From NCBI RefSeq assembly GCF_003574835.2, contig NZ_CP063196.1, positions 1,550,001 to 1,614,000 of the forward strand: a stretch of DNA of 64,000 nucleotides, read 5' to 3'. The position numbers and the translations under genes were made by a program. Position 1 is the stretch's first letter. Each line of letters begins with the position of its first letter. A model generated the notes under the pieces. It made no database searches. It was not told the DNA's origin and saw only the letters and a list, made by a program, of their open reading frames with translations. Shown here in pieces: positions 1 to 64,000 of the stretch. This DNA comes from Thermobifida halotolerans (GTDB lineage: Bacteria > Actinomycetota > Actinomycetes > Streptosporangiales > Streptosporangiaceae).

Positions 1-1546
1 GGGGCGCTCGATCGGCATCCGGGCGATGGTCAGCCTCGGCAACGAGGCCGACATCCGGATGGGAGAACTCCTGGACGCCTTCGTCGCCGACCCCCGGACC
101 GAGGTGATCGCGCTCTACGTCGAGCAGCTGCGCGACGCCGAGCACTTCGCCGCCGCGGCCGAACGCGCCCGCGCGGCGGGCAAGCCGATCGTCCTGCTCA
201 AGGTCGGCGGCTCGGAGGCCGGGCGGCGCACCGTCCTCGGCCACACCGGCGCGATGGCGGGAGAGCAGGCGGTGTTCTCCGACATGATGCGCCACCTGGG
301 CGTGGTGGAGGTCGCCACCGTCGACGAACTCCTCAACACCGCCTACGCGCTGAGCCGCCTGCCGCTGCCGACCGGCCCCCGCCTCGGCGCGCTGAGCCCC
401 TCGGGCGGCGAGTGCGGCTACGTGGCCGACCGCGCCAGCGCGCACGGACTGCGGATGCCCCTGCCGACCCCCGACACCCTCGACGCCCTCACCGAGAAGC
501 TGAAGCTGGCACTGCCCGGCAACCCCCTCGACACCACCGGACAGGTCATCGGGGACGGCGCGCTGCTCAGCGAGGTCATGCGGATCTTCACCGGTGACCC
601 GAACCTGGACATGGTCGTCATGGGCATCCCCACCTGGGGCCCCTACGACTCCGAGGCGCTGCTGCCGCGCATCGTCGAGGCGGTCAAGGCCTGCGGCAAA
701 CCCGCCGTGATCTCCGCCTGGACCGCCCGCGACCTCACCGAACGCGCCGAGGAACTGCTGCGCGAGTCCGGGGTGTGCTGGTTCACCGGCTCCGACGACG
801 CCGTGGCCGCGCTGGCCAACCTGTGGCGCCACGCCGAACTCGCCCGGGTCCCCGCCGCCGAACGCCCCGACCCCGTCGCGCTGCCGCGCCCCGCCGCCGA
901 CGCGCTCAACGAGCACGCCGCCAAGCGGCTGCTCGCCGAGGGCGGGGTGCCCGTCGCCGCCGAGACCCTCGCCGCCGACGCCGACGCCGCGCTGCGCGCC
1001 GCCCGGGAGATCGACGGACCGCTCGTCGTCAAACTCGTCGCCGCCGGTATCACCCACAAGTCCGAACTGGGCCTGGTGCGCCTGCTCGACACGGTGGAGG
1101 AGGCCGAGGTGGCGATCGCCGAACTGGTCCGCACCGCCGAGGAGGAGAACCTGGACGTCGAGGGCTACCTCGTCGCCGAACGGCTGTCGGGAACCGAGAT
1201 CATCCTCGGCGCGGTCCGCGACGGCACCTTCGGCCCGGTCCTGATGGTCGGCGCGGGCGGAATCCTCGCCGAGCACTTCGCCGACCGGGTCTTCCTGCCC
1301 TGCCCCGCCGCACCCGAACAGGTCCGCGCCGCCGTGGAACGGCTGGCGGTCCACCCCGTGCTCGCGGGCGCCCGCGGCCGCCACCACGACGTGGACGCGC
1401 TGGTGGACGCCGCGGTCGCGCTCTCCCGTGTCTTCGCCGGAAGCCCGTGGATGACCGAGGTCGACCTCAACCCGGTCATCGTCGGCCTCCGTGGACGGGG
1501 CGCGGCCGCGGTGGACGCCGTCGTCGGCGTCGCCCCGCGGGCCTGA
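1..1546 (+). CDS. Acyl-CoA synthetase (ADP-forming), fused alpha-beta type, 5' truncated by window
   Basis: The reading frame is open from base 2, so the true start lies upstream and only about 514 codons are visible. The first third matches the succinyl-CoA-ligase-like flavodoxin domains of NDP-forming acyl-CoA synthetases (VSLGNEADI, GHTGAMAGE, SPSGGECGY). From about visible residue 290 an ATP-grasp domain follows (VKLVAAGITHKSELG, EVDLNPVIV). The N-terminal CoA-binding domain is outside the window. The family makes acyl-CoA from acid, CoA and ATP, releasing ADP. About 125 bases separate it from the downstream flavoprotein gene on the same strand, so co-transcription is possible. The substrate acid cannot be told from sequence. 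Confidence 0.88.
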   Translation, partial: GRSIGIRAMVSLGNEADIRMGELLDAFVADPRTEVIALYVEQLRDAEHFAAAAERARAAGKPIVLLKVGGSEAGRRTVLGHTGAMAGEQAVFSDMMRHLGVVEVATVDELLNTAYALSRLPLPTGPRLGALSPSGGECGYVADRASAHGLRMPLPTPDTLDALTEKLKLALPGNPLDTTGQVIGDGALLSEVMRIFTGDPNLDMVVMGIPTWGPYDSEALLPRIVEAVKACGKPAVISAWTARDLTERAEELLRESGVCWFTGSDDAVAALANLWRHAELARVPAAERPDPVALPRPAADALNEHAAKRLLAEGGVPVAAETLAADADAALRAAREIDGPLVVKLVAAGITHKSELGLVRLLDTVEEAEVAIAELVRTAEEENLDVEGYLVAERLSGTEIILGAVRDGTFGPVLMVGAGGILAEHFADRVFLPCPAAPEQVRAAVERLAVHPVLAGARGRHHDVDALVDAAVALSRVFAGSPWMTEVDLNPVIVGLRGRGAAAVDAVVGVAPRA

Positions 1547-1670
1547 GGCCGCCCGGCCCCGCCGAGGAGGTCACCGCCGCACCGAGGACAACCGAGGCAC
1601 GCCTGTCCCGCTCGGAGGAGAGCCAGGGACATCCGCGCACCCCCGTCGAGACCACGAGTAAGGAAGCACG

Positions 1671-3680
1671 ATGCGGAGTACGGAGAACCAGCGGCAGAGC
1701 GTGCCCGCCGGAGGCGGCACGGCCTTCCCCCACCTGTTCGCCCCCACCCGGATCGGTCCGATGAGGCTGCGCAACCGGGTGATGGCCCCGCCGCACTCCT
1801 CCGCGATCGGCAACCTGTGGGGAACGGAGGAGGAGGCCGAGCGCAACTTCGCCTACTGGCGCTCGCGCGTCAGCGACGGCGGCCCCGCCTGGGTCGGGGG
1901 CGTCACCGGACGGGTCCGCAACAGGCTGATCCCCGGGTTCGAGCCGCACGGCTACGGCGCGGAGACCACCGGCTACTTCCGCCAGCCCTTCTACGTGGAG
2001 CGCGTCGGACGGTTCGTCGAGGAGATGCACTCCGCCGGGGCGGTCGTCACCACCCAGTTGACCCTGCTCGGCGGGGTGCCGCACGCCCCGTCGACGCGGC
2101 GCAGCTCCACGCTGTACAACTTCCGCCCGCACGTGCTCAACACCGACGAGATCGCCGAGTTCGTCGAGGAGTACCGCTTCTCCGCCGCCCAGGCGCGCCG
2201 GGCCGGACTCGACGGCATCGAACTGCACCTCAACCACGACGACATGCTGGAGTGGTTCCTGTCGCCGATGACCAACCAGCGCGACGACGCCTACGGCGGC
2301 TCGCTGGAGAACCGGGCGCGCTTCGCGGTCGAGGTGCTCACCGCGGTCCGCGAGGAGATCGGCGACTCCATGGCGCTGGGCGTGCGCTTCAACCTGCGCG
2401 AGGAGGAGCCCGGCGGCTACACCGCCGCCGACGGCGTCGAGATCGCCCAGTACCTGGAGTCCACCGGCCTGGTCGACTTCCTGCACGCCGTCATCGGCAG
2501 CCCGTGGGGCGATCCCAGCTACATCCAGCCCTACTTCTACAGGCCCGCGCAGTGGGCCGACCTCGCCGGTGAGCTCCGGCGGGCGGTGTCGCTGCCGGTC
2601 GTCCACACCGGCAGGATCAACAGCGTCCAGGTTGCCGAACAGGTGCTCGCCGACGGCAACGCCGACGTCGTGGGCATGGCCCGGGCGCTGATCGCCGACG
2701 GCGACATCCTCGGCAAGGCGCGCGGGGGCCGCCTCGGCGACATCCGGCCGTGCGTCGGCGGCAACGACTGCATCAGCCGCCGCTACGTGGAGAAACTGCC
2801 GTTCGGCTGCGCGGTGAACCCGCACACGGGCAACGAGGTGGAGGGGCCGTGGCGGAGGGCGGCCCACCCCCGCCGGGTGCTGGTCGTCGGCGGCGGCCCC
2901 GCGGGCATGGAACTGGCGGCCCTCACCGCCAAGAGCGGCCACACCGTGGAGCTGTGGGAGGCCACCGACCGGTTGGGCGGTCAGTTGCGCGCGGCGGTCA
3001 ACGCGCCGTTCCAGGAGCAGATGGGCCGCTACCTGGAGTGGCAGGAGCGCCGCCTGGCGAACGCGGGCGTGAGGGTCGTGCTCGACGAGCGCGCCACCGC
3101 CGACAGCGTCCTCGCCGCGGACTTCGACGTGGTCGCGGTCGCCACGGGCGCCACCCCCCGGCGGCCCGCCGAGATCGAGGGTGTCGACCAGGACCACTTC
3201 GTCCACGACATCCGCGACGTGCTGCACGGGACGGTGGCGGTCGGCCGGGCGGTCCTGGTGGTCGCCCAGGACGACCACCTGCCGCCGCTGATGGTCGCCG
3301 ACCACCTCAGCGAGCGCGGGCACGACGTGACGGTTGTCTACCCCACGGCCGGTCCCGCCCCGCTGCTGGGCCGCTACATCCTGGGCGGCATGCTGGGACG
3401 GCTGTCCGCCCGGGGGGTGGTCTTCCGCTTCATGGAGGACGTCGTCGGCATCGGGGAGGAGCGGATCCGGCTGCGCCACACCTACTCCCACCGGGAGAGC
3501 GAACTCGGCGCCTTCGACTCGGTGGTGCTGGCCTGCGGCGGCGACGCCGACTCCGCGCTCTACGACGACCTGCGGGGACGGGTCTCGGACCTGCACGTCC
3601 TCGGCGACGCCTTCGCCCCCCGGCGCCTGGTGGCCGCCACCCGCCAGGCCTACGCGCTGGCCGGGGAGCTGCGGAAGTAG
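1671..3680 (+). CDS. Old Yellow Enzyme-family FMN/FAD oxidoreductase (2,4-dienoyl-CoA reductase / dimethylamine dehydrogenase type)
   Basis: The 669-residue protein has the layout of 2,4-dienoyl-CoA reductases and trimethylamine/dimethylamine dehydrogenases: an N-terminal TIM barrel for FMN (residues ~20-360; LFAPTRIGPMRLRNRV, SPMTNQRDDAYGGSLENRARF), a cluster-binding linker, then an FAD/NAD-binding half starting at VLVVGGGPAGMELA (residue ~405). AAGGAAG precedes the ATG by a few bases. The linker reads CVGGNDCISR...GCAVN, so the second of the four usual cysteines (CxxCxxxC-x11-C) is glycine. The family normally holds a 4Fe-4S cluster there. The gene follows the acyl-CoA synthetase, suggesting acid or amine catabolism, but the substrate is unknown. 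Confidence 0.85.
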   Translation: MRSTENQRQSVPAGGGTAFPHLFAPTRIGPMRLRNRVMAPPHSSAIGNLWGTEEEAERNFAYWRSRVSDGGPAWVGGVTGRVRNRLIPGFEPHGYGAETTGYFRQPFYVERVGRFVEEMHSAGAVVTTQLTLLGGVPHAPSTRRSSTLYNFRPHVLNTDEIAEFVEEYRFSAAQARRAGLDGIELHLNHDDMLEWFLSPMTNQRDDAYGGSLENRARFAVEVLTAVREEIGDSMALGVRFNLREEEPGGYTAADGVEIAQYLESTGLVDFLHAVIGSPWGDPSYIQPYFYRPAQWADLAGELRRAVSLPVVHTGRINSVQVAEQVLADGNADVVGMARALIADGDILGKARGGRLGDIRPCVGGNDCISRRYVEKLPFGCAVNPHTGNEVEGPWRRAAHPRRVLVVGGGPAGMELAALTAKSGHTVELWEATDRLGGQLRAAVNAPFQEQMGRYLEWQERRLANAGVRVVLDERATADSVLAADFDVVAVATGATPRRPAEIEGVDQDHFVHDIRDVLHGTVAVGRAVLVVAQDDHLPPLMVADHLSERGHDVTVVYPTAGPAPLLGRYILGGMLGRLSARGVVFRFMEDVVGIGEERIRLRHTYSHRESELGAFDSVVLACGGDADSALYDDLRGRVSDLHVLGDAFAPRRLVAATRQAYALAGELRK

Positions 3681-3940
3681 CGGCCGGCCCGGACCGGCCC
3701 GCGGCGGACCCCACACCGGAAGCACCCCGGCCGTGCGGGGCCGCCGCCTCCTTCCCCGACCGGCAACAGCCCGGCGCGCGTTCCTCGCCGAAAAGACGGC
3801 GGATGCCGTCATGAGACGCTCGGAACGGAAGAGGAACTGCTCCGATCCGTCAGATCCGCTGCCTGACGAGGAGAACTTCTTCGGTTTCGCCGCGTACGCG
3901 CGGTTGCTCTCGGTAGTGTCGCGCGTATGCCCGCACAGAG

Positions 3941-4054
3941 GTGCCCGAGGAGGTGCGCCGGCGGGTGCTGGACTGCGCCGACCTGGACGTCCTCAACCGG
4001 TGGCTGGAGCGGGCCGTGACCGTCCCCACCGCCCACGACCTGTTCACCGACTGA
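3941..4054 (+). pseudogene. C-terminal fossil of a Rpn/PD-(D/E)XK transposase-like protein
   Basis: Reading from a GTG at 3941, 37 residues run to a TGA at 4052. They read VPEEVRRRVLDCADLDVLNR, then WLERAVTVPTAHDLFTD. This resembles, from memory, the C-terminal tail of actinobacterial Rpn-family (recombination-promoting nuclease-like) proteins, which end in a charged helix, a 'LxxWLxRA' segment and 'DLF'. Nothing upstream in this frame continues the homology, and the body of a ~280-residue protein is missing. I read it as a decayed gene end. The rest of the 3681-4277 gap shows no gene, only a hairpin near 4217. Confidence 0.45.
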
Positions 4055-4216
4055 GACACCGATGACGCTCCCGGGGACCGGCGGGCCACCCGGCCACCGG
4101 GAGCGGCCTCCTCGAGTGCCGCCGGCCGGAGGGCCGCTCCAGGCGGGTGGAGGTGAGCGGTTCAGGCCGTTCACCCGCGAGGGGCTGGAGGACGCCGCCC
4201 GGCAGTGGTCCGGGAG

Positions 4217-4250
4217 CCGCGGTCACGCTCAGCTTCGCGTGTGACCGCGG
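4217..4250. terminator. Hairpin between remnant and methyltransferase gene
   Basis: CCGCGGTCAC (4217-4226) pairs with GTGACCGCGG (4241-4250) across a 14-base loop. It lies just past the 3' end of the minus-strand methyltransferase gene and could end transcription from either side. There is no U-tract, as is common for GC-rich actinobacterial terminators. Confidence 0.5.
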
Positions 4251-4277
4251 CGCGGGAAGAGGTTCCCCGGCGCCGAG

Positions 4278-5024
4278 TCACCGGACCGCCACCACGCGCA
4301 GCCTCCGGTAGTCCGCCCACCAGGAGCCGTCCCGGTACAGGGTCGGGCGCAGCCGCTCGGCGACCTCGGCCAGGAACGCGTCGGGGGCGGCGACGTCGGC
4401 CAGCAGGTGGGCGGCGAACATGCGCACCCAGTCGGCCAGGCCGTCCGGGCCGGTCAGCCGGGTGGGCCGGTCGAACAGCCAGGCGGCGCGCACCTCGAAC
4501 CCGGCGCTCTCCAGCACGCGCGCGTACTCGGCGACGGTGGGGAAGTACCAGGGCGAGACGGGCCCGGGCAGGCCCCGCTCGGCGCGCAGGGCACGGACCG
4601 CCGAGTCGATGGCGGAGATGTTGCCCGCCCCGCCGAGTTCGGCCACCAGGCGTCCGCCGGGCCGCAGCGCGGCGTGCAGGGAGGCGGCGGCCCGGTCGGC
4701 CTCCGGGACCCAGTGCAGGACCGCGTTGCTCAGCACCGCGTCGAACTCCTCACGGAACGACAGGTCGCGCAGGTCGGCGACGCTGACCTCGATCTCGGGG
4801 AAGCGTGCGGCGGCCCGCTCGACCATCTCGGGGCTGGCGTCCACCCCGACCGCGCACACCCCTGCCCTGACCAGTTCCGCCACGTGGTCCCCCGTGCCGC
4901 ATCCGGCGTCCAGGACCCGCTCCCCGGGGGAGGCGTCGAGCAGGTCGAGCAGGGCGGTGCCGTACTCGGCGACGAAGGAGTGTCGGGAGTCGTACAGTTC
5001 GGCGTTCCAGGTCTGCGAAGTCAT
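4278..5024 (-). CDS. Class I SAM-dependent methyltransferase (trans-aconitate methyltransferase-like)
   Basis: The 248-residue protein carries the Rossmann-like SAM-binding fold. Motif I is VLDAGCGTGDHV (residues ~37-48); an acidic residue follows in VGVDASPEM, and post-motif blocks are FDAVLSNAVLHWV and ALRPGGRLVAELG. The HWV segment and C-terminal helical part resemble trans-aconitate 2-methyltransferases (Tam), but substrate specificity in this family is loose. The ATG at 5024 has no strong ribosome binding site. The gene stands alone; its upstream region is locally AT-rich with short inverted repeats. Confidence 0.78.
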   Translation of the reverse strand: MTSQTWNAELYDSRHSFVAEYGTALLDLLDASPGERVLDAGCGTGDHVAELVRAGVCAVGVDASPEMVERAAARFPEIEVSVADLRDLSFREEFDAVLSNAVLHWVPEADRAAASLHAALRPGGRLVAELGGAGNISAIDSAVRALRAERGLPGPVSPWYFPTVAEYARVLESAGFEVRAAWLFDRPTRLTGPDGLADWVRMFAAHLLADVAAPDAFLAEVAERLRPTLYRDGSWWADYRRLRVVAVR

Positions 5025-5037
5025 GGTGTGACCCTAC

Positions 5038-5091
5038 TAGTACGTCTCAAAATAAGAAACTTCGATCTCATATGTCGAGACATCGTGATGT
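5038..5091. promoter_or_regulatory. AT-rich island with overlapping inverted repeats upstream of the methyltransferase gene
   Basis: Bases 5038-5091 are far less GC-rich than their surroundings. They contain ATGTC-GA-GACAT (5072-5083) overlapping ACATC-GT-GATGT (to 5091), two short dyads sharing an arm. This is a likely promoter/operator region for the minus-strand methyltransferase. The rest of the 5025-5341 gap shows no gene. Confidence 0.35.
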
Positions 5092-5341
5092 GTGTGCAGT
5101 TCAGGGGTTTGTGCTCGTGTCCGCTTCATTGCGGCCGCTCGTGCTTCGCGGCCGGGGACGGTCGGTGCGTCCGCGCCGCACACCGCCCCGCTTCCCCGCC
5201 GCCGAACGCCCCGCGCCTCGCCGCGCTCGACCCCGCCCCGGTGAACGTCACCGAACTCCTCACCTGATTCGCCGCACGGTCCGGGGCGGGCGCCGTCCGC
5301 CGGGTGGGCCGGCCCCCGGCAACCGACAGTGATGGAGCACG

Positions 5342-5746
5342 ATGGGCGGCGACGTCACCCTGATTCGCGGTCGGCCGCTCACCGACACGGTCGACCACGC
5401 CTACGCGGCAGCGGTCGAGGCGCCGGTACGCGCTGTGTGGACGGCGGGAGCCTGTCCCCTGGACGCCGAGGGCAACACGGCCGCGGTCGGCGACTACGCG
5501 GGCCGGGCGCACCAGGTGGTGCGCAACCTCGTCACCGCCCTCGACGGCGCGGGGGCCGGTCTGGGCGACGTCGTCAGGACCACCGTGTACGTCGCCACCG
5601 CCGAACAGGCCCACCTGGTGGAGGTCTGGAACGCCGTCCGCGAGTACATGGGCGAGCACGACGCCCCCGGCACCCCGCTCGGCGTCACCGTCCTCGGATA
5701 CGACGACCAACTCGTCGAGGTCGAGGCCGTCGCCGTGACCTCCTGA
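5342..5746 (+). CDS. RidA/YjgF-family protein lacking the canonical arginine
   Basis: This 134-residue protein matches the RidA (YjgF/YER057c/UK114) family in length and blocks: VWTAGACPLD near residue 35, QVVRNLVTALDGAGAGLGDVVRTTVYVA in the middle and a C-terminal LVEVEAVAV. RidA enzymes hydrolyse reactive 2-imino or enamine acids. The arginine that binds the substrate carboxylate sits in a PxR-type motif before the last strands. Here that stretch reads APGTPLGV, with threonine at the aligned place by my eye. Imine deaminase activity is therefore doubtful and this may be a divergent Rid subgroup. GGAG lies 4 bases before the ATG. The next gene, an amino-acid-oxidase-type flavoprotein whose products would be imines, begins 59 bases downstream. 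Confidence 0.8.
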   Translation: MGGDVTLIRGRPLTDTVDHAYAAAVEAPVRAVWTAGACPLDAEGNTAAVGDYAGRAHQVVRNLVTALDGAGAGLGDVVRTTVYVATAEQAHLVEVWNAVREYMGEHDAPGTPLGVTVLGYDDQLVEVEAVAVTS

Positions 5747-5805
5747 CCCCGGCCGGGACGGAGCGGCACTGGCACGCGTCGGCGCCTTCCTGGAATGCTG
5801 GGACC

Positions 5806-6930
5806 ATGCGCGTGATCGTGGTGGGCGGAGGAATCGTCGGGGCCAGCGCGGCCTTCCACCTGGCACGGCGCGGTGTTGCGACCACGCTGGTCGACGCGGG
5901 CCACGTCGGCCGGGCCACATCGGCGGGCGCCGGGGTGGTCTTCCCCCGGCCGCTCCCGTGGGACCCCGAACCGCTGCGCGCGCTCACGCTGGCGGCGGCC
6001 GCGCACTACCCGGCCCTCATGACGGAGCTGGCCGAGGACGGCCATACCACCGGCTACCAGGCCGTGGAGGGGATGTCGGTGAGCGCCGGTGCGGCCACCG
6101 CCGACCGGGAGCACGCCCTGCTCGGACAGATGGCCGCCCAGCCCGGTTGCGCGGGCCTCGGAGGGGTGCGGCGACTCGCGCGGGGCGAGCCCGCGCGGCG
6201 GGTCCCCGTCCTGCCCGAGCACCTGGAGGGCGTGGCCTTCGGCGGCATGGCGCGACTGGACGGCCGCCTCGCCCGCAACGCGCTGGTCGACGCCGCCGAG
6301 GAGCGCGGCCTGCGCCGTGTCGGCGGCGACGCCGAACTCCTCGGCGACGGCACACGGATCACCGGGGTGCGTGCGGGCGGCGAGGACCTGTCCGCCGACG
6401 CCGTCGTCGTCGCGGCCGGGGCGTGGACGGCACGGCTGCTGGCCCCGTTCGGCGTGCGGGTGCCGGTGTTTCCGGTGCGCGGCCAGATCACGCACGTCGC
6501 GCTGCCCGAAACGAGCACCCGCGACTGGCCCGTGGTGCGCTTCGCCGACCATGACCGGTTCATGGTCGCGTTCCCACCGAACCGGATCGTGCTCAACGCC
6601 ACCCACGAACCGGATGCGGGCTTCGACCACCGGGTGACGGTCGCGGGCCTGCGGCAGGTGCTCGCCGATGCCGTCGAGACGGCTCCGGGGCTGGCTGAGG
6701 CGACCGTGCTGGAGACCCGGGTCGGCTTCCGCCCGGGCAGTCGGGACGGCCTGCCGATCCTCGGCCCGGTGGAGTCGCTGCCGGGGGTGGTCGTCGCCAC
6801 CGGCCTGGGCCCGTCCGGACTCACGCTCGGCCCCCACCAGGGCGCACTCGCCGCCCGCCTGGCCATGGGAGAGGCGGTCGGCATCGATCTGGACCCGTTC
6901 CGCCCGGACCGGGACACCGGGCGGTCGTGA
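5806..6930 (+). CDS. FAD-dependent oxidoreductase of the D-amino-acid/glycine oxidase (DAO) family
   Basis: The 374-residue protein opens with the FAD Rossmann motif VIVVGGGIVGASAAFHLARRG and ends with the DAO-type block RVGFRPGSRDGLPILG...VVATGLGPSGLTLGP. Such enzymes oxidise amino acids, sarcosine-like amines or glycine through an imine. The ATG at 5806 has no Shine-Dalgarno sequence, but AATGCT lies a few bases upstream, so a leaderless transcript is possible. A longer reading frame exists upstream but lacks homology. The adjacent RidA-like gene fits, since imines from DAO enzymes are RidA substrates. The real substrate is unknown. Confidence 0.83.
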   Translation: MRVIVVGGGIVGASAAFHLARRGVATTLVDAGHVGRATSAGAGVVFPRPLPWDPEPLRALTLAAAAHYPALMTELAEDGHTTGYQAVEGMSVSAGAATADREHALLGQMAAQPGCAGLGGVRRLARGEPARRVPVLPEHLEGVAFGGMARLDGRLARNALVDAAEERGLRRVGGDAELLGDGTRITGVRAGGEDLSADAVVVAAGAWTARLLAPFGVRVPVFPVRGQITHVALPETSTRDWPVVRFADHDRFMVAFPPNRIVLNATHEPDAGFDHRVTVAGLRQVLADAVETAPGLAEATVLETRVGFRPGSRDGLPILGPVESLPGVVVATGLGPSGLTLGPHQGALAARLAMGEAVGIDLDPFRPDRDTGRS

Positions 6931-7046
6931 CGGCCGGGCTGGGGACCGCGGGCGCCGCGGAGGCCGCCGTGCCACGGTCCGGACGGTCACTTCGAAAAGC
7001 AGGCCGCTGCGGTCCGCGACGAGTCGACGGCGCAGTGCGGACGCGG

Positions 7047-7677
7047 TCAGCTCCGCTCCTCGGCCGCTTCGGCGTCGGCGATCCTCCCGCGCAGCATGAG
7101 GCTCATCACCGCCATGAACCGGTGCGCCCGCCGCCGGCCGAGCACGAAGGGATTCGCCCCGTCGGGGTGGCTCCTGAGCTGCTCGGCGCGAGCGGTCGGC
7201 GAGGTACCGCGCGCCCCCGAAGTGGTCGTAGTGGCCGTGGGCGACAACAACGTGTTTGGTCGTTGCCGGATCGGCCCCCACCTCGCGCAGTCCGGGGACG
7301 ATCACGTTCTCGGCGTCCTCGGCTGACCTGAGCGCGTCGATCAGCACGATCCCGTCGTCGGTCAGGACCGCCATGGCGTGGACGAAGCCCACGCTCAGCA
7401 TCGCGAGGTCGTCGAACAGTCTCAGCGGTTCCGGCGCGGGCAGGTCGGGAAGGCCGCTGCCGGGGGTCAGTGCCGTGACGAGGGCCAGCAGGACCGGGTC
7501 CTCCCCGGCCAGCCTGCGGGCGCGGTCGTAGTGGGTCTGCCCGCCGGTTCCGGCGGCTGCGGCCGGAGCGGCACCGACCACGCCGGTACCGGCCGCGAGC
7601 CCGAGGGCGGCCAGTTGACCGAAGCGGCGTCGGGAGACAGGCGTGTCCGTGCCGTCGTGGCGGGACGAGGAGTTCAC
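7047..7677 (-). pseudogene. Metallo-beta-lactamase-fold hydrolase, internally deleted and frameshifted
   Basis: The first ~160 codons from the ATG at 7677 encode a twin-arginine signal (SRRRFGQLAALGLAAG...AAPAAAA) and the start of an MBL-fold domain up to the metal motif HGHYDHFGG. The frame then becomes nonsense. A second frame resumes at HPDGANPFVLG, then RRRAHRFMAVMSLMLRGRIA, and stops at 7047; this is the usual C-terminal helix of the family. Roughly 130-140 codons between the HxHxDH motif and this tail are missing, along with the reading frame, so the later metal ligands are gone. I regard it as a dead exported hydrolase gene. Confidence 0.7.
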
Positions 7678-7870
7678 CGGGACCCTCCTGTCGACAGTTG
7701 CGTCTCATGTGCGGAGGGTGACCGGGTTGCACAAGCCCGTACGGCCGGAAACGACATCGCCCCCCGGTTCCTGATGCCGCGTACCCACTCCCGGTTCGCT
7801 GTGGACGCAACGCCACGCCGCACCGCCCACCGAGGCGCTCCCGCGACCGTGGGCGGGCCCGTCGGTGGGC

Positions 7871-8518
7871 TCAGGCCGTCCGCGACACGCGGTCGCCGTC
7901 CAGCAGCGCCGCGACCTCCCCGGGCGTCCACGCCCCGCGCGCTCCGGGACGGTCGGCGAGGTGGGAGGCGATCCGCCCGGCCGTCCAGCCGTGGGACTCG
8001 GCCAGCCCCGAAGCGATCGTGCGCAGGTAGGCGGCACTGGGCGGGACCGGCCGCACCGAGGCCATCGGCCACGGCGCGGCGAGGGTCACCATGGGGCGGC
8101 CGTCCAGGGCGCCCAGCACCACCAGCAGGTCGTAGCGTCCCGACCCCAGCCGCAGCCGTCCCCGTTCCAGCAGCGCGGCCACGTCCAGATCCGTCCCCGG
8201 CGTCCGGTACATCTCCTGCGCGGCGATGTCGCCGAACTGCGAGACGGTGACCAGGTGCGCGCGGGCGGGCGTCACCGCGGGCAGGTCGGGGTCGTACACC
8301 GCCAGCCCGCCGCCCCACATCGGCGACTCCAGCGCGAAGTACACCCCGCCCCTGATCCACACCGCGCGTCGCTTCGACGGCGGCGTGCGGTCGCGGCAGC
8401 CGGGGTTGACGCGCGTCCCGCCGGGAGGACAGCCACCCAGGAGGTAGTGGTCGAGCCGGTGCGCGGCCATGTTCGCTCCGTAGCTGACGTACCAGACGAG
8501 GCCGGGGAGCACGGTCAC
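7871..8518 (-). CDS. Gamma-glutamylcyclotransferase-like protein (often named histone deacetylase in Streptomyces)
   Basis: The protein is 215 residues from a GTG at 8518 that overlaps the GNAT stop as GTGA, so translation is probably coupled. The signature WYVSYGANM at the N terminus is the substrate-loop motif (YGSNM-type) of the gamma-glutamylcyclotransferase fold. It continues with GGVYFALESPMWGGGLAVYDP and ITVSQFGD-like blocks. Actinobacterial homologs carry a historical 'histone deacetylase' label with no support here. The middle contains a cysteine-rich GGCPPGGTR...GCRD stretch. Function is unproven. Confidence 0.62.
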   Translation of the reverse strand: MTVLPGLVWYVSYGANMAAHRLDHYLLGGCPPGGTRVNPGCRDRTPPSKRRAVWIRGGVYFALESPMWGGGLAVYDPDLPAVTPARAHLVTVSQFGDIAAQEMYRTPGTDLDVAALLERGRLRLGSGRYDLLVVLGALDGRPMVTLAAPWPMASVRPVPPSAAYLRTIASGLAESHGWTAGRIASHLADRPGARGAWTPGEVAALLDGDRVSRTA

Positions 8519-8985
8519 GCCGCCGAGGACGCCAGGAGCCGCTCGAAGCAGACGCTCTCCTCGCAGTCCACGTAGTGCCCGAACCGGTCGATCCGCCGGT
8601 AGCCGCACCGCTCGTACAACCGCAGCGCCTCCGGTTGCTGGATGCCCGCCTCAAGGCGCATGCGGACCGCACCGCGGTTGACGGCCGCCTCCTCCAGCGC
8701 CCGCAGCAGGACCTCGCCGATCCGGCGCCCCCGCCAGGCGGGCGTGACGTACATGCGTTTGATCTCGTAGGTCGTCTCGTCCAGGCGGCGCAGCCCGCCG
8801 CATCCCACCGACACGGCGGTCTCGGCGTCGCGGGCCAGCAGGAACACGTCCATGTCCGCGGCCGAGGGCTTGGGGCCGCGTTCGAGGTCGATTCCGTACC
8901 GTCTGATGATCTCCGCTTCCTGCTCCTGGCGCAGTTTCACGCCGACGGGGTCGTCCCAGCTTGTGGCTTCCACGATCACTCCCAC
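8515..8985 (-). CDS. GNAT-family N-acetyltransferase
   Basis: The 156-residue protein shows the GNAT acetyl-CoA-binding core KRMYVTPAWRGRRIGEVLLRALE (residues ~75-97; RGRRIG is the Q/RxxGxG/A pyrophosphate loop) and a C-terminal LYERCGYRRIDRFG. The N-terminal part (DLERGPKPSAADMDVFLLA) is typical of small stand-alone GNATs. The gene leads a two-gene unit with the gamma-glutamylcyclotransferase-like gene (4-base overlap). The acetyl acceptor cannot be inferred. Confidence 0.82.
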   Translation of the reverse strand: MGVIVEATSWDDPVGVKLRQEQEAEIIRRYGIDLERGPKPSAADMDVFLLARDAETAVSVGCGGLRRLDETTYEIKRMYVTPAWRGRRIGEVLLRALEEAAVNRGAVRMRLEAGIQQPEALRLYERCGYRRIDRFGHYVDCEESVCFERLLASSAA

Positions 8986-9111
8986 GCGCAGCAGGCTACC
9001 CCGATCACCGGTGTGGGCTCCGTGGTTCGCGTCGATTGGACGTCACCGCTCGGTCACGCACCGGGACGGACGCGGCGGTGGCGGCCGGTGAAGTCGCAGG
9101 CGGGGCGGGCG

Positions 9112-10065
9112 CTAGGCGAGCGCGGGCAGGATCTCGGTGGCGTAGAACTCGAAGAACCCGTCCTGGTCGCGGCCGATGTTGCTGATGTAGACCTCGTCGA
9201 CCCCGGCCTCGACGTACTCGGAGATCGCGGTGAGGTACTCGTCAGGGTCGGGGCCGCACGGCATCTGCGCCGCCACCCGTTCGGTGGTGACCAGTTCGGC
9301 GAGCTGGGCGAAGTGCCGGGGCAGCGGCAGCAGTTGCGCGGCCTCCCCCGGCAGGGCGTCGTTGGGCCACCGCCTGCGGGCGTACTCCCGCGCCTCGTTC
9401 CGGTCGGGGCCCCAGCAGACCTTCAGGCCTGACTGGATCGGCTTGCCCGAGCCGCCGTGGTCGCGGAACTCCTCGATCACCGTCGGGGCGGTGCCCATGG
9501 TGATCAGGCCGTCGCCGATCCGCCCGGCCAGACGGGCCGATCCGGTGCCGAACGCCGAGACGAACACCGGGGGAGGCCGGTCGGGGAGGGTGTACAGCCG
9601 TGCGGTGTCGACCTGGTAGTGGCGGCCCCGGTGGCTGGTGAGGCGGCCGCTCCACAGTTCGCGGATGAGGCCCACGGCCTCCTCGAGCATCTCCCGGCGC
9701 TCCTCGGCGGACGGCCAGCGTTCGGCCACGACGTGCTCGTTGAGGGCCTCGCCGGTGCCCACGCCGAAGGTGAGGCCGCCGTGTAGCTGGCAGGCGGCGG
9801 TGGCGGCGGCCTGCGCGGTGATCACCGGGTGGATTCGCATGATGGGGCAGGTCACGGCGGTGGTCACGGGCAGCGAGGTGGCCTCGCCGAGCGCACCGAT
9901 GACCGACCACACGAACGGGCTGTGGCCCTGTTCGTCCAGCCACGGGTGGAAGTGGTCGGAGATCCACAGAGCCGAGAATCCGGCCTCCTCGGCCCCGCGC
10001 GCCTGGCGGACGAGTTCGCGCGGCCCGTTCTCCTCGCTGGCCAGGAAGTATCCGAATCGTGTCAT
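9112..10065 (-). CDS. LLM-class F420-dependent oxidoreductase (F420-dependent glucose-6-phosphate dehydrogenase-like)
   Basis: This 317-residue protein has the luciferase-like TIM-barrel pattern: GYFLASEENGPRELVRQA at the start, SALWISDHFHPW, TSLPVTTAVTCPIMRIHP, then VFVSAFGTGSARLAGRIGDGLI. The SDHFHPW motif and length fit the actinobacterial subgroup close to F420-dependent glucose-6-phosphate dehydrogenase, which uses deazaflavin F420 as hydride acceptor. GAGGAG lies 6 bases before the ATG. The gene is divergent from the SigJ gene with 86 bases between. The exact substrate is not inferable. Confidence 0.82.
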   Translation of the reverse strand: MTRFGYFLASEENGPRELVRQARGAEEAGFSALWISDHFHPWLDEQGHSPFVWSVIGALGEATSLPVTTAVTCPIMRIHPVITAQAAATAACQLHGGLTFGVGTGEALNEHVVAERWPSAEERREMLEEAVGLIRELWSGRLTSHRGRHYQVDTARLYTLPDRPPPVFVSAFGTGSARLAGRIGDGLITMGTAPTVIEEFRDHGGSGKPIQSGLKVCWGPDRNEAREYARRRWPNDALPGEAAQLLPLPRHFAQLAELVTTERVAAQMPCGPDPDEYLTAISEYVEAGVDEVYISNIGRDQDGFFEFYATEILPALA

Positions 10066-10151
10066 CGACGTCTCCTCTGCCGGCAGCCGTTCCCGGCTCC
10101 GCTAACCGGGGGCGGGAACGCTAATCCCGGGAGCTGTGGCATGCTGCGTGC

Positions 10152-11069
10152 GTGACCGCGGACACCGACGGGGCAGCCGAGTTCGAGACGCACCGGGGGC
10201 GGCTCTTCGCCATCGCCTACCGGATGCTGGGGTCGGCCGCAGAGGCCGAGGACGCGGTCCAGGACACCTACCTGCGCTGGCACGCCGCCGACCGCTCCGC
10301 CGTCGCCACCCCCGCGGCCTGGCTGACCCGGGTGCTCGCCAACCTGTGCGTCAACCGGCTGACCTCGGCCCGCGTCCGTCGGGAGCGCTATCCGGGGCCG
10401 TGGCTGCCCGAGCCCGTACTGACGGGAAGCGCGGCGGGTGAGGCGCCGCTGGGCCCCCTGGAGACCGCCGAGCAGCGCGACTCCGTCTCGTTCGCGCTGC
10501 TGACGCTGATGGAGCGGCTCACCCCCGTCGAACGAGCGGTGTTCGTGCTGCGCGAGGCGTTCGGGTACAGCCACCGCGAGGTCGCCGGAATCCTGGACAC
10601 CACCGAGGAGTCCTCCCGGCAGGCGCACCGGCGGGCACGGCAGCGGCTCGCCGGGGAGCGGCGGTTCGAACCCTCGCCCCGGCACTGGCGGGAGACCGTG
10701 CACCGCTTTCTGGACGCCGCGCGCGGCGGCGACCTCGCGGAGTTGGAGAAGCTGCTGGCCGAGGACGTCGTGTTCTGGAGCGACGGGGGCGGCAGGGCCA
10801 GCGCGTCCCGGCGGCCCGTACCGGGCAGGGAGAAGGTGCTGCGGCTGCTCGGCGGGCTCCTGCGTCAGCTCACCCCCGAACACGAGTTGCGTGCGGTCGA
10901 GGTCAACGGTGCTCCGGCGGTTCTCGTGCTGCTGTCGGGGGAGCCGGTCTCGGTGCTCGTGCCCGAGGGGCGCGACGGCCGCGTCGCCGCGGTCCGCACC
11001 GTCGTCAACCCCGACAAGCTCGGTTTCCTCGCCGAGCAGCTCGCCCGCACCCCGCCGACGAAGATGTGA
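10152..11069 (+). CDS. sigJ: ECF41/SigJ-family RNA polymerase sigma factor with C-terminal SnoaL-like domain
   Basis: The 305-residue protein starts with a region 2 (GRLFAIAYRMLGSAAEAEDAVQDTYLRW) and a region 4 (LTPVERAVFVLREAFGYSHREVAGIL, residues ~128-153). A SnoaL/NTF2-like extension of ~110 residues follows, carrying WSDGGGR and NPDKL, both hallmarks of ECF41 sigma factors. In ECF41 proteins this extension replaces an anti-sigma factor and controls activity. ECF41 genes usually sit beside an oxidoreductase, epimerase or carboxymuconolactone decarboxylase they regulate. Here an FAD-dependent oxidoreductase follows after 97 bases. The GTG start at 10152 gives the expected N terminus, although no clear ribosome binding site precedes it. 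Confidence 0.88.
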   Translation: MTADTDGAAEFETHRGRLFAIAYRMLGSAAEAEDAVQDTYLRWHAADRSAVATPAAWLTRVLANLCVNRLTSARVRRERYPGPWLPEPVLTGSAAGEAPLGPLETAEQRDSVSFALLTLMERLTPVERAVFVLREAFGYSHREVAGILDTTEESSRQAHRRARQRLAGERRFEPSPRHWRETVHRFLDAARGGDLAELEKLLAEDVVFWSDGGGRASASRRPVPGREKVLRLLGGLLRQLTPEHELRAVEVNGAPAVLVLLSGEPVSVLVPEGRDGRVAAVRTVVNPDKLGFLAEQLARTPPTKM

Positions 11070-11166
11070 TCCGAATCACCCATCCTTCCGCTCACGGTTG
11101 CCGCCACCACCCGGTTCAGGTCACGACGCCCCACACGGGGGCGGCGCACCGAAGGAAGGAGCCGGA

Positions 11167-12360
11167 ATGGACAGGCACAGGGTCGTGATCGTCGGGGCGG
11201 GGTACGCGGGACTCACCGCGGCCCGGACGGTGGCCGCGCGCACGCGGTCCGACAGGGTCGAGGTCGTCCTCGTCAACGCACGGGACCACTTCGTCGAACG
11301 CGTCCGGCTGCACCAGGTCGCCTCAGGGCAGCCGGTCCCCGGACGCCCGCTGGCCGACCTGCTGGAGGGGACGGGGATCACGCTCGTCGTCGCACGGGTG
11401 GAGCGCATCGACACCGGAACGCGGACCGTCCACGCCGACGCCGCCGGACAGGCGATCACCGTCGGCTACGACACCCTTGTCCACGCCCTCGGCAGCGGTG
11501 CCGCCGACACCGCGGGCGTGCCCGGCGCCGCCGAGCACGCCCGCACCCTCGCCGACCTCGCCTCGGCGCGGGAGACCGCCGCCCTCCTCGCCTCCGAAGC
11601 GGCGACGGCCGAAAGGAGCGTCGTGGTCGTCGGCGGCGGGCTCACCGGGATCGAGGCGGCCGCGGAACTCGCCGAGACCCGCCCCGGCGCGCGGGTACGG
11701 CTCGTCACACGGGGCGAGGCCGGAACCGGGCTGTCCCCGCGCGGCCGACGGCACCTGCGCCGCACCCTCGACCGGCTCGGCGTGCGCCTGCACGAGCGCG
11801 TCGGCGTCACCGAGGTGCGCTCCGACGGAGTGCGGCTGGACGACGGCACCGTGCTGCACGCCGACGCCGTGGTGTGGAACACCGGCTTTCGCGTCCCCGA
11901 CCTGGCACGCGAGGCGGGCATCACCGTGGACTCCCACGGCCGCGTCGTCGTCGACGCCACCCTGCGCTCCGTGTCCCACCCCGACGTCTACGCGGTCGGC
12001 GACGCCGCCCGGGCGCCCGGCCCGGGCGGACGGGAGTTGCGCATGGCCTGCGCCACCGGACTGCCCATGGGCGCAGCGGCGGGCCGTGCCGTCGCCGAGC
12101 GCCTGGCGGGACGGCCCGCGCCGCCGCTGCGCTTCCGGTACCGCATCCAGTGCGTGAGCCTGGGGCGGCGCGACGGACTCGTCCAGTTCGTCGGTGCCGA
12201 CGACACCCCGCACGCGGCGGTGCTGACCGGACGGCCCGCCGCCCTGGTCAAGGAAGCCGTGGTGCGCGGCGCCGCGCTGTTCGCGCAGCGCCTGTCCGGT
12301 CTGCCCGCGCGCCGTCGGCGTCCGGTCACACACGGGAGGGGCGCGACCGCGGCGGTGTGA
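11167..12360 (+). CDS. NAD(P)/FAD-dependent oxidoreductase, type-II NADH dehydrogenase-like (probable SigJ target)
   Basis: The 397-residue protein has two dinucleotide-binding motifs, VVIVGAGYAGLTAARTVA at the N terminus and VVVVGGGLTGIEAAAELAE near residue 155. It also has the C-terminal FAD block HPDVYAVGDAA. This is the layout of NDH-2 and AIF-type flavoproteins, which pass electrons from NAD(P)H to quinone or another acceptor. No C-terminal membrane helix is obvious; the end is basic. GAAGGAAGGAGC precedes the ATG. It lies 97 bases after the ECF41 sigma gene, the usual place for an ECF41 target. I did not find a convincing ECF41 promoter (TGTCACA-type) in that gap. Confidence 0.83.
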   Translation: MDRHRVVIVGAGYAGLTAARTVAARTRSDRVEVVLVNARDHFVERVRLHQVASGQPVPGRPLADLLEGTGITLVVARVERIDTGTRTVHADAAGQAITVGYDTLVHALGSGAADTAGVPGAAEHARTLADLASARETAALLASEAATAERSVVVVGGGLTGIEAAAELAETRPGARVRLVTRGEAGTGLSPRGRRHLRRTLDRLGVRLHERVGVTEVRSDGVRLDDGTVLHADAVVWNTGFRVPDLAREAGITVDSHGRVVVDATLRSVSHPDVYAVGDAARAPGPGGRELRMACATGLPMGAAAGRAVAERLAGRPAPPLRFRYRIQCVSLGRRDGLVQFVGADDTPHAAVLTGRPAALVKEAVVRGAALFAQRLSGLPARRRRPVTHGRGATAAV

Positions 12361-12499
12361 ACGCTCCCACGCACCGTGTGTAAAAGCCGGACCCGCGGCT
12401 AGAGAGCCGGATACGCGGCACACGGGACGGGCGGTGGTCGCGGGCGGGACCGGTGGTTCGGCGGGGAACCCGCGGTGGGACGCCCGGCGAGGAGCAACG

Positions 12500-13921
12500 G
12501 TGGCGAGATCCGAAGCGGCGAGGGCTCCCAGCGGGGGCGAGGTGAGCATCGCCCACGTGGCGATGATCGCGGCGGCCGCGGCGATGGGCGGCTTCCTGTT
12601 CGGTTACGACAGCGCCGTCATCAACGGCGCGGTGAGCGCGGTCCAGGAGACCTTCCAGGTGGGGGCGACCGTGATCGGGTTCACGGTCGCCTCCGCCCTG
12701 CTCGGCTCCGCCGTGGGCGCCGCGATCGCGGGCGCGCTGGCCGACCGGCTGGGACGCATCAGGGTCATGCAGATCGCGGCGGTGCTGTTCGCCGCCAGCG
12801 CCGTCGGCTCGGCGCTGCCCTTCACCGTCTGGGACCTGGCCTGGTGGCGCGTGGTGGGCGGGGCGGCGATCGGTATCGCCTCGGTGATCGCCCCCACCTA
12901 CATCGCCGAGGTGTCCCCGGCCGCCTACCGCGGGCGGCTCTCCTCGCTGCAGCAGTTGGCGATCGTCCTGGGGATCGCCACCTCCCAGTTGGTCAACTAC
13001 GGGTTGGCCGCCGCGGCCGGAGGCAGTGCCCTGAACCCGCTCGGCCCGCTGCAGGCCTGGCAGTGGATGCTCGGCATCGAGACCGTGCCCGCGGCCCTGT
13101 ACTTCCTGCTGTCCCTGGTCATTCCCGAGTCACCGCGCCACCTGGTGCGCGTGGGCCGCGCCGACCAGGCGCGCCGGGTGCTCGCCGAGGTCGAGGGCGG
13201 TGACGTGGACGGGCGCGTGGCCGAGATCCGCCGTGCCCTCGGGGCGGAGCGACGTCCCCACCTGCGGGACCTGCGCGGCCGCTACGGCCTGCTGGGCATC
13301 GTGTGGGTCGGCATGGCGCTGTCGGCGTTCCAGCAGCTGGTCGGCATCAACGTGATCTTCTACTACTCGGCGTCGCTGTGGCAGTCGGTGGGCATCGCCG
13401 AGACCGACTCACTGCTGCTGAGCCTGTTCACCTCCGTCGTCAACATCGTCGGCACCTTCATCGCGATCGCCCTGGTGGACCGCGTCGGCCGCAAACCGCT
13501 GCTGCTGGTCGGCTCGGCGGGCATGAGCGTGGCGCTGGGCGTGACCGCGTTCGCGTTCGACCACGCCCAGGGCAGCGGGGACGACGTGGTGCTGCCGCCG
13601 GAGTGGGCGCTGGTGGCGCTGCTGTCGGCCAGCACGTTCGTGCTGTTCTTCGCCCTGTCGTGGGGCGTGGTCACCTGGGTGCTGCTGGGCGAGATGTTCC
13701 CGCTGCGTATCCGTGCCGCCGCCATGGCCGTGGCCACGGCCACCCAGTGGATCGCCAACTGGCTGGTGACCGTCACCTTCCCGCCGCTGCGCGACTGGAG
13801 CCTGTCGGGCACCTACCTGGTCTACACGTCCTTCGCGCTGCTGTCCTTCGTGTTCGTGGCCAGATACATCAGGGAGACGAAGGGCCGGACCCTGGAGTCG
13901 ATGGGAGAGCTCGCGGACTGA
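12500..13921 (+). CDS. MFS sugar:proton symporter (sugar porter family)
   Basis: The 473-residue membrane protein has sugar-porter signatures: GGFLFGYDSAVINGA in helix 1, ADRLGRIRVM between helices 2 and 3, PESPRHLVRVGR after helix 6, FQQLVGINVIFYYS in helix 7, DRVGRKPLLL between helices 8 and 9 and the C-terminal ETKGRTLESMGE. It should import a monosaccharide or polyol with protons across the cytoplasmic membrane. I chose the GTG at 12500 because GAGGAG lies 5 bases upstream; an internal GTG at 12542 is an alternative. A strong hairpin follows the stop. Confidence 0.9.
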   Translation: MARSEAARAPSGGEVSIAHVAMIAAAAAMGGFLFGYDSAVINGAVSAVQETFQVGATVIGFTVASALLGSAVGAAIAGALADRLGRIRVMQIAAVLFAASAVGSALPFTVWDLAWWRVVGGAAIGIASVIAPTYIAEVSPAAYRGRLSSLQQLAIVLGIATSQLVNYGLAAAAGGSALNPLGPLQAWQWMLGIETVPAALYFLLSLVIPESPRHLVRVGRADQARRVLAEVEGGDVDGRVAEIRRALGAERRPHLRDLRGRYGLLGIVWVGMALSAFQQLVGINVIFYYSASLWQSVGIAETDSLLLSLFTSVVNIVGTFIAIALVDRVGRKPLLLVGSAGMSVALGVTAFAFDHAQGSGDDVVLPPEWALVALLSASTFVLFFALSWGVVTWVLLGEMFPLRIRAAAMAVATATQWIANWLVTVTFPPLRDWSLSGTYLVYTSFALLSFVFVARYIRETKGRTLESMGELAD

Positions 13922-13979
13922 GTCCTCGGCCTTCCGCCCCTCCACGGCCACCGCCCCTGGTGGCGCCCGTGGTACGGGT

Positions 13980-14013
13980 GCGCCCCCGCGGGTCCTCGGA
14001 CCCGCGGGGGCGC
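13980..14013. terminator. Bidirectional terminator hairpin between sugar porter and SulP genes
   Basis: A perfect 16-base inverted repeat, GCGCCCCCGCGGGTCC (13980-13995) and its complement (13998-14013), lies between two convergent genes. It most likely ends both transcripts. There is no U-tract. Confidence 0.8.
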
Positions 14014-14032
14014 CTGCCGCGGAGGGCCGTGG

Positions 14033-15523
14033 CTAGTGGTTTCCGGCCAGTTCTCCGGTGAGGGTGCTGTGGATGCGGGCGCTGTGGGAGTTCAGACCGA
14101 CGATCTCCACGGTCTTGCCGCGGTCGGCGTACTTGGTGGTGACCGCGTCGAGCGCCGCGACGGAGGAGGCGTCCCAGATGTGCGCCGCGCTCAGGTCGAT
14201 GATGACGTGCTCGGGGTCGTTTCTGTAGTCGAACTGGTAGACGAGGTCGTTGCTGGAGGCGAAGAACAGCTCGCCGGTGACCACGTAGACGATGTGGCCG
14301 CCCTCGGGGTCGGGCACCGAGGAGACCTCGACCAGGTGGGCGACCCGGCGGGCGAAGATGACCATGGCGGTGATGACCCCGGCGACGACGCCGATGGCGA
14401 GGTTGTGGGTGACCACCACGATCACCACGGTGACCGTCATGACGGTGGTCTCGCCGATGGGCATCCGCCTGAGCGTCGCGGGGGCGACGGAGTGCCAGTC
14501 GAACGTCGAGACCGACACGATGATCATCACGGCGACCAGGGCGGCCATGGGGATCTGGGAGACCCAGGGGCCGAAGGCGATGCACAGGACCATCAGGAAC
14601 ACGCCGGCCAGGAACGTGGAGAAACGGGTCCGGGCCCCCGCGGTCTTGACGTTGATCATGGTCTGGCCGATCATCGCGCAGCCGCCCATGCCGCCGAAGC
14701 AGCCGGTGACGATGTTGGCGATGCCCTGGCCGATGGCCTCGCGGGTCTTGTTGGAGTGGGTGTCGGTGATGTCGTCCACCAGCTTGGCCGTCATCAGCGA
14801 CTCCATCAGCCCGACCAGTGCGAACGCGAACGCGTAGGGGGCGATGAGGGTGAGGGTGTCCAGGGTGGGCGGCACGTCGGGCAGGCCCGGTGCGGGCAGG
14901 GAGGAGGGCAGGGCCCCCTTGTCGCCGACGGTCGGCACGGCCAGGCCCGCACCGATCGTCAACGCGGTCAGCGCGACGATGGACACCAGCGGGGCGGGCA
15001 CGGCCCGGGTCAGCCTGGGGAAGAGGACCATGATGGCCAGCGCGCCCAGGACCAGGGGGTAGACGGTCCACGGAACGTCGCGCAGTTCGGGGACCTGGGC
15101 CATGAAGATCAGGATCGCCAGGGCGTTGACGAAGCCGACCATGACCGAGCGGGGGACGAACCGCATCAGCTTCGCCACTCCGAGCGAGCCGAGGAGGACC
15201 TGGAAGACCCCGCCCAGGATGACCGCGGCGACGAGGTGGCCCAGCCCGTACTCGCGCGCCAGTGGCGCCACGACCAGGGCCATCGCGCCGGTGGCCGCGG
15301 AGATCATCGCCGAGCGGCCGCCGACGACGGAGATGACCACGGCCATGGTGAAGGAGGCGAACAGGCCGACGCTGGGGTCGACTCCGGCGATGATCGAGAA
15401 CGAGATCGCCTCGGGGATCAGCGCGAGCGCGACGACCAGGCCCGCCAGAATCTCGGTGCGTACCGTGGACAACGGGGGGAGGGGGAGTCGGCGGCGCGGC
15501 CGGACCGTTCGTAGGAGGTTCAA
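14033..15523 (-). CDS. SulP-family inorganic anion transporter with STAS domain
   Basis: The 496-residue protein begins with the SulP signature ([27 protein letters not shown]). About ten membrane segments follow, with the conserved [18 protein letters not shown] loop, then a cytoplasmic STAS domain from ~residue 390 ([37 protein letters not shown]). SulP proteins carry sulfate, bicarbonate or other oxyanions; the substrate here is unknown. The start is uncertain: the TTG at 15523 lacks a ribosome binding site, but TAGATT lies 8 bases upstream, so a leaderless start is possible. A copy of the repeated element lies 258 bases upstream, oriented towards this gene. Confidence 0.85.
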
Positions 15524-15777
15524 GAAACGCCAATCTAGTGCTGGGCAGCCCGAACGAGGGCGGCCTGAGCGGCCGGGGCTTCGGGAGGGGTACTGGAGGT
15601 CGGGGGCGTGTGCTCACCACTGCGGTGGTCGGTGCGGAAAGCCTCTCCAGTGGAGACCGTCCTGCCGGACGGAAGTCGTGCGGTGACCTTTCGGGAATCC
15701 GGGCGCGAGCGGCGTCGGTCGGCAGCCGCGGAATCGTCGACCGCCGGAAGCGGTCTCCGGCGGTTGGTACCTCCGGA

Positions 15778-15799
15778 ATCCTACCCTTACGTCACTGTC
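15778..15799 (-). promoter_or_regulatory. Repeated operator-like element, copy 1 (towards SulP)
   Basis: Read on the minus strand the site is GTGACGTAAGGGTAGGAT, matching the shared core ACGTNAGRGTAGRNT. The core ends in a -10-like TAGGAT pointing to the SulP gene. The left half is degenerate. Between the site and the SulP start lie several short perfect hairpins, including CCGCCGGA/TCCGGCGG (15741-15763) and TCTCCAGTGGAGA (15644-15656), so a long structured leader is possible. See the MerR entry for the regulon reading. Confidence 0.5.
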
Positions 15800-15899
15800 T
15801 GGATGGCTCCGAACGCATGAGAGTGTCCTCACAGACCCTGGTGAGGAAGGAAACCGTCGGGCAGGTGCCCGGTCTCCGACCGCCCGACGGTTCCCGTGC

Positions 15900-16402
15900 G
15901 GCGTCAGCCGGGCCGCCCCGAGCGGTCCGTGGCCGCGGTCAGGAGGTGCCCCGGCGGACAGCACGAAGAGCGCGACGAGTACGGGCAGCGCTCCCAGCGC
16001 CAGGACGGCGGGCTGGTAGGACCCGGACACCCCGTATCCGGCCGACAGCAGGAGCGGCCCCAGGACGGTGGAGCCCACGGCGACGGACCGGGTCAGACCG
16101 CGCAGCGAGCCCAGCGCGGCCGCCCGTGGTAGTGGGGGAGTGCGGCGGTGTGCACGGCACGTGTCGCCGCGGCCGCCGCGCCCAACGTGACTCCGTAGGC
16201 GGTGGCGGTGACTCCCGGCGGCACGAGCGGCAGCGGCGCGAGGCCGCCCGCGTGTGCGGCCATCGTCACGCAGACGAGCAGTTTGGGGGAGAAGCGGTCG
16301 GTGGCCGAGCCGAACAGCAGGGAGGCGGCCAGCCCCGCGAGGGCCTGCGGCAGGAAGTCGGCGGCGGCTTGGGCCGGAGTGAGTCCCTGCCAGCCCAGGA
16401 CC
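15900..16402 (-). pseudogene. MFS transporter pseudogene (C-terminal half only, frameshifted)
   Basis: On the minus strand from ~16402 the translation is that of an MFS permease's second half: LGWQGLTPAQAAADFLPQAL, LLFGSATDRFSPKLLVCVTM, AYGVTLGAAAAATRAVHTAALPHY. Near 16120 the frame must shift by one base to continue into the helix GSTVLGPLLLSAGYGVSGSY and ALGALPVLVALFVLSAG. One missing G in the run around 16121 would explain it. The first six helices are absent. The remnant sits between copies 1 and 2 of the repeated element, and copy 2 points into it, so an efflux pump was probably part of this regulon before decay. The rest of the 15524-16588 gap has no other gene. Confidence 0.65.
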
Positions 16403-16495
16403 GGGGCCCCGCCGGGAGCAGACGGCCTCCCCCGCGTGCCCGCCGGAGCGTCCCGGGTCTCTCCGCTCCTCCCCGGGGCCGCCCTCTCCGGGAAC

Positions 16496-16516
16496 CTACT
16501 CTAACGTTAGAGATGG
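16496..16516. promoter_or_regulatory. Repeated operator-like element, copy 2
   Basis: The site holds the perfect palindrome CTCTAACGTTAGAG within a wider CTACTCT...AGAGATGG context. On the minus strand it reads ACGTTAGAGTAGGTT, matching the shared core with a -10-like TAGGTT directed to the MFS remnant. It is also only 72 bases before the plus-strand zinc-ribbon gene, so it could serve both directions. Confidence 0.55.
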
Positions 16517-16588
16517 TTTGTTCTCCGTTCATGTCCGGCGGATCGCCCGCCGGACGGAGGAAGCGCCCGAACGGGAAGGAGAGGGCTC

Positions 16589-16963
16589 ATGCCCCGACAG
16601 CTGACCTGCCCCGAGTGCGGGGAGACCGAGGAGCTCACCGGGCGGCGCACCGACGAGGGCATCGAGGTGTCCTGCGACAGGTGCGGGGCGCGGTGGCCGC
16701 GCGACACCCCCTACTCGTGTGCCACCTGCGGTGGTCAGGACATCCACATGCGGGCCCAGGCCCTCACCCAGTACTCCCGGGGGACGCAGTTGTCCATCGT
16801 GGGCCTGCACCACGTCCCGCTGTGCGCCGTGTGCGACGCCGAGATGCTCGAACGCGCCAACCAGCACAAGCCGGTCCCCGGCCGCTACGAGCCCGCCGCC
16901 GTCCACAGGCGCGAGGACGGCGACGGCGGCGCGGCGTCGGAGTCCCTCATCCTGCCCCGGTGA
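16589..16963 (+). CDS. Small zinc-ribbon protein, uncharacterised
   Basis: The 124-residue soluble protein has four CxxC pairs in its first two thirds: CPEC (~7), CDRC (~29), CATC (~44) and CAVC (~79). These suit two structural zinc sites. The C-terminal ~40 residues are polar and probably disordered. AAGGAGAG precedes the ATG by 7 bases. I do not recognise a named family. Zinc ribbons of this size often bind nucleic acids, ribosomes or RNA polymerase, which would fit neighbours coding for RF3 and an RNA polymerase helicase, but this is only inference. Copy 2 of the repeated element lies upstream and copy 3 downstream. Confidence 0.7.
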   Translation: MPRQLTCPECGETEELTGRRTDEGIEVSCDRCGARWPRDTPYSCATCGGQDIHMRAQALTQYSRGTQLSIVGLHHVPLCAVCDAEMLERANQHKPVPGRYEPAAVHRREDGDGGAASESLILPR

Positions 16964-17126
16964 CCCCGGGCGGGCGCGGCACGCGGAGAACGGGTTCCGC
17001 GTGTCCGCGCGCGGAGGAACGTGGCTGCGGCGGCACGGACGTCGACAAAGGGGAGACGTCCGCGCCGCCGCGAGGGAAAAACCAGCGAGTACGCGTCGGA
17101 AGCGGTGCTGGACTCCCGTCCGGAAA

Positions 17127-17150
17127 CTCTACTCTCCCGTGAGGGTAGAC
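17127..17150. promoter_or_regulatory. Repeated operator-like element, copy 3 (orphan)
   Basis: CTCTACTC and GGGTAGAC flank TCCCGTGA to form a 24-base imperfect dyad. It matches the element upstream of the small gene at 19531 at all but a few central positions. It lies between the 3' ends of the zinc-ribbon and RF3 genes, with no convincing gene start in either direction, so it may be a relic. An ATG touches it at 17151, but only a short, unconvincing frame follows. Confidence 0.45.
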
Positions 17151-17187
17151 ATGAACGGCGGGCCCCGCGGGAACCGCCGAGGAGCGT

Positions 17188-18819
17188 TCAGTTCTGTTCT
17201 TCGATGCCTCCGGCGAGGAGGGGTTCCATGAGCAGGGTGGGGTGGTCGCGTTGGATGACCTTGAGGCGCCACTTGTTGTGGACCAGGACCAGCAGCGCGT
17301 TGTCGGAGCGGCGGGTCAGGACCTCCGCGCCCGACAGGCCGTGCAGGACGGGGGCGGAGTCGGGGTCGGTGCGTCGGGCCAGGCCGTAGTCCAGGTGTGC
17401 CAGTTCCACCGGGGCGCGGAACTCGTGTTCCATGCGGTGGCGTACCACGTCGAACTGCAGTGGGCCGACCGCGGCCAGTACCGGGGCCTGTTCGCCGCGC
17501 ACGTCGGAGACCAGCACCTGGACCACGCCTTCGGAGTCGAGTTGGGCGATGCCGCGGCGGAACTGCTTGTAGCGGCCCGAGTCCAGGGCGCGGGCCACCG
17601 CGAAGTGTTCGGGCGCGAAGCTGGGAATGGGGGGAAACTCCACCTTCGGCCCGTCGTAGAGGGTGTCGCCCACCCGCAGGGATTGGGCGTTGACCAGCGC
17701 GATCACGTCTCCGGGGTAGGCGGTGTCCACCGTGTGGCGCTCGCTGCCGAACACCGCCTGGGTGTACTTGGTGGCGAACGGGCGGCCCGTGGCGGCGTGG
17801 GTGAGGACCATGCCCCGGTCGAAGCGGCCGGAGCAGACGCGTACGAACGCCATCCGGTCGCGGTGCTGCTTGTCCATGTTGGCCTGCATCTTGAACACGA
17901 ATCCGGCGAACGGCGCCTCCACCGGGCGGGGCGCGCCGGTGGTGTCGGTGCGCGCCGAGGGCGCGGGGGCCAGGTCGATGAGGGTGCGCAGCAGGTGGGA
18001 CACCCCGAAGTTGGGCAGGGCGGCGCCGAACAGCACGGGCGAGGACCTGCCCGCCAGGAACGACGCCTCGTCGAAGTCGGCGCCGATCTCGTCCAGCAGG
18101 TCGAGTTCCTCGGTGGCCTGGTGCCAGGCGGGGCCTTCCAGTTCGGCGGCCGCGGCGTGGTCGAGGGTCTGCTCCAGGGCGCGGGTGGCGCCGCCGGGGG
18201 TGCGGTGCAGTCGGGTGTAGGTGTTGTCGCGGGTGCGGTCGATCAGGCCGCGGAAGTCTCCGGCGATGCCCACCGGCCAGTTCAGGGGGGTGGGGCGCAG
18301 TCCGATGCGCTGCTCGATCTCGTCGAGCAGTTCCAGGGGTTCGCGGCCGGGCCGGTCCCATTTGTTGACGAACGTGATGACCGGGATGTTGCGGTTGCGG
18401 GCCACGTCGAACAGTTTCAGGGTCTGGGGTTCCAGGCCCTTGGCCGAGTCCAGCAGCATCACCGCGCAGTCCACCGCGGCCAGTACCCGGTAGGTGTCCT
18501 CGGAGAAGTCGGCGTGGCCGGGGGTGTCCAGCAGGTTGAGTACCCGGTCGTCGTAGTCGATGCGCAGTGCGGCGGAGGTGATGGAGATGCCGCGGGCCTG
18601 TTCCATGTCCATCCAGTCCGAGGTCACGCCCCGCCGGTCGCCCTTGCCGTGCACGGCTCCGGCCGAGGTGATCGCCGCCGCGTGCAGGGCCAGGGCCTCG
18701 GTCAACGTCGACTTGCCCGCGTCCGGATGCGAGATCACCGCGAACGTACGCCGCCGCCCCGCCTCGTTCCGGATCTCGGCTGTCACCCGGTGCCCGGACG
18801 TGTCCGCTGGTGCGCTCAA
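17188..18819 (-). CDS. prfC: Peptide chain release factor 3 (RF3), translational GTPase
   Basis: The 543-residue GTPase shows RF3-specific motifs: G1 SHPDAGKSTLTEALALH (the His-Pro-Asp-Ala form typical of RF3), G3 DTPGHADFSEDTYR and G4 NKWDR. Domain II and the RF3 C-terminal domain follow (PVLAAVGPLQFDVVRHRMEHEF). RF3 recycles RF1/RF2 from ribosomes after peptide release and helps clear faulty complexes. The TTG at 18819 is chosen because GAGGAG lies 6 bases upstream; a GTG 14 codons later is a weaker option. Only 20 bases separate it from the MerR stop, so both form one operon. RF3 under a dedicated MerR regulator is unusual and suggests stress-induced rather than housekeeping use. Confidence 0.9.
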   Translation of the reverse strand: MSAPADTSGHRVTAEIRNEAGRRRTFAVISHPDAGKSTLTEALALHAAAITSAGAVHGKGDRRGVTSDWMDMEQARGISITSAALRIDYDDRVLNLLDTPGHADFSEDTYRVLAAVDCAVMLLDSAKGLEPQTLKLFDVARNRNIPVITFVNKWDRPGREPLELLDEIEQRIGLRPTPLNWPVGIAGDFRGLIDRTRDNTYTRLHRTPGGATRALEQTLDHAAAAELEGPAWHQATEELDLLDEIGADFDEASFLAGRSSPVLFGAALPNFGVSHLLRTLIDLAPAPSARTDTTGAPRPVEAPFAGFVFKMQANMDKQHRDRMAFVRVCSGRFDRGMVLTHAATGRPFATKYTQAVFGSERHTVDTAYPGDVIALVNAQSLRVGDTLYDGPKVEFPPIPSFAPEHFAVARALDSGRYKQFRRGIAQLDSEGVVQVLVSDVRGEQAPVLAAVGPLQFDVVRHRMEHEFRAPVELAHLDYGLARRTDPDSAPVLHGLSGAEVLTRRSDNALLVLVHNKWRLKVIQRDHPTLLMEPLLAGGIEEQN

Positions 18820-18839
18820 CGACTGCTCCTCTTCCTCGC

Positions 18840-19244
18840 TCAGGGGCGGGTGCCGATCTTGTTCCGTTGCGCGCGCAGCCGATCGCCGAACTCCTCCGCC
18901 ATGGCCAGTTGTTCGCGCAGTGCGGTGCAGCGTGCCTCGATCGCCTCCTCGAACAGATCGAGTCGGGCGGTCAGTGCGGCGCGCTCGCGTTCGTCGGCCG
19001 CACCGGATTCGAGTCGGTCGATGACGTCCAGCAGGTCGCGGGTCTCCTCCAGGCTGAACTCCAGCGGTTTCATCCGCTTGATCAGCAGGAGTCGTTCCAC
19101 GTCGGACTCGGTGTAGAGGCGGAAGCCCCCCTTGGAGCGCGCGGACGGCTCGACCAGGCCCACCTCGCCGTAGTAGCGGATCGTCCGCAGCGACAGGCCC
19201 GTGCGTTCGGCCACCTCGCCGATCTGCATGTGGTCCCTGTGCAT
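18840..19244 (-). CDS. Short MerR-family transcriptional regulator, probable master of the local regulon
   Basis: The 134-residue protein has an N-terminal winged helix (MQIGEVAERTGLSLRTIRYYGEVGL, then GGFRLYTESDVERLLLIKRMK). A long dimerisation helix and a short coiled tail follow. There is no TipAS- or Mta-type ligand domain and only one cysteine, so the signal is not obvious from sequence. AGGAGG lies 7 bases before the ATG. A copy of the repeated element lies 21 bases upstream (19265-19284), consistent with MerR autoregulation from a dyad at the promoter. Five more copies lie within 7 kb. That this MerR binds them is inference; I know of no described regulon with this element. Confidence 0.85.
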   Translation of the reverse strand: MHRDHMQIGEVAERTGLSLRTIRYYGEVGLVEPSARSKGGFRLYTESDVERLLLIKRMKPLEFSLEETRDLLDVIDRLESGAADERERAALTARLDLFEEAIEARCTALREQLAMAEEFGDRLRAQRNKIGTRP

Positions 19245-19264
19245 CGGACCACCTCCTCAACAAA

Positions 19265-19284
19265 TCTACCCTAACGTTATGGAC
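19265..19284 (-). promoter_or_regulatory. Repeated operator-like element, copy 4 (merR-prfC promoter)
   Basis: The minus strand reads GTCCATAACGTTAGGGTAGA followed by TTTG, so TAGATT forms a -10-like hexamer ending about 20 bases before the MerR ATG. The core ACGTTAGGGTAG matches the other copies. No good -35 is visible 17-19 bases upstream, which fits an activator-dependent promoter. Confidence 0.6.
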
Positions 19285-19394
19285 GACTTTCCGCGATCCG
19301 GTCGCCGAAGTACCGCCGACTGACGCGTAGCCGACCCGGACTGGTAGGAGAGCCTGCCACAGATCGGTCGGGCATCCCCGCCGCAGTCCGGCCT

Positions 19395-19418
19395 CTCTAC
19401 TCTTACGTAAGGGTAGAC
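19395..19418 (+). promoter_or_regulatory. Repeated operator-like element, copy 5 (best dyad)
   Basis: This is the most symmetric copy: CTCTACTCTTAC then GTAAGGGTAGAC, a 24-base near-perfect palindrome centred on TACGTA. TAGACT at its right edge is a -10-like hexamer pointing to the small gene at 19531. The left arm carries the matching sequence for the opposite direction. Confidence 0.6.
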
Positions 19419-19530
19419 TCCGGGAGGGGTGGCGCGCCCTCCGGCTCGGCGCCCGGGGCCCCGCACGGTACGCCACCGGTTCGGGACAGCCGCCTTCCCC
19501 AGGCAACGGCGACCTCGAAGGGAAAGAACC

Positions 19531-19812
19531 ATGGCGACCTACCGCCTCCGGCTCCGCGACGGTTCCACGGTCACCCACCGGGCCCTGCGGATCCGCACCG
19601 ACGCCACCACCCTCTACCTGGAGGACCGGGCCGCCGGGGCCTGGCGCCCCGTCGTCGACTACCGGCTCGACGACGTCGAACGGCTGCAACGCCGGTTCGT
19701 CGAGAACAACGGGAGCTGGGTCTGGATGGAGGAGCGCCTCTCCGTCTCGCGGACCGGCCACCGGCCCTGGCGGGACTCCGCTCCCCCGAACCCCTCCGGC
19801 CAGGTCGGCTGA
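19531..19812 (+). CDS. Small protein of unknown function
   Basis: The 93-residue protein starts with beta-strand-like, polar sequence (MATYRLRLRDGSTVTHRALR, TLYLEDRAAGAWRPVVDYRL), a charged helix (DDVERLQRRFVE) and a proline-rich tail. There is no signal peptide or membrane helix and no recognised family. The ATG at 19531 follows GAAGGGAAAG. It is divergent from merR-prfC, and copy 5 of the repeated element lies 113 bases upstream. Its role is unknown; the shared element suggests co-regulation. Confidence 0.6.
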   Translation: MATYRLRLRDGSTVTHRALRIRTDATTLYLEDRAAGAWRPVVDYRLDDVERLQRRFVENNGSWVWMEERLSVSRTGHRPWRDSAPPNPSGQVG

Positions 19813-19911
19813 CGGACGAAAAGCCCCGCCCCTCAGGGGTCCGGAGCGCTGTGGAACCGGTGGCCGGCCCGCGCCGCTTCGCGGCGGACGCCGCCGCGCG
19901 GCCCCGCCGCC

Positions 19912-22035
19912 TCAGGGACGGAGTCCGCGCAGGGAGGCGGGCAGCGGTTCGGCGTGGACGATGTGCAGACCGCTCACCGCACGGGTCAGGGCCACGTAGA
20001 GACGGTTGAGGCCGCGCGGTTCGGCGGTGACGATCCGGGCCGGTTCGGCGACGACGACCGAGTCGAACTCCAGTCCCTTGGCGAGGGTGGCGGGCACGCA
20101 CACCAGCCGGGCGGACTCCAGCGCGTCCTCGTCCGCACCGAGCAGCGCGGGCTCCAGCCCCTCGGCGGACAGCCGCTCACGGATGGCGGGAACGTCGGAG
20201 TCGGCTGCGACGAGGCCGACGGAACCGTCGCCCCCGAGCGCCTCCCGGCAGGCCGACACGAGCGCGTCGAAGTAGTCGCTCCCGGCGGCCTCGGTGACCC
20301 GCAGCGCTCCGGGGGCCTGCCGCACTCCGGTGGGCGCTCCCAGGCCGGGAGCGATCTTTGGGAGCAGCCGCGCGGCGTAGTCGATGATCTGCGCCGGGAC
20401 TCGGAACCCGCGGTCGAGGACCGCCAGGCGGGCGTCGGGCTGGCCGAGGTGGGCCAGCAGGGTCGACCAGTCGTCGACCGCCGCCGGGCTGGTGCCCTGG
20501 GCGATGTCGCCGAGCACGGTGAGCGACCCCCGGGCGCAGCGGCGTCCGAGGGCCCGGCACTGCATCGGGCTGAGGTCCTGGGCCTCGTCGACGACGATGT
20601 GGCCCAGCGTCGACGGCCGCTCGATCAGGGCGGCGGCCTCGTCGATGAGCGCCAGGTCCTCGACGGACCAGCGCGCCGACTTCGGACCGCGCGGCCGCCC
20701 GGGCAGCAGGATCGCCTCCTGCTCCTCGTCGGTGAGGATGCCCCCGGCGGCGCGGGCGAGTCGGTCGCGGTCGGTGAGCAGGCCCAGGACCAGGCGGACC
20801 GGGTCGGCCTTGGGCCACATCTTCCGGGCGGCGGCGCCGATCGCCCGGTTGCGGCGCAGTTCGCTGAGCGTGCGCGCCTCGTAGGGCTCGCCGGAGAACT
20901 CGATCCGCTGCATCACCAGGTGGGCGAGGCGCTGGGCGAGCAGGGTCGGCCCCGCCCCGTAGCCGATGCCGCGCTCCCGCAGTTCGGTGAGGACCTCGGC
21001 CAGTTCGTCGGGGTAGAGGCGCCACCTGCGCGCGCCCTTCGAGACGACCAGGGCCTCCTCGAGCGGCCGCGGCTGCGCCCACAGATCCCGGAAGACGACC
21101 TCGGCCATGCGGGCGTCGCCCTTGATCCGGGCGGCGTGCGGCTCCTCGACCCGGGAGACGGGGACCCGGCCGATCAGCTCCTCGACGGTGGTCTGGCGCA
21201 CCCCGACCTCGCCGAGCGCGGGCAGCACGTTGCGGATGTAGGACAGAAAGGAGCGGTTCGGTCCGACGATGGCCACGCCGCCGTCCTGGCGCAGCCGGTC
21301 CCGTTCGGTGTAGAGCAGGAAGGCGACGCGGTGCAGGCCCACGGCGGTCTTGCCGGTGCCCGGGGCGCCCTGTACGCACAGCGCGGGCCGCATCGGTGCG
21401 CGGACCAGTTCGTCCTGCTCCGGTTGGATGGTGGCGACGATGTCGCGCATCGGCCCGGAACGGGGGCGTTCGATCTCCGCGGTCAGCAGCGCACCGGCCG
21501 CGTCGGACGCCTCCCCTTCCCCGGGGGCGGACAGCGGCTCGTCCTCGTAGGCGGTCAGCTCCGCGGAGTCGGAGAACCCGTAGCGGCGGCGCAGCAGTAC
21601 TCCCTGCGGGTCGTCGCGGCCGGCCCGGTAGAACGCGGCGGAGACCGGCGCACGCCAGTCGATGACCAGGGCGTCGCCGTCGGCGTCGTGCACGTGCCGC
21701 CGCCCGATGTAGACCCGGTCGGCGTCGGGGGCGCGCACGGGCGAGGACGAGTCGGCGGGCCCGCTCTCGTAGACGGTGCCGGGCGGGTAGTCGAGCCGTC
21801 CGAAGAACAGCGGGACGTCGGGCAGGTCGACCAGGGCGTCGGCCCGCCGCTGGCGGTCCATGACCAGCAGCCGGTTGGTGAAGGTGTAGTCGGCGTCCTC
21901 GGAGCTGTCCTGCACGGTCTCGGTGGTGACGACGTCCTCGTGCATGCGCCGCAGGGCGGCGCGCGCCTCGGAGAGGAAGGCGCGTTCGGCCCGGATCTCG
22001 GGATCGAGCTCGAAAGAGGGCACGGTCTCGGACAT
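19912..22035 (-). CDS. HelR/HelD-like RNA polymerase-associated UvrD-family ATPase
   Basis: The 707-residue protein has the actinobacterial HelD layout: an N-terminal helical hairpin (residues ~10-65), an insert with IDWRAPVSAAFYRA (~125-138), Walker A GAPGTGKT (223-230), Walker B VVDEAQDLSP (481-490) and C-terminal helicase motifs (AKGLEFDSVVV; NRLYVALTRAVSGLHIVH). HelD/HelR proteins remove RNA polymerase from stalled complexes; HelR proteins also displace rifamycins. The inducer element known for helR (RAE) was not seen. Instead copy 6 of the repeated element lies 136 bases upstream, pointing at the gene. I chose the ATG at 22035; an upstream extension is possible but is low-complexity. Confidence 0.85.
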   Translation of the reverse strand: MSETVPSFELDPEIRAERAFLSEARAALRRMHEDVVTTETVQDSSEDADYTFTNRLLVMDRQRRADALVDLPDVPLFFGRLDYPPGTVYESGPADSSSPVRAPDADRVYIGRRHVHDADGDALVIDWRAPVSAAFYRAGRDDPQGVLLRRRYGFSDSAELTAYEDEPLSAPGEGEASDAAGALLTAEIERPRSGPMRDIVATIQPEQDELVRAPMRPALCVQGAPGTGKTAVGLHRVAFLLYTERDRLRQDGGVAIVGPNRSFLSYIRNVLPALGEVGVRQTTVEELIGRVPVSRVEEPHAARIKGDARMAEVVFRDLWAQPRPLEEALVVSKGARRWRLYPDELAEVLTELRERGIGYGAGPTLLAQRLAHLVMQRIEFSGEPYEARTLSELRRNRAIGAAARKMWPKADPVRLVLGLLTDRDRLARAAGGILTDEEQEAILLPGRPRGPKSARWSVEDLALIDEAAALIERPSTLGHIVVDEAQDLSPMQCRALGRRCARGSLTVLGDIAQGTSPAAVDDWSTLLAHLGQPDARLAVLDRGFRVPAQIIDYAARLLPKIAPGLGAPTGVRQAPGALRVTEAAGSDYFDALVSACREALGGDGSVGLVAADSDVPAIRERLSAEGLEPALLGADEDALESARLVCVPATLAKGLEFDSVVVAEPARIVTAEPRGLNRLYVALTRAVSGLHIVHAEPLPASLRGLRP

Positions 22036-22170
22036 GGTGGAGACGACCTCGGTGCTTGTCGGAGCGGTGGACTGCGGGGCGGTGGGGGCCGGACGGCCGG
22101 CGCGCCGGGGGGGCGGCGCGTGCCCGCGGGGCCTGGATCGCCGTCGTGACCGGGGGCTACCGCCACGCAA

Positions 22171-22190
22171 ACTCTACCCTTACGTTAGAC
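22171..22190 (-). promoter_or_regulatory. Repeated operator-like element, copy 6 (HelR promoter)
   Basis: The minus strand reads GTCTAACGTAAGGGTAGAGT, matching the core ACGTNAGRGTAGRNT with a -10-like TAGAGT towards the HelR-like gene. It lies in the ~320-base gap between that gene and the end of the complex I operon; nothing else was recognised there. Confidence 0.6.
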
Positions 22191-22353
22191 ACATTTCGCC
22201 GCGCCGGTACGGCTGCTCCTCCACCGCGGCCCGTGGGACGCGGCCGTGCCACCGGCCCCGGACCGGGACGCGCACCGGCCGGGGCGGCCCGGGACAGAAG
22301 CGCCGAGGAGGCCTCCGCAGCCGTCGCCGTGCCCCTCCACCGCCCCGGTGCCT

Positions 22354-23778
22354 CTAGGACAGCACGGTCAGGAACGGCCCCGCGGCGACGCCCAGGGCCA
22401 CCGACAGCGCCGCCGCGGCGACCGCCACCGCGGCGGCGCCACGCCCCTGCGGTCCGGCGCCTGCCGCCGGTCCGCGGCCGTCGTCGGACGGGACCCGCCG
22501 AAACAGCGGGAGAACCCACCGCAGGTAGTAGAAGAGGCTGGCGACGGTGTTGGCGAGCGCCACCACCACGAGCCAGACCAGACCCGCGTCGAAGGCGGCG
22601 GTGAAGACGGTGAGCTTGCCCACGAACACCGCCGTCGGCGGCGTACCCACCAGGCCCAGCAGGCAGACGACGAGACCGAGGGACAGCCACGGGCGGCGGC
22701 GGAACAGCCCTGTGAAGTCGCCGAGGTCGCGCGCTTCGGGCAGGGCGCACACGACGGCGAAGGCCCCGAGGTTGGTGACCGTGTAGGCGGCGAGGTAGAA
22801 CAGCAGGCCCGGCAGCGCGAGCCCGGTCCCGACCGCCGCGACCGCCGTGAGCAGGTAACCGACCTGGCCGACGGTGGAGTAGGCGAGCAGGCGGCGCGCG
22901 TTGTCCTGGAAGAAGGCCGCGAGGTTGCCCAGGCTCATCGTGGCCGCGGCCACCAGCGCGACCAGCGGCGGCCAGTCCACCTCCACCCCCGCCAGCACCT
23001 GCCCGCCCAGCCGGAACAGCGCCGCCAGCGCGCCGACCTTGGGCACGGTGGTGACGAACGCGGCCACCGGCGCCGACGCGCCCTCGGTGACGTCGGGAAC
23101 CCAGAAGTGCGCGGGCACGCCCCCGGCCTTGAACAGCAGCCCACCGGCGACCGCGACCGCGCCGACGGCGACGAGGGCTCCGGACGCGTCGGGCAGGCGC
23201 CGCGCCAGCTCGGTGTAGCCGGTGGCGCCCCCGGCGCCCAGCAGGAGGGCGGCGCCCACCAGCAGCACGACGGTGAAGAGCGCGCCCATCAGGTAGTACT
23301 TCAGGGCCGCCTCGGTGCCTCGGGCGTCCTTGCCGAACCCGGCGAGGGCGTACAGCGGGATGCTGGCGAGCAGGTAGCCGACGGCCAGCACCAGCAGGTC
23401 GCCCGCCCCCGCGACAACGATCGTGCCGAGCGCGCCGAGGAGCAGCAGCACGTGGTACTCCGTCTCCCGGCGGTGGCCCGCCACCCGGTCGGCCGACAGC
23501 AGGACGACCAGCGCGGTCCCGGCCAGCACGACGGCGCGCACGGCGTGCAGCAGCACGTCCAGCACGTAGGTCCCCGAGGCCGTGGCCTGCGGGGGTCGGC
23601 CCGCGAGGACGATCGTGGCGGCCAGGGCGACGGCCAGTGCGGAGAGGGCGAGCAGCCGCACGATCCACTGGCGGTGGCGGGGCAGCCAGCCGCCCAGCAG
23701 CAGTCCGGTGACGGCCGCCACCGCCACGGCGGCCTCCGGCACGAGCGCGACCGGGTCGACTCCTCCCATGCCGCTCAC
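22354..23778 (-). CDS. nuoN: NADH-quinone oxidoreductase subunit N-like antiporter subunit
   Basis: The ~474-residue, 14-helix protein belongs to the Mrp-antiporter-like complex I subunits. Channel lysines are present: LLFKAGGVPAHFW, TTVPKVGALAAL and FVGKLTVF. The helix-5 glutamate (GxELxSxPLY in canonical NuoN) is not conserved: the segment reads GYLLASIPLYAL. GTG at 23778 overlaps the nuoM stop (GTGA); ATG at 23769 is the alternative. It is the last gene of the operon. Proton pumping by this subunit may be altered. Confidence 0.88.
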   Translation of the reverse strand: MSGMGGVDPVALVPEAAVAVAAVTGLLLGGWLPRHRQWIVRLLALSALAVALAATIVLAGRPPQATASGTYVLDVLLHAVRAVVLAGTALVVLLSADRVAGHRRETEYHVLLLLGALGTIVVAGAGDLLVLAVGYLLASIPLYALAGFGKDARGTEAALKYYLMGALFTVVLLVGAALLLGAGGATGYTELARRLPDASGALVAVGAVAVAGGLLFKAGGVPAHFWVPDVTEGASAPVAAFVTTVPKVGALAALFRLGGQVLAGVEVDWPPLVALVAAATMSLGNLAAFFQDNARRLLAYSTVGQVGYLLTAVAAVGTGLALPGLLFYLAAYTVTNLGAFAVVCALPEARDLGDFTGLFRRRPWLSLGLVVCLLGLVGTPPTAVFVGKLTVFTAAFDAGLVWLVVVALANTVASLFYYLRWVLPLFRRVPSDDGRGPAAGAGPQGRGAAAVAVAAAALSVALGVAAGPFLTVLS

Positions 23779-25289
23779 CGGACCACCACCGCCGCGACCG
23801 CCCGCGCGGCCGGGTCGATGACGTCCAGCAGGAACCACGGCAGCAGGCCGACGGCCACCGACAGTGCCGTCAGCGCCGCGATCGGCACCGCCTCGAAGGC
23901 ACGCAGGTCGGTGACGCGGGTGTTGTCCGGGGTCCGCTCCGCGCCGAGGAACAGCCGTTGCAGCGCCCGCAGGAACAGCGCCGCGGTGAGCAGGATGCCG
24001 ACCAGGGCCAGTGCGGTGGGCACCGGCGCCGGTCCCAGACTGCCGGTGAAGATCTGGAACTCGGCGATGAATCCGGAGAGCCCGGGCAGACCGAGCGCGC
24101 CGAACGCGGCCACGGCCGTCAGCGCCGCGAACCGGGGCGCCGGGGCGGCCAGACCTCCGTAGGAGGCCATGTCGTAGGTTCCGGCCCGCGCGTACAGGAC
24201 CCCGGAGAGCAGGAACAGGGCACCGGTGAGCAGGCCGTGGCTGACCATCTGCGTCACCGCGCCGGTGACCGCCACCGCGGCCGCGTCCGCCTCGGCCCCG
24301 GTGGCCAGCCCGGCCGCGCCCAGTCCCAGCAGGATGTAGCCCATGTGGTTGACGGAGGTGTAGGCGACCATCCGCTTGAAGTCGGTCTGGGCCAGCGCGA
24401 CCAGTGCTCCGTACAGCACCGAGACCACTCCCAGGGCCACGAACACCGAGGCGTGGGCGCGCCACGCCTCGGGCAGGACCGGCATGGCGATGCGGACGAA
24501 GCCGTAGGTGCCCATCTTCAGCAGCACCCCGGCCAGGATCGCCGAACCGGCCGCGGGCGCGTCGGTGTGGGCGGGCGGCAGCCAGGTGTGGAACGGCACC
24601 AGGGGGGTCTTGACCGCCAGACCGAGGGCCACGGCCAGCAGCACCAGGCCCCCGGCCGGGCCCCGGCCGTCCAGCGGGGTCTGGCGGGCCAGCTCCACCA
24701 TGTCGAAGGTGCGCGGGTCGGCGGCCAGGTACAGGCCGATGAAGCCCAGCAGCAGCGCCAGCGACCCGACGAACGTGTACAGGAAGAACTGCAGCGCCGA
24801 GCGCGCGGCGGGGCCGTGGCCCCATCCGGCGATGACGAAGTACATGCCGACGATCGACAGGTCGAAGAAGACGAAGAACAGGATCAGGTCGAGCGCGACG
24901 AACAGGCCCAGCGACACCGTCTGCAGGAACAGGAACAGCGCGGCCTGACCGCGCACCCGCTCCGTCCGCCGCAGCGAGTACACCGCGCAGGCGCAGAACA
25001 GGACCGCCGTCATCGCCACCAGCGGCAGGGACAGGCCGTCCACCCCGATGTGGTAGCCGGAGCCGACGCTGGGGATCCAGCGCAGGTCCGTCTCGTAGGC
25101 GATCGGTCCGGCCGTACCGACCGCGGCTGAGGGGGAGCGGACGTAGCCGACCCACAGGCCGACGACCAGAGCCAGGTCCACGGCCGTCACCGCGATCCAG
25201 GTCCACGCGACCGTCCGGTCGCCCGGTCGGGGCAGCACGAGCAGCACCACGGCGGCGACCAGCGGCAAGAAGACCACGACGGAGAGCAC
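23775..25289 (-). CDS. nuoM: NADH-quinone oxidoreductase subunit M-like antiporter subunit
   Basis: The 504-residue membrane protein has NuoM channel motifs: VKTPLVPFHTWLPPAHTDAP (lysine and histidine of the central channel), LLKMGTYGFVRI and SGFIAEFQIFTGS (C-terminal glutamate). The helix-5 glutamate, normally FFExxLxPMY, is aspartate here (FFDLSIVGMYFVI). The GTG at 25289 begins 3 bases after the nuoL stop and the gene overlaps nuoN by 4 bases, so translation is coupled. Confidence 0.9.
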   Translation of the reverse strand: MLSVVVFLPLVAAVVLLVLPRPGDRTVAWTWIAVTAVDLALVVGLWVGYVRSPSAAVGTAGPIAYETDLRWIPSVGSGYHIGVDGLSLPLVAMTAVLFCACAVYSLRRTERVRGQAALFLFLQTVSLGLFVALDLILFFVFFDLSIVGMYFVIAGWGHGPAARSALQFFLYTFVGSLALLLGFIGLYLAADPRTFDMVELARQTPLDGRGPAGGLVLLAVALGLAVKTPLVPFHTWLPPAHTDAPAAGSAILAGVLLKMGTYGFVRIAMPVLPEAWRAHASVFVALGVVSVLYGALVALAQTDFKRMVAYTSVNHMGYILLGLGAAGLATGAEADAAAVAVTGAVTQMVSHGLLTGALFLLSGVLYARAGTYDMASYGGLAAPAPRFAALTAVAAFGALGLPGLSGFIAEFQIFTGSLGPAPVPTALALVGILLTAALFLRALQRLFLGAERTPDNTRVTDLRAFEAVPIAALTALSVAVGLLPWFLLDVIDPAARAVAAVVVR

Positions 25290-25292
25290 GGA

Positions 25293-27155
25293 TCACCCCA
25301 GCAGGACGAGCAGGACGAGCAGGACGGCCAGGAACGCCATGGCGGCAACGGCCTGGACGTAGTACTGGTGCAGCAGCCCGGTCTGCGGCCGCCGGGCCCA
25401 CCGGCCCGCGGAGCGCAGCCCCGAGGCCACCGCGCGCACCGCGCCGTCCAGGCGCGGCTCGATCCGCGCGCCGGCGAGCCGGGCCAGGCGCACCCCGGCC
25501 GCGGCGCCCGAGCCGACCCCCGCCGCGAGAACCCGGTCGTCGAACGTCGCCAGCGCACGCGACACCGCCAGGACAGGCGCGACCGCACCGGTACGCGCGG
25601 CCCGCTCCAGCCACAGCCACTCCCGCGACCACCGCGGCCGTGCCCGCGCGGCCGCCCTGAGCGGGGCGGGGCTCCGGTCGCCGTGCGCCCACGCGACCGC
25701 CACGAGCACCGCGACGGCGAGCGTCCCCGAGACAACCATCTCTCCGACGCCCGGCGAGGCGGCGCCCTCCTGCCCCAGCAGGCCGCGCCACCACGCGGCC
25801 AGCGGCGGCAGCGCCACCACGCCGAGCCCGGCAGCCGCCGCGGCCAGCACCGGAAGCGGAATCCGCTCGGAGGCGGGCACCCGGCCCGCCTCCGAGCGGG
25901 GGGCCGGGGCCGACCACACGGCCACCAGAGCCCTGGCGGCGTAGGCGGCGCTGACCGCCGAGGCGGCCAGGCCGGCGGCGTAGAGCGCCCCCGACGCCGC
26001 CAGGGCGGCTGCCAGCACCTCGTCCTTGGCCACCCAGACCGCCAGCGGCGGCAGCCCGCCCACGGCGAGCGCCCCCACCGAGAACACCGCGCCGACCAGT
26101 GGACGGCGGCGGGCCGCGCCGCGCAGTTCCCGGAGATCCTGGGTGCCCAGCGTGGTCAGCCAGGCACCCGCGGAGAGGAAGAGCAGGCTCTTGGCCGCCG
26201 CGTGCGCGGCGAACTGCAGCGCGCCTCCGCCGAGGGCGCCCACTCCGGCGGCCAGCACCACGAACCCCAGTTGCGAGCAGGTCGAGGCGGCCAGCAGTTG
26301 CTTGAGGTCGCGCTGGACGTAGGCCACCGCGCCCATCAGCAGGGCGGTGAGCACGCCGATCCAGGCTGAGGCCGACGCGGCCCAGCCCGTGGCGGCCAGC
26401 GCGGGGTGGACGCGCAGTAGCAGATACCCTCCGGCCGCGACCATCGTCGCCGAGTGCAGCAGCGCGGAGACCGGGGTGGGACCGGCCATCGCGCGGGACA
26501 GCCAGAAGCTGAACGGCAGTTGCGCGGACTTGCCCAGCGCGGCGACCAGCAGACCGGCGACCGCGGCGTCGCGCCACGCGCCGCCGAGGCCGGGCAGCGC
26601 CGCCAGCTCCAGGGCCGCCGCGCCACCGGCCAGGGCCGCCCCCGCCGCCAGGTACATGCCCAGGTCGGCGGTGCGCGTGGTGAGGAAGGCGACGGCCGCC
26701 GAACGCCCCCGAGCGGGATCGCGCCACCAGTAGGCGATGAGCGCGTAGGAGACCGCGCCCATGACCTCCCACGCGACGAGCAGCCCCAGCAGGTCGACGG
26801 CGGTGACCGTGGCCAGCATGGCCGAGGCGAACAGCAGCAGGAAGCCGTGGTAGCGGGCGCGCGCCTGATTCGGCCCGAGGTCTCCGACGGAGAACACCGC
26901 CACGGCCGCGAACACCGCGGTGACCGTGGTCACCCCCACCGCCGCCAGCCCGTCGACGGCGAAGGCGACGCCGATCGAGGGCAGCGCCGCAACCGGGAGC
27001 GTCGGCGCGGTGACCGCCGCCGCCACGCCCAGTCCGACCAGGAGCACCGCCACGGCCACGGCCAGCGGCGCGGCCACGGTGTCGGCCCGGCGCCCCGACA
27101 CCAGCAGCGCGGCCCCGGCCAGTGCGGGCAGTGCGAGCAGAATCCCCAGTACCAC
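25293..27155 (-). CDS. nuoL: NADH-quinone oxidoreductase subunit L-like antiporter subunit
   Basis: The 620-residue protein has the NuoL core: LLVAWEVMGAVSYALIAYWW (helix-5 Glu), GKSAQLPFSFWLSRAMAGPTPVSALLHSATMV and VWVAKDEVLAAA (Lys). The C-terminal end has a lateral-helix-like region and final helix. GTG start at 27155, 10 bases after nuoK ends. Key charged residues look intact, unlike those in the M and N subunits of the same operon. Confidence 0.9.
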   Translation of the reverse strand: MVLGILLALPALAGAALLVSGRRADTVAAPLAVAVAVLLVGLGVAAAVTAPTLPVAALPSIGVAFAVDGLAAVGVTTVTAVFAAVAVFSVGDLGPNQARARYHGFLLLFASAMLATVTAVDLLGLLVAWEVMGAVSYALIAYWWRDPARGRSAAVAFLTTRTADLGMYLAAGAALAGGAAALELAALPGLGGAWRDAAVAGLLVAALGKSAQLPFSFWLSRAMAGPTPVSALLHSATMVAAGGYLLLRVHPALAATGWAASASAWIGVLTALLMGAVAYVQRDLKQLLAASTCSQLGFVVLAAGVGALGGGALQFAAHAAAKSLLFLSAGAWLTTLGTQDLRELRGAARRRPLVGAVFSVGALAVGGLPPLAVWVAKDEVLAAALAASGALYAAGLAASAVSAAYAARALVAVWSAPAPRSEAGRVPASERIPLPVLAAAAAGLGVVALPPLAAWWRGLLGQEGAASPGVGEMVVSGTLAVAVLVAVAWAHGDRSPAPLRAAARARPRWSREWLWLERAARTGAVAPVLAVSRALATFDDRVLAAGVGSGAAAGVRLARLAGARIEPRLDGAVRAVASGLRSAGRWARRPQTGLLHQYYVQAVAAMAFLAVLLVLLVLLG

Positions 27156-27165
27156 GGCGACCGCC

Positions 27166-27471
27166 TCAGTCCCGCAGGTCGGCGGCGGAGTCGACCATGT
27201 CGACGTCGCGGGCCCGGAAGATGGCGGTGGCCACGGCGAACCCGACCGCCATCTCCACCGCCATGGCGGTGATCGCCACCAGCACGAGCACCTGCCCGTC
27301 GGGGCGGTCGGCCGACAGGTGGAACCAGAACGCGGCGGCCGCCACGATCACGGCGTTGACCATCAGCTCCAGGCCCATCATGATCATGACGACGCCCTGC
27401 TGGCTGAGCGCCCCGTACAGGCCGACCGCCAGCAGCGCGGCCGCCAGCAGCAGGAACAGTTCCAGGCTCAC
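27166..27471 (-). CDS. nuoK: NADH-quinone oxidoreductase subunit K-like
   Basis: The 101-residue, three-helix subunit keeps both buried glutamates (MMGLELMVNAVIV and MAVEMAVGFAVA). The GTG at 27471 overlaps the nuoJ stop as GTGA. NuoK joins the proton path between NuoH/J and the antiporter subunits. Length and residues are normal. Confidence 0.9.
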   Translation of the reverse strand: MSLELFLLLAAALLAVGLYGALSQQGVVMIMMGLELMVNAVIVAAAAFWFHLSADRPDGQVLVLVAITAMAVEMAVGFAVATAIFRARDVDMVDSAADLRD

Positions 27472-28034
27472 CGGCCCACACCTTTACGGACGGGGGCGTC
27501 GGCCGCGCCGCGCCGCAGGTCGTCGCCGTAGCGGTCGTAGCGGCCGCGGTCGGTGGCCAGCACGACCGCGGCGACCATCGTGGCGAACAGCACCATGCCG
27601 ACGACGACCATCACGAGCATGTGCGAGCCCATCAGCGCCGCACCCAGCGACTCCGTCGGGTCCGGTGGTGGGGCCGCTCCGGCCTCAGGCCAGGGCACCA
27701 GCCAGATCCCGGCGGCAAGGGCGGTGAACACGGCGACGGACACCGCCAGGGCGCCCCGCCGGTTGTGCACCATGGCCATCGGTGTCAGCCCGGCCGGGTT
27801 CATCATGTACATGATCATGAAGACGGCCATGACCAGCATCTCCATGACCATCATCAGGATGATGAGGACCCCCAGGTAGGACAGGTCCAGCAGCAGCAGC
27901 ACGGCCACCCCGGTGAACACGAACGAGGCCAGCAGCGCGAACGTCGCGCGGGCCATGGAGTCCACCCGGAACACCGCGATCCCGGCGGCCACGGCGCCCA
28001 CCGCGCAGACCATGAAGACGACCATTTCCCCCAT
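27468..28034 (-). CDS. nuoJ: NADH-quinone oxidoreductase subunit J-like
   Basis: The 188-residue protein with about five membrane helices includes YLGVLIILMMVMEMLVMAVF, matching the conserved YxGAIxVLFxFVVMM helix of NuoJ. Upstream there is MVFMVCAVGAVAAGIAVFRVDSM, the usual NuoJ start. A methionine-rich stretch (VMEMLVMAVFMIMYMM) is notable. It is overlapped by nuoK by 4 bases and starts 6 bases after the nuoH stop. Confidence 0.87.
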   Translation of the reverse strand: MGEMVVFMVCAVGAVAAGIAVFRVDSMARATFALLASFVFTGVAVLLLLDLSYLGVLIILMMVMEMLVMAVFMIMYMMNPAGLTPMAMVHNRRGALAVSVAVFTALAAGIWLVPWPEAGAAPPPDPTESLGAALMGSHMLVMVVVGMVLFATMVAAVVLATDRGRYDRYGDDLRRGAADAPVRKGVGR

Positions 28035-28040
28035 CGGCGG

Positions 28041-28970
28041 TCACACCCATTCCAGGAGCACGAACACGGACACGGCCAGCGCCTGCAGCAGCGTCACCGG
28101 CAACAGCACCACCCAGCCGACCTCCACGAAGCGGTCCACGCGCACCGTGGGCAGCCGGTGCGCCAGCCACACCAGCACCGCGAGCACCGCCGCGGTCTTG
28201 AGCAGCGACCACAGCCAGTCCGGCAGCAGCGGTCCCGCGCCGCCGCCCAGGAACAGCGGGACCGCCATGGCCGAGGCCGCGGCGAGCATCAGGTAGCGGC
28301 CGGTGCGCAGCACCAGGGCGTCCACCCCCGACAACTCGGCGGCCACACCGCCCGCCACGTCCCGCCCCACCGCCTGGTCGAGGGGCCCCCAGAACGCCAT
28401 CGCCAGCGCCGAGAGCAGGTAGACGGCGAACGCCACCGGCATCACCGCGGCGAACCACACGTCCTGCTGCGCGGCGACGATGTCACCGACCCGCAGCGAC
28501 CCGGCCCCCACCGCCGCCGTGATCAGCGCGAACATGTGCGGCAGTTCGTAGGCCAGCCCCAGCGCCAGGAACCGGTAGGCGCCCAGCAGCCCCCACACCG
28601 AGTCGGCGCCCCAGCCCGCCAGCCACACCGCGGCCCAGATCAGCACCTCCATGGCGTTGAACCAGACCACGCCGACCGACAGGTCGCCGACCACCCGGCC
28701 GCCGAGCGGAACCACCAGCACGGCCATGGTCGCGGCCACGGGGACCAGCGCCACGCCCGACTGCCGCAGCAGCGTGTCGGCCCCGGGAACCGAGCGGCGC
28801 TGCCCCACCAGCAGCCGCGCCGCCTCGCGTCCCGGGGCGGCCAGGCCCGCGGTCGGCGCTGCTCCGGCGGCGTGCGCGCGCAGCAGCGCCGCGAGGGCCG
28901 CCGCCCCGTAGGCGAGGACGGCGAGCAGCAACGGGGCGGCCACGGCGCCCCACACGGGGGTCTCAACCAC
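28041..28970 (-). CDS. nuoH: NADH-quinone oxidoreductase subunit H-like, degenerate quinone-site loops
   Basis: The 309-residue protein with about eight helices aligns with NuoH at AAELSGVDALVLRTGRYLMLAAASAMAVPLFLGG. This matches the canonical TEYSG...AEYxNM...LFLGG region. The first loop (ERKxxxRxQxRxGP) is not seen. The glutamate-rich quinone loop (RAPFDLPEAExELVAG) is replaced by GPLDQAVGRDVAGGVAAE. NuoH normally forms the quinone tunnel entrance, so a standard quinone site is doubtful. The gene overlaps the end of the upstream NuoB/D-like gene by 8 bases. Confidence 0.82.
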   Translation of the reverse strand: MVETPVWGAVAAPLLLAVLAYGAAALAALLRAHAAGAAPTAGLAAPGREAARLLVGQRRSVPGADTLLRQSGVALVPVAATMAVLVVPLGGRVVGDLSVGVVWFNAMEVLIWAAVWLAGWGADSVWGLLGAYRFLALGLAYELPHMFALITAAVGAGSLRVGDIVAAQQDVWFAAVMPVAFAVYLLSALAMAFWGPLDQAVGRDVAGGVAAELSGVDALVLRTGRYLMLAAASAMAVPLFLGGGAGPLLPDWLWSLLKTAAVLAVLVWLAHRLPTVRVDRFVEVGWVVLLPVTLLQALAVSVFVLLEWV

Positions 28971-30237
28971 GGGCCGCCTCCGGTTCGTGGGTGGCGAGCG
29001 CCTCCAGGTCGGGGTCCAGGGAGGCCACGGTCAGCCGCGCTCCGGCCAGTTCCTGACCGACCAGCAGTTCCGGCAGCGCCGCCAGCGCGGCGCGCGCGTG
29101 CTCGGCCCGCTCCCGGCCCGGCGGCCGGGCCGCTTCCCGAGCGGACGGCGCCGCGAGGACCACGGCCGCCACGTCGTCGAGCCAGCGCGTCCACCGCGCC
29201 GTGGCGTCGCCCCGCAGGGGTTCGGGAAAGTGCGCGGGCGCCGGTCCCGTGCCGTCGGTCGTCCAGCGCAGCAGCCGGGAGCGGCGCACCCGCCGCACCC
29301 ACCGGATGTGGCGGGCGCGCGGCCGCCACGGCCCCGGGGCCAGCAGGTCGTCGCGCAGCAGTCGGAACGCCGCGGCCGCGTCGGGCCATCCGGCCACGGC
29401 GAGCAGCCGCTGCAGCGAGTCGGCAGCGGCCGCCGCGCGGGTGCGTGTCCAGTCGGGCCGCCCGTCCGCGTCCGGCACGGGGGCGTCCCAGAACGGGGGA
29501 CCGTCCGGTTTCCCCACGGTCGAGACCTCGGCCTGCTGCACCACGTCGCCCTGGAGCACCGTCCGCACCAGCAGACCGCTCGGCCAGTCGGGCAGCGCCG
29601 GTCCCAGCGCGACGTGCAGCCGGTCCAGTTTCAGCCCGTCGCGGTCGGGACCCCGCTGCGCCATCGCCAGGCCACCGGGCATCTTCATGCCCCCGCCGTG
29701 CGTCCCGTGCCCGTCGTGCGTTCCGTGGTCGTCGTGGCCGCCGTGTGTCCCGTGGTCGTCGTGGCCGTCGTGTGTTCCGTGGCCGCCGTGTGTCCCGTGG
29801 TCGTCGTGGCCGTCGTGTGTTCCGTGGCCGCCGTGCGTCCCGTGGTTGCCGTGTCCCTGCTGCTCCTCGTCTCCCCGCGGGGCGCGGGGTTCCGGCGGTC
29901 CGGGGCGGGAGGCCGCGTCGCGGCGCTGGGCGGCGACGTCGTGCAGTTCGGCCCGCGCCCGGTCGAGGCGGCGGGCGGCCTCGTGCGCGGAGACCACACG
30001 TACGCGGGCGCGCGGACCGGGCATCTGGTCCCACAGCCGGTCGACGGCCTCCTCCGCCTCCGGACCGCCGGAGCCGCACACCACCAGCAGGTCCGCGTCG
30101 ATCGGGGTGAGCGCCCGCCGCCAGCCGCGCTCGCGCAGCACCCGCTCCACGGCCAGCCGGGCCTCCGTCCCGCCGACGGCGGCGACCAAGAAGACGCGGG
30201 GGAGGGACCACCGCAGCAGGCGCTCGGTCAGGTCCAC
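28963..30237 (-). CDS. Degenerate NuoB/NuoD-like fusion protein with His-Gly-Thr-Asp repeat
   Basis: The protein is 424 residues from a GTG at 30237 overlapping the nuoA stop by 10 bases. The N-terminal ~100 residues (LPRVFLVAAVGGTEARLAVE, ADLLVVCGSGG, LWDQMPGPRARV) look like a NuoB-type domain without the cluster cysteines. A central His-rich stretch follows, with 18 His in about 54 residues, then a part beginning LKLDRLHVALGPALPDWPSG, which recalls the start of NuoD/hydrogenase large subunits without the HxxTH quinone motif. The C terminus is Ala/Arg-rich and unrecognised. In position it replaces nuoB-C-D. It can hardly carry electrons. A structural cap or metal-binding part is my inference. 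Confidence 0.6.
   Translation of the reverse strand: MDLTERLLRWSLPRVFLVAAVGGTEARLAVERVLRERGWRRALTPIDADLLVVCGSGGPEAEEAVDRLWDQMPGPRARVRVVSAHEAARRLDRARAELHDVAAQRRDAASRPGPPEPRAPRGDEEQQGHGNHGTHGGHGTHDGHDDHGTHGGHGTHDGHDDHGTHGGHDDHGTHDGHGTHGGGMKMPGGLAMAQRGPDRDGLKLDRLHVALGPALPDWPSGLLVRTVLQGDVVQQAEVSTVGKPDGPPFWDAPVPDADGRPDWTRTRAAAAADSLQRLLAVAGWPDAAAAFRLLRDDLLAPGPWRPRARHIRWVRRVRRSRLLRWTTDGTGPAPAHFPEPLRGDATARWTRWLDDVAAVVLAAPSAREAARPPGRERAEHARAALAALPELLVGQELAGARLTVASLDPDLEALATHEPEAARG
29695..29860 (-). repeat. 45-bp in-frame tandem repeat encoding His/Gly/Thr/Asp units
   Basis: Two exact 45-base units plus partial and variant copies encode HGTHGGHGTHDGHDD. The repeat stays in frame in the NuoB/D-like gene and should vary in copy number between strains. 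Such His-rich tracts commonly bind Zn, Ni or Cu. Confidence 0.85.
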
Positions 30238-30578
30238 CGGAAGACCCCCTCCCGCCAGGCGTAGACGACGGCCGCGACCAGGACCGCGAGGAAGAGGAAC
30301 ATCTCGACCACGGCCCCGGCCCCCATCTCGCCGACGACGAGGACCCACGGGTACATGAAGACCATCTCCATGTCGAAGGCCAGGAAGAGCATCGCCACCG
30401 CGTACCAGCGCACGTGGTGGCGCGAGACCGCGTGCTCGCGCACCGGCATCCCCGACAGGAAGGGGGCTCGCACCAGCGGCTCACGCCCCACGCGCACCAG
30501 GGAGGCGACGCCGTGGAGCCCGAGAGGCACCGCGACGGCCACCCCGAGCAGGGGCAGCGCGACCCAGAAGGAGTCCAC
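30228..30578 (-). CDS. nuoA: NADH-quinone oxidoreductase subunit A-like
   Basis: The 116-residue, three-helix protein is the first gene of the operon. RWYAVAMLFLAFDMEMVFMYPW matches the NuoA signature (FxxxAxxFLxFDxExxFLYPW). The loop that normally carries YECG near the quinone site is replaced by LSGMP, so the conserved Cys and Glu are absent. The GTG at 30578 is chosen because GGAGGCG lies upstream at 5 bases and the length is then normal. Confidence 0.87.
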   Translation of the reverse strand: MDSFWVALPLLGVAVAVPLGLHGVASLVRVGREPLVRAPFLSGMPVREHAVSRHHVRWYAVAMLFLAFDMEMVFMYPWVLVVGEMGAGAVVEMFLFLAVLVAAVVYAWREGVFRWT

Positions 30579-30995
30579 CGATCCGCCTCCCCTCCGTGTC
30601 CGGACAGCCACCGAGAACGGCTTCCCGGAACGCGGGCGGATCATGCGCCGTGCGCGGCAGCGGATCGGACACGGTGGCGGACCGGCCTGACCCGGTGACG
30701 GATCCGTGCCCGGACGCGGACCCAGAACCGGTGCCGGAAGGTCGGGAGAGGCGGCGGGGCGTTCCGGGGATGGGGTTCGGGGCACCCCGACCACGGGGCT
30801 GCGGGGGCATGTGGTGCTGGTGGGCTGTGGTGGGGCGGGTCGTCCCGGGGCCGGGGTGCTGTGGTGCGGGCCTGCCGGGAAGGCGGGGGCACGGGCGGGT
30901 CGGCGCCGGGGCGCCTCCCCGTTCCTGCGCCAGCCCGTGGCGGGGCCGCCCGGGGGTCTGGAACACCTCGCCCGCCCGGCTTCCCGGTATCGGAC
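30579..30995. other. Gap of ~420 bases without a recognisable gene
   Basis: The region between nuoA and the Uma2-family gene is extremely G-rich on the plus strand after 30770, with many short GGGG runs. It must hold the promoter of the complex I operon, but I see no clear promoter hexamers and no credible reading frame. Confidence 0.4.
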
Positions 30996-31571
30996 TCAGA
31001 ACCGGTCGATCTCGGTCAGGTCGATCGTGATGTCGAAGGGCACGGTCACGTCGAGCCGGTCGTGGAAGATTCCGGTCAGCGCGTAGGCGGCGGTGGCGGG
31101 GTCGAGCTGGTAGACGTAGACCGTCGGTCCGCCCGAGACGTTCTCCACCCGCCAGAAGTGCGGGATGCCCGCCGCCGCGTACAGTTGCGGTTTGCGTTCG
31201 CGGTCGCGCACCTGGGATTCGGGGGAGACGACCTCCACGGCGAGTTCGACCGCGTCGGGGCGGTAGAAGGTCTGCCCGTCGCTCTCGTCTCCGGCGCGGA
31301 CCACCAGCAGGTCGGGTTCGGGACGCTGGCGCGGCCCCAGCACCACGCTCATCTCGCGCCGGACGCGCAGGTGGCGGGGGAGGGCCCGGCGCAGTCCCAC
31401 CTCCAGCAGGGACAACACCAGGGAGTGGAAGAGTGTCTGCGGGCTCACCAGGACGAGGCTTCCGTCGATCAGTTCGGTGTGCGGGGGGAGGTCGGGCAGC
31501 CGGTCGAGGTCGGCGGCGGTGAACCCGTCGGGCGGGGGAAACAGCCAGTCGGGGATGGGCTGGGCGTTCAC
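30996..31571 (-). CDS. Uma2-family (DUF820) putative restriction-endonuclease-fold protein
   Basis: The 191-residue protein has the Uma2 pattern: ELIDGSLVLVSPQTLFHSLV near residue 33, PEPDLLVVRAGD (Asp of the PD-(D/E)XK-like core), VELAVEVVSPESQVRDRERKPQLYAAAGIPHFWRV (ExVSP...KxxxYAxxGIPxYW). The GTG at 31571 has AAGGAGGGG at ideal spacing. The family is abundant in actinobacteria and cyanobacteria. Its nuclease activity and role are not well established. It stands alone, divergent from pabAB. Confidence 0.85.
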   Translation of the reverse strand: MNAQPIPDWLFPPPDGFTAADLDRLPDLPPHTELIDGSLVLVSPQTLFHSLVLSLLEVGLRRALPRHLRVRREMSVVLGPRQRPEPDLLVVRAGDESDGQTFYRPDAVELAVEVVSPESQVRDRERKPQLYAAAGIPHFWRVENVSGGPTVYVYQLDPATAAYALTGIFHDRLDVTVPFDITIDLTEIDRF

Positions 31572-31594
31572 CGGTCCCCTCCTTGATCGGTTCG

Positions 31595-31608
31595 TGACGC
31601 GCGCGTCA
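31595..31608. promoter_or_regulatory. Perfect 14-bp palindrome in the Uma2/pabAB divergent promoter
   Basis: TGACGCGCGCGTCA is its own reverse complement and is followed on the plus strand by TACAGG, a possible -10. It lies between the two divergent genes and could be an operator for either one. The binding protein is unknown. Confidence 0.35.
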
Positions 31609-31688
31609 TACAGGGTAGCCGACGAGGGGGTTTCGGCGCGGACGAGCGTACCCTGGAACGTCGCGGCGACCGGGAAGGGGGACACGGC

Positions 31689-33863
31689 GTGCGGGTGCTC
31701 ATCGTGGACAACCACGACTCCTACACCTACAACCTCTTCCAGCTGTTCGCCCGGACCCTCGGCGCCGAACCACTGGTCGTCGCCAACGACGACGCGCGAT
31801 GGCGGAGCCTGGACCCGACCGACTTCGACGCCGCGGTGATCTCCCCCGGTCCCGGCACCCCGCGGCGCGCGGGCGACCTGGAGCAGGCGGTGCGGGTGCT
31901 GGCCGAGCCGGACCTGCCCGTTCTGGGCGTGTGCCTGGGCCACCAGGCGCTCGCCCACCACGAGGGAGCCGTGGTCACCGCGGCCCCCGCTCCCCGGCAC
32001 GGCCATCTGAGCCGGGTGCGCCACGACGGCTCCGAGCTGTTCACCGGTGTCCCGCAGGACTTCACCGCGGTGCGCTACCACTCGCTGCACGTCGCCGAAC
32101 CGCTGCCCGGGACCCTGGAGGCCACCGCGTGGGCCGAGGACGGCGTGGTCATGGCGCTGCGCCACCGCGCCCTGCCGCGATGGGGGGTGCAGTTCCACCC
32201 CGAGTCCGTGGCCAGCGAGCACGGCCGCGTCCTCGTCGCCAACTTCGCCCGCCTGGCCGCCCGCCACCGCCGCGTCGCCGCGGGCCGTCCGGGGAGGTCC
32301 GAGAACCGGGCAGGCACGGCCGCGGCGAGGACGCCCGCCCCCGCCCCGCGACCCCCGAGCACCCGAAGCGACCCCGCCACCCCGGAAGGACGCCGGGAGG
32401 CGCGGGCCGAAACCCCCTCGGAGGCGCGGTGGCCGCACCCCGGGGCGCTGCGGTTCCGGGTGCTGGAACGGGAGGTGGACGCCGAGGCGGTGTTCCTCGC
32501 CCGCTACGCCGAGCGCGAGTACGCCTTCTGGCTGGACAGCAGCCGCGTCGGCGGCACCGCGCGGTTCTCGTTCCTGGGCTGTGCCGACGGCCCGCGCGGC
32601 GAGGTGCTCACCTACCGGGTGGGCGACGGCGCGGTGCGGGTGCGGTCGGCCGACGGCGCGGTCAGAGACGAGCCCGGCACGATCTTCGACGTGCTCGACG
32701 CGCGCGTCGCCCCTGCCCCCGGCGCCCGCCCCGACCTGCCCTTCGACTTCGCCGGCGGCTACGTCGGCTACTTCGGCTACGAACTGAAGGCCGACTGCGG
32801 CGGCGCGGCCGCGCACCGCGCCGCCACCCCCGACGCGGTGTGGCTGCGCTGCGACCGCTTCGTGGCGGTCGACCACGTCGCGGGACGCACCTACCTGGTC
32901 GCCGCCGACGGCGACGACGACTGGCTGGCGGAGACCGAACGCGCTCTGGCCGGTCTGCGGCCCCTCCCGCCGCCGCCCGCGGCGCGCGGCGCGGACCCGG
33001 CGCGCTGGGCGGAGCGCTCCCGCGCCGACTACCTGGTCGACGTCAAGGAGTGCCTGAGCGAGCTGGCGGCGGGGGAGAGCTACGAGATCTGCCTGACCGC
33101 GCGGGTGCGGCTGCCCGCCCCCGCCGACGGCACCGCCTTCTACCGGAGGCTGCGCCGCACCGGTCCGGCCCCCTACGCGGCGCTGCTGCGGCTGGGGGAG
33201 ACCACCGTGCACAGCGCCTCCCCGGAGCGCTTCTTGAGGGTGGGCCGCGACGGGACGGTGGAGAGCCGACCGATCAAGGGGACCGCGCCGCGCCACGGCG
33301 ATCCGGACGTCGACGCCCGGCTGCGGGAGGAGTTGCGCCGCGACCCCAAGACGCGGGCGGAGAACCTGATGATCGTGGACCTGCTCCGCAACGACCTGGG
33401 CCGGGTCTGCGAGGTGGGCAGCGTCGAGGTGCCCGCGTTCCTGTACACCGAGTCCTACGCCACGGTGCACCAGCTGGTCTCCGCGATCCGGGGGCGGCTG
33501 CGCGCCGACCGGTCGGCGCTGGACGCGGTCCGGGCGTGCTTCCCGGCGGGGTCGATGACGGGGGCGCCCAAGGAGCGCACCATGCGGATCCTGGACCGGT
33601 TGGAGTCCAGCGCCCGGGGGGTGTACTCGGGGGCGCTGGGCTACCTGTCGTACTCGGGCACGGCCGATCTGAGCGTGGTGATCCGCTCCGCCGTCAGCCG
33701 TGCGGGGGAGTTGACGGTGGGGGCGGGAGGGGCGGTCGTGCTCGACTCGGTTCCCGAGCGGGAGCACGCCGAGATGCTGCTCAAGGCCGCCGTTCCGCTG
33801 CGGGGCCTGGAGACGGGACGAGCCCGTCCCGGCGCGGGGCCGGGACGGGCCGAGGCGGGGTGA
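31689..33863 (+). CDS. pabAB: Aminodeoxychorismate synthase, fused PabA-PabB
   Basis: The 724-residue protein has a class I glutamine amidotransferase domain (residues 1-195: VDNHDSYTYNL, SPGPGTP, catalytic Cys in GVCLGHQAL, His/Glu in WGVQFHPES). A ~50-residue Arg/Pro linker follows, then a chorismate-binding domain. That domain carries SRPIKGT, with the lysine typical of PabB rather than the alanine of TrpE, so the product is 4-amino-4-deoxychorismate, used for folate or for PABA-derived metabolites. ENLMIVDLLRNDLGRVC and GSMTGAPKERTM are conserved. GTG start at 31689. No pabC gene is adjacent, so the lyase must be elsewhere. Confidence 0.92.
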   Translation: MRVLIVDNHDSYTYNLFQLFARTLGAEPLVVANDDARWRSLDPTDFDAAVISPGPGTPRRAGDLEQAVRVLAEPDLPVLGVCLGHQALAHHEGAVVTAAPAPRHGHLSRVRHDGSELFTGVPQDFTAVRYHSLHVAEPLPGTLEATAWAEDGVVMALRHRALPRWGVQFHPESVASEHGRVLVANFARLAARHRRVAAGRPGRSENRAGTAAARTPAPAPRPPSTRSDPATPEGRREARAETPSEARWPHPGALRFRVLEREVDAEAVFLARYAEREYAFWLDSSRVGGTARFSFLGCADGPRGEVLTYRVGDGAVRVRSADGAVRDEPGTIFDVLDARVAPAPGARPDLPFDFAGGYVGYFGYELKADCGGAAAHRAATPDAVWLRCDRFVAVDHVAGRTYLVAADGDDDWLAETERALAGLRPLPPPPAARGADPARWAERSRADYLVDVKECLSELAAGESYEICLTARVRLPAPADGTAFYRRLRRTGPAPYAALLRLGETTVHSASPERFLRVGRDGTVESRPIKGTAPRHGDPDVDARLREELRRDPKTRAENLMIVDLLRNDLGRVCEVGSVEVPAFLYTESYATVHQLVSAIRGRLRADRSALDAVRACFPAGSMTGAPKERTMRILDRLESSARGVYSGALGYLSYSGTADLSVVIRSAVSRAGELTVGAGGAVVLDSVPEREHAEMLLKAAVPLRGLETGRARPGAGPGRAEAG

Positions 33864-33914
33864 AGGCGAGGAGGGGGCCCGCCCTCACCGCGCTCTCAGG
33901 GAGGGGAACCCGGG

Positions 33915-35225
33915 TCAGGCGACGGAGCAGGGGCTTCCGTTGAGCTCGAACCCTTCGGGGGTTCCCGCGCCGTTCGGGGCGTCGGCGTTGAAGCCGAACT
34001 CCACCGAGCCGTGGTGCGGGATGGTGCTGTTCCACGAGGCGCCGGTGACCGTCACGGTGGAACCGGACTGCTCCGCCACCGAGCTCCACGACTGGGTGAG
34101 GGTCTCACCGTTGGTGAAGTCCCACGTCAGCTCCCAGCCGTCGATGGGGGAGTGGCCGCCGTTGTAGACGCGCACCTGCGCGGTGAAGCCGCCGTGCCAC
34201 GAGCTGGGCGTGTCGTACTCGACCTCGCAGGACGTCGCGGGTGCGCTGCCGGAGTTGAAGGCCAGCGTCGGCGACGGGCTGGAGGTGTTGCCCGCGGCGT
34301 CCCGGGCCACGACGTAGACCTCGTAGTCGGTGTCGGGGCTCAGCCCGGTCAGGGTGGCGCTGGTGTTGGTGGTGGTGGCCAGCACCTGGTCGGTGGCGGC
34401 GTCGTGCACCCGGTACTCGGTGACGCCGACGTTGTCGCTGGCGGCGGGCCAGCTGATCCGGGCGGAGGTGCCGTCCGTCGAACCGGCGGTGGGGGTGCCG
34501 GGCGCGGTGGGCGCCTCGGTGTCGCTCGGGTCGGGGTCCGGGTTCGGGTCGCCGCCGGTGAAGACCACGTCGGAGCAGTTGTAGAAGGCCTCCGGGCTGT
34601 CGGAGCGCTGCCAGATCGAGTAGATGATGTGGCGGCCGGACTTGTTGGGAAGCGTGGCCTCCCAGTAGTACTCGGCGCCCTCGGGGCCGCCGTCACGCAT
34701 CGGCGGGTTGGTCACCTGGTCGAAGGGGACGGGTTCGAGGTCGTCCCAGCCCAGCGGGCTGTTGGGGTCCCAGTCGTCCTTGGTGACGTACTGGTACCAG
34801 GTGCCGGGGTGCGGCGCCCAGGCGTTGTACTGGAAGGTGATGGTGCTTCCGGCCTGCAGCGTGGTGGTGGGCCAGTGCTCGCTGACCGCGTTCATGCCGC
34901 TGAACTGCGGGTGGGGTCCGCACAGCTCCCCGTCGGGGATGATCTCGCGGTGCCGGCCCCCGGCGTCGCTGATCAGGTTGCCGTACCAGTTGTAGAAGGG
35001 GTAGTTGCCGTTCTCCGCGAGCACGTCCTGGCAGACGGGGTTGGTCGGCACGACGTTGCCGCCGGTGCCTCCCTCGATACCGTTCACGTAGCACGCGTAG
35101 CTGCGGGTGGCGGGGTAGGTCATGCCGCCGTGCGCGTAGGCCTCCTCGGCCGGGACGACGGCGGCGAGCGTGGCGGCCAAGCCAGCGAGCGCGCCGAGAG
35201 CGGCGAGCCGGCTTCTCATTCTCAC
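33915..35225 (-). CDS. Secreted AA10 lytic polysaccharide monooxygenase with FnIII and CBM2 domains (E8-like)
   Basis: The 436-residue protein has a Sec signal ending EEAYA|HGGMTYP. Cleavage exposes His1, the first ligand of the copper histidine brace; the second is His in NAWAPHPGTW. The AA10 domain runs to ~residue 230 and contains NLISDAGG and NKSGRHIIYSIWQRSDSPEAFYNCSDV. A Pro/Asp linker, an FnIII domain (~240-325; APTAPGTPTAG...YRVHDA...VYVVARDAAGN) and a C-terminal CBM2 (~335-436; CEVEYDTPSSWHGGFTAQV...SIDGWELTW) follow. The order matches T. fusca E8, a cellulose-active enzyme. GTG 35225 is preferred, since AGGAG lies 7 bases upstream; ATG 35219 is the alternative. CelR-type sites lie upstream. 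Confidence 0.92.
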   Translation of the reverse strand: MRMRSRLAALGALAGLAATLAAVVPAEEAYAHGGMTYPATRSYACYVNGIEGGTGGNVVPTNPVCQDVLAENGNYPFYNWYGNLISDAGGRHREIIPDGELCGPHPQFSGMNAVSEHWPTTTLQAGSTITFQYNAWAPHPGTWYQYVTKDDWDPNSPLGWDDLEPVPFDQVTNPPMRDGGPEGAEYYWEATLPNKSGRHIIYSIWQRSDSPEAFYNCSDVVFTGGDPNPDPDPSDTEAPTAPGTPTAGSTDGTSARISWPAASDNVGVTEYRVHDAATDQVLATTTNTSATLTGLSPDTDYEVYVVARDAAGNTSSPSPTLAFNSGSAPATSCEVEYDTPSSWHGGFTAQVRVYNGGHSPIDGWELTWDFTNGETLTQSWSSVAEQSGSTVTVTGASWNSTIPHHGSVEFGFNADAPNGAGTPEGFELNGSPCSVA

Positions 35226-35336
35226 CGTGAAACTCCTTGAGAGACGTTACGGCTTGGGGGCCGTCGCGACCTGTGGGGGGTGGCCGCGACGGCCGGATCC
35301 GGGCGTCACGGGACGGTCCGGAATCGTCTCCTCCGC

Positions 35337-35350
35337 TGAGAGCGCTCCCG
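35337..35350. promoter_or_regulatory. Degenerate CelR-type operator
   Basis: TGAGAGCGCTCCCG matches the CelR box in 12 of 14 positions and lies 27 bases from the perfect copy, on the side nearer the monooxygenase gene. Paired CelR sites would allow tighter repression in the absence of cellobiose. Confidence 0.6.
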
Positions 35351-35376
35351 GGATGGGGATGGATGCGGAAAGGAAG

Positions 35377-35390
35377 TGGGAGCGCTCCCA
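35377..35390. promoter_or_regulatory. CelR operator, perfect 14-bp palindrome
   Basis: TGGGAGCGCTCCCA is identical to the operator of CelR, the LacI-family regulator of T. fusca cellulase genes, released by cellobiose. It lies 152 bases upstream of the monooxygenase start. The surrounding gap (35226-35638) also contains AT-richer sequence near 35400-35540 that should hold promoters for both divergent genes. Confidence 0.85.
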
Positions 35391-35638
35391 GAGGGGTTGA
35401 TACCAGAATCGTGATACGGATCACGGGCGATGTCAACAGACGGTTACCCACAAATGACACAACGGAAGATCGGGGAGGGTTTCGGGTGGCCCGAAAGCCG
35501 CAGATCACAGGAGGGGGAGTGCGGGGAGCGGTGGTGGAAAAATTAACCAAACCGGTTCAGCGGGTCAGAGGGGCGGTCCGGGGCGCCGGACTTCGGCAAG
35601 CATCGGACTTCTCGGCGCCGAAGCGATAGCGTGGCCCC

Positions 35639-36328
35639 ATGGCGACTGTTGCGAATCGGCCGTCCACGTCGGTCGAGGACTACGTCAAGGTCATCTACGA
35701 CCTCCAGGAGCGCGGAACCGGCCCGGTCACCATCTCGGGGATCGCCGAGCGGCTGTCGGTCTCCAACTCCTCGGTGTCGGGCATGCTGCGCAAACTCTGC
35801 GAACTGGGACTGGTCGACCACCAGCGCTACGGCGACGTGCGGCTGACCCCCACCGGCGACAAGGTCGCCCTGGCCGTGCTGCGCCGCCACCGCCTGATCG
35901 AGCTGTACCTGGTCGAGGCGCTCGGATACTCCTGGGACGAGGTCCACGACGAGGCCGAGATCCTCGAACACGTCGTCTCCGACCGTTTCGTGGACCGGGT
36001 CGCCGAACGCCTGGGGCACCCCACCGCCGACCCGCACGGCGACCCCATCCCCACCCGAGACGGCCGGATCGCCGCCCGCGAGACCCGCCTGCTGGCCCAA
36101 CTGGAACCCGGCAGCGGCGGCGTCATCGTGCGCGTCAACGACTCCGACCCGGCCCTGCTGCGCTACCTGGCCAGCCAGCGGATCGGTATCGGCATGCGGG
36201 TCGAACTCGTCGAGCGCCAGCCCTTCGGTGGTCCCCTCGTGGTGCGCCTGGGATCGGAGAGCGACCAGCAGGAGCAGTCCATCGGCCTCGGCGTGGCCGA
36301 GGCCCTGTGGATCGCGACCGACCACTGA
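35639..36328 (+). CDS. DtxR/MntR-family metal-dependent regulator
   Basis: The 229-residue protein has an N-terminal winged helix (SVEDYVKVIYDLQE...ISGIAERLSVSNSSVSGML), a metal-binding dimerisation domain (VHDEAEILEHVVSD) and a C-terminal SH3/FeoA-like domain. In that metal motif the residue at the DtxR Cys102 place is Glu, as in manganese-type MntR, and the N-terminal Asp of MntR (ED-Y) is also present. This favours Mn over Fe sensing. The next genes, 74 bases downstream, encode a Mn/Zn-type ABC importer, the expected target. The ATG at 35639 has no strong ribosome binding site. Confidence 0.87.
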   Translation: MATVANRPSTSVEDYVKVIYDLQERGTGPVTISGIAERLSVSNSSVSGMLRKLCELGLVDHQRYGDVRLTPTGDKVALAVLRRHRLIELYLVEALGYSWDEVHDEAEILEHVVSDRFVDRVAERLGHPTADPHGDPIPTRDGRIAARETRLLAQLEPGSGGVIVRVNDSDPALLRYLASQRIGIGMRVELVERQPFGGPLVVRLGSESDQQEQSIGLGVAEALWIATDH

Positions 36329-36394
36329 CGCCGCGCGCACGTTCTTCCGCCGAATCAGCCCCGACGAGGATTGCCGGGGCGCTGCGGTGGTAAA

Positions 36395-36412
36395 AGTTAG
36401 GCGTGGCGAACT
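36395..36412 (+). promoter_or_regulatory. Imperfect dyad over the start of the metal ABC operon
   Basis: AGTTAGGCG-TGGCGAACT (6 of 9 pairs match) spans the GTG start at 36403. GTAAAAG just upstream is a possible -10, giving a leaderless transcript that starts at the GTG. The site would overlap +1 and could be the operator of the adjacent DtxR/MntR-type regulator. The match to published boxes is weak. Confidence 0.35.
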
Positions 36413-37341
36413 CTGTAGATTGTCGCACCTTCCGCACGGCCGCGGTCGGTCTCGCGCTCGCGTGCGCCCTCACCGCGTGCAGCCTCTCCACCGCCGAACA
36501 GGCCGACGACGGACGCCCCACCGTCCTCACCACCTTCACCGTCCTCGCCGACATGGTCCGCAACGTCGCCGGCGAGCACGTCCGCGTGGAGTCCGTCACC
36601 AAGGTCGGCGCCGAGATCCACGAGTACGACCCCACCCCCAGCGACCTGGTCCGCGCCCAGGGCGCCGACCTCGTCCTCGCCAACGGCATGAACCTGGAAC
36701 TGTGGTTCGAACAGTTCACCGACCCGCTCGACGCCCCCACCCGCGTGCTCACCGAGGGGGTCCGGACCATCCCGGTGGCCTCCGGGGGGTATGCGGGACA
36801 GCCCAACCCACACGCGTGGATGTCCCCCGACGAGGCCCTGGTCTACGTCGACAACATCCGTGCGGCACTCAGCGAACTCGACCCTGACCACGCCGCCGAC
36901 TACGCGGCCAACGCCGAGGCCTACCAGGAGGAGATCGCCGAGATCGGCGAGTTCCTCCAGGCCGAGATCGCCACGCTCCCCGAGGAGCACCGGGTGCTGG
37001 TCACCTGCGAGGGCGCCTTCTCCTACCTGGCGCGCGACACCGGACTGACCGAGAAGTACCTGTGGCCGATGAACTCCGACGGCGAGGGCACCCCCCAGCA
37101 GATCGCCTCGGTGGTGGAGTTCGTCCGCGAGCACGAGGTCCCCGCCGTCTTCTGCGAGAGCACCGTCAACGACGGCGCCCAACGCCAGGTGGCCCACGAG
37201 ACCGGAGCCGTCCTGGGCACCCCCCTGTACGTGGACTCGCTGTCCACCGCCGACGGCCCGGTGCCCACCTACCTGGACCTGCTGCGCCACGACGCCGAGG
37301 CCATCGTCAGCGGACTCAACGGAGAGGGGGAGCGACTGTGA
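36403..37341 (+). CDS. Metal (Mn/Zn) ABC transporter substrate-binding lipoprotein
   Basis: The 312-residue protein has a lipobox (LACALTAC, Cys ~25) and the cluster A-1 binding-protein fold. The four metal ligands look present: His in EIHEYDPTPSD, His in QPNPHAWMSP, Glu in VFCESTVND and Asp in LYVDSLST, the set used by Mn/Zn binders. It lacks the His-rich loop typical of ZnuA, which with the regulator favours manganese. It is followed by overlapping ATPase and permease genes. GTG start, probably leaderless. Confidence 0.9.
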   Translation: MANSVDCRTFRTAAVGLALACALTACSLSTAEQADDGRPTVLTTFTVLADMVRNVAGEHVRVESVTKVGAEIHEYDPTPSDLVRAQGADLVLANGMNLELWFEQFTDPLDAPTRVLTEGVRTIPVASGGYAGQPNPHAWMSPDEALVYVDNIRAALSELDPDHAADYAANAEAYQEEIAEIGEFLQAEIATLPEEHRVLVTCEGAFSYLARDTGLTEKYLWPMNSDGEGTPQQIASVVEFVREHEVPAVFCESTVNDGAQRQVAHETGAVLGTPLYVDSLSTADGPVPTYLDLLRHDAEAIVSGLNGEGERL

Positions 37342-38072
37342 CCACTCCGCAGGCGCTGTCGGTGCACGGCCTCACCGTGCGCTACGGCGACGTCCTGGCA
37401 CTCGACGACGTCACCCTGGAACTCGGCCACGGCGTGGTGTGCGGACTGCTGGGCGCCAACGGTTCGGGCAAGTCCACCCTGTTCAAGGCCATCACCGAGA
37501 TGGTCGCCCCGCAGCGCGGAGACGTCCGGATCCACGGCCTGTCCCCCGCGCGGGCCCGCAGACGCGGACTCCTCGGCTACGTCCCCCAGACCGAACAGGT
37601 GGACTGGGCCTTCCCGGTGCGGGTGGTCGACGTGGTGATGATGGGGCGCTACGGCCACATGGGTCCGACCCGCCGCCCCAGGAGGTCCGACCACCAGGCC
37701 GTCGCCGAGGCCCTGGAACGCACCGGACTGACCTCCCTGGCCCACCGGCAGATCGGCGCGCTCTCCGGCGGCCAGCGCAAACGCGCGTTCGTGGCCCGCG
37801 GCATCGCCCAGGGAGCCGGCGTGTTCCTGCTGGACGAACCGTTCGCGGGAGTGGACAAGCCCTCCGAGCGCACCATCGTCCGGGTGCTGCGCGACATGCG
37901 TGACGCCGGCGCCACCCTGCTGGTGTCCACCCACGACCTCGCCGGGGTGGGCGAGCTGTGCGACGAGGCGGTGCTGCTGCACCGGCGCGTTCTGGCGCAC
38001 GGCAGCCCCGAGCAGGTGCTCGCCCCCGATCTGCTGCTGCGCACGTTCGGTCTGGAGGAGGAGACGGCATGA
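37338..38072 (+). CDS. Metal ABC transporter ATP-binding protein
   Basis: The 244-residue ATPase has Walker A GANGSGKST (residues ~37-45), Q-loop YVPQTEQVDW, signature LSGGQRKRA, Walker B VFLLDEPFAGVD and the H-loop STHD. GTG overlaps the binding-protein stop as GTGA. It powers manganese/zinc import with the permease encoded next. Confidence 0.92.
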   Translation: MTTPQALSVHGLTVRYGDVLALDDVTLELGHGVVCGLLGANGSGKSTLFKAITEMVAPQRGDVRIHGLSPARARRRGLLGYVPQTEQVDWAFPVRVVDVVMMGRYGHMGPTRRPRRSDHQAVAEALERTGLTSLAHRQIGALSGGQRKRAFVARGIAQGAGVFLLDEPFAGVDKPSERTIVRVLRDMRDAGATLLVSTHDLAGVGELCDEAVLLHRRVLAHGSPEQVLAPDLLLRTFGLEEETA

Positions 38073-38947
38073 CGCTCGTCGACTGGCTCACCCTCCCCTT
38101 CACCTTCGAGTTCATGCAGCGGGCGCTGCTGGTCAGCGTGCTGGCGGGCGCGGTGTGCGCGGTGCTGTCCTGCTGGGTGACACTGATCGGCTGGTCGCTG
38201 ATGGGCGACGCCGTCTCGCACGCGGTACTGCCCGGCGTGGTGCTGTCCTACCTGCTGGGGCTGCCCTTCGCGGTGGGGGCGCTGGTGTTCGGCGTGGGCT
38301 CGGTGGCGCTGATCGGCACGGTCAACCGCACCTCCCGGGTCAAGGAGGACGCCGCGATCGGCATCGTGTTCACCGCGATGTTCGCCCTGGGCGTCGTGGT
38401 GCTGTCCCGGATCTCCAGCGACACCGACCTGCGGCACATCCTGTTCGGCGACCCGCTGGGCGTCAGCGGCACCGAGATCGCGCAGATCGTGGTGATGACC
38501 GTACTGGCACTGGCGGTGGTGGCACTCAAGCACCGCGACCTGACCCTGTACGCCTTCGACCCCACCCACGCCCACGCCATCGGACTGAGCCCGCGCCGCC
38601 TGGAGGCGCTGCTGCTGGGGCTGCTGGCGGTGACGGTGGTCATCGCGCTGCAGGTGCTCGGCATCATCATGGTGGTCGCCATGCTGATCATCCCCGGCGC
38701 CACCGCCTACCTGCTCACCGACCGCTTCGAACGGATGGTGCTCATCGCGGTGGCGGTGTCGGTGGCCGCCTCCGTGGTGGGCGTCTACGCCAGCTTCCTG
38801 CTGGACGTCACCCCCGGCGGAATGATCGTCGTCGTCCAGGCCCTCGCCTTCGCCGCCGCCTACCTGCTGGCCCCCCGCCACGGCCTGCTCGCCCGGCGGA
38901 TCGCGGAGCGGCGGCTCGCCGCACCGGCGGCCGGGCGCGGGAGCTGA
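38069..38947 (+). CDS. Metal ABC transporter permease (MntB/ZnuB family)
   Basis: The 292-residue protein has about eight membrane segments and the ABC-3 family pattern: SCWVTLIGWSLMGDAVSHAVLPGVVL near residue 32 and GIIMVVAMLIIPGATAYLLTDRFERM near residue 197. ATGA overlap with the ATPase gene completes a three-gene operon. The substrate should be Mn or Zn. Confidence 0.92.
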   Translation: MTLVDWLTLPFTFEFMQRALLVSVLAGAVCAVLSCWVTLIGWSLMGDAVSHAVLPGVVLSYLLGLPFAVGALVFGVGSVALIGTVNRTSRVKEDAAIGIVFTAMFALGVVVLSRISSDTDLRHILFGDPLGVSGTEIAQIVVMTVLALAVVALKHRDLTLYAFDPTHAHAIGLSPRRLEALLLGLLAVTVVIALQVLGIIMVVAMLIIPGATAYLLTDRFERMVLIAVAVSVAASVVGVYASFLLDVTPGGMIVVVQALAFAAAYLLAPRHGLLARRIAERRLAAPAAGRGS

Positions 38948-38958
38948 GGGGCGACGGG

Positions 38959-39480
38959 TCAGTCGTCGGCGGCGACCAGCAGGGTGAGGCGGTGCTCGCG
39001 CCGGTCGACGAGCACGAGTTCGTGGAACTCGGTGTGGACGCCGCCCCAGTCGTGGAAGGCGCCGCAGCCGAGGTCCTTCAGCAGGTAACGCGCGGAGGCC
39101 GTCCGCACCGGCCGGTAGACGGTGTCGAGCAGCACCTCTTCCGGGGACTCCGGGACGGTGCGCTCCTCCTCGGCCCGTTCCCGGACCGGCTTCTCCGCCG
39201 CCTGCGGACCGGTCGGCTCGTAGGCGTCGACGGTGATGTGGCGGATCCGGTAGGGGCCGTGCCAGGTGGTGGACTCGTGCACCCCGTCGCCCGCGTAACC
39301 GTCCCGGAACCGGACGGGGCGGATCAGCGCGGCGAGGAGTTCGGTGTCGGACGCCTTCGGCGGGACGAACCGGAGGAGTTGGGCGTCGACCCAGCGGAAC
39401 CCGTGGTCGTGCGGGTGGTCGGACACGAGGTTGCGGAAGTCCACGAAGATCTGCTGCCGGAAGGAGAGCGAGGCCGCCAC
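38959..39480 (-). CDS. Uncharacterised protein, 173 residues
   Basis: This is a soluble protein with no recognised domain. The N terminus (SLSFRQQIFVDFRNLVSDHP) looks helical. A strand-rich section follows (DGVHESTTWHGPYRIRHITVDAYEPT), then an acidic/basic linker (EKPVRERAEEERTVPESPEE), and the end is FHELVLVDRREHRLTLLVAADD. It is rich in His, Trp and charged residues, with no signal or membrane helix. Convergent with the metal permease gene. Base composition matches its neighbours, so it is likely real. Function unknown. Confidence 0.6.
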   Translation of the reverse strand: MAASLSFRQQIFVDFRNLVSDHPHDHGFRWVDAQLLRFVPPKASDTELLAALIRPVRFRDGYAGDGVHESTTWHGPYRIRHITVDAYEPTGPQAAEKPVRERAEEERTVPESPEEVLLDTVYRPVRTASARYLLKDLGCGAFHDWGGVHTEFHELVLVDRREHRLTLLVAADD

Positions 39481-39543
39481 GGGATCGACCCCAGCGGCCC
39501 GCGCACACCACGGTCCGGGCGCCGTCCGTCGCGGCGGATCCGG

Positions 39544-40191
39544 TCAGGGAGCGGCCGGGGCGGTGGAGCGGTCGGTGAACATCCGTACCGCCAGGGCCCC
39601 CAGCACGGTGGCCATGAAGGCCTTCTGCACGCGCAGCCACACCGGGCGCTCGGCGAGGAAGCGGGCGATGAGACCGGCGCCGAGGGCGATGACCGCGTTG
39701 CCGGTGACCGCCACGCAGACCTGCACCGAGCCGAGGACCAGGCTCTGCACGGCCACGTGCCCCAGGGACGGGTCGACGAACTGGGGGAGCAGGGAGACGT
39801 ACAGGACCGCGATCTTGGGGTTGAGCAGGTTGGTGACCAGCCCCATCGTGAACAGCCTCCCGGGCGACTCCGCGGGCAGCGGAGCGGGCTCGAACGGCGA
39901 GTGCCCGCCGGGGCGGAGCGCCTGCCAGGCCAGGTACAGCAGGTAGCAGCCCCCGGCGATCTTCAACGCGGTGTAGGCCGCGGGGACCAGGGCGAACACC
40001 GCGAGCAGCCCCGCGGTGGCGGCGCACAGGTAGACGAGGAAACCGGCGGCCACCCCCAGCAGCGACACCAGTGCCGCGCGCGGCCCCTGCGTGATCGACC
40101 GGGACACCAGGTAGACCATGTTGGGCCCCGGGGTGAGCACCATGACCAGGGAGACGGCGGCGATGCCGAGCACGGCGGGGAGACTGACCAC
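39544..40191 (-). CDS. LysE-family amino acid exporter
   Basis: The 215-residue protein has six predicted helices and the LysE/RhtB signature TPGPNMVYLVSRSITQGPRAALVSLLGVAAGFLVY (residues ~20-54), plus TNLLNPKIAVLYVSLLPQFV near residue 120. It should export an amino acid or derivative by proton antiport. The substrate is not inferable. No LysG-type regulator lies next to it. Confidence 0.88.
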   Translation of the reverse strand: MVSLPAVLGIAAVSLVMVLTPGPNMVYLVSRSITQGPRAALVSLLGVAAGFLVYLCAATAGLLAVFALVPAAYTALKIAGGCYLLYLAWQALRPGGHSPFEPAPLPAESPGRLFTMGLVTNLLNPKIAVLYVSLLPQFVDPSLGHVAVQSLVLGSVQVCVAVTGNAVIALGAGLIARFLAERPVWLRVQKAFMATVLGALAVRMFTDRSTAPAAP

Positions 40192-40260
40192 GAGGAGGGC
40201 TCCGTTCTGTCGTCCGCCAGCCTACGGCCGCGGCGCCCCGCGCGCACGGGGTTTGCGGCC

Positions 40261-40289
40261 GACCGGGCCCGCGGACCGCGGACCCGGTC
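40261..40289. terminator. GC-rich hairpin upstream of the LysE gene
   Basis: GACCGGG (40261-40267) pairs with CCCGGTC (40283-40289), with CCGCGG repeats between. It lies in the 300-base gap between the cupin and LysE genes and, with the hairpin at 40375, probably stops transcription from the cupin gene. Confidence 0.45.
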
Positions 40290-40374
40290 GGCCGCACGCG
40301 CCCCGGGAGCCCGGAGCCGCTGCCGCCCGGAATCCCGGTGGACAGGCGGGAGAGGGATCTCCTGGACACCGGGA

Positions 40375-40399
40375 GTTCCGGGCGGGCTTTTCCCGGAAC
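40375..40399 (-). terminator. Terminator after the cupin gene
   Basis: GTTCCGGG (40375-40382) and CCCGGAAC (40392-40399) form a perfect 8-bp stem with a 9-base loop, 93 bases past the cupin stop on the minus strand. Confidence 0.55.
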
Positions 40400-40491
40400 G
40401 GAGGGGGAGAACGGAGAGATCCGTGCTCGGCGGGGCCGGGCGCTGCTTCCCGGACCGCGTCCGGCGGGCCGGTGCCGCCCGGGGGAAGCGG

Positions 40492-40902
40492 TCAGTCCCG
40501 GCCCATCTGGTCCTCGGGGGACAGGTGCTCCACGGTGATCCCCGTGTCGGTGAAGGTGCGCGTCACCGTGCGCGAGGTGTAGACCCACAGGATCCGCAGC
40601 GGGGTGTCGCCGACGTTGCGGAACAGGTGCGGAATGGGCGAGGGGATGTAGGTGGTGTCGAACCGGCCGAGACGGGTCACCGACCCCTCCACCACCACCT
40701 CGGCCTCGCCCTCGAGAACGGTGACGTGCTCGTCGCAGTTGTGCGAGTGCATCGGCGCCCCGGTTCCCACGGGATAGACACTCATTCCGCTGGTGATCCG
40801 GTTCTCCTCGCCCGCCGACTCCTTGGTGATCAGCGGGGTGGTGGTGATCGAACCGCCGCGGTCGAGCACCCGAACCTCGGACGCCTTGATGATGGTCGGC
40901 AC
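40492..40902 (-). CDS. Cupin-domain protein
   Basis: The 136-residue single-domain cupin has motif 1 [22 protein letters not shown] (metal ligands His, His, Glu) and motif 2 near [22 protein letters not shown] (His). GAGGAGG precedes the GTG at 40902. Small cupins bind a metal and act as isomerases, dioxygenases or sensors. It is divergent from the CMD-like gene, 182 bases apart, and the gap contains AT-rich sequence near 40970-41000 that may hold both promoters. It may belong to the catabolic block. Confidence 0.82.
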
Positions 40903-41084
40903 CGCATCCTCCTCTGCCTGGGCTTCGGCGTCCGAGGCTAACTCCCCGACCCCCTCCGGAGGAGCCGCAGAACATACAGCTTTACCTTGCATCGCGTGCT
41001 CTGTGCGGGCCGCGGCGCGCGCTGTACGGTCGTGCCACATCGTTTCCGAGCCCCCCGAAACCGAGGCGAAGGCGGTAACCGGCC

Positions 41085-41672
41085 GTGAGACTTCCCAAGA
41101 TCGACCCGAACGACATGAACGAACGGCAGAAGGAGATGGCCGCGCGCATCGCCGGGCGCCGGGGTGCGGTCCGCGGCCCGTTCCAGGTGTGGTTGAACAG
41201 CCCGGAGCTGTGCGACCGCGTCGAGGCGCTCGGAGCGTTCGTCCGCTTCGAGTCCTCCCTGCCCCTGCGGCTGAGGGAGCTGTCGCTGCTGATGGCCGCG
41301 CGGCACTGGGACGCGCAGTACTCCTGGAACGCCCACGTCGACAAGGCGATCGAGGCGGGCATCCCCGCCGAGGCCGTCCGCGCGATCGCCGAGCGCGGGG
41401 AGCCGGAGTTCGAGCGCGAGGATGACGACGCCTTCTACCGGTTCTGCCGCGAGATCCTGGAGGAGCACTTCGTCCGGGAGGAGACGTTCCGCAGGGCCGA
41501 GAAGCACTTCGGGGCCCAGGGGCTCGTGGACGCCGTCGGTTCGCTGGGCAACTTCAGCATGCTCGCCATGTGCCTCAACACGTTCCAGGTCGACCTGCAG
41601 CCCGACCGCACGCCCCCCTTCCCCGACATCCGCGGCTACGGCCGGGTGGCGGACGGCGCCGACGGGCAGTAG
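41085..41672 (+). CDS. Carboxymuconolactone decarboxylase-family protein
   Basis: The 195-residue protein has the AhpD/CMD helical core: [63 protein letters not shown]. The usual AhpD CxxC is absent: the position reads SWNAH, as in CMD-type and other non-peroxidase members, so peroxidase activity is unlikely. GTG start at 41085. It precedes the LysR gene and catabolic operon on the same strand, so it may act in the same pathway. The 245-base gap after it is AT-richer and probably carries the LysR promoter. Confidence 0.82.
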
Positions 41673-41917
41673 CGGCGCGGCCGCCCCGGGACGCGGGAGC
41701 GCCGACGCCCGCGGCGCGACGGCGCCGCTTCCAGGGCGCAGGAAGGTCGCCGGGTTCCGCCGAGGAGGGGCACCGAGAGTGGCCGGAGGGGAGCGCCGCG
41801 AAGTACTTCTAAGTTCATAACTACTGTCGCCCCTGATCGCTGTTAAAGTCGTCAAGGAACACAAAAGCGCAGGTTAGAGGGGTACTTCCCCGCCTGTGGC
41901 CTGTGCCGGAGGTATTC

Positions 41918-42829
41918 ATGGACCGCCTTCTCGTCATGCGGAGCTTTGTCACGGTCGCAAGGGTCGGCAGCTTCAGCGGCGCGGCCAAGCTGCTGGGTAC
42001 CTCGGGGTCGCTCATCTCCCGGCACGTGGCGGACCTGGAGAAGCAGGTCGGCGTGCGGCTGGTCAACCGCACCGCCCGGTCGGTCAGCCTGACCGAGCTC
42101 GGGGTCCGCTACAGCGAGTTCGCCCAGCGGATCCTCGACGAGATCGACCAGGAGGACGCGAGCATCGCGCAACTGCACGACCGCCCGGAGGGGACGCTGT
42201 CCATCATCTGCCCCAAGTGGATCGGCGGCCTCGACCTCGGCGACGCCGTCGCCGCGTTCGCCGTCGCGCATCCCAGGATCCAGGTGCGGTTCGAGCTCGG
42301 CGGCCTGTCGGACCGGACCTACGACTTCCTGGACAGCGGGTTCGACATCGCCTTCCACACCCGGGACCTGCGCGACTCCAGCGTCCGGTTGAGGAAGATC
42401 GCCTCGCTGCCGTTCGTCCTGTGCGCCGCGGAGTCCTACCTCAGGCGGCACGGCTCCCTGACCTCGCCCAACGACCTGGCGTTCCACAACTGCCTCGTCC
42501 ACGTCAACGATCCGGTCTGGCGCATCGGCCACGGGCACGAGAGCACCCTGCACAAGATCCGCAACGTCGCCTTCCAGTCGAACTCCTACATCGCCCTGCA
42601 GAAGGCCGCCGTGCACGGACGGGGGATCGCCCTGCTGCCCCACCGGCCGGCCTACGAGGACCTGACGAACGGGGCGCTGCAGGTCCTGCTCCCCGAGCTG
42701 CCCGTGCCCGACCGGCCGCTGTACGCGATCTACGGGCCGGCGCAGCGCACCCCCCGCAAGATCCAGGTCTTCCTGGACTTCATGACCGCCTGGTTCTCGG
42801 ACAACCCCATCCCGGTGTTCGAGGGGTGA
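41918..42829 (+). CDS. LysR-family transcriptional regulator of the catabolic operon
   Basis: The 303-residue protein starts with the LysR helix-turn-helix (MDRLLVMRSFVTVARVGSFSGAAKLLGTSGSLISRHVADLEKQVGVRLVNRTARSVSLTE). A periplasmic-binding-like effector domain follows (LSIICPKWIGGLDLGDAVAAF). ATG 41918 is chosen over 41903 because GGAGG lies 5-6 bases upstream. It directly precedes the seven-gene operon in the same direction, an arrangement typical of an activator that responds to a pathway substrate. The inducer is unknown. Confidence 0.9.
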   Translation: MDRLLVMRSFVTVARVGSFSGAAKLLGTSGSLISRHVADLEKQVGVRLVNRTARSVSLTELGVRYSEFAQRILDEIDQEDASIAQLHDRPEGTLSIICPKWIGGLDLGDAVAAFAVAHPRIQVRFELGGLSDRTYDFLDSGFDIAFHTRDLRDSSVRLRKIASLPFVLCAAESYLRRHGSLTSPNDLAFHNCLVHVNDPVWRIGHGHESTLHKIRNVAFQSNSYIALQKAAVHGRGIALLPHRPAYEDLTNGALQVLLPELPVPDRPLYAIYGPAQRTPRKIQVFLDFMTAWFSDNPIPVFEG

Positions 42830-42851
42830 ACGGCGGGCCCCCTCGCCGTGT

Positions 42852-42866
42852 GCAACAAACGGTTGC
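42852..42866 (+). promoter_or_regulatory. Candidate LysR box upstream of the catabolic operon
   Basis: GCAAC-N5-GTTGC is a 15-base dyad of the LysR type, 97 bases before the first operon gene. TAGGAT at 42901-42906 is a possible -10. This fits activation by the adjacent LysR protein. Confidence 0.45.
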
Positions 42867-42962
42867 GGCATTCACGGTGGTGGCCGACCTGTCCGATTTC
42901 TAGGATCAACAGGTGTCGGCGGTGACCACGGCACCTCGAAGCCCGCGAGAAAGGTGACGGCG

Positions 42963-43871
42963 GTGGGAATCCAGCGCGTCGAATCTATCACTTACAGTGT
43001 TGAGGATGTTTCGGAGAGTGTCCGTTTCTTCGAGGACCTCGGACTGACGCTCGTCGAGTCGGACCACACCGGGGCCGTGTTCGAGACCCTCGTCAAGCAG
43101 ACCGTCCACCTCCGGACCGAACCCGACAGCGCCCTGCCGCCTCCCGTGGAACCGGCCCCCACCGTCCGAGAGGTCGTCTGGGGCGTCGACACCCCGGACG
43201 AACTGGAACGGCTCGTCGGCAGGCTCGCGGTCGACCGCCCCGTGCGGCGCACCGACGACGGGACCTACCACACCTATGACGAGACCGGCTTCGGGCTCGG
43301 CCTCACCCTGGCCCGACCGGACGGCTTCGAACCGGACGAGCCGCGCCCGCGCAACACGATGGGGCACATCACCCGCAGGAACACCGTCCTGGAGACCGTC
43401 GGGCAGGTCCGGCCGCTGCGGATCTGCCACGTCGCGCTCAACATCCCCAAGCAGGGCCACCAGGAGGCGATCGACTTCTACCTCGACCGCCTCGGCTTCG
43501 TCGCCACCGACGTGGTGAAGCCCATGGGCACCTTCATGCGCTGCGAGGACGACGAGGAGCAGCACAACTTCCTGCTCTGCCACCGCCCCGACCGGGCCGG
43601 GATGAACCACATCGCCCTGGAGGTGCCCGGCTTCGACGACGTCATCGAGGGCGCCAACCACATGATCGAGCGGGGCTGGCTGGAGTCCAGGCGCCTGGGG
43701 CGGCACACCATCGGCTCCAACGTCTTCCGGTTCGTCCACGCCCCCTGCGGCGGACGCGTGGAGTACGCCGCCGACATGGACCGGGTGGACTCCTCCTACG
43801 GAACCCGCGTCCACGAGACCGCACCACCCCACCACATCTGGACTCTGCGCACGTCACGAGAGAACCGATAA
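42963..43871 (+). CDS. Two-domain VOC protein, probable extradiol ring-cleavage dioxygenase
   Basis: The 302-residue protein has two vicinal-oxygen-chelate modules. The N-terminal one (RVESITYSVEDVSESVRFFEDLGL) looks structural. The C-terminal one keeps a 2-His-1-Glu set: His in RICHVALNIP, His in GMNHIALEVPG and Glu in RVEYAADMD, as in type I extradiol dioxygenases such as catechol 2,3-dioxygenase. GTG 42963 is preferred since AAAGGTGA lies 5-6 bases before it; GTG 42954 is in frame. First gene of a seven-gene operon. The ring-cleavage role is inferred; other VOC activities are possible. Confidence 0.75.
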   Translation: MGIQRVESITYSVEDVSESVRFFEDLGLTLVESDHTGAVFETLVKQTVHLRTEPDSALPPPVEPAPTVREVVWGVDTPDELERLVGRLAVDRPVRRTDDGTYHTYDETGFGLGLTLARPDGFEPDEPRPRNTMGHITRRNTVLETVGQVRPLRICHVALNIPKQGHQEAIDFYLDRLGFVATDVVKPMGTFMRCEDDEEQHNFLLCHRPDRAGMNHIALEVPGFDDVIEGANHMIERGWLESRRLGRHTIGSNVFRFVHAPCGGRVEYAADMDRVDSSYGTRVHETAPPHHIWTLRTSRENR

Positions 43872-45313
43872 TGCCTGAACCCACCTACCCCGCCATCCGG
43901 ATGTACATCGCCGGCGAGTGGTGCCGGGGGGAGACGGGGCGGACCGCCCCGGTGCTCAACCCGGCCAACGAGAAGACCGTCGGCGAGGTGCCCCTGGCCA
44001 CCGTCGCCGACCTCGACCGCGCACTGGAGGCGTCCGTCACGGGCTTCGAGGCCTGGCGTGCCGCGCCGATCGCGCGGCGCACCGCGATCCTGTGCGACGC
44101 CGCCGACCGCCTCACCGCCCGGGCCGACCACGTCGGCCGGATCATGACCATCGAACAGGGCAAGCCGTTCAAGGAGGCCCGCGGCGAGGTGCTGCGCGTC
44201 GCCGACTCGCTGCGCTGGAACGCCGAGAACGCCCGCCGCGCCTACGGCCGGGTCATCCCCTCGGCCCCCGACACGGTGCTCTCGGTCCGCAGGGAGCCCA
44301 TCGGACCCGTCGCCGCGTTCACCCCGTGGAACTTCCCGGCGGGCTCGCCCATGCGCAAGATCTCCGCCGCGCTCGCCGCCGGCTGCTCGATCATCATCAA
44401 GGCCTCGGAGGAGACCCCCGGCACGGCCTGCGAGATCGTCCGCTGCTTCGACGAGGCCGGACTCCCCGCCGGAGCCCTCAACCTGGTCTTCGGCGAGCCC
44501 GCGGAGGTCTCCTCGCACCTCATCGCCTCGCCCGTCACGCGGCTGGTCGCCTTCACCGGCTCCATCCCCGTCGGCAGACTGCTCGCCTCGGCGGCGGGTG
44601 CGGCGATGAAGCCCTCCGTCATGGAACTGGGCGGGCACGCACCCGTCATCGTCTGCGCCGACGCCGACCCGGTGACCGCCGCGAAGCGCGCCGCGGCCGC
44701 CAAGTTCGCCAACGCCGGGCAGGTCTGCACCTCCCCGAGCCGCTTCCTGGTGCACGAGAGCGGCTACGAGCGGTTCGTCTCCGCCTTCGTCGAGGAGGCC
44801 GAGGAGGTCGTCATCGGCGACGGCCTCGCCGACGGCGTGACGATGGGCCCGCTGGCCAACGACCGCCGCCTGGCCGCGATGGAGGAACTCGTCGCCGACG
44901 CCACCGAGCGCGGCGCCAAGGTCCTGTGCGGTGGCCAGCGCCTGGACCGGCCGGGCTACTTCTTCGCGCCCACGGTCCTGGTCGACGTCCCCGAGGACGC
45001 CGAACTCATGCGGGAGGAGCCGTTCGGCCCGCTCGCCCCCGTCGTGCCCTTCAGCGACCTCGACGAGGCGCTGCGCATCGCCAACTCGCTGCCCTACGGC
45101 CTGGCGGCCTACGGCTTCACCGGGTCGGCGGCCACCGCCGAGCGGCTCGTGCGGGACCTCGAGGCGGGCATCCTCTCCATCAACCACTGCGGCGGCTCCG
45201 TGCACGAGGCCCCCTCCGGCGGCTTCAAGTCCAGCGGTTACGGCCGCGAGGGCGGCGAGGAGGGACTGGACGCCTACCTCGTCACCAAGCGCGTCTCCCA
45301 CCGGCTGAACTGA
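43871..45313 (+). CDS. NAD(P)-dependent aldehyde dehydrogenase
   Basis: The 480-residue ALDH has FTPWNFPAG near residue 146, general base Glu in SVMELGGHAP and nucleophile Cys in NAGQVCTSPSRF. The C-terminal block is PFGPLAPVVPF and GGFKSSGYGREGG. Its ATG overlaps the previous stop (TAATG). In meta-cleavage pathways an ALDH of this type oxidises a muconic semialdehyde, which would suit this operon, but it also resembles succinate-semialdehyde-type enzymes. Confidence 0.9.
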   Translation: MPEPTYPAIRMYIAGEWCRGETGRTAPVLNPANEKTVGEVPLATVADLDRALEASVTGFEAWRAAPIARRTAILCDAADRLTARADHVGRIMTIEQGKPFKEARGEVLRVADSLRWNAENARRAYGRVIPSAPDTVLSVRREPIGPVAAFTPWNFPAGSPMRKISAALAAGCSIIIKASEETPGTACEIVRCFDEAGLPAGALNLVFGEPAEVSSHLIASPVTRLVAFTGSIPVGRLLASAAGAAMKPSVMELGGHAPVIVCADADPVTAAKRAAAAKFANAGQVCTSPSRFLVHESGYERFVSAFVEEAEEVVIGDGLADGVTMGPLANDRRLAAMEELVADATERGAKVLCGGQRLDRPGYFFAPTVLVDVPEDAELMREEPFGPLAPVVPFSDLDEALRIANSLPYGLAAYGFTGSAATAERLVRDLEAGILSINHCGGSVHEAPSGGFKSSGYGREGGEEGLDAYLVTKRVSHRLN

Positions 45314-45330
45314 AAGGGCCTGGTCCGACC

Positions 45331-46149
45331 ATGCGATTCTGCCGTGTCGCGGTCGACGGACGCCCCCGCTGGGGCCGCGTCGACGGCGACGCCGTCCACC
45401 TGCTGAGCGGGTCGCCCCTGGAGGGCGACCCCGCCCCGAGCGGACAGGCGCTGGCGCTGGAGACGGTCGAGTTCCTGCCGCCCGTCGTCCCGGGCGTGTT
45501 CTACGCCGTGGGGCTCAACTACCGGCGCCACGCCGAGCACGCCCTGTCCACCGGCTACGCGGGCGCGGTTCCCGACCGCCCCGAGGTCGGCTACCGGGCC
45601 AACAACGCCCTGATCGGCCACGGCGCGCCCATCGTCAAGCCCGTGGACGTCAGCGGACGCTTCGAGGCCGAGGGGGAGGTGGTCGCGGTCATCGGCCGCC
45701 CCCTGCGCCGCGCGACCTACGAGGAGGCCCGCGAGGCCGTCTTCGGGTGGACCGTCGGCAACGACGTGAGCGCCCGCGAGTGGCAGCACCGGGACCGCAC
45801 GTTCTGGCGCAGCAAGAACAGCGACACCTTCAAACCCATGGGGCCCTGGATCGAGACGGACGTCGACCCGCTCGTCCAGACCACGACCGTGCGCGTCAAC
45901 GGGGAGGAGCGGACCTCCTGCCCCACCGGCGACATGATCTTCGACCCCTACGAGTACATCGTCGAGACCACCAGGTACATCACCATGCACCCCGGCGACG
46001 TCCTGTGGATGGGAGCCGACTCCCTCTGCCAACTGGAGCCGGGAGACACCGTCGACATCGACATCAGCGGAATCGGTGTGCTCTCCAACCCCGTCAGGTC
46101 CGAAAGTGACGCACCCCCGGAAAGGAAACCCCGACAGCCATGGAACTGA
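45331..46149 (+). CDS. Fumarylacetoacetate hydrolase-family protein
   Basis: The 272-residue protein has the FAH C-terminal fold: YAVGLNYRRHAEH, metal ligands in RFEAEGEVVAVIG (ExE) and FGWTVGNDVSAREWQ, then KNSDTFKPMGPWI and the end block PGDTVDIDISGIGVL. Members hydrolyse C-C bonds of acylpyruvates or act as hydratases, decarboxylases and isomerases in homoprotocatechuate and catechol meta-cleavage routes. It overlaps the next gene by 10 bases. Confidence 0.88.
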   Translation: MRFCRVAVDGRPRWGRVDGDAVHLLSGSPLEGDPAPSGQALALETVEFLPPVVPGVFYAVGLNYRRHAEHALSTGYAGAVPDRPEVGYRANNALIGHGAPIVKPVDVSGRFEAEGEVVAVIGRPLRRATYEEAREAVFGWTVGNDVSAREWQHRDRTFWRSKNSDTFKPMGPWIETDVDPLVQTTTVRVNGEERTSCPTGDMIFDPYEYIVETTRYITMHPGDVLWMGADSLCQLEPGDTVDIDISGIGVLSNPVRSESDAPPERKPRQPWN

Positions 46150-46520
46150 AGGCCAACGAGCCGAAATACATCCACCACGTGAACTTCCCGACCACCGACC
46201 CCGAGCGCACCAAGGAGTGGTACGGCAAGGTCTTCGGGCTCAAGGCGATCCCGGCCAAGAGCAACACCAGGGTCCTGCTGATGACCCGCGGCAACTTCGA
46301 CCTCCACTTCACCCCCGTGGAGGAGATGGACCGCATGGCGCCCTACCACTTCGCGGTGGAGGTCGAGGACTGGGAGGGCTTCCTGGCCCACCTCAAGGAG
46401 ATCGGCGTGCGCCACACCCGACCGAACGAGCGCCCCGAGAACCGGTCGAAGTTCTGCTACATCCACGATCCCGACCACACCATGATCGAGATCGTCTACC
46501 ACTCCAAGCGCCCGGCCTGA
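46140..46520 (+). CDS. Small single-domain VOC (glyoxalase-like) protein
   Basis: The 126-residue protein has the VOC pattern YIHHVNFPTTDPERTKEWYGKVFGL, FDLHFTPVEE, YHFAVEVEDWEGFLAHLKE and the end block YIHDPDHTMIEIVYH. His, His and Glu ligands are present. It may be a dioxygenase, isomerase or glyoxalase-type lyase. Its ATG lies within the end of the FAH gene, so translation is coupled. Confidence 0.83.
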   Translation: MELKANEPKYIHHVNFPTTDPERTKEWYGKVFGLKAIPAKSNTRVLLMTRGNFDLHFTPVEEMDRMAPYHFAVEVEDWEGFLAHLKEIGVRHTRPNERPENRSKFCYIHDPDHTMIEIVYHSKRPA

Positions 46521-46549
46521 CCGACCCCGCACCACACGAGGAGAGACCG

Positions 46550-47335
46550 ATGGCGATCGCCAACTCCAACGGCGTGTCCATCTACTACGAGGTGCACGGC
46601 ACGGGACCGGCGGTGCTGCTCGTGCACGGCTCGGGCGGCCACCACGCCGCCTGGTGGCAGCAGGTCGCCGAACTGCGCGACCGCTACACCGTCGTCACCA
46701 TGGACCTGCGCGGCTTCGGCAACTCCGACTCGTCGATGACCGAGTTCGACAGTTGGGAGTTCCCGGACGACATCATCGCCGTCCTCGACGCCGAGGACCT
46801 GAGCGACGTCCTGCTGGTGGGCCAGTCCATCGGCGCCGTCGTCGCACTGCGGGCCGCCATGCGCCGCCCCGACCGCGTCGGCGGGGTCGCCCTGGCCCAC
46901 TCGCTGGGCGGCATCAACCACCCGGAGCTGACCGAGCTGGTCGCCGCCGACCGCGCCGAGGCCGTCAAGCTCCCGGTGATCGACCGGCTGCTGAGCAGGG
47001 ACTTCCAGAAGCGGGAGCCGGCCCGCACCTTCCTGTTCCAGCAGATGGGCACGTTCAACGTCGCCAAGATGGCCGACCTGCGCAACCTCTCGACCGGTGG
47101 TCCGACCATCGACGAGATCGCCGCCGCGCGGATCCCCGTCTGCTTCCTGGCGGGCGAGAACGACGCGGTGCTGAGCGCCGCCACCGTCCGGCGCGCCCAC
47201 GAACTGCTCCCGGGATCGCGCCTGGAGCTCATCCCGGGCGCACCGCACTCCATGTACTGGGAGGCGCCGGAACTGTTCAACGCCGCCGTCATCCGCATCC
47301 GTGACGGCCTCACCCAGCGAAAGGCAACCGCATGA
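46550..47335 (+). CDS. Alpha/beta hydrolase
   Basis: The 261-residue hydrolase has the oxyanion-hole block LLVHGSGGHHAAWW, nucleophile Ser in VGQSIGAVVAL (~residue 98), Asp in LAGENDAVLS and His in PGAPHSMYWEAP. It is related to enol-lactonases and 2-hydroxymuconate semialdehyde hydrolases, which act after ring cleavage. GAGGAGAG lies 5 bases before the ATG. Confidence 0.88.
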   Translation: MAIANSNGVSIYYEVHGTGPAVLLVHGSGGHHAAWWQQVAELRDRYTVVTMDLRGFGNSDSSMTEFDSWEFPDDIIAVLDAEDLSDVLLVGQSIGAVVALRAAMRRPDRVGGVALAHSLGGINHPELTELVAADRAEAVKLPVIDRLLSRDFQKREPARTFLFQQMGTFNVAKMADLRNLSTGGPTIDEIAAARIPVCFLAGENDAVLSAATVRRAHELLPGSRLELIPGAPHSMYWEAPELFNAAVIRIRDGLTQRKATA

Positions 47336-47811
47336 AGCTCACCCTGGCAGACGCCGAGGAGATCGTCGAGGCCGCACTGAAGAGCGGCCAGAGGATCGGC
47401 AGGGCGTTCAGCGTCGCCGTCGTGGACTCCGGCGGCTTCGTCGTCCTGATCAAGCGGTCCGACGGCGCCCGCCCGCTGACCCCCAGCATCGCCACGGCCA
47501 AGGCCTACACCGCGGCGGTCATGCAGCGCCCCGGCAAGCTGCTCAAGCCGTGGGCCGAGAGCAACCCGGGCTTCTTCGCCCAGCTCTCGACGATGGGCAC
47601 CCACCCCATCATCGCCTCAGACGGCGGCGTCACCATCAAGCGCGACGGTGAGATCCTCGGCGGTCTGGGCATCTCCGGCGGAACCAGCGAGGAGGACCAG
47701 CAGATCTGCGACGAGGTGCTGGAAGCGCTGGGATACGAACTGCAGTTCCAGGCCTGGGGCGGCGCGCAGCAGCAGACCGCCGCGGAGGAGGAGGAACGGC
47801 GCGATGGCTGA
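47332..47811 (+). CDS. GlcG/HbpS-family protein
   Basis: The 159-residue protein has the family core: LTLADAEEIVEAALKSGQRIG, VAVVDSGGFVVLIKRSDGARP, SIATAKAYTAAVM and GGLGISGGTSEEDQQICDEVLEALG. HbpS binds haem extracellularly, whereas GlcG-type members sit in glycolate, diol and aromatic operons without a defined role. No signal peptide is visible, so a cytosolic role is likely. ATGA overlap with the hydrolase gene; the acidic tail overlaps the start of the MetE-like gene. Confidence 0.82.
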   Translation: MKLTLADAEEIVEAALKSGQRIGRAFSVAVVDSGGFVVLIKRSDGARPLTPSIATAKAYTAAVMQRPGKLLKPWAESNPGFFAQLSTMGTHPIIASDGGVTIKRDGEILGGLGISGGTSEEDQQICDEVLEALGYELQFQAWGGAQQQTAAEEEERRDG

Positions 47812-48841
47812 CGACTTCAAATACCGCATCGACCACCACGGCAGCCTCATCCGGCCGTCGGGTCTGATGGAGGCGCGCCGACGCTGGCAGGCCGGCGCCA
47901 TCGACGAGGAGGAGCTGCGCAGGGTCGAGGAGGAGGCGATCGCCGAGGCCGTGCGGCTGCAGCGGAAACTGCGCTTCACGGTGGTCACCGACGGCGAGTT
48001 CCCGCGGGAGGACACCCGCAGCGTCGTGTTCGACGCGGTGAGCGGGTTCCGTCCGACCGACGAACTGGACGCCTACGGCCGGGTGCGCTGGATCGCCGAC
48101 GGCGAGCTGAAGGCCGAGCGGCCGCTCGTCGCCGACCGGATCGCCTTCCTCAAGGAGCAGACCGTCATCGCCCCCAAGGTCAGCCTGCCGTCCCCGGCCT
48201 GGCTGGCGGCGCAGTGCTTCGAGCCGAGCGGGCCGTGGAGGAGCGCCCGCGAACTCGGCGAGGAGCTGGCGCGCATCATCGGCGAGGAGATCGGGCGGCT
48301 CGTCGAGGCCGGTGTGCGCCTCATCCAGATCAACAACTTCGCCTACGCGCGGCACCTGGTCCCCGGGCGCACGCCCCTGCTGCCGCTGGAGGACTGCATC
48401 GCGATCGACACCGCCGCGGTCAGCGGGGTCTCCAGGCCCGAGGACGTCCGCATCGGACTGTGCCCCACGCACTCGGCCAAGGGCGAGGTGGACACCGCCG
48501 CCGCGGCCAGGGTGTTCGAGGAGGTGCCCGTGGACCGGTGGGTGCTGCCGTACTGCGGGGGCACCGAGGGCGAACTGGCCCTGCTGCGCGCGGTCCCCGC
48601 CGACCGGGACGCCTGCCTCGGCGTGGTCGACCCGAGGACGCCGGAGCTGGAGGACATCGACACGGTCGTGGCGCGGATGGACGCCGCCGCCGAGGTGAAG
48701 GACATCGACGACATGGCGGTCAGCCCCAGCGAGGGCTTCTCCGACGTGGCGGGCCGGGCGGTGCTGAACGAGGACGAGCAGCGCCGCAAGCTGGTCCACG
48801 TGGAGACCGTCGCCCGCATGTGCTGGGGCAACGAACTGTAG
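47804..48841 (+). CDS. MetE-like (cobalamin-independent methionine synthase C-terminal family) protein with altered zinc site
   Basis: The 345-residue TIM barrel matches the YxjG/MetE C-terminal family: DHHGSLIRPSGLMEARRRW, VVTDGEFPRED, LGVVDPRTPELEDIDTVVARM. In active MetE relatives zinc is held by an HxC pair, a Glu and a later Cys in a PDCGF-type motif. Here the first place reads GLCPTHS and the last VSPSEGF, so the usual His-x-Cys and final Cys are not in place. A different reaction, or substrate without thiol, is likely. Last gene of the operon, followed by a strong terminator. Confidence 0.75.
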   Translation: MADDFKYRIDHHGSLIRPSGLMEARRRWQAGAIDEEELRRVEEEAIAEAVRLQRKLRFTVVTDGEFPREDTRSVVFDAVSGFRPTDELDAYGRVRWIADGELKAERPLVADRIAFLKEQTVIAPKVSLPSPAWLAAQCFEPSGPWRSARELGEELARIIGEEIGRLVEAGVRLIQINNFAYARHLVPGRTPLLPLEDCIAIDTAAVSGVSRPEDVRIGLCPTHSAKGEVDTAAAARVFEEVPVDRWVLPYCGGTEGELALLRAVPADRDACLGVVDPRTPELEDIDTVVARMDAAAEVKDIDDMAVSPSEGFSDVAGRAVLNEDEQRRKLVHVETVARMCWGNEL

Positions 48842-48898
48842 CGCGCACCCGGTCGCACAGACTCGTCGGCCGACTGGTCCTCGGATCGACGCGGTTGG

Positions 48899-48947
48899 AG
48901 ACCCCCGGACGCGGTGGGAGCGGCACGCTCCCGCGCCCCGGGGGTCT
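48899..48947 (+). terminator. Terminator of the seven-gene catabolic operon
   Basis: AGACCCCCGG (48899-48908) pairs with CCGGGGGTCT (48938-48947), with a second inner stem GGGAGCG/CGCTCCC. A T follows. It lies between convergent genes and may work both ways. Confidence 0.8.
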
Positions 48948-48998
48948 TCGTGCCCGGTCCGCGCACGGGGCACCCGCAGGGGTGCGCGCCGCGGCCCG

Positions 48999-50663
48999 CT
49001 AACCGGGTTCGTCGCTGGGGGAGCCTCCGTCACCGTCGGTCCGCAGAAGGTCGTCGAGCAGGTCGGTGGTGACCGTGGCGGCGAAGACGAACGGTTCGAG
49101 TACGGTGTCGGCCCCCGCGGCACGCAGTTGTTCGGACTCGTACGAGGTGTGCGCGGTGAACGCGACCCGGCCCCGGTAGCCGTGGTGGCGCAGGCCGTGC
49201 AGCAGGGCCAGGTTGGTGTCGCGCACGGGAATGGTGCTGACCACCCACCGGGCCCGCGACAGCGGCAGCGACTCCAGGAAGTGCGCGTCCTCGGCGCTGC
49301 CGAACACGGCGGTCACGCCCTCCCGGTCGTTGGCCGCGACGCGGTAGGGGTCGAAGTCCACCGCCAGCACCCGGTGCCCGGCACTGCCGAGCCGGTCGGC
49401 CACGTGCCCGCCGAACCGGCCGAGCCCGTAGAGGATGACGTCGGCCTCGGCCTCGGCCTCGCTGAGCCGCACCCGGCGGCTGTCGGTGCGTTCGAACACC
49501 GCGAGCCAGCGTTTGATGCGCTCGTAGATCTGGTGGGAGTACAGGATCAGGTAGGTCGAGCCGCCGATGGTGACCAGCCCGACGATGGTGATCAGGCTGA
49601 CCGTGGCGTTGGTGATGTGGCCGAGACTGAGCCCGAGCGCGGCGAGGATGAGGGAGAACTCCGAGATCTGGGCGACGGTGAGCCCGCACAGGAAGCCGAT
49701 CCGCACCGGGTAGCGCATCGCCGACATGATCACGATGACCACCAGGGGGTTGCCGACCAGCACGAACACCGAGAACACCAGGGCCGCGGTGAGCTGGTTC
49801 CCGGCGTCGGTGAACTCCAGCCTCGCCCCGAGGTCCAGGAAGAAGAACAGCAGCAGGAAGTCGCGCAGGCTGACCAGCCGGGAGCCCAGGGCGTCGCGGT
49901 AGGGGGTGGTCGCCAGCGACACCCCGGCCAGGAACGCCCCGACCTCGGAACTGAAACCGAGCCATTCGCTGAACGCGGCCACCGCGGCCGCGTAGGCCAC
50001 CCCGAACAGCACCAGCAGTTCCTGGGAGCGGGCGATGTGGTGCAGCAGCCACGGCAGCACGAAACGCATCAGCACGGCGATCGCCGCCAGCAGGCCGACC
50101 CCCCTGGCGAGCACCAGGGCGATGTCGAGCGGCAGGTTGCCGCCGGTCTGCTGCCCGAACGCGGTCAACGCGATCATCACCAGGACCACGACGATGTCCT
50201 GGACGATGAGGAAGCCCACCGCGATGCGTCCGTGGAGCTGCTCGATCTCGCGCTTGTCCGACAGCAGTTTCACGATGATGATCGTGGACGAGAAGGTGAG
50301 GGCGACCGCGACGTAGATCGAGGTCACCGTGTCCATGCCCAACGCCAGCGCGATCAGGAAACCGATCACCGAGGTGAACACGACCTGACCGAGTCCCGTG
50401 GCCAGCGCCACCGGCCCGGTGGTGCGGATCAGGTGCAGGTCGAGGCGGAGCCCCACCAGGAACAGCAGGACCGCGATCCCGAGCCGGGCGAGCAGTTCGA
50501 TCGTGCCCTCGGGCGTGACCCAGCCGGTACCGACCGGGCCGACCAGGAGGCCCACGCCGATGAACGCCACGATCAGCGGCTGACGCAGCCAGGTGGCGAG
50601 CAGACCCGCCAGGGCGGCCGCGGCGAGCACGACGGCGACGAGCGGAAAGGCGTGCGGCTCCAT
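48999..50663 (-). CDS. CPA2-family cation:proton antiporter with TrkA-N domain (Kef/YbaL type)
   Basis: The 554-residue protein has about 12 helices with GIAVLLFLVGLRLDL, FSSTIIIVKLLSDKREIEQLHGRIAVGFLIVQDI and FSSEVGAFLAGVSLA. A cytosolic Rossmann domain follows (DVILYGLGRFGGHVADRLGSAGHRVLAVDFDP, ~residue 405 on) that binds a nucleotide and gates transport. It should exchange K+ or Na+ for protons. ATG 50663 is preferred over GTG 50705 because the first helix then starts normally. Confidence 0.88.
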   Translation of the reverse strand: MEPHAFPLVAVVLAAAALAGLLATWLRQPLIVAFIGVGLLVGPVGTGWVTPEGTIELLARLGIAVLLFLVGLRLDLHLIRTTGPVALATGLGQVVFTSVIGFLIALALGMDTVTSIYVAVALTFSSTIIIVKLLSDKREIEQLHGRIAVGFLIVQDIVVVLVMIALTAFGQQTGGNLPLDIALVLARGVGLLAAIAVLMRFVLPWLLHHIARSQELLVLFGVAYAAAVAAFSEWLGFSSEVGAFLAGVSLATTPYRDALGSRLVSLRDFLLLFFFLDLGARLEFTDAGNQLTAALVFSVFVLVGNPLVVIVIMSAMRYPVRIGFLCGLTVAQISEFSLILAALGLSLGHITNATVSLITIVGLVTIGGSTYLILYSHQIYERIKRWLAVFERTDSRRVRLSEAEAEADVILYGLGRFGGHVADRLGSAGHRVLAVDFDPYRVAANDREGVTAVFGSAEDAHFLESLPLSRARWVVSTIPVRDTNLALLHGLRHHGYRGRVAFTAHTSYESEQLRAAGADTVLEPFVFAATVTTDLLDDLLRTDGDGGSPSDEPG

Positions 50664-50890
50664 CAGCGGCCCCGCCGGGGTTCGCGGTACCGGTGCGGGG
50701 ACCACCCCGGCCGCGCCACAGGGATGTCAGGACCGTCTTCCGAACGCATACGGTGCCTCCTGCCCCTCCGACCCCCGGTTCATGCCGGGGCGGGCGCGAG
50801 CACCGGGACGAACGTCGAAGGCCGACAGCCGTGCGCAACGGGCCCCGGTGCCGGGACGCGGCGGGTGCTCGGCCGGGGCATGGAAGACAC

Positions 50891-50929
50891 AGGGGAGCCC
50901 GCCGGCCCCCGCGGGCGGCGGACTCCCCT
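50891..50929 (-). terminator. Terminator of the ABC importer operon
   Basis: AGGGGAG and CCCGCC (50891-50904) pair with GGGCGG and CTCCCCT (to 50929) in a long interrupted stem, 16 bases past the last gene of the importer operon. The gap to 50663 holds nothing else I recognise. Confidence 0.65.
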
Positions 50930-50944
50930 CGGAACCCCGGGCGG

Positions 50945-51982
50945 TCAGGCCCCCGCGAGAACCTTCTCCTCCTGGTGCACCTCGTAGAGGTGGCAGGCCA
51001 CGCGGCTGCCGTCGTCCAGCTTCCGCAGCGCGGGCGTCCGCGTGCGGCAGATCTCCATGGCCTTGCCGCACCGGTCGCGAAACAGGCAGCCCGCCTCTCC
51101 GCGCTGGACCCCGCCGGTTCCACCGCCGCGGCGGTCGGACCGGTGGCCGGCGCGGCGCGCGCGGCGCTGCTCCCGGCCCTCGGGGTGGGTCGCGGGACTG
51201 GCCGCCAGCAGGGCGCGGGTGTAGGGGTGCTTCGGGGAGTCGAACAGCTGCTGTGCGGGAGCCGACTCCACCAGCCTGCCGGAGTGCATGACGGCGATCC
51301 GGTGCGAGATGTGCCGCACCACGCGCAGGTCGTGGGCGATGAACAGGTAGCTCATGCCGGTCGACTCCTGGATGTCGGCCAGCAGGTTGATGATCTGGCT
51401 CTGCGTCGACAGGTCCAGGGCGCTCACCGCCTCGTCGCACACCACCAGCTTCGGCTGGAGCGCGAGCGCGCGGGCGATGGCGACGCGCTGCTGCTGGCCG
51501 CCCGACAGCTCCGACGGGAAGCGGTTCAGGTGCGCCCGCGACAGCCCGACCCGCTCGAAGGCGTCGGCGACCATCGCGTCGCGCTGCGCGCGGTCCGCCA
51601 CGCCGTGGCGGCGCAGCGCGGCCGTCAACGACCTCGACACCAGGTGGCGCGGGTTGAGTGAGGACGACGGGTCCTGGAACACGGCCTGGACGTCACGGCG
51701 GTACGACAGGGGCGTGCGGTGGCCCAGCGCGGTCACGTCGAGCCCGCCGAAGCGGATCGAGCCGCTCGTGGCGTCGACGAGCCGCAGGATGGCGCGGCCG
51801 GTGGTGCTCTTGCCCGATCCCGACTCGCCGACCAGGCCCAGCGTCTCGCCCGGGCGGATGTCGAAGCTCACCGCGTCGATGGCGGGGAACCGGCGCCTGC
51901 GCCACCCCGTCGCCCGTCCGGTCTCGTAGTCCACCGTCAGGCCGCGGACGTCGAGCAGCCGCTCGCTGCTGGGAGCGCTCAT
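50945..51982 (-). CDS. ABC importer ATP-binding protein, peptide/nickel type (OppF/DppF-like)
   Basis: The 345-residue ATPase has Walker A GESGSGKST, Q-loop VFQDPSSSLNPR, signature LSGGQQQRVAIARAL and Walker B LVVCDEAVSALDLSTQ. The C-terminal oligopeptide-ABC domain has cysteines of the usual cluster-like motif (GCLFRDRCGKAMEICRTRTP...VACHL). The ATG overlaps the stop of the permease-ATPase fusion as ATGA. Confidence 0.92.
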   Translation of the reverse strand: MSAPSSERLLDVRGLTVDYETGRATGWRRRRFPAIDAVSFDIRPGETLGLVGESGSGKSTTGRAILRLVDATSGSIRFGGLDVTALGHRTPLSYRRDVQAVFQDPSSSLNPRHLVSRSLTAALRRHGVADRAQRDAMVADAFERVGLSRAHLNRFPSELSGGQQQRVAIARALALQPKLVVCDEAVSALDLSTQSQIINLLADIQESTGMSYLFIAHDLRVVRHISHRIAVMHSGRLVESAPAQQLFDSPKHPYTRALLAASPATHPEGREQRRARRAGHRSDRRGGGTGGVQRGEAGCLFRDRCGKAMEICRTRTPALRKLDDGSRVACHLYEVHQEEKVLAGA

Positions 51983-53934
51983 CGCACCGACACCTCCAGG
52001 GTGAGTTCGCCCGTGCGCAGGCAGCGCACGTCGTCGGCGAGGGGGACCGGGGTCCGCAGGCAGCTCTCCCGGGAGAACGCGCAGCGGTTGGCGAAGTGGC
52101 AGCCGGACGGCCACTCACCGGCGAGCGGCACGCGGCCGGGGATCGTCGGCAGCCGGTCGGTCGTGGCCTCACCGGAGGGGTTCGCCGCCAGCAGGGCGGC
52201 GGTGTAGGGGTGCCGAGGCCGGTCGAACAGCGACCGCACGTCGTTGACCTCCACGATCTGGCCCGCGTACATCACGGCGGCGCGGTCGCAGGTCTCGGCG
52301 ACCACACCGAGGTCGTGGGTGATCATGAGGATCGCCATGTCGAACTCGTCCTTCAGATCCAGCAGCAGGTCCAGGACCTGGCTCTGGGTGGTGACGTCGA
52401 GGGCCGACGTCGCCTCGTCGGCGATCAGCAGCCGCGGCTCGGCCGCCAGCGCCATGGCGATCGCCACACGCTGGGCCATGCCCCCGGAGAACTGGTGGGG
52501 GTAGTCGTCCAGGCGGCGCCGGGGGTCCTCCACGCCGACGCGGTCCAGCAGTTCGGCGGCCCGCTTGCGCGCGGCGGCCCGCGACATCCCCAGGTGGGCG
52601 TGGAGGGGCTCGGTGAGCTGCTGGCCGATCGTGTGCACCGGGGACAGCGCGGCCAGCGGGTCCTGGAAGACGGCGGCGAGTGTGCGGCCACGGACCTGGC
52701 GCATCTCCCGTTCGGAGCGGTGGGCGAGTTCGGCGCCGTCGAGCCGGATCGACCCGGCCGCCAGCCGGGTGCCCGGGGGCAGCAGGCCGAGGACGGAGCG
52801 GGCGAGCATCGACTTGCCCGAGCCGGACTCGCCGAGCAGGCCCACCATCTCGCCGCGGCCCACCGACAGCGACACGTCCTGGATCAGCGGGACGGGCGTG
52901 CCTGCGGGCCGGTCCAGTTCGACCGTCACCCCGCGGACCTGGAGCAGGGCGCCGGGCTCGGCCGCCGTGTCCCCGACGCTTCCGGCGGCGGCCGGACGGG
53001 CCCCCGTGCCGTCGGGCGTGCGCGTCCGCCGTTTCGCGGGCCTGCGCCGGTTGGTCAGCGCGTCGTTGACGCCGTCGCCGAGGAGGTTGAACGCGAGCAC
53101 GCTCGCGATGATCGCCACGCCGGGCGGGAAGGCCAGGAAGGGCTGGCGGGCCAGTTCGCCGGAGGCGACGCTGAGCATGCCGCCCCAGGTCGGCGTGGCA
53201 GTGTCGAGACCGAGGCCGAGGAAGCTCAGCGCCGACTCCACCATGATCGCCGACCCCATGAACACGGCGGCCTGGACGATGAGCGGACCCACGAGGTTCG
53301 GCAGCAGTTGCCGGAACACGATCTCGGGGGTGCGCAGACCGGCGACGCGGGCGGCGTCGACGTAGAGCTTGCCGCGTTCGGCGAGGGTGACCGCACGCGT
53401 GATGCGGGCGAAGTTCATGCAGAAGATCAGCCCGATCGCGGCCATCATGGGCAGCAGACCGCGCCCCAGGATCGCGATGACCGCGAACCCCACGAGCATG
53501 CCCGGCAGCGCGTCGGCGATGTCGAGGGCACGGGTGCCGAGCCGGTCCCACCAGCCGCCGTAGTAGCCCAGCAGCAGACCCAGCGGTACGCCGATCAGCA
53601 TCGCGATGGTCACCGAGCCGAATCCGACCAGCAGCGCGATCCGGGCGCCGTAGACCAGGCGGCTGAGGGTGTCGCGGCCGTAGTCGTCGGTGCCGAGCAG
53701 GAACTCGGCGGAGGGGCCCTGCAGGACGGCGGAGTGGTGCTGTTCGGCGGGAGGGTACGGGACGACCAGGGGCGCGGCGATCGCCGAGGCCGCCAACAGA
53801 AGGAGGAAGACGAGGGCGCCCAGCGTCACGGGCTGGCGCGCGATGCGCCCCAGCACACGTGCCGAGCCGGACGCCGCGGACGCGCGCCCGACGGAGGAGT
53901 CGTCCTCCGCGGGCGCCTTCAGCGGTTCACTCAT
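51979..53934 (-). CDS. ABC importer permease-ATPase fusion (OppC-OppD-like)
   Basis: This 651-residue protein joins two usual subunits. Residues ~30-300 are a DppC-type permease (EFLLGTDDYGRDTLSRLVYGAR, EAA loop near RVAGLRTPEIVFRQLLPNL). After a ~35-residue Arg/Pro/Ala linker, residues ~340-650 are an OppD-type ATPase (GESGSGKSM, FQDPLAALSPV, FSGGMAQRVAIAMAL, LIADEATSALD, C-terminal GCHFANRCAFSRESC). No stop or frame change lies between the parts. Such fusions occur in actinobacteria. ATGA overlaps join it to its neighbours. Confidence 0.92.
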   Translation of the reverse strand: MSEPLKAPAEDDSSVGRASAASGSARVLGRIARQPVTLGALVFLLLLAASAIAAPLVVPYPPAEQHHSAVLQGPSAEFLLGTDDYGRDTLSRLVYGARIALLVGFGSVTIAMLIGVPLGLLLGYYGGWWDRLGTRALDIADALPGMLVGFAVIAILGRGLLPMMAAIGLIFCMNFARITRAVTLAERGKLYVDAARVAGLRTPEIVFRQLLPNLVGPLIVQAAVFMGSAIMVESALSFLGLGLDTATPTWGGMLSVASGELARQPFLAFPPGVAIIASVLAFNLLGDGVNDALTNRRRPAKRRTRTPDGTGARPAAAGSVGDTAAEPGALLQVRGVTVELDRPAGTPVPLIQDVSLSVGRGEMVGLLGESGSGKSMLARSVLGLLPPGTRLAAGSIRLDGAELAHRSEREMRQVRGRTLAAVFQDPLAALSPVHTIGQQLTEPLHAHLGMSRAAARKRAAELLDRVGVEDPRRRLDDYPHQFSGGMAQRVAIAMALAAEPRLLIADEATSALDVTTQSQVLDLLLDLKDEFDMAILMITHDLGVVAETCDRAAVMYAGQIVEVNDVRSLFDRPRHPYTAALLAANPSGEATTDRLPTIPGRVPLAGEWPSGCHFANRCAFSRESCLRTPVPLADDVRCLRTGELTLEVSVR

Positions 53935-54875
53935 TGCGGACGTGCCTTCGGGTTGAGCAGGCCGTAGCCCATGTCGATGAACAGGTTCACAGTGATGACC
54001 AGGCAGGCGATGATGAGCACACCGGCCTGGACCACGGGGAAGTCCTTGCCGATCACGCTGGTCAGCATCAGGCTTCCCACGCCGGGGAAGGCGAAGACCT
54101 TCTCCACCACGAAGCTGGCGCCGATCAGGATGCTGAAGGTGATGCCCGTGGTCGCCAGCACCGGGACCATCGCGTTCTTCAGGCCGTAGCGCAGCACGAT
54201 CCGCCGCCGGGAGACCCCCGCGGCGGTCAGGGTGTCGACGTAGCGCGAGGAGAGCGCCTCCGCCATCGCGGTGCGGGTCTGCCGGGCGATCAGCGCCGCC
54301 GCGCTGATGCCGAGGGCCAGCGACGGCAGGATCAGCCCGTGCAGCCAGGCCAGCGGGTCGTCGCCCGGCGGCGTGTAGGCGATCACCGGCACCCACCCCA
54401 GGTTCACGGCGAACACCAGGGTGAGCAGCAGACCGGCCCAGAACTGCGGGAGGGCCAGGCCGACGGACGTCACGGAGGAGACCACGCGGTCCAGGGCGCT
54501 GCCGGGGCGCATGCCCGCGAGCGCGCCGAGGCTGATGCCCAGCAGCAGTGCGACGGTGATCCCGCCGAAGACCAGCGACAGCGTCGCGGGCATCCGCTGC
54601 AGGAGCATGTCGGTGACCGGCCGGGCCGTGGCGAAGGAGACGCCGAGGTCCCCCTGGAAGGCGCCCGCGTACCACTCGACCAGGCGCACCAGGGCCGGGC
54701 GGTCGAGGCCCAACTGGGCCTCGACCTGCTCGATCCGCTCCGGTGTCGCCTGCGCGCCGAGGATCGCCGCCGCGGGGCTGCCCGGGATGAGGTAGGTCAG
54801 TGAGAACACGACCAACGACACGGCAGCCAGTTGGGGCAGGGCGAGTGCGAGGCGGTAGGCGACGAGCTTCCTCAT
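53931..54875 (-). CDS. ABC importer permease, peptide/nickel type (OppB/DppB-like)
   Basis: The 314-residue permease has six helices, the N-terminal block FSLTYLIPGSPAAAILG, the EAA loop (YVDTLTAAGVSRRRIVLRYGLKNAMVPVLA) and the end block VNLFIDMGYGLLNPKAR typical of DppB. ATG 54875 has GGAGGAG upstream. It overlaps the fusion gene by 4 bases and starts 42 bases after the binding-protein gene. Confidence 0.92.
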   Translation of the reverse strand: MRKLVAYRLALALPQLAAVSLVVFSLTYLIPGSPAAAILGAQATPERIEQVEAQLGLDRPALVRLVEWYAGAFQGDLGVSFATARPVTDMLLQRMPATLSLVFGGITVALLLGISLGALAGMRPGSALDRVVSSVTSVGLALPQFWAGLLLTLVFAVNLGWVPVIAYTPPGDDPLAWLHGLILPSLALGISAAALIARQTRTAMAEALSSRYVDTLTAAGVSRRRIVLRYGLKNAMVPVLATTGITFSILIGASFVVEKVFAFPGVGSLMLTSVIGKDFPVVQAGVLIIACLVITVNLFIDMGYGLLNPKARPQ

Positions 54876-54916
54876 CGCTCCTCCCGCCCCGTCGCAGACT
54901 TCATGACCGGCATGGC

Positions 54917-56438
54917 CTACTGTCCTCCGGAGGGTCGCAGAGCCCTGTAGTCGACCAGGTTGGGCTCCCACGGCTGCGAGGGGGCCGTGACGCCCTCAAC
55001 CCGGCCGGCGTTCCACACGATCGTCTCCTCGGAGGCGGCGTGACCGCAGGTCAGGGCCTCGTCAGCGATGATCTTGGTGACCTCGGACCACAGCTCCTCG
55101 GCCTCCTCGGAGGTGCCGGCCGCGATCGCCGCGTCGGCCGCGCTCTTGAGCTCCTCGCTCTCCACGCCCGCCGGGTTGCCCGGGGCGTCGGCGGCGAACC
55201 ACGCCTTGTACCAGTCGTAGGGGGTCAGTTCGTCGTTGCTGCTGAGGCCGAGCGGGTAGGTACCGTTGCTCCACGAGGAGAAGAACTGCGGCGGCGGGGC
55301 GACCTGCACGGTGATGTCCATGCCGATTTCGGCCATCTGGAACGTGTACACCTCGATCTGCTTCTGGTTGAAGGGAGCGGCCATCATCTCGGCGGAGATG
55401 TCGGGGCTGCCCGCCTCCTCGTACAGTTCCTCGGCGCGGTCCAGGTCGTGCGGGTAGCCGTGGATGTCCGGGTTGTACCCGGGCTCTCCCTCGGAGAAGT
55501 GCTGGACGCGGGGGGCCAGGTCGGGAGCGATCTCGGGAAGGGCGTCGGTGTCGATGGCGTAGCACGCGGCGCGGCGCACGTCGGCGTCCGCGAAGAGACC
55601 GCCGGGGCCGCGGTCGAAGAAGATCAGGTTGTTGCGGATCGCGGGGTAGGAGAGCGAGTCGATGGAGGGCGTCCCTCCGAGCTGCTCCAGCGCCTCCGGT
55701 TCAACGCTGGAGACGTCCAGTTCTCCGCTGGAGAGCGCGCCCGCGGCCGTGTTGGCATCCTCGATGCCGTAGAGCTCGATCGTCTCGAAGCCGACGCTGT
55801 CCTCGCCCCCCCCAGTAGTCCGGGAAGAACGTGAAGGCCATGCGGGTGCCCAGGGTGGAGGCGTCCGGGTCGTAGGCCCACGGGCCGGTGCCGACGGGGT
55901 GCTCGGCGACGCTGCCGTCCTCGATCGCCTTGGGGCTGGCCATCGGGGCCGCGCGGGTCGACAGGGTGGTGAGCAGCGACGGGGACGGCTCGGCGAGGTT
56001 GAGGCGCACGGTCAGCTCGTCGACGACGTCGATCGACTCGATGACCTGCAGCGGGCCCGCGTACGGGCCGTTGCTGCCGCGGATCGACTCCAGGTTGGCC
56101 TTGACGGCTTCGGCGTTGAACGGGGTGCCGTCGTGGAACACCACGCCCTCGCGCAGGGTGAGGGTGAGTTCGGTGTCGGTCTGCTCCCAGTCGGTGGCCA
56201 GCACCGGGGTGATCTCCCCGGCCCCGTCCAGCGCGACGAGGTTCTCGTACGGCACGCGCATGTACCCGGCCTCCATGTCGGCGCCCGGGGCCCAGCTCTC
56301 GGGGAAACCGGCGTAGTTCACGGCCAGCGTCTCGCCACCGCCGTCGGCGGACTCCTCCGAGCCTCCGCACGCGGAGAGGGCCAGAACGGCCGCCAGGGTG
56401 AGGGGGAGGGCTGAGGTTCTCAGTCGTGGTGTGCTCAT
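54917..56438 (-). pseudogene. ABC importer substrate-binding lipoprotein (SBP family 5), frameshifted at a G8 run
   Basis: The N-terminal frame from ATG 56438 has a lipobox (VLALSAC) and the family-5 fold (LTLREGVVFHDGTPFNAEAVKANLESI). After FFPDYWGG it loses homology. The homologous C-terminal part (GFETIELYGIEDANTAAGALSSGELD to LVDYRALRPSGG) is in another frame. The break falls on eight consecutive G of the coding strand (55806-55813); seven would restore YWGGEDSVGFE and a normal ~507-residue protein. This may be a sequencing error, a real mutation or a phase-variable switch. Without it the importer lacks its binding protein. The cargo is unknown. Confidence 0.85.
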
Positions 56439-56570
56439 AGCGGTTGGGTGCCTCCTTGCGGCGGGCTGTCAGGGGGGTGGGGGTGTGTACGTGCAGGCAG
56501 TGATGCGGAATGCCGGGTTGTACAGAGCCCTCATCCTGCCGCCGGGGAAGAGACGTATGCCACAGGTCAC

Positions 56571-56591
56571 ACCGCAAGATTAAGATGCGGT
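56571..56591. promoter_or_regulatory. Inverted repeat upstream of the binding-protein gene
   Basis: ACCGCA-N9-TGCGGT lies in an AT-rich patch (centre AGATTAAGA) 133 bases upstream of the binding-protein ATG. It is a candidate operator. The rest of the 56439-56821 gap holds only the hairpin below. Confidence 0.4.
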
Positions 56592-56755
56592 TTTGTTCGG
56601 GTGGCGGCTGGGGCCGCGATGGGTGCAGGTCAGCGGGCCGTCCCGGGGCGCCGCGCCCCCGGTCTCCCGGCGCCGGCGACCGCGCCCCGCCCCGGCCGGG
56701 AACCGGAGGCCGCCTCCCGGCCGGGGCGGCGGCAGAGCCGGGAGGAAAAAGAAGA

Positions 56756-56802
56756 GGGCCGCCCGCGCGGACGGACGCCTGCTCCGTCCGCGCGGGCGGC
56801 CC
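56756..56802. terminator. Very strong hairpin between importer operon and monooxygenase gene
   Basis: Twenty bases from 56756 (GGGCCGCCC...ACGGA) pair perfectly with 56783-56802, with a 7-base loop. It lies 20 bases past the monooxygenase stop on the minus strand and should stop read-through into the importer operon. Confidence 0.85.
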
Positions 56803-56821
56803 CGAGGCCCGAGGGGGCGTG

Positions 56822-57109
56822 TCAGAGAACCTCGCCGAACCACACGGTCCGGTCGACCAACCGGGGGCGGACCGTGCCCAGGATGTACTCGGCGAAGTGC
56901 TCCGAGGCGGCGTGGGCGTCGAAGGCGGCCCGGTCGACATACTGCTCGTACAGCGTGAACGCCGCCTCGGCGTCGGCGTCGGCGTGCACGACGTAGGCCA
57001 GGTTCCCCGGCTCGCGCAGCGTGTGCTCGCGCATCTTCAGCAGCGCGTCCCGGACCAGCTCCGCGTCCTGCGGCTCGCACCGGTAGTGGGCCACCACGGC
57101 GTAGGGCAT
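56822..57109 (-). CDS. Antibiotic biosynthesis monooxygenase-family (YgiN-like) protein
   Basis: The 95-residue protein is a single ABM/dimeric alpha-beta barrel: YAVVAHYRCEPQDAELVRDALLKM, FTLYEQYVDRAAFDAHAASEHFAEY. Members oxidise quinols or aromatic rings without cofactor, or act as small stress enzymes. It is divergent from the aldehyde dehydrogenase operon and upstream of the importer, so it may serve the same pathway. Confidence 0.85.
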   Translation of the reverse strand: MPYAVVAHYRCEPQDAELVRDALLKMREHTLREPGNLAYVVHADADAEAAFTLYEQYVDRAAFDAHAASEHFAEYILGTVRPRLVDRTVWFGEVL

Positions 57110-57296
57110 GCAGATCCTCCCTGTCTGTCGGAACGCGCAGATTCCATCACGGATCGGCGCCTGTCAGCAGTGCGCGGCGCGCAAGCAATGGATGTTCCCC
57201 GACACGTGGTTCTCGGCGCGCCGTGTTCCTATCGTGGGCTGTCAGACGCGGCCTCTCCGCGACATCCCCTCTTTCACCCCAGTGACAAGGAGCAGC

Positions 57297-58751
57297 ATGC
57301 CCGTGCGAGAAATGGAGATCCTTGCGGGAGGACAGTGGGTGAGCTCCTCCGGGTCGGTGGACGTGTTCGACCCCACCGACGTACGCGAGCCCGCCGCCCG
57401 CGTCCCGGCGCTGACCGCCCGGCAGGTCGCCGAGATCTACGACGCCGCCGCGGCCGGTTTCGCCACCTGGCGCCGGACCTCGCCCTTCGAGCGCGCGAAG
57501 ATCCTGCACGAGGCCTCCGCGCTGCTGCGCTCCCGCACGGCGGAGATCGCCGACGCCCTTGTCACCGAGATGGGCAAGACCCTGGCCGAGGCCACGGGCG
57601 AGGTCGGCAAGGCCGCCGACTTCTTCGAGTACTACTCGGGCATCGCCCGCGAAGGCTACGGCACCCTGCTCAACGACGCCCGGCCCGGCACCAAAGCCAG
57701 CTTCCAGCGGGAGCCGATCGGCGTGGTCCTGGCCGTCACCCCGTGGAACGACCCGCTGCTGACCCCCGCCCGCAAGCTCGCGCCCGCACTGGCCTCCGGC
57801 AACTCCGTGGTCATCAAGCCGGCCAGCGAGACCCCCATGTCCGCCATCCACCTGGCGAGAGCCCTGCACGACGCGGGCCTGCCCGCCGGGGTCCTCAACG
57901 TCGTCACCGGCCGCACCTCCGAGATCTCCGACGCCCTGCTCGACGACCCGCGCATCGCCGCGGTCACCTTCACCGGCAGCAACGAGGTGGGGGAGCGGCT
58001 GCGGGTGCGGCTCGCCAGCCGCAACGTCCGCTTCCAGGGTGAGCTGGGTGGCAAGAACGCCACGGCCGTCCTGGCCGACGCCGACCTGGAGGCCGCGGCA
58101 GACGCCGTCATGGCCGCCGCCTTCGGCCAGGCCGGGCAGCGCTGCACCGCCACCAGCCGCCTCGTCGTCGAGCGGGAGGTCCACGACCGGTTCGTCGACA
58201 TTCTGCGCGAGCGCGTGGCGAAGCTGACCGTGGGCCCCGGCAAGGACTCGGCGACCACGATGGGACCGCTCGTCAGCGTCTCCCAGCGCGACTCCGTGCT
58301 GGGCGACATCGCCCGCGCCGTCGAGCAGGGCGCGGTGGTCCGCGCCGGAGGCGACACGCCCGCCGACCCCGAACGCGCCCACGGCTGCTACGTCAACCCG
58401 ACCATCCTGGTGGGCGTCACCCCGGCGATGGACATCTGGCGCCACGAGGTGTTCGGCCCGGTCCTGGCGGTGCGGGCCGTGGACGGCTTCGACGAGGCCG
58501 TCGAGGCGGTCAACGACTCCGTCTACGGGCTCTCCGCCGCCGTGTTCACCCGGGACCTCAGCGCCGCCCACCGGTTCGTCGACGAGGTGGAGTGCGGCCA
58601 GGTCGCCGTCAACACCGCCACGACCGGCTGGGACGTGCACCACCCCTTCGGCGGCTTCCGCGACTCGGGTTCGGCCTTCAAGGAGCAGGGCTCTGAGGCG
58701 CTGCGCTTCTACACCCGCGTCAAGACCGTCGCGATCAACTACGGCGCGTGA
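57297..58751 (+). CDS. NAD(P)-dependent aldehyde dehydrogenase
   Basis: The 484-residue ALDH has AVTPWNDPLLTPARKLAPALASGNSVVIKPASE, general base Glu in QGELGGKNAT and nucleophile Cys in GQAGQRCTATSR. The C-terminal block is HEVFGPVLAVRAV and HPFGGFRDSGS. It resembles 2-oxoglutarate-semialdehyde and other short dicarboxylic semialdehyde dehydrogenases. AAGGAG lies 4 bases before ATG 57297. First gene of a five-gene operon, 42 bases before the next. Confidence 0.9.
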   Translation: MPVREMEILAGGQWVSSSGSVDVFDPTDVREPAARVPALTARQVAEIYDAAAAGFATWRRTSPFERAKILHEASALLRSRTAEIADALVTEMGKTLAEATGEVGKAADFFEYYSGIAREGYGTLLNDARPGTKASFQREPIGVVLAVTPWNDPLLTPARKLAPALASGNSVVIKPASETPMSAIHLARALHDAGLPAGVLNVVTGRTSEISDALLDDPRIAAVTFTGSNEVGERLRVRLASRNVRFQGELGGKNATAVLADADLEAAADAVMAAAFGQAGQRCTATSRLVVEREVHDRFVDILRERVAKLTVGPGKDSATTMGPLVSVSQRDSVLGDIARAVEQGAVVRAGGDTPADPERAHGCYVNPTILVGVTPAMDIWRHEVFGPVLAVRAVDGFDEAVEAVNDSVYGLSAAVFTRDLSAAHRFVDEVECGQVAVNTATTGWDVHHPFGGFRDSGSAFKEQGSEALRFYTRVKTVAINYGA

Positions 58752-58793
58752 CAGCCTCATGCGCGCACCGAACCGGGAACGGGGGGACCAGTA

Positions 58794-59999
58794 ATGGCTG
58801 ACGAGGTTGTGGGCATCGTCGGCGCCGGCATCGTCGGACTCGCGGTCGGCCGGGAGATCACCCGCAGACGGCCGGGAACGCGCGTGGTGGTGCTGGAGAA
58901 GGAGGACCGCGTCGCCGCCCACCAGACCAGCCACAACTCCGGGGTCGTCCACGCCGGTCTCTACTACAGGCCCGGCAGCCTCAAGGCCCGCCTGTGCACG
59001 CGCGGCAGAAAGATGCTGCGCGAGTACTGCACCGACCGCGGCCTGCCCTACGACGAGTGCGGCAAGCTCGTCGTCGCGGTCACCGGGGAGGACGTGGCGC
59101 GGCTCGACGACATCTACGCCAGAGCCGACCGCAACGCCGTCCCGGGGCTGCGCCGCATCGGCCCCGACGAGATCCGCGACATCGAACCGCACTCCGCGGG
59201 GCTGGCCGCCCTGCACTCGCCGCACACGGCCATCACGGACTACACGCGCGTCTGCGAGTCCTTCGCGGAGGACATCGCCGCGGCGGGCGGGGAGATCCGG
59301 CTCAGCTCACCGGTCACCCGGATCCACGAGACCGCGGGTCCGCTCCAGGTCGTCGCGGGCGGACAGACCGTGCGGGTGGACAACCTCATCATCTGCGCCG
59401 GACTGCACACCGACCGGGTCTCCCGCCTGGCCGGGGACGAGGCCGGCCCCAGGATCGTGCCGTTCCGGGGCGAGTACATGCTGATCCGCCCGGAGAAGGC
59501 GGACATGGTGCGCGGACTCATCTACCCCGTTCCGGACCCCAGGTACCCGTTCCTCGGCGTGCACTTCACCCGCCGGGTGTCCGGGGACGTGGAAGTGGGC
59601 CCCAACGCCGTCCTCGCGTTCTCCCGCGAGGGCTACCGCCGCTTTGACATCCGCCTGGCGGATCTGGGAGGAACCGCCGCGTGGCCCGGTGCCTGGAGAA
59701 TGGCTTTCCAGCACTGGCGCACCGGAGTCAAGGAAATGTACGGGTCGCTCTCCAAACGCGCCTACATGAAAGCCGCGCAGCGCTACGTGCCCGAGATCGG
59801 CCCCGACGACGTCGTGCGCGGCGGGGCGGGCGTGCGCGCCCAGGCGCTCGACCGCGACGGCAGCCTCGTCGACGACTTCCGCATCAACCGGCTGGGACGC
59901 GTCACGGCCGTCCGCAACGCCCCCTCGCCCGCCGCGACGTCGTGCATGGCCATCGCCGAGCACGTGGTCGACGCCCTCCACGGCGAGAAAGCCCGATAA
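58794..59999 (+). CDS. L-2-hydroxyglutarate oxidase-like FAD enzyme (LhgO family)
   Basis: The 401-residue flavoprotein begins VGIVGAGIVGLAVGREITRR and has the LhgO block QTSHNSGVVHAGLYYRPGSLKARLC. The C-terminal end is RGGAGVRAQALDRDGSLVDDF and NAPSPAATSCMAIAE. LhgO oxidises L-2-hydroxyglutarate to 2-oxoglutarate, passing electrons to oxygen or quinone. Here, in a catabolic operon, it could oxidise another 2-hydroxy acid. A 130-base gap with AT-rich sequence follows, possibly a second promoter. Confidence 0.88.
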   Translation: MADEVVGIVGAGIVGLAVGREITRRRPGTRVVVLEKEDRVAAHQTSHNSGVVHAGLYYRPGSLKARLCTRGRKMLREYCTDRGLPYDECGKLVVAVTGEDVARLDDIYARADRNAVPGLRRIGPDEIRDIEPHSAGLAALHSPHTAITDYTRVCESFAEDIAAAGGEIRLSSPVTRIHETAGPLQVVAGGQTVRVDNLIICAGLHTDRVSRLAGDEAGPRIVPFRGEYMLIRPEKADMVRGLIYPVPDPRYPFLGVHFTRRVSGDVEVGPNAVLAFSREGYRRFDIRLADLGGTAAWPGAWRMAFQHWRTGVKEMYGSLSKRAYMKAAQRYVPEIGPDDVVRGGAGVRAQALDRDGSLVDDFRINRLGRVTAVRNAPSPAATSCMAIAEHVVDALHGEKAR

Positions 60000-60129
60000 A
60001 ACCTCGAACCATTCGATTCGCGCAGCAACCGATTGCGTGAACAGAACTCCGCACGGAGCGATTCCGTCTTTAAGGTCGACAACAACTCCGGTCCTCTGGC
60101 CCGGCACAGAAGGAAAAGGAAAAAGGGAT

Positions 60130-60990
60130 ATGTTCGTCGTTGACACCCAGGTCCACATCTGGAGAGAAGAGACCCCCGACCGTCCCTGGGTTCCGGGCGC
60201 GCGGGAGCGGATCCGACTCAACGGACACCGCGAGGAGCCGTTCAGCTACGAGGAGTGCCTGGCCCTGATGGACGAGGCGGGCGTCAACCGCGCGCTCATC
60301 GTGCCCCCGTCCTGGGAGGGCGACCGCATCGACTACGCCCTGGAGGCCTGCGAGGCCCACCCCGAGCGGTTCGGCATCATGGCCCGCATCCCGCAGAACA
60401 AGCCGAACGAGGGCAGGGCCATGCTGCGCGACTTCGCGCAGAACCCCCACGTCAAGGGCACCCGGCTGACGTTCCACCGGCCCCAGGACCGCAACTGGAT
60501 GATCGACGGCACCAACGACTGGTACTGGCCGGTCGCCGAGGAGCTCGGCATCCCCACGATGGTGCACGCCCCGATCTGGAAGGCCGAGCTCGGCGCCATC
60601 GCCGAGAAGCACCCCGGCCTGAAGATCATCATCGACCACATGGGCATCATGGCCCGCTGCGTCGACGACGCCATCGGCTACTGGGTCTCCGAGACCGCCG
60701 ACCTGAACAAGCACCCCAACATCTACGTCAAGGTCTCGGCGCTCCCCGGCTACTCCACGCACCCCTTCCCCAACCTCAACATCGAGAAGTACGTGCGCGA
60801 GATGGTCGACAAGATGGGCCCCCAGCGCTGCTTCTGGGGCACCGACATCACCCGTCTGCTCGGCCACGGCCTCACCTACACCGACACCATCGAGCAGTTC
60901 ACCAAGCACTTCGACTTCACCCCCGAGGAGCTGGAGTGGATCATGGGCCGCGGGATCTGCGAGGTCCTCGACTGGCCGATCGAGAACTGA
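60130..60990 (+). CDS. Amidohydrolase-2 family TIM-barrel enzyme
   Basis: The 286-residue protein starts MFVVDTQVHIWREETPDRPW. The usual HxH metal motif reads QVH, as in lactonase-like amidohydrolase-2 members that may work without a full metal site. Other blocks are RALIVPPSWEGDR, KIIIDHMGIMA and RCFWGTDITRL. Relatives include 2-pyrone-4,6-dicarboxylate lactonase and decarboxylases. AGGAAAAGGAAAAAGGG precedes the ATG, chosen because homology starts there. It ends 8 bases before the ThDP gene. Confidence 0.85.
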   Translation: MFVVDTQVHIWREETPDRPWVPGARERIRLNGHREEPFSYEECLALMDEAGVNRALIVPPSWEGDRIDYALEACEAHPERFGIMARIPQNKPNEGRAMLRDFAQNPHVKGTRLTFHRPQDRNWMIDGTNDWYWPVAEELGIPTMVHAPIWKAELGAIAEKHPGLKIIIDHMGIMARCVDDAIGYWVSETADLNKHPNIYVKVSALPGYSTHPFPNLNIEKYVREMVDKMGPQRCFWGTDITRLLGHGLTYTDTIEQFTKHFDFTPEELEWIMGRGICEVLDWPIEN

Positions 60991-60998
60991 GGCGATCC

Positions 60999-62699
60999 AT
61001 GAGTCACCACCTCGACGGCGGGGACGCCGTGGTCGCCGCGTTCGGCGCGATCGGGGCCGACTACATCTTCTCCTCACCCGGCTCGGAGTGGGCCCCGGTG
61101 TGGGAGTCGCTGGCCCGGCACCACCGCGACCACCTGCCCTGCCCGAAGTACCTCGACCTGACCCACGAGACCGTGGCCGTGGGCATGGCCACCGGCTACA
61201 GTCTCCTCACCCGCCGCGCCCAGGGCGTGCTGCTGCACGCAGGCCCCGGCCTGCTGCAGGGGGCGTGCGCCATCCACGGCGCACTCCTGGCCGGCGCGCC
61301 CATGGTGATCGCCTCCTCCGAGTCGACCACCTACGGGGACGGCACCGGTCCGGACCCGGGCGGGCAGTGGTACCGCAACCTGTCGGTCGTCGGCGGTCCG
61401 CACACGATGGCGCAGCCCTTCGTGAAGTGGGCCAACCAGGCCGCGAGCGTCTCCACCCTGTTCACCATGGTGACCCGCTCCGCCGAGATGGCGGGGCGGG
61501 CCCCCTCCGGTCCGGTCTACCTCAACGTTCCGCTCGAGGTGCTGCTGGAGCCGTGGGAGGAGCGTGCGACGGCGCCGACCGCCCCGAAGGGCTCGACCGT
61601 CAGCTCCCCCGAGGAGATCGCCGCGGTTCTCGACCTGCTCGCCGAGGCGGAGAACCCGGTCATCGTCACCGAGAGCACCGGCCGCGAGGCCGACGGCATG
61701 CGGGCTCTCGTCGGCTTCGCCGAGGCCCTGCAGATCCCGGTGGTCGAGCCGAACTCCACCGTGTGCGCGAACTTCCCCAGAAACCACGAGTTGCACGCCG
61801 GCGACAGCATCGACCCCTTCATGGACACCGCCGACCTGATCCTCCTGGTCAACTGCCGGTCGCCGTTCTATCCGCCGAGCAGGCGCCCGGCCCGCGCCAG
61901 GATCGTCGTGGTCGACGAGGTCCCCCAGCGGCCGCACATCGCCTACCAGGTGCTGTATGCCGACCACTACCTGGAGGGGGGCGTGGCCGCCACCCTGCGG
62001 GAGATGACCCGGCTGGTCCGCGAGAACCCGCCCGAGGCGGCCCTGCTGGAGCGGCGGCGCGCGGCCCAGCTCACCAGGCGGGCCGCCGAGACCGCCGCCA
62101 TCGAGGCCGCCGAGCAGCGCGCCGCGGGGGCCGACGGGATCGACCCGGTCCACCTGGTCGCCGCCCTGCGCGAACTGTTCGCCGACGACGACCCGATCGT
62201 GGTCGACGAGACCATCACCCACGGCGGCCTGGTCCGGCGCCACATGCGACGCTCCACCCCCGACTCCTACCTGTACGTGCAGGGCGGACTCGGTCAGGGC
62301 ATCGCGTGGGCACTGGGCGCCAGGCTCGCCGCACCCGAGCGTCCCGTCGTGCTGACGGTCGGGGACGGAGCGTTCCAGTACAACCCCGTCATCCAGTCGC
62401 TCGACGCCGCACGGGCCTACGGCCTGCCGCTGCTCGTCGTCGTCTTCAACAACCACCAGTACCGGTCGATGAAGATGAACCACCTGCGGTTCTACCCGGA
62501 GGGAGCGGCGGTCGAGACCGGCGAGTTCCTGGGGGTGGACCTCAGCGGACAACCGGAGCTGTCCGCCTTCGCCGAACCCTTCGGCATGCACGCGGAAAGC
62601 GTCGCGCACGCCGACGACCTGACCCCGGCCCTGTCCCGGGCGCTGAAGGCCGTCAGAGAGGGCACGACCGCGGTCGTCAACGTCTCGGTGACCCGCTGA
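60999..62699 (+). CDS. Thiamine diphosphate-dependent enzyme (benzoylformate decarboxylase / acetolactate synthase superfamily)
   Basis: The 566-residue protein has the three ThDP domains. The PYR domain carries the catalytic Glu in DLTHETVAVGMATGYS; a central domain lies at ~190-330. The PP domain has the diphosphate/Mg motif GDGAFQYNPVIQSLDAARAY...NN. ThDP enzymes of this group decarboxylate 2-oxo acids or join the product to another carbonyl. With a hydroxy-acid dehydrogenase downstream and an aldehyde dehydrogenase upstream, a 2-oxo-acid decarboxylase making an aldehyde is the simplest reading. Confidence 0.85.
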   Translation: MSHHLDGGDAVVAAFGAIGADYIFSSPGSEWAPVWESLARHHRDHLPCPKYLDLTHETVAVGMATGYSLLTRRAQGVLLHAGPGLLQGACAIHGALLAGAPMVIASSESTTYGDGTGPDPGGQWYRNLSVVGGPHTMAQPFVKWANQAASVSTLFTMVTRSAEMAGRAPSGPVYLNVPLEVLLEPWEERATAPTAPKGSTVSSPEEIAAVLDLLAEAENPVIVTESTGREADGMRALVGFAEALQIPVVEPNSTVCANFPRNHELHAGDSIDPFMDTADLILLVNCRSPFYPPSRRPARARIVVVDEVPQRPHIAYQVLYADHYLEGGVAATLREMTRLVRENPPEAALLERRRAAQLTRRAAETAAIEAAEQRAAGADGIDPVHLVAALRELFADDDPIVVDETITHGGLVRRHMRRSTPDSYLYVQGGLGQGIAWALGARLAAPERPVVLTVGDGAFQYNPVIQSLDAARAYGLPLLVVVFNNHQYRSMKMNHLRFYPEGAAVETGEFLGVDLSGQPELSAFAEPFGMHAESVAHADDLTPALSRALKAVREGTTAVVNVSVTR

Positions 62700-62736
62700 T
62701 CCGCAAGCCGCCGACCGACCAACCGGAGCACCACCG

Positions 62737-63807
62737 ATGCCACCAGCAAAAACCGTGATCCCCGCCGGTGACCTGGCCGACCTCGTCACCGCTCTGTTCA
62801 CCGGGGCGGGAACCAGCCCCGAGCACGCCCGCACGATCAGCGACGTCCTGATCTGGGCGGGCCTGCGCGGAGTGGACTCCCACGGGGTCTCCCGCGTCCC
62901 CCGCTACCTGGAGCTGCTCGCCTCGGGCGAGGCCAACCCCAGGCCCGACCTCCAGGTGACGTCGAGCACGCCGGGGGTCGCCGTCCTCGACGCCGACCGT
63001 GCCCCCGGGCCGGTCGCCCTCACCGAGGCCGCCGCCGAGGCGGTAAGCCGCGCCCGCGCCAACGGGATCGGCGCGGTCGCGGTCCGCCGCACCGTCCACA
63101 CCGGGGCCATCGGCTACTACACCTCGAAGATCGCCGAGGAGGGACTCGTCGGCATCGCCTTCGTCGCCGGAATGCCCAACATGGGCTACACCGGCGTCAA
63201 GGGCGCCGCGGTCGCGACGAGCCCGCTGTCGATCGCCGTCCCCACCCGGGAACGGCCCCCGGTCCTGCTCGACATGGCGACCGCCACGATCGCGCTCGGC
63301 AAGATCGCGCAGTACCGCAACAGCGGGAAACCGCTGCCCGAGGGCGCCGCCGCGACCGCCGACGGCGTACCCACCACCGACCCCGGCCTCGCGAAGATGC
63401 CGCTGCCGCTGGGCGGGGCCAAGGGCGCCGGGATGTCCCTGCTGTTCGAGATGCTCACCAGCGTCCTGGTGCAGGCGCCCATCCTCGCCTCGTTCCACGG
63501 CGACGACCCCGAGGGGAGGGTGCACCGGCAGAACGCCCTGATCATCGCGTTGGACCCCGCCGCGTTCGGGGACGCCGACGGCTACGCCGAGACCGTCGCC
63601 CAGACCCTCGACGCGCTCAAGGGCCTGCCGCGCGCGGACGAGGCCACCGAGATCAGCTACCCGGGGGAGCGCAGCGCGGCGACCGCCGCCGAGCGGTCCC
63701 GGGAGGGAATCCCCGTGGCCGGGAAGGTGTGGAAGGAGCTCGCCGCCGCCGCCGAACGGACGGGCGTGCGGCTTCCCGCGGTGTTAGGGGATACCGTGCG
63801 TCTGTGA
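62737..63807 (+). CDS. Malate/L-lactate dehydrogenase-family (Ldh2) oxidoreductase
   Basis: The 356-residue protein belongs to the non-Rossmann NAD(P) dehydrogenases: LRGVDSHGVSRVPRYLELLASGEANPRP near residue 45, catalytic His in RRTVHTGAIGYYTSKIAEEG, then AVATSPLSIAVPT and GGAKGAGMSLLFEML. Members oxidise malate, sulfolactate, ureidoglycolate or other 2-hydroxy acids. It lies 37 bases after the ThDP gene and would supply it with a 2-oxo acid. Confidence 0.88.
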   Translation: MPPAKTVIPAGDLADLVTALFTGAGTSPEHARTISDVLIWAGLRGVDSHGVSRVPRYLELLASGEANPRPDLQVTSSTPGVAVLDADRAPGPVALTEAAAEAVSRARANGIGAVAVRRTVHTGAIGYYTSKIAEEGLVGIAFVAGMPNMGYTGVKGAAVATSPLSIAVPTRERPPVLLDMATATIALGKIAQYRNSGKPLPEGAAATADGVPTTDPGLAKMPLPLGGAKGAGMSLLFEMLTSVLVQAPILASFHGDDPEGRVHRQNALIIALDPAAFGDADGYAETVAQTLDALKGLPRADEATEISYPGERSAATAAERSREGIPVAGKVWKELAAAAERTGVRLPAVLGDTVRL

Positions 63808-63822
63808 CGCGCGGTCCGCGAC

Positions 63823-63846
63823 CGGCCCCGCCGTCAGGCGGGGCCG
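63823..63846 (+). terminator. Terminator of the five-gene operon
   Basis: CGGCCCCGCC (63823-63832) and GGCGGGGCCG (63837-63846) form a perfect 10-bp stem with loop GTCA, 16 bases after the last stop. Confidence 0.8.
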
Positions 63847-63965
63847 CACCGCAGCCCGTACGATCAGGTCCTCGGAAGCCGGACGGCCCACAGGTCCGGC
63901 CGGGGCCCTTCACCGTCTGTGGGGGACGCCTTCGCCGGTGTCCAGGGGGAGGAAGGAACGATCCC

Positions 63966-64000
63966 ATGGCCGAACGTCCCGGACGCAGAAACCCGCGGGT
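63966..64000 (+). CDS. 5' end of an unidentified gene, cut by the window
   Basis: An ATG at 63966 is preceded by GGGGGAGGAAGGAACG, a strong ribosome binding site. Eleven codons are visible (MAERPGRRNPR). They are too few to identify; a regulator of the adjacent operon is possible but not supported. Confidence 0.5.
   Translation, partial: MAERPGRRNPR

Follow-up and report, generated by a model that had tools for sequence, protein, structure and literature searches.

A palindrome that accompanies a short MerR regulator at putative promoters of SulP, RF3 and HelD-type helicase genes in Thermobifida halotolerans

Introduction

Does a short MerR-family regulator of Thermobifida halotolerans control its neighbours through a repeated DNA element, and which neighbours would belong to it? 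The locus lies in a 64-kb stretch of DNA, hereafter the window, in which a 20-bp dyad, CTACYCTNACGTNAGRGTAG, occurs in six copies within 15.78-22.19 kb, in and around merR and its neighbours. A preliminary description took these copies to define a MerR-controlled local regulon that includes RF3 and a HelR-like helicase. Is the element more than a chance repeat? Does it follow the regulator through related genomes? Which genes does it serve, and how might the regulator act on them?

Results and discussion

The six copies of one core described earlier are all present; ACGTNAGRGTAGRNT is exact at 15778(-), 16493(-), 19263(-), 19405(+) and 22171(-), and carries one mismatch at 17126(-). Against CTACYCTNACGTNAGRGTAG, the dyads starting at 15781, 16496, 17129, 19266, 19397 and 22174 have four, two, one, three, zero and four mismatches, respectively. 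The dyads at 15781 and 22174 have just one good half-site each, with 14 and 10 of 28 positions self-complementary compared with 20-22 of 28 in the other four.

Copy 1 (15778..15800, minus strand, PWM score 22.1), a half-site, has a TAGGAT slot towards the SulP gene, 255 bp from its start. Copy 2 (16493..16518, PWM 35.4) lies between an MFS transporter remnant, which TAGGTT faces, and a zinc-ribbon gene, which is faced by ATGGTT, a hexamer that does not fit TANNNT. Copy 3 (17126..17151, PWM 36.6) sits between two convergent gene ends, TAGAGT being directed at the zinc-ribbon gene and TAGACA at RF3, in each case at the 3′ end, with no gene in front. The TAGATT slot of copy 4 (19263..19285, minus strand, PWM 32.7) is 19 bp ahead of the merR start codon, in keeping with the site claimed directly before this gene. 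Copy 5 (19394..19419, plus strand, PWM 39.3), the one that matches the pattern perfectly, places TAGACT 111 bp ahead of a small ORF, and the half-site copy 6 (22171..22193, minus strand, PWM 24.5) places TAGAGT 136 bp ahead of the helicase start. Five of the six sites, as first proposed, thus point a TAGRNT hexamer at a gene or remnant: SulP, merR, the helicase, the small ORF at 19531 and what is left of the MFS gene.

Beyond the six, the window holds no match to CTACYCTNACGTNAGRGTAG at up to five mismatches, and in 40 first-order Markov sequences places with up to four mismatches averaged 0.175, with a maximum of two. Exact copies of the core number five in the whole genome (5.5 Mb), none of them outside the cluster, against zero for a control pattern; the dyad at up to three mismatches occurs at four places, again all in the cluster, and the reversed control pattern at three.

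The regulator (18840..19244, minus strand) has 134 amino acids and carries a MerR superfamily HTH (PF13411, 66.5 bits, cut-off 21.6; PF00376, 50.3 bits, cut-off 28.2) and the dimer helix or MerR-DNA-bind domain (PF09278, 29.2 bits, cut-off 25.4). It falls below the metal-sensor models CueR (76.4 bits under 147.4), ZntR (66.8 under 168) and CadR-PbrR (67.8 under 151) and far below the SoxR cut-off. The sole cysteine of its effector end is Arg, Ile, Ser or Ala in several of 13 aligned orthologues (alignment A1, where row L045, with a C-terminal frame break, was retained as is), so that no cysteine is conserved. On these two grounds, the missed cut-offs and the lost cysteine, metal sensing was rejected. 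Separate clades of SulP-linked and RF3-linked regulators were not seen either; in a weakly resolved tree of 98 rows and 127 columns the labels cluster (30 changes against a shuffled mean of 42.8, with 0 of 200 shuffles as low) but form no single groups.

The dyad tends to accompany the same MerR through relatives, to judge from two genome sets compiled by hand from result tables. Among 150 genomes of the family it occurs in 36 of 44 with a MerR orthologue against 5 of 106 without (Fisher p 1.5e-21, kinship ignored), the reversed control pattern giving 6/44 and 20/106. In 393 genomes of the class, at no more than one mismatch, the counts are 65/126 and 4/267 (p 1.1e-33, kinship ignored), and the reversed pattern is found in one of the 393 (G458). 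Conversely, 61 of the 126 MerR-bearing class genomes have no dyad at this threshold, and 12 of 80 named loci none at up to three mismatches. Orthologues were scored from at most 28 candidates per genome in the family set and 10 in the class set, so MerR-negative genomes may hide some; in G382 and G426 a weaker MerR adjoins the dyad. Many of the relatives' loci are close kin of one another, their genes were called with a crude in-house ORF script, and one site comparison was confined, outside the window, to sites with up to two mismatches.

Which genes does the element serve? In relatives a site lies upstream of SulP in 63/67 cases, of a DUF2795-like gene in 8/8, of the zinc-ribbon gene in 6/6, of HelD in 5/5 and of the unnamed small-protein gene in 4/4. 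Of 19 other neighbour families, 15 have a site upstream of no member and four of some members (K7, 5/14; K11, 2/8; K21, 2/4; K27, 2/4), which leaves the target set without a sharp boundary. The matrix derives from sites with up to two mismatches at these very loci, and its scores there are to some extent circular; the contrast between gene families is less affected. The target families recur in other genera, and in one class family (f17) the dyad stands ahead of FkbH-like and other acyl-enzyme genes. The element is hence neither scattered at random through the genome nor unconserved upstream of orthologues, and the idea of a local MerR regulon comes through both comparisons; what has to be qualified is its membership, RF3 and HelD having been recruited in some lineages only. 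A putative MerR regulon around the dyad is well supported by these comparisons of genomes.

The SulP/STAS anion transporter gene (14033..15523, minus strand) is the commonest MerR neighbour in relatives and, by comparison, the most constant putative target of the dyad. Its product carries the SulP/SLC26 domains (PF00916, 153 bits over 23.2; PF01740, STAS, 34.8 over 22.6) and scores below the narrower TIGR00815 (236 bits under 380). The MFS remnant (15944..16401, minus strand) survives as pieces in different frames, detected by tblastn with relatives' MFS proteins at up to 71% identity over 93 residues, and is akin to an MFS gene downstream of RF3 in several relatives.

The double zinc-ribbon-like protein (16589..16963, plus strand, 124 amino acids) has eight cysteines invariant in 10 aligned sequences (alignment A3) and sub-threshold Pfam hits only. 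Its model is of moderate confidence (mean pLDDT 72), with ZifS and RPB9 as top fold matches at E values of 0.06-0.1. Its putative membership of the regulon holds in so far as a site lies upstream in all six cases among relatives, but no -10-like slot faces the gene. The unnamed small protein (19531..19812, plus strand, 93 amino acids) is represented by 24 ORF rows near dyads, at 22 distinct places. The NCBIfam query and the first tblastn query with it were one base out of frame; those of Pfam and PADLOC were in frame, and no Pfam family exceeds its cut-off. A beta barrel is predicted for residues 1-70 (pLDDT 94-97), for which the PDB holds no match under an E value of 0.001. The Sm-like folds Hfq, Rof and RimP match at E values of about 0.5 to 1.1, with TM scores by query length below 0.4; matches this weak make RNA binding only a hint. 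A defence island was considered and rejected, the PADLOC matches reflecting generic helicase and HTH similarity (GajB at up to 28.9 bits, mad1 at 45.7 bits to the HTH).

RF3 (prfC; 17188..18819, minus strand) stands second in the merR operon, after a 20-bp gap, and is assigned by both equivalog models (NF001964, 612.9 bits over 473; TIGR00503, 548 over 467) and PF16658 (RF3_C, 120.5 over 40.1). In 16 of 26 RF3 loci merR precedes it on the same strand, and RF3 appears to be reached mainly via the merR operon rather than through a site of its own. Control of RF3 by MerR, as first suggested, would thus run through the operon and not through a separate site, and most RF3 genes of the family are without the dyad.

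The helicase (19912..22035, minus strand) is a HelD-type helicase predicted to recycle RNA polymerase, closer to HelD of M. smegmatis than to that of B. subtilis (PDB codes 6yxu, 244.9 bits, and 6wvk, 110 bits). It misses the curated HelD_MYCSM cut-off (298 bits against 1051), which makes it class II-like and outside that narrow model, and it lies below all four listed HelR/HelD NCBIfam cut-offs (for example NF041258, 325.5 under 1100, and NF041254, 284.7 under 750). Nor does the window contain the RAE palindrome at up to three mismatches. The HelR-like label, and with it a HelR/RAE identity, was given up on both counts in favour of a class II-like HelD without an RAE in the window; according to the accessible sections of PMC8655204, some HelR-group genes also lack a clear RAE.

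Among the best 30 RF3 and best 30 HelD loci of the family a site lies within 700 bp upstream in 7 and 5, respectively. It is absent at 12/19 RF3 and 14/19 HelD loci of genomes with the MerR, and in genomes without it none of 11 RF3 or 11 HelD loci has one. Most loci being without a site, both genes would have been recruited in some lineages only. The genome has another RF3 elsewhere, 99.7% identical in DNA over 1579 bp, and another HelD as well, neither with the dyad. The island thus adds further copies, which may be switchable.

TANNNT occupies the gene-facing slot rather than its mirror in 51/53 against 3/53 contexts for SulP and 11/13 against 2/13 for the small protein, and for these two an overlap of the dyad with a putative -10 box comes out clean in the comparison. 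The counts are 11/13 and 7/13 for RF3, 8/9 and 7/9 for the DUF2795-like gene and 6/8 and 7/8 for HelD. For the zinc ribbon (1/7 against 7/7) and merR (11/48 against 39/48) the good slot mostly points away. An operator over the -10 box, together with the scarcity of recognisable -35 boxes, leads us to take MerR as a putative autorepressor, repression rather than activation being suggested by this geometry.

Comparison of genomes thus shows the site, its co-occurrence with MerR, recurring targets and an overlap with a -10-like box. In the mechanism that we consider probable as an explanation of the whole, MerR would bind the palindrome AACTCTACYCTNACGTNAGRGTAGAGTT as a dimer over the -10 box (TAGRNT) of target promoters. 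Under its joint control would be sulP, the merR-RF3 operon, the genes for the small beta barrel and the HelD-type helicase, and the decayed MFS gene; the zinc-ribbon gene, across from the MFS-remnant site, is perhaps also switched. Acting as an autorepressor, MerR may let go or shift its grip under stress. To judge from their families, the extra RF3 and HelD would release ribosomes and RNA polymerase that have stalled, and SulP would move an anion.

There is an even chance, in our estimate, that MerR is primarily a SulP regulator that responds to pH, an anion or an oxyanion, and that the island took in RF3, HelD and the other genes later because their extra dose is of use under the same stress; the rescue pairing would then be secondary and lineage-bound. 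SulP stands beside MerR in 60 of 80 named loci and 65 of 93 loci with its site nearly always present, RF3 and HelD are mostly without the dyad, and other families of the class have the dyad next to a SulP-MerR pair in the 3-kb stretches inspected (L162, L163, L165-L171; 30 loci examined). Arsenic-type genes, named from reading sequences, occur near some loci, with an ArsP-like permease identified by Pfam. However, the substrate models BicA and DauA are both far below cut-off for SulP, and the dyad lies upstream of HelD in 7 of the 8 HelD loci among 93, covering two unlike HelD classes. Two such classes and RF3 under the dyad in several genera seem more than drift.

CueR and BmrR, MerR members with solved structures, activate by bending and untwisting the spacer. 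That MerR here is a classical activator of this kind, its dimer acting on a long -35/-10 spacer to turn promoters on upon a signal, is possible though unlikely. In its favour, the Pfam MerR domains are present, the dyad centre is upstream of the -10, and hexamers that agree with TTGACA in at least four positions are slightly commoner at 17, 19 and 20 bp (7.3%, 8.6% and 4.6% of 151 contexts) than the background of 2.3%; but over 90% of the contexts lack such a box, whichever single spacer from 14 to 22 bp is taken, and the dyad extends across the -10 itself. We are about as doubtful that MerR senses stalled gene expression as such, one signal made when natural antibiotics, or the stress that SulP relieves, block transcription or translation releasing extra RF3, HelD, the small barrel (perhaps RNA-binding) and the zinc ribbon (perhaps polymerase-binding) together as a coupled actinomycete rescue regulon. 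Chance or mobile repeats, for which two half-sites and a genome count near that of the reversed control might speak, can be dismissed as very improbable given that every close dyad and exact core falls inside 6.4 kb, the window and Markov counts, the company that the dyad keeps with MerR across both genome sets and the lack of conservation beyond the palindrome in 53 SulP contexts.

Like the CueR, CadR and TipA-type regulators, this MerR has an N-terminal HTH, a short dimer helix, a similar size, matches to the CueR, CadR, MtaN and TipA chains, and a dyad at promoters including its own; unlike them it has no conserved cysteine and its sites no conserved -35 box. BldC and the MerR-like developmental regulators of Streptomyces are also small actinomycete DNA binders of this family, as described in PMC13118837, but BldC, to go by the title of a study cited there, binds direct repeats as multimers whereas here a palindrome is found. 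The RAE/HelR rifamycin response of actinobacteria similarly has a palindrome overlapping the promoter of a HelD-type helicase (passages of PMC12802891 and PMC8655204, which describe the RAE-binding factor as unknown); the palindrome is a different one, the present element is common to merR-RF3 and SulP, and the present helicase lies below the HelR cut-offs. In the helD/pps rifampicin alarm of Bacillus a HelD helicase is likewise controlled, but by two convergent promoters rather than a dyad adjoining a MerR gene (PMC12802891, in part). RF3 is a target of a different regulator, FurA, in Anabaena (PMC12282138, in part).

Open-access full texts, outside which most subscription journals lie, yielded no report of a dyad regulon among the matches listed and no match to six motif strings; HelD as a search term also matches a common word, and the negatives that rest on it are correspondingly weak. 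The accessible portions of PMC8655204, PMC12802891, PMC5015018, PMC4991794, PMC13118837, PMC12282138 and PMC11819568 do not tie the motif, or a MerR with RF3 and HelD, together.

Conclusions

The locus appears to bring anion transport together with the rescue of ribosomes and of RNA polymerase under a single switch. The regulation of helD in actinomycetes is partly open: according to PMC12802891, it is not known what binds the RAE. Two uncharacterised families, those of the small beta barrel and the double zinc ribbon, gain a context, and the motif, the regulator and a short list of targets could be tested in laboratory streptomycetes.

The dyad cluster and its genes

The preliminary description claimed six copies of a MerR-type dyad, and a pattern search with the 20-bp near-palindrome CTACYCTNACGTNAGRGTAG confirmed all six in the window. 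They start at 19397 (no mismatch), 17129 (one), 16496 (two), 19266 (three), 15781 and 22174 (four each). No further place in the rest of the window lies within five mismatches, and only 0.175 matches at four or fewer mismatches are expected there. Genome-wide scatter, which would speak against a local regulon, was looked for. The core pattern of that description has five exact matches in the 5.5-Mb genome, all five being these sites, and its reversed control has none. At up to three mismatches the dyad is found at four places in the same genome, all in the cluster, and the reversed control at three. The cluster is local and the motif is not spread genome-wide.

A dyad lies 19 bp before merR (18840-19244, minus strand), and RF3 (17188-18819, minus strand) is separated from merR by 20 bp; the two are likely to form one operon. 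Three further genes each face the TAGRNT box of a dyad: SulP (14033-15523) at a distance of 255 bp, the small ORF at 19531-19812 at 111 bp, and the helicase (19912-22035) at 136 bp. The dyad at 16496 is placed between the zinc-ribbon gene (16589-16963) and a fragmented MFS gene (15944-16401), a remnant with pieces in different frames and related to the MFS gene found downstream of RF3 in several relatives. The copy at 17129 has convergent genes ending on either side of it. In Nocardiopsis sp. TSRI0078 (locus L082) the site adjoining the end of the zinc-ribbon gene precedes the small-protein gene, so the window copy may be a leftover of rearrangement. In the same Nocardiopsis locus an ADP-ribosylglycohydrolase gene (L082:4122-5141) has a dyad at its start. 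Judged from the ORFs, a row of NADH-dehydrogenase-like genes (22354-30348, minus strand) stands immediately upstream of the helicase promoter region.

The small-protein family comprises 24 ORF rows at 22 distinct places, the search covering ORFs near dyads, and a Pfam search with the small protein gave no family above cut-off. It is modelled with confidence as a beta barrel, with weak Sm/Hfq-like matches. The zinc-ribbon protein gives weak RPB9-like matches, and its eight cysteines are invariant across ten aligned sequences.

Conservation of the dyad and its association with MerR

Twelve other genomes with a close MerR orthologue each carry a dyad (up to three mismatches) in the 20-kb stretch analysed. 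Nine of the 12 also have SulP, RF3, the zinc ribbon or the small protein there, singly or in combination; loci L036, L042 and L044 have none of the four in that stretch. In the MerR tree the closest rows outside the genus are Nocardiopsidaceae. A scan of named genomes, from which the best 80 loci were kept, spans Nocardiopsis, Streptomyces, Micromonospora, Actinomadura, Nonomuraea, Isoptericola, Demequina, Tessaracoccus, Prauserella and others. The dyad is present at up to three mismatches in 68 of these loci and absent at that threshold from 12, five Cellulomonas contigs among them. SulP is found in 60 of the 80, RF3 in 22, the zinc ribbon in eight, a HelD-type helicase in seven and the small protein in four.

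Neighbouring genes were clustered across 93 loci and their upstream sites scored with a 28-bp matrix. Conservation of the element upstream of orthologues, on which the proposed regulon hinged, was borne out: a site precedes SulP in 63 of 67 cases, HelD in 5/5 and the zinc ribbon in 6/6, as well as the small protein (4/4), merR (53/88) and a family labelled DUF2795-like (8/8; the label rests on 22.8 bits, below the cut-off of 25). MFS genes have a site in 2/19 cases and RF3 in 8/26, the latter count being low because RF3 commonly sits behind merR in second place (in 16 of the 26 RF3 loci). By this matrix, 15 of a further 19 neighbour families listed are without an upstream site. The remaining four, K7 (5/14; L100, L101, L106, L109, L151), K11 (2/8; L096, L108), K21 (2/4; L042, L102) and K27 (2/4; L090, L091), may be additional targets or may lie across a divergent site. 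K11 resembles RNase J by eye, and a Pfam search with K7 found no family.

Does the dyad travel with the regulator? Among 150 genomes of the family (MerR presence at E <= 1e-25) the dyad at up to two mismatches occurs in 36 of 44 with MerR and in five of 106 without (Fisher p 1.5e-21, kinship ignored), as against 6/44 and 20/106 for the reversed control. Among 393 genomes of the class (E <= 1e-30) the dyad at up to one mismatch occurs in 65/126 and 4/267, respectively (p 1.1e-33, kinship again ignored), with the reversed pattern in a single genome of the 393. Two of the four exceptions in the class (G382 and G426) have a weaker MerR adjoining the dyad.

The helicase and RF3

The helicase had been called HelR-like. 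It is of the HelD type and scores below the cut-offs of all four HelR and HelD models listed. It is nearer to the HelD of M. smegmatis (244.9 bits) than to that of B. subtilis (110 bits), and is therefore described as class II-like, following the classification of PMC8655204. In Streptomyces and Prauserella the helicases that carry the dyad belong to the other type: that of L123 gives 333.5 bits to B. subtilis HelD and 91.4 to the M. smegmatis protein, and those of L100, L114, L118 and L156 are 68-88% identical to it. In the 93-locus set the dyad is upstream in seven of eight HelD loci, L127 being the exception. That two unlike HelD classes have one operator argues that recruitment of the helicase to the dyad has been under selection, although the Streptomyces loci are related to each other.

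Most RF3 and HelD genes of the family are without the MerR dyad. Among the best 30 family loci for each (HelD one per genome; sites sought up to 700 bp upstream), RF3 has a site in 7/19 loci from MerR-bearing genomes and 0/11 from MerR-lacking ones, one site being weak (score 13.4). For HelD the values are 5/19 and 0/11; one of the five sites is weak (16.5) and two have the small-protein gene intervening. With 7/30 and 5/30 loci carrying a site, both genes are mostly dyad-free, a copy coming under the switch in some lineages only.

The window's own genome (G000) has a second RF3 (G000:C1:5030258-5031868) and a second HelD (5027022-5029088; 66% identical) 1.2 kb apart, with no site scoring at least 15 in the surrounding 20 kb. 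The two RF3 genes share 99.7% DNA identity over 1579 bp with unlike flanks; the shared stretch (window 17188-18766; L252:12256-13834; G000:C1:5030255-5031833) covers the window gene, stop codon included, except for its first 53 bp. The aligned proteins are identical at 528 positions out of 543, and 13 of the 15 mismatches fall within the first 18. The pair, one copy dyad-controlled and one dyad-free, is the product of recent copying or gene conversion. Given this near-identity the island supplies a second dose of nearly the same protein rather than a special RF3, a dose that we take to be switchable. RF3 and HelD also lie 1.2-8.2 kb apart, with no site scoring at least 15, at L252 and L255-L258 (genomes G000, G063, G060, G010 and G072), so the pair is associated beyond the MerR island. 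L253 (G042) also has the pair, there with RF3 preceded by a site scoring 27.4.

Operator structure and mode of control

In 151 site contexts from seven target families (53 from SulP) the palindrome extends to AACTCTACYCTNACGTNAGRGTAGAGTT. TANNNT occupies the gene-facing slot in SulP (51/53; mirror slot 3) and the small protein (11/13; mirror 2), is good in both slots in RF3 (11/13; mirror 7/13), DUF2795-like (8/9; 7/9) and HelD (6/8; 7/8), and is mostly in the opposite-facing slot in the zinc ribbon (1/7; mirror 7/7) and merR (11/48; 39/48). Hexamers resembling a -35 element are slightly over-represented at 17 bp (7.3%), 19 bp (8.6%) and 20 bp (4.6%) against 2.3%, and at any one spacing over 90% of contexts have none. 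On the basis of the slot pattern and this scarcity we favour repression, in which a dimer would sit on the -10 element and control its own gene too.

Wider use of the dyad and the nature of the signal

Family f17 of the class has the dyad upstream of FkbH-like and other acyl-enzyme genes, and dyads of this kind therefore have further uses. At L173-L181 and L185 the genes it precedes are FkbH-like, and the genomes concerned have as many as four MerR matches. L177 and L185 match FkbH_N and L175 an acyltransferase; the remaining f17 loci resemble L177 by eye. Perhaps f17 represents a second regulon sharing the operator.

Near the MerR/SulP locus at L040, L043, L146, L156 and L166, sequence reading identified ArsR-type regulators, NAD(P)-flavoproteins and arsenate-reductase-like phosphatases, and at L166 an ArsP-like permease (Pfam) faces the dyad. 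No report of the motif or of this gene set was found among the matches listed in open-access full text, which covers few subscription journals.

What might the regulator sense? An anion or oxyanion is suggested by how constantly SulP occurs and by the arsenic-type genes close to some loci, blocked gene expression by RF3 and HelD. Taken comparatively, there is a strong case that the island is a MerR regulon of unusual content.
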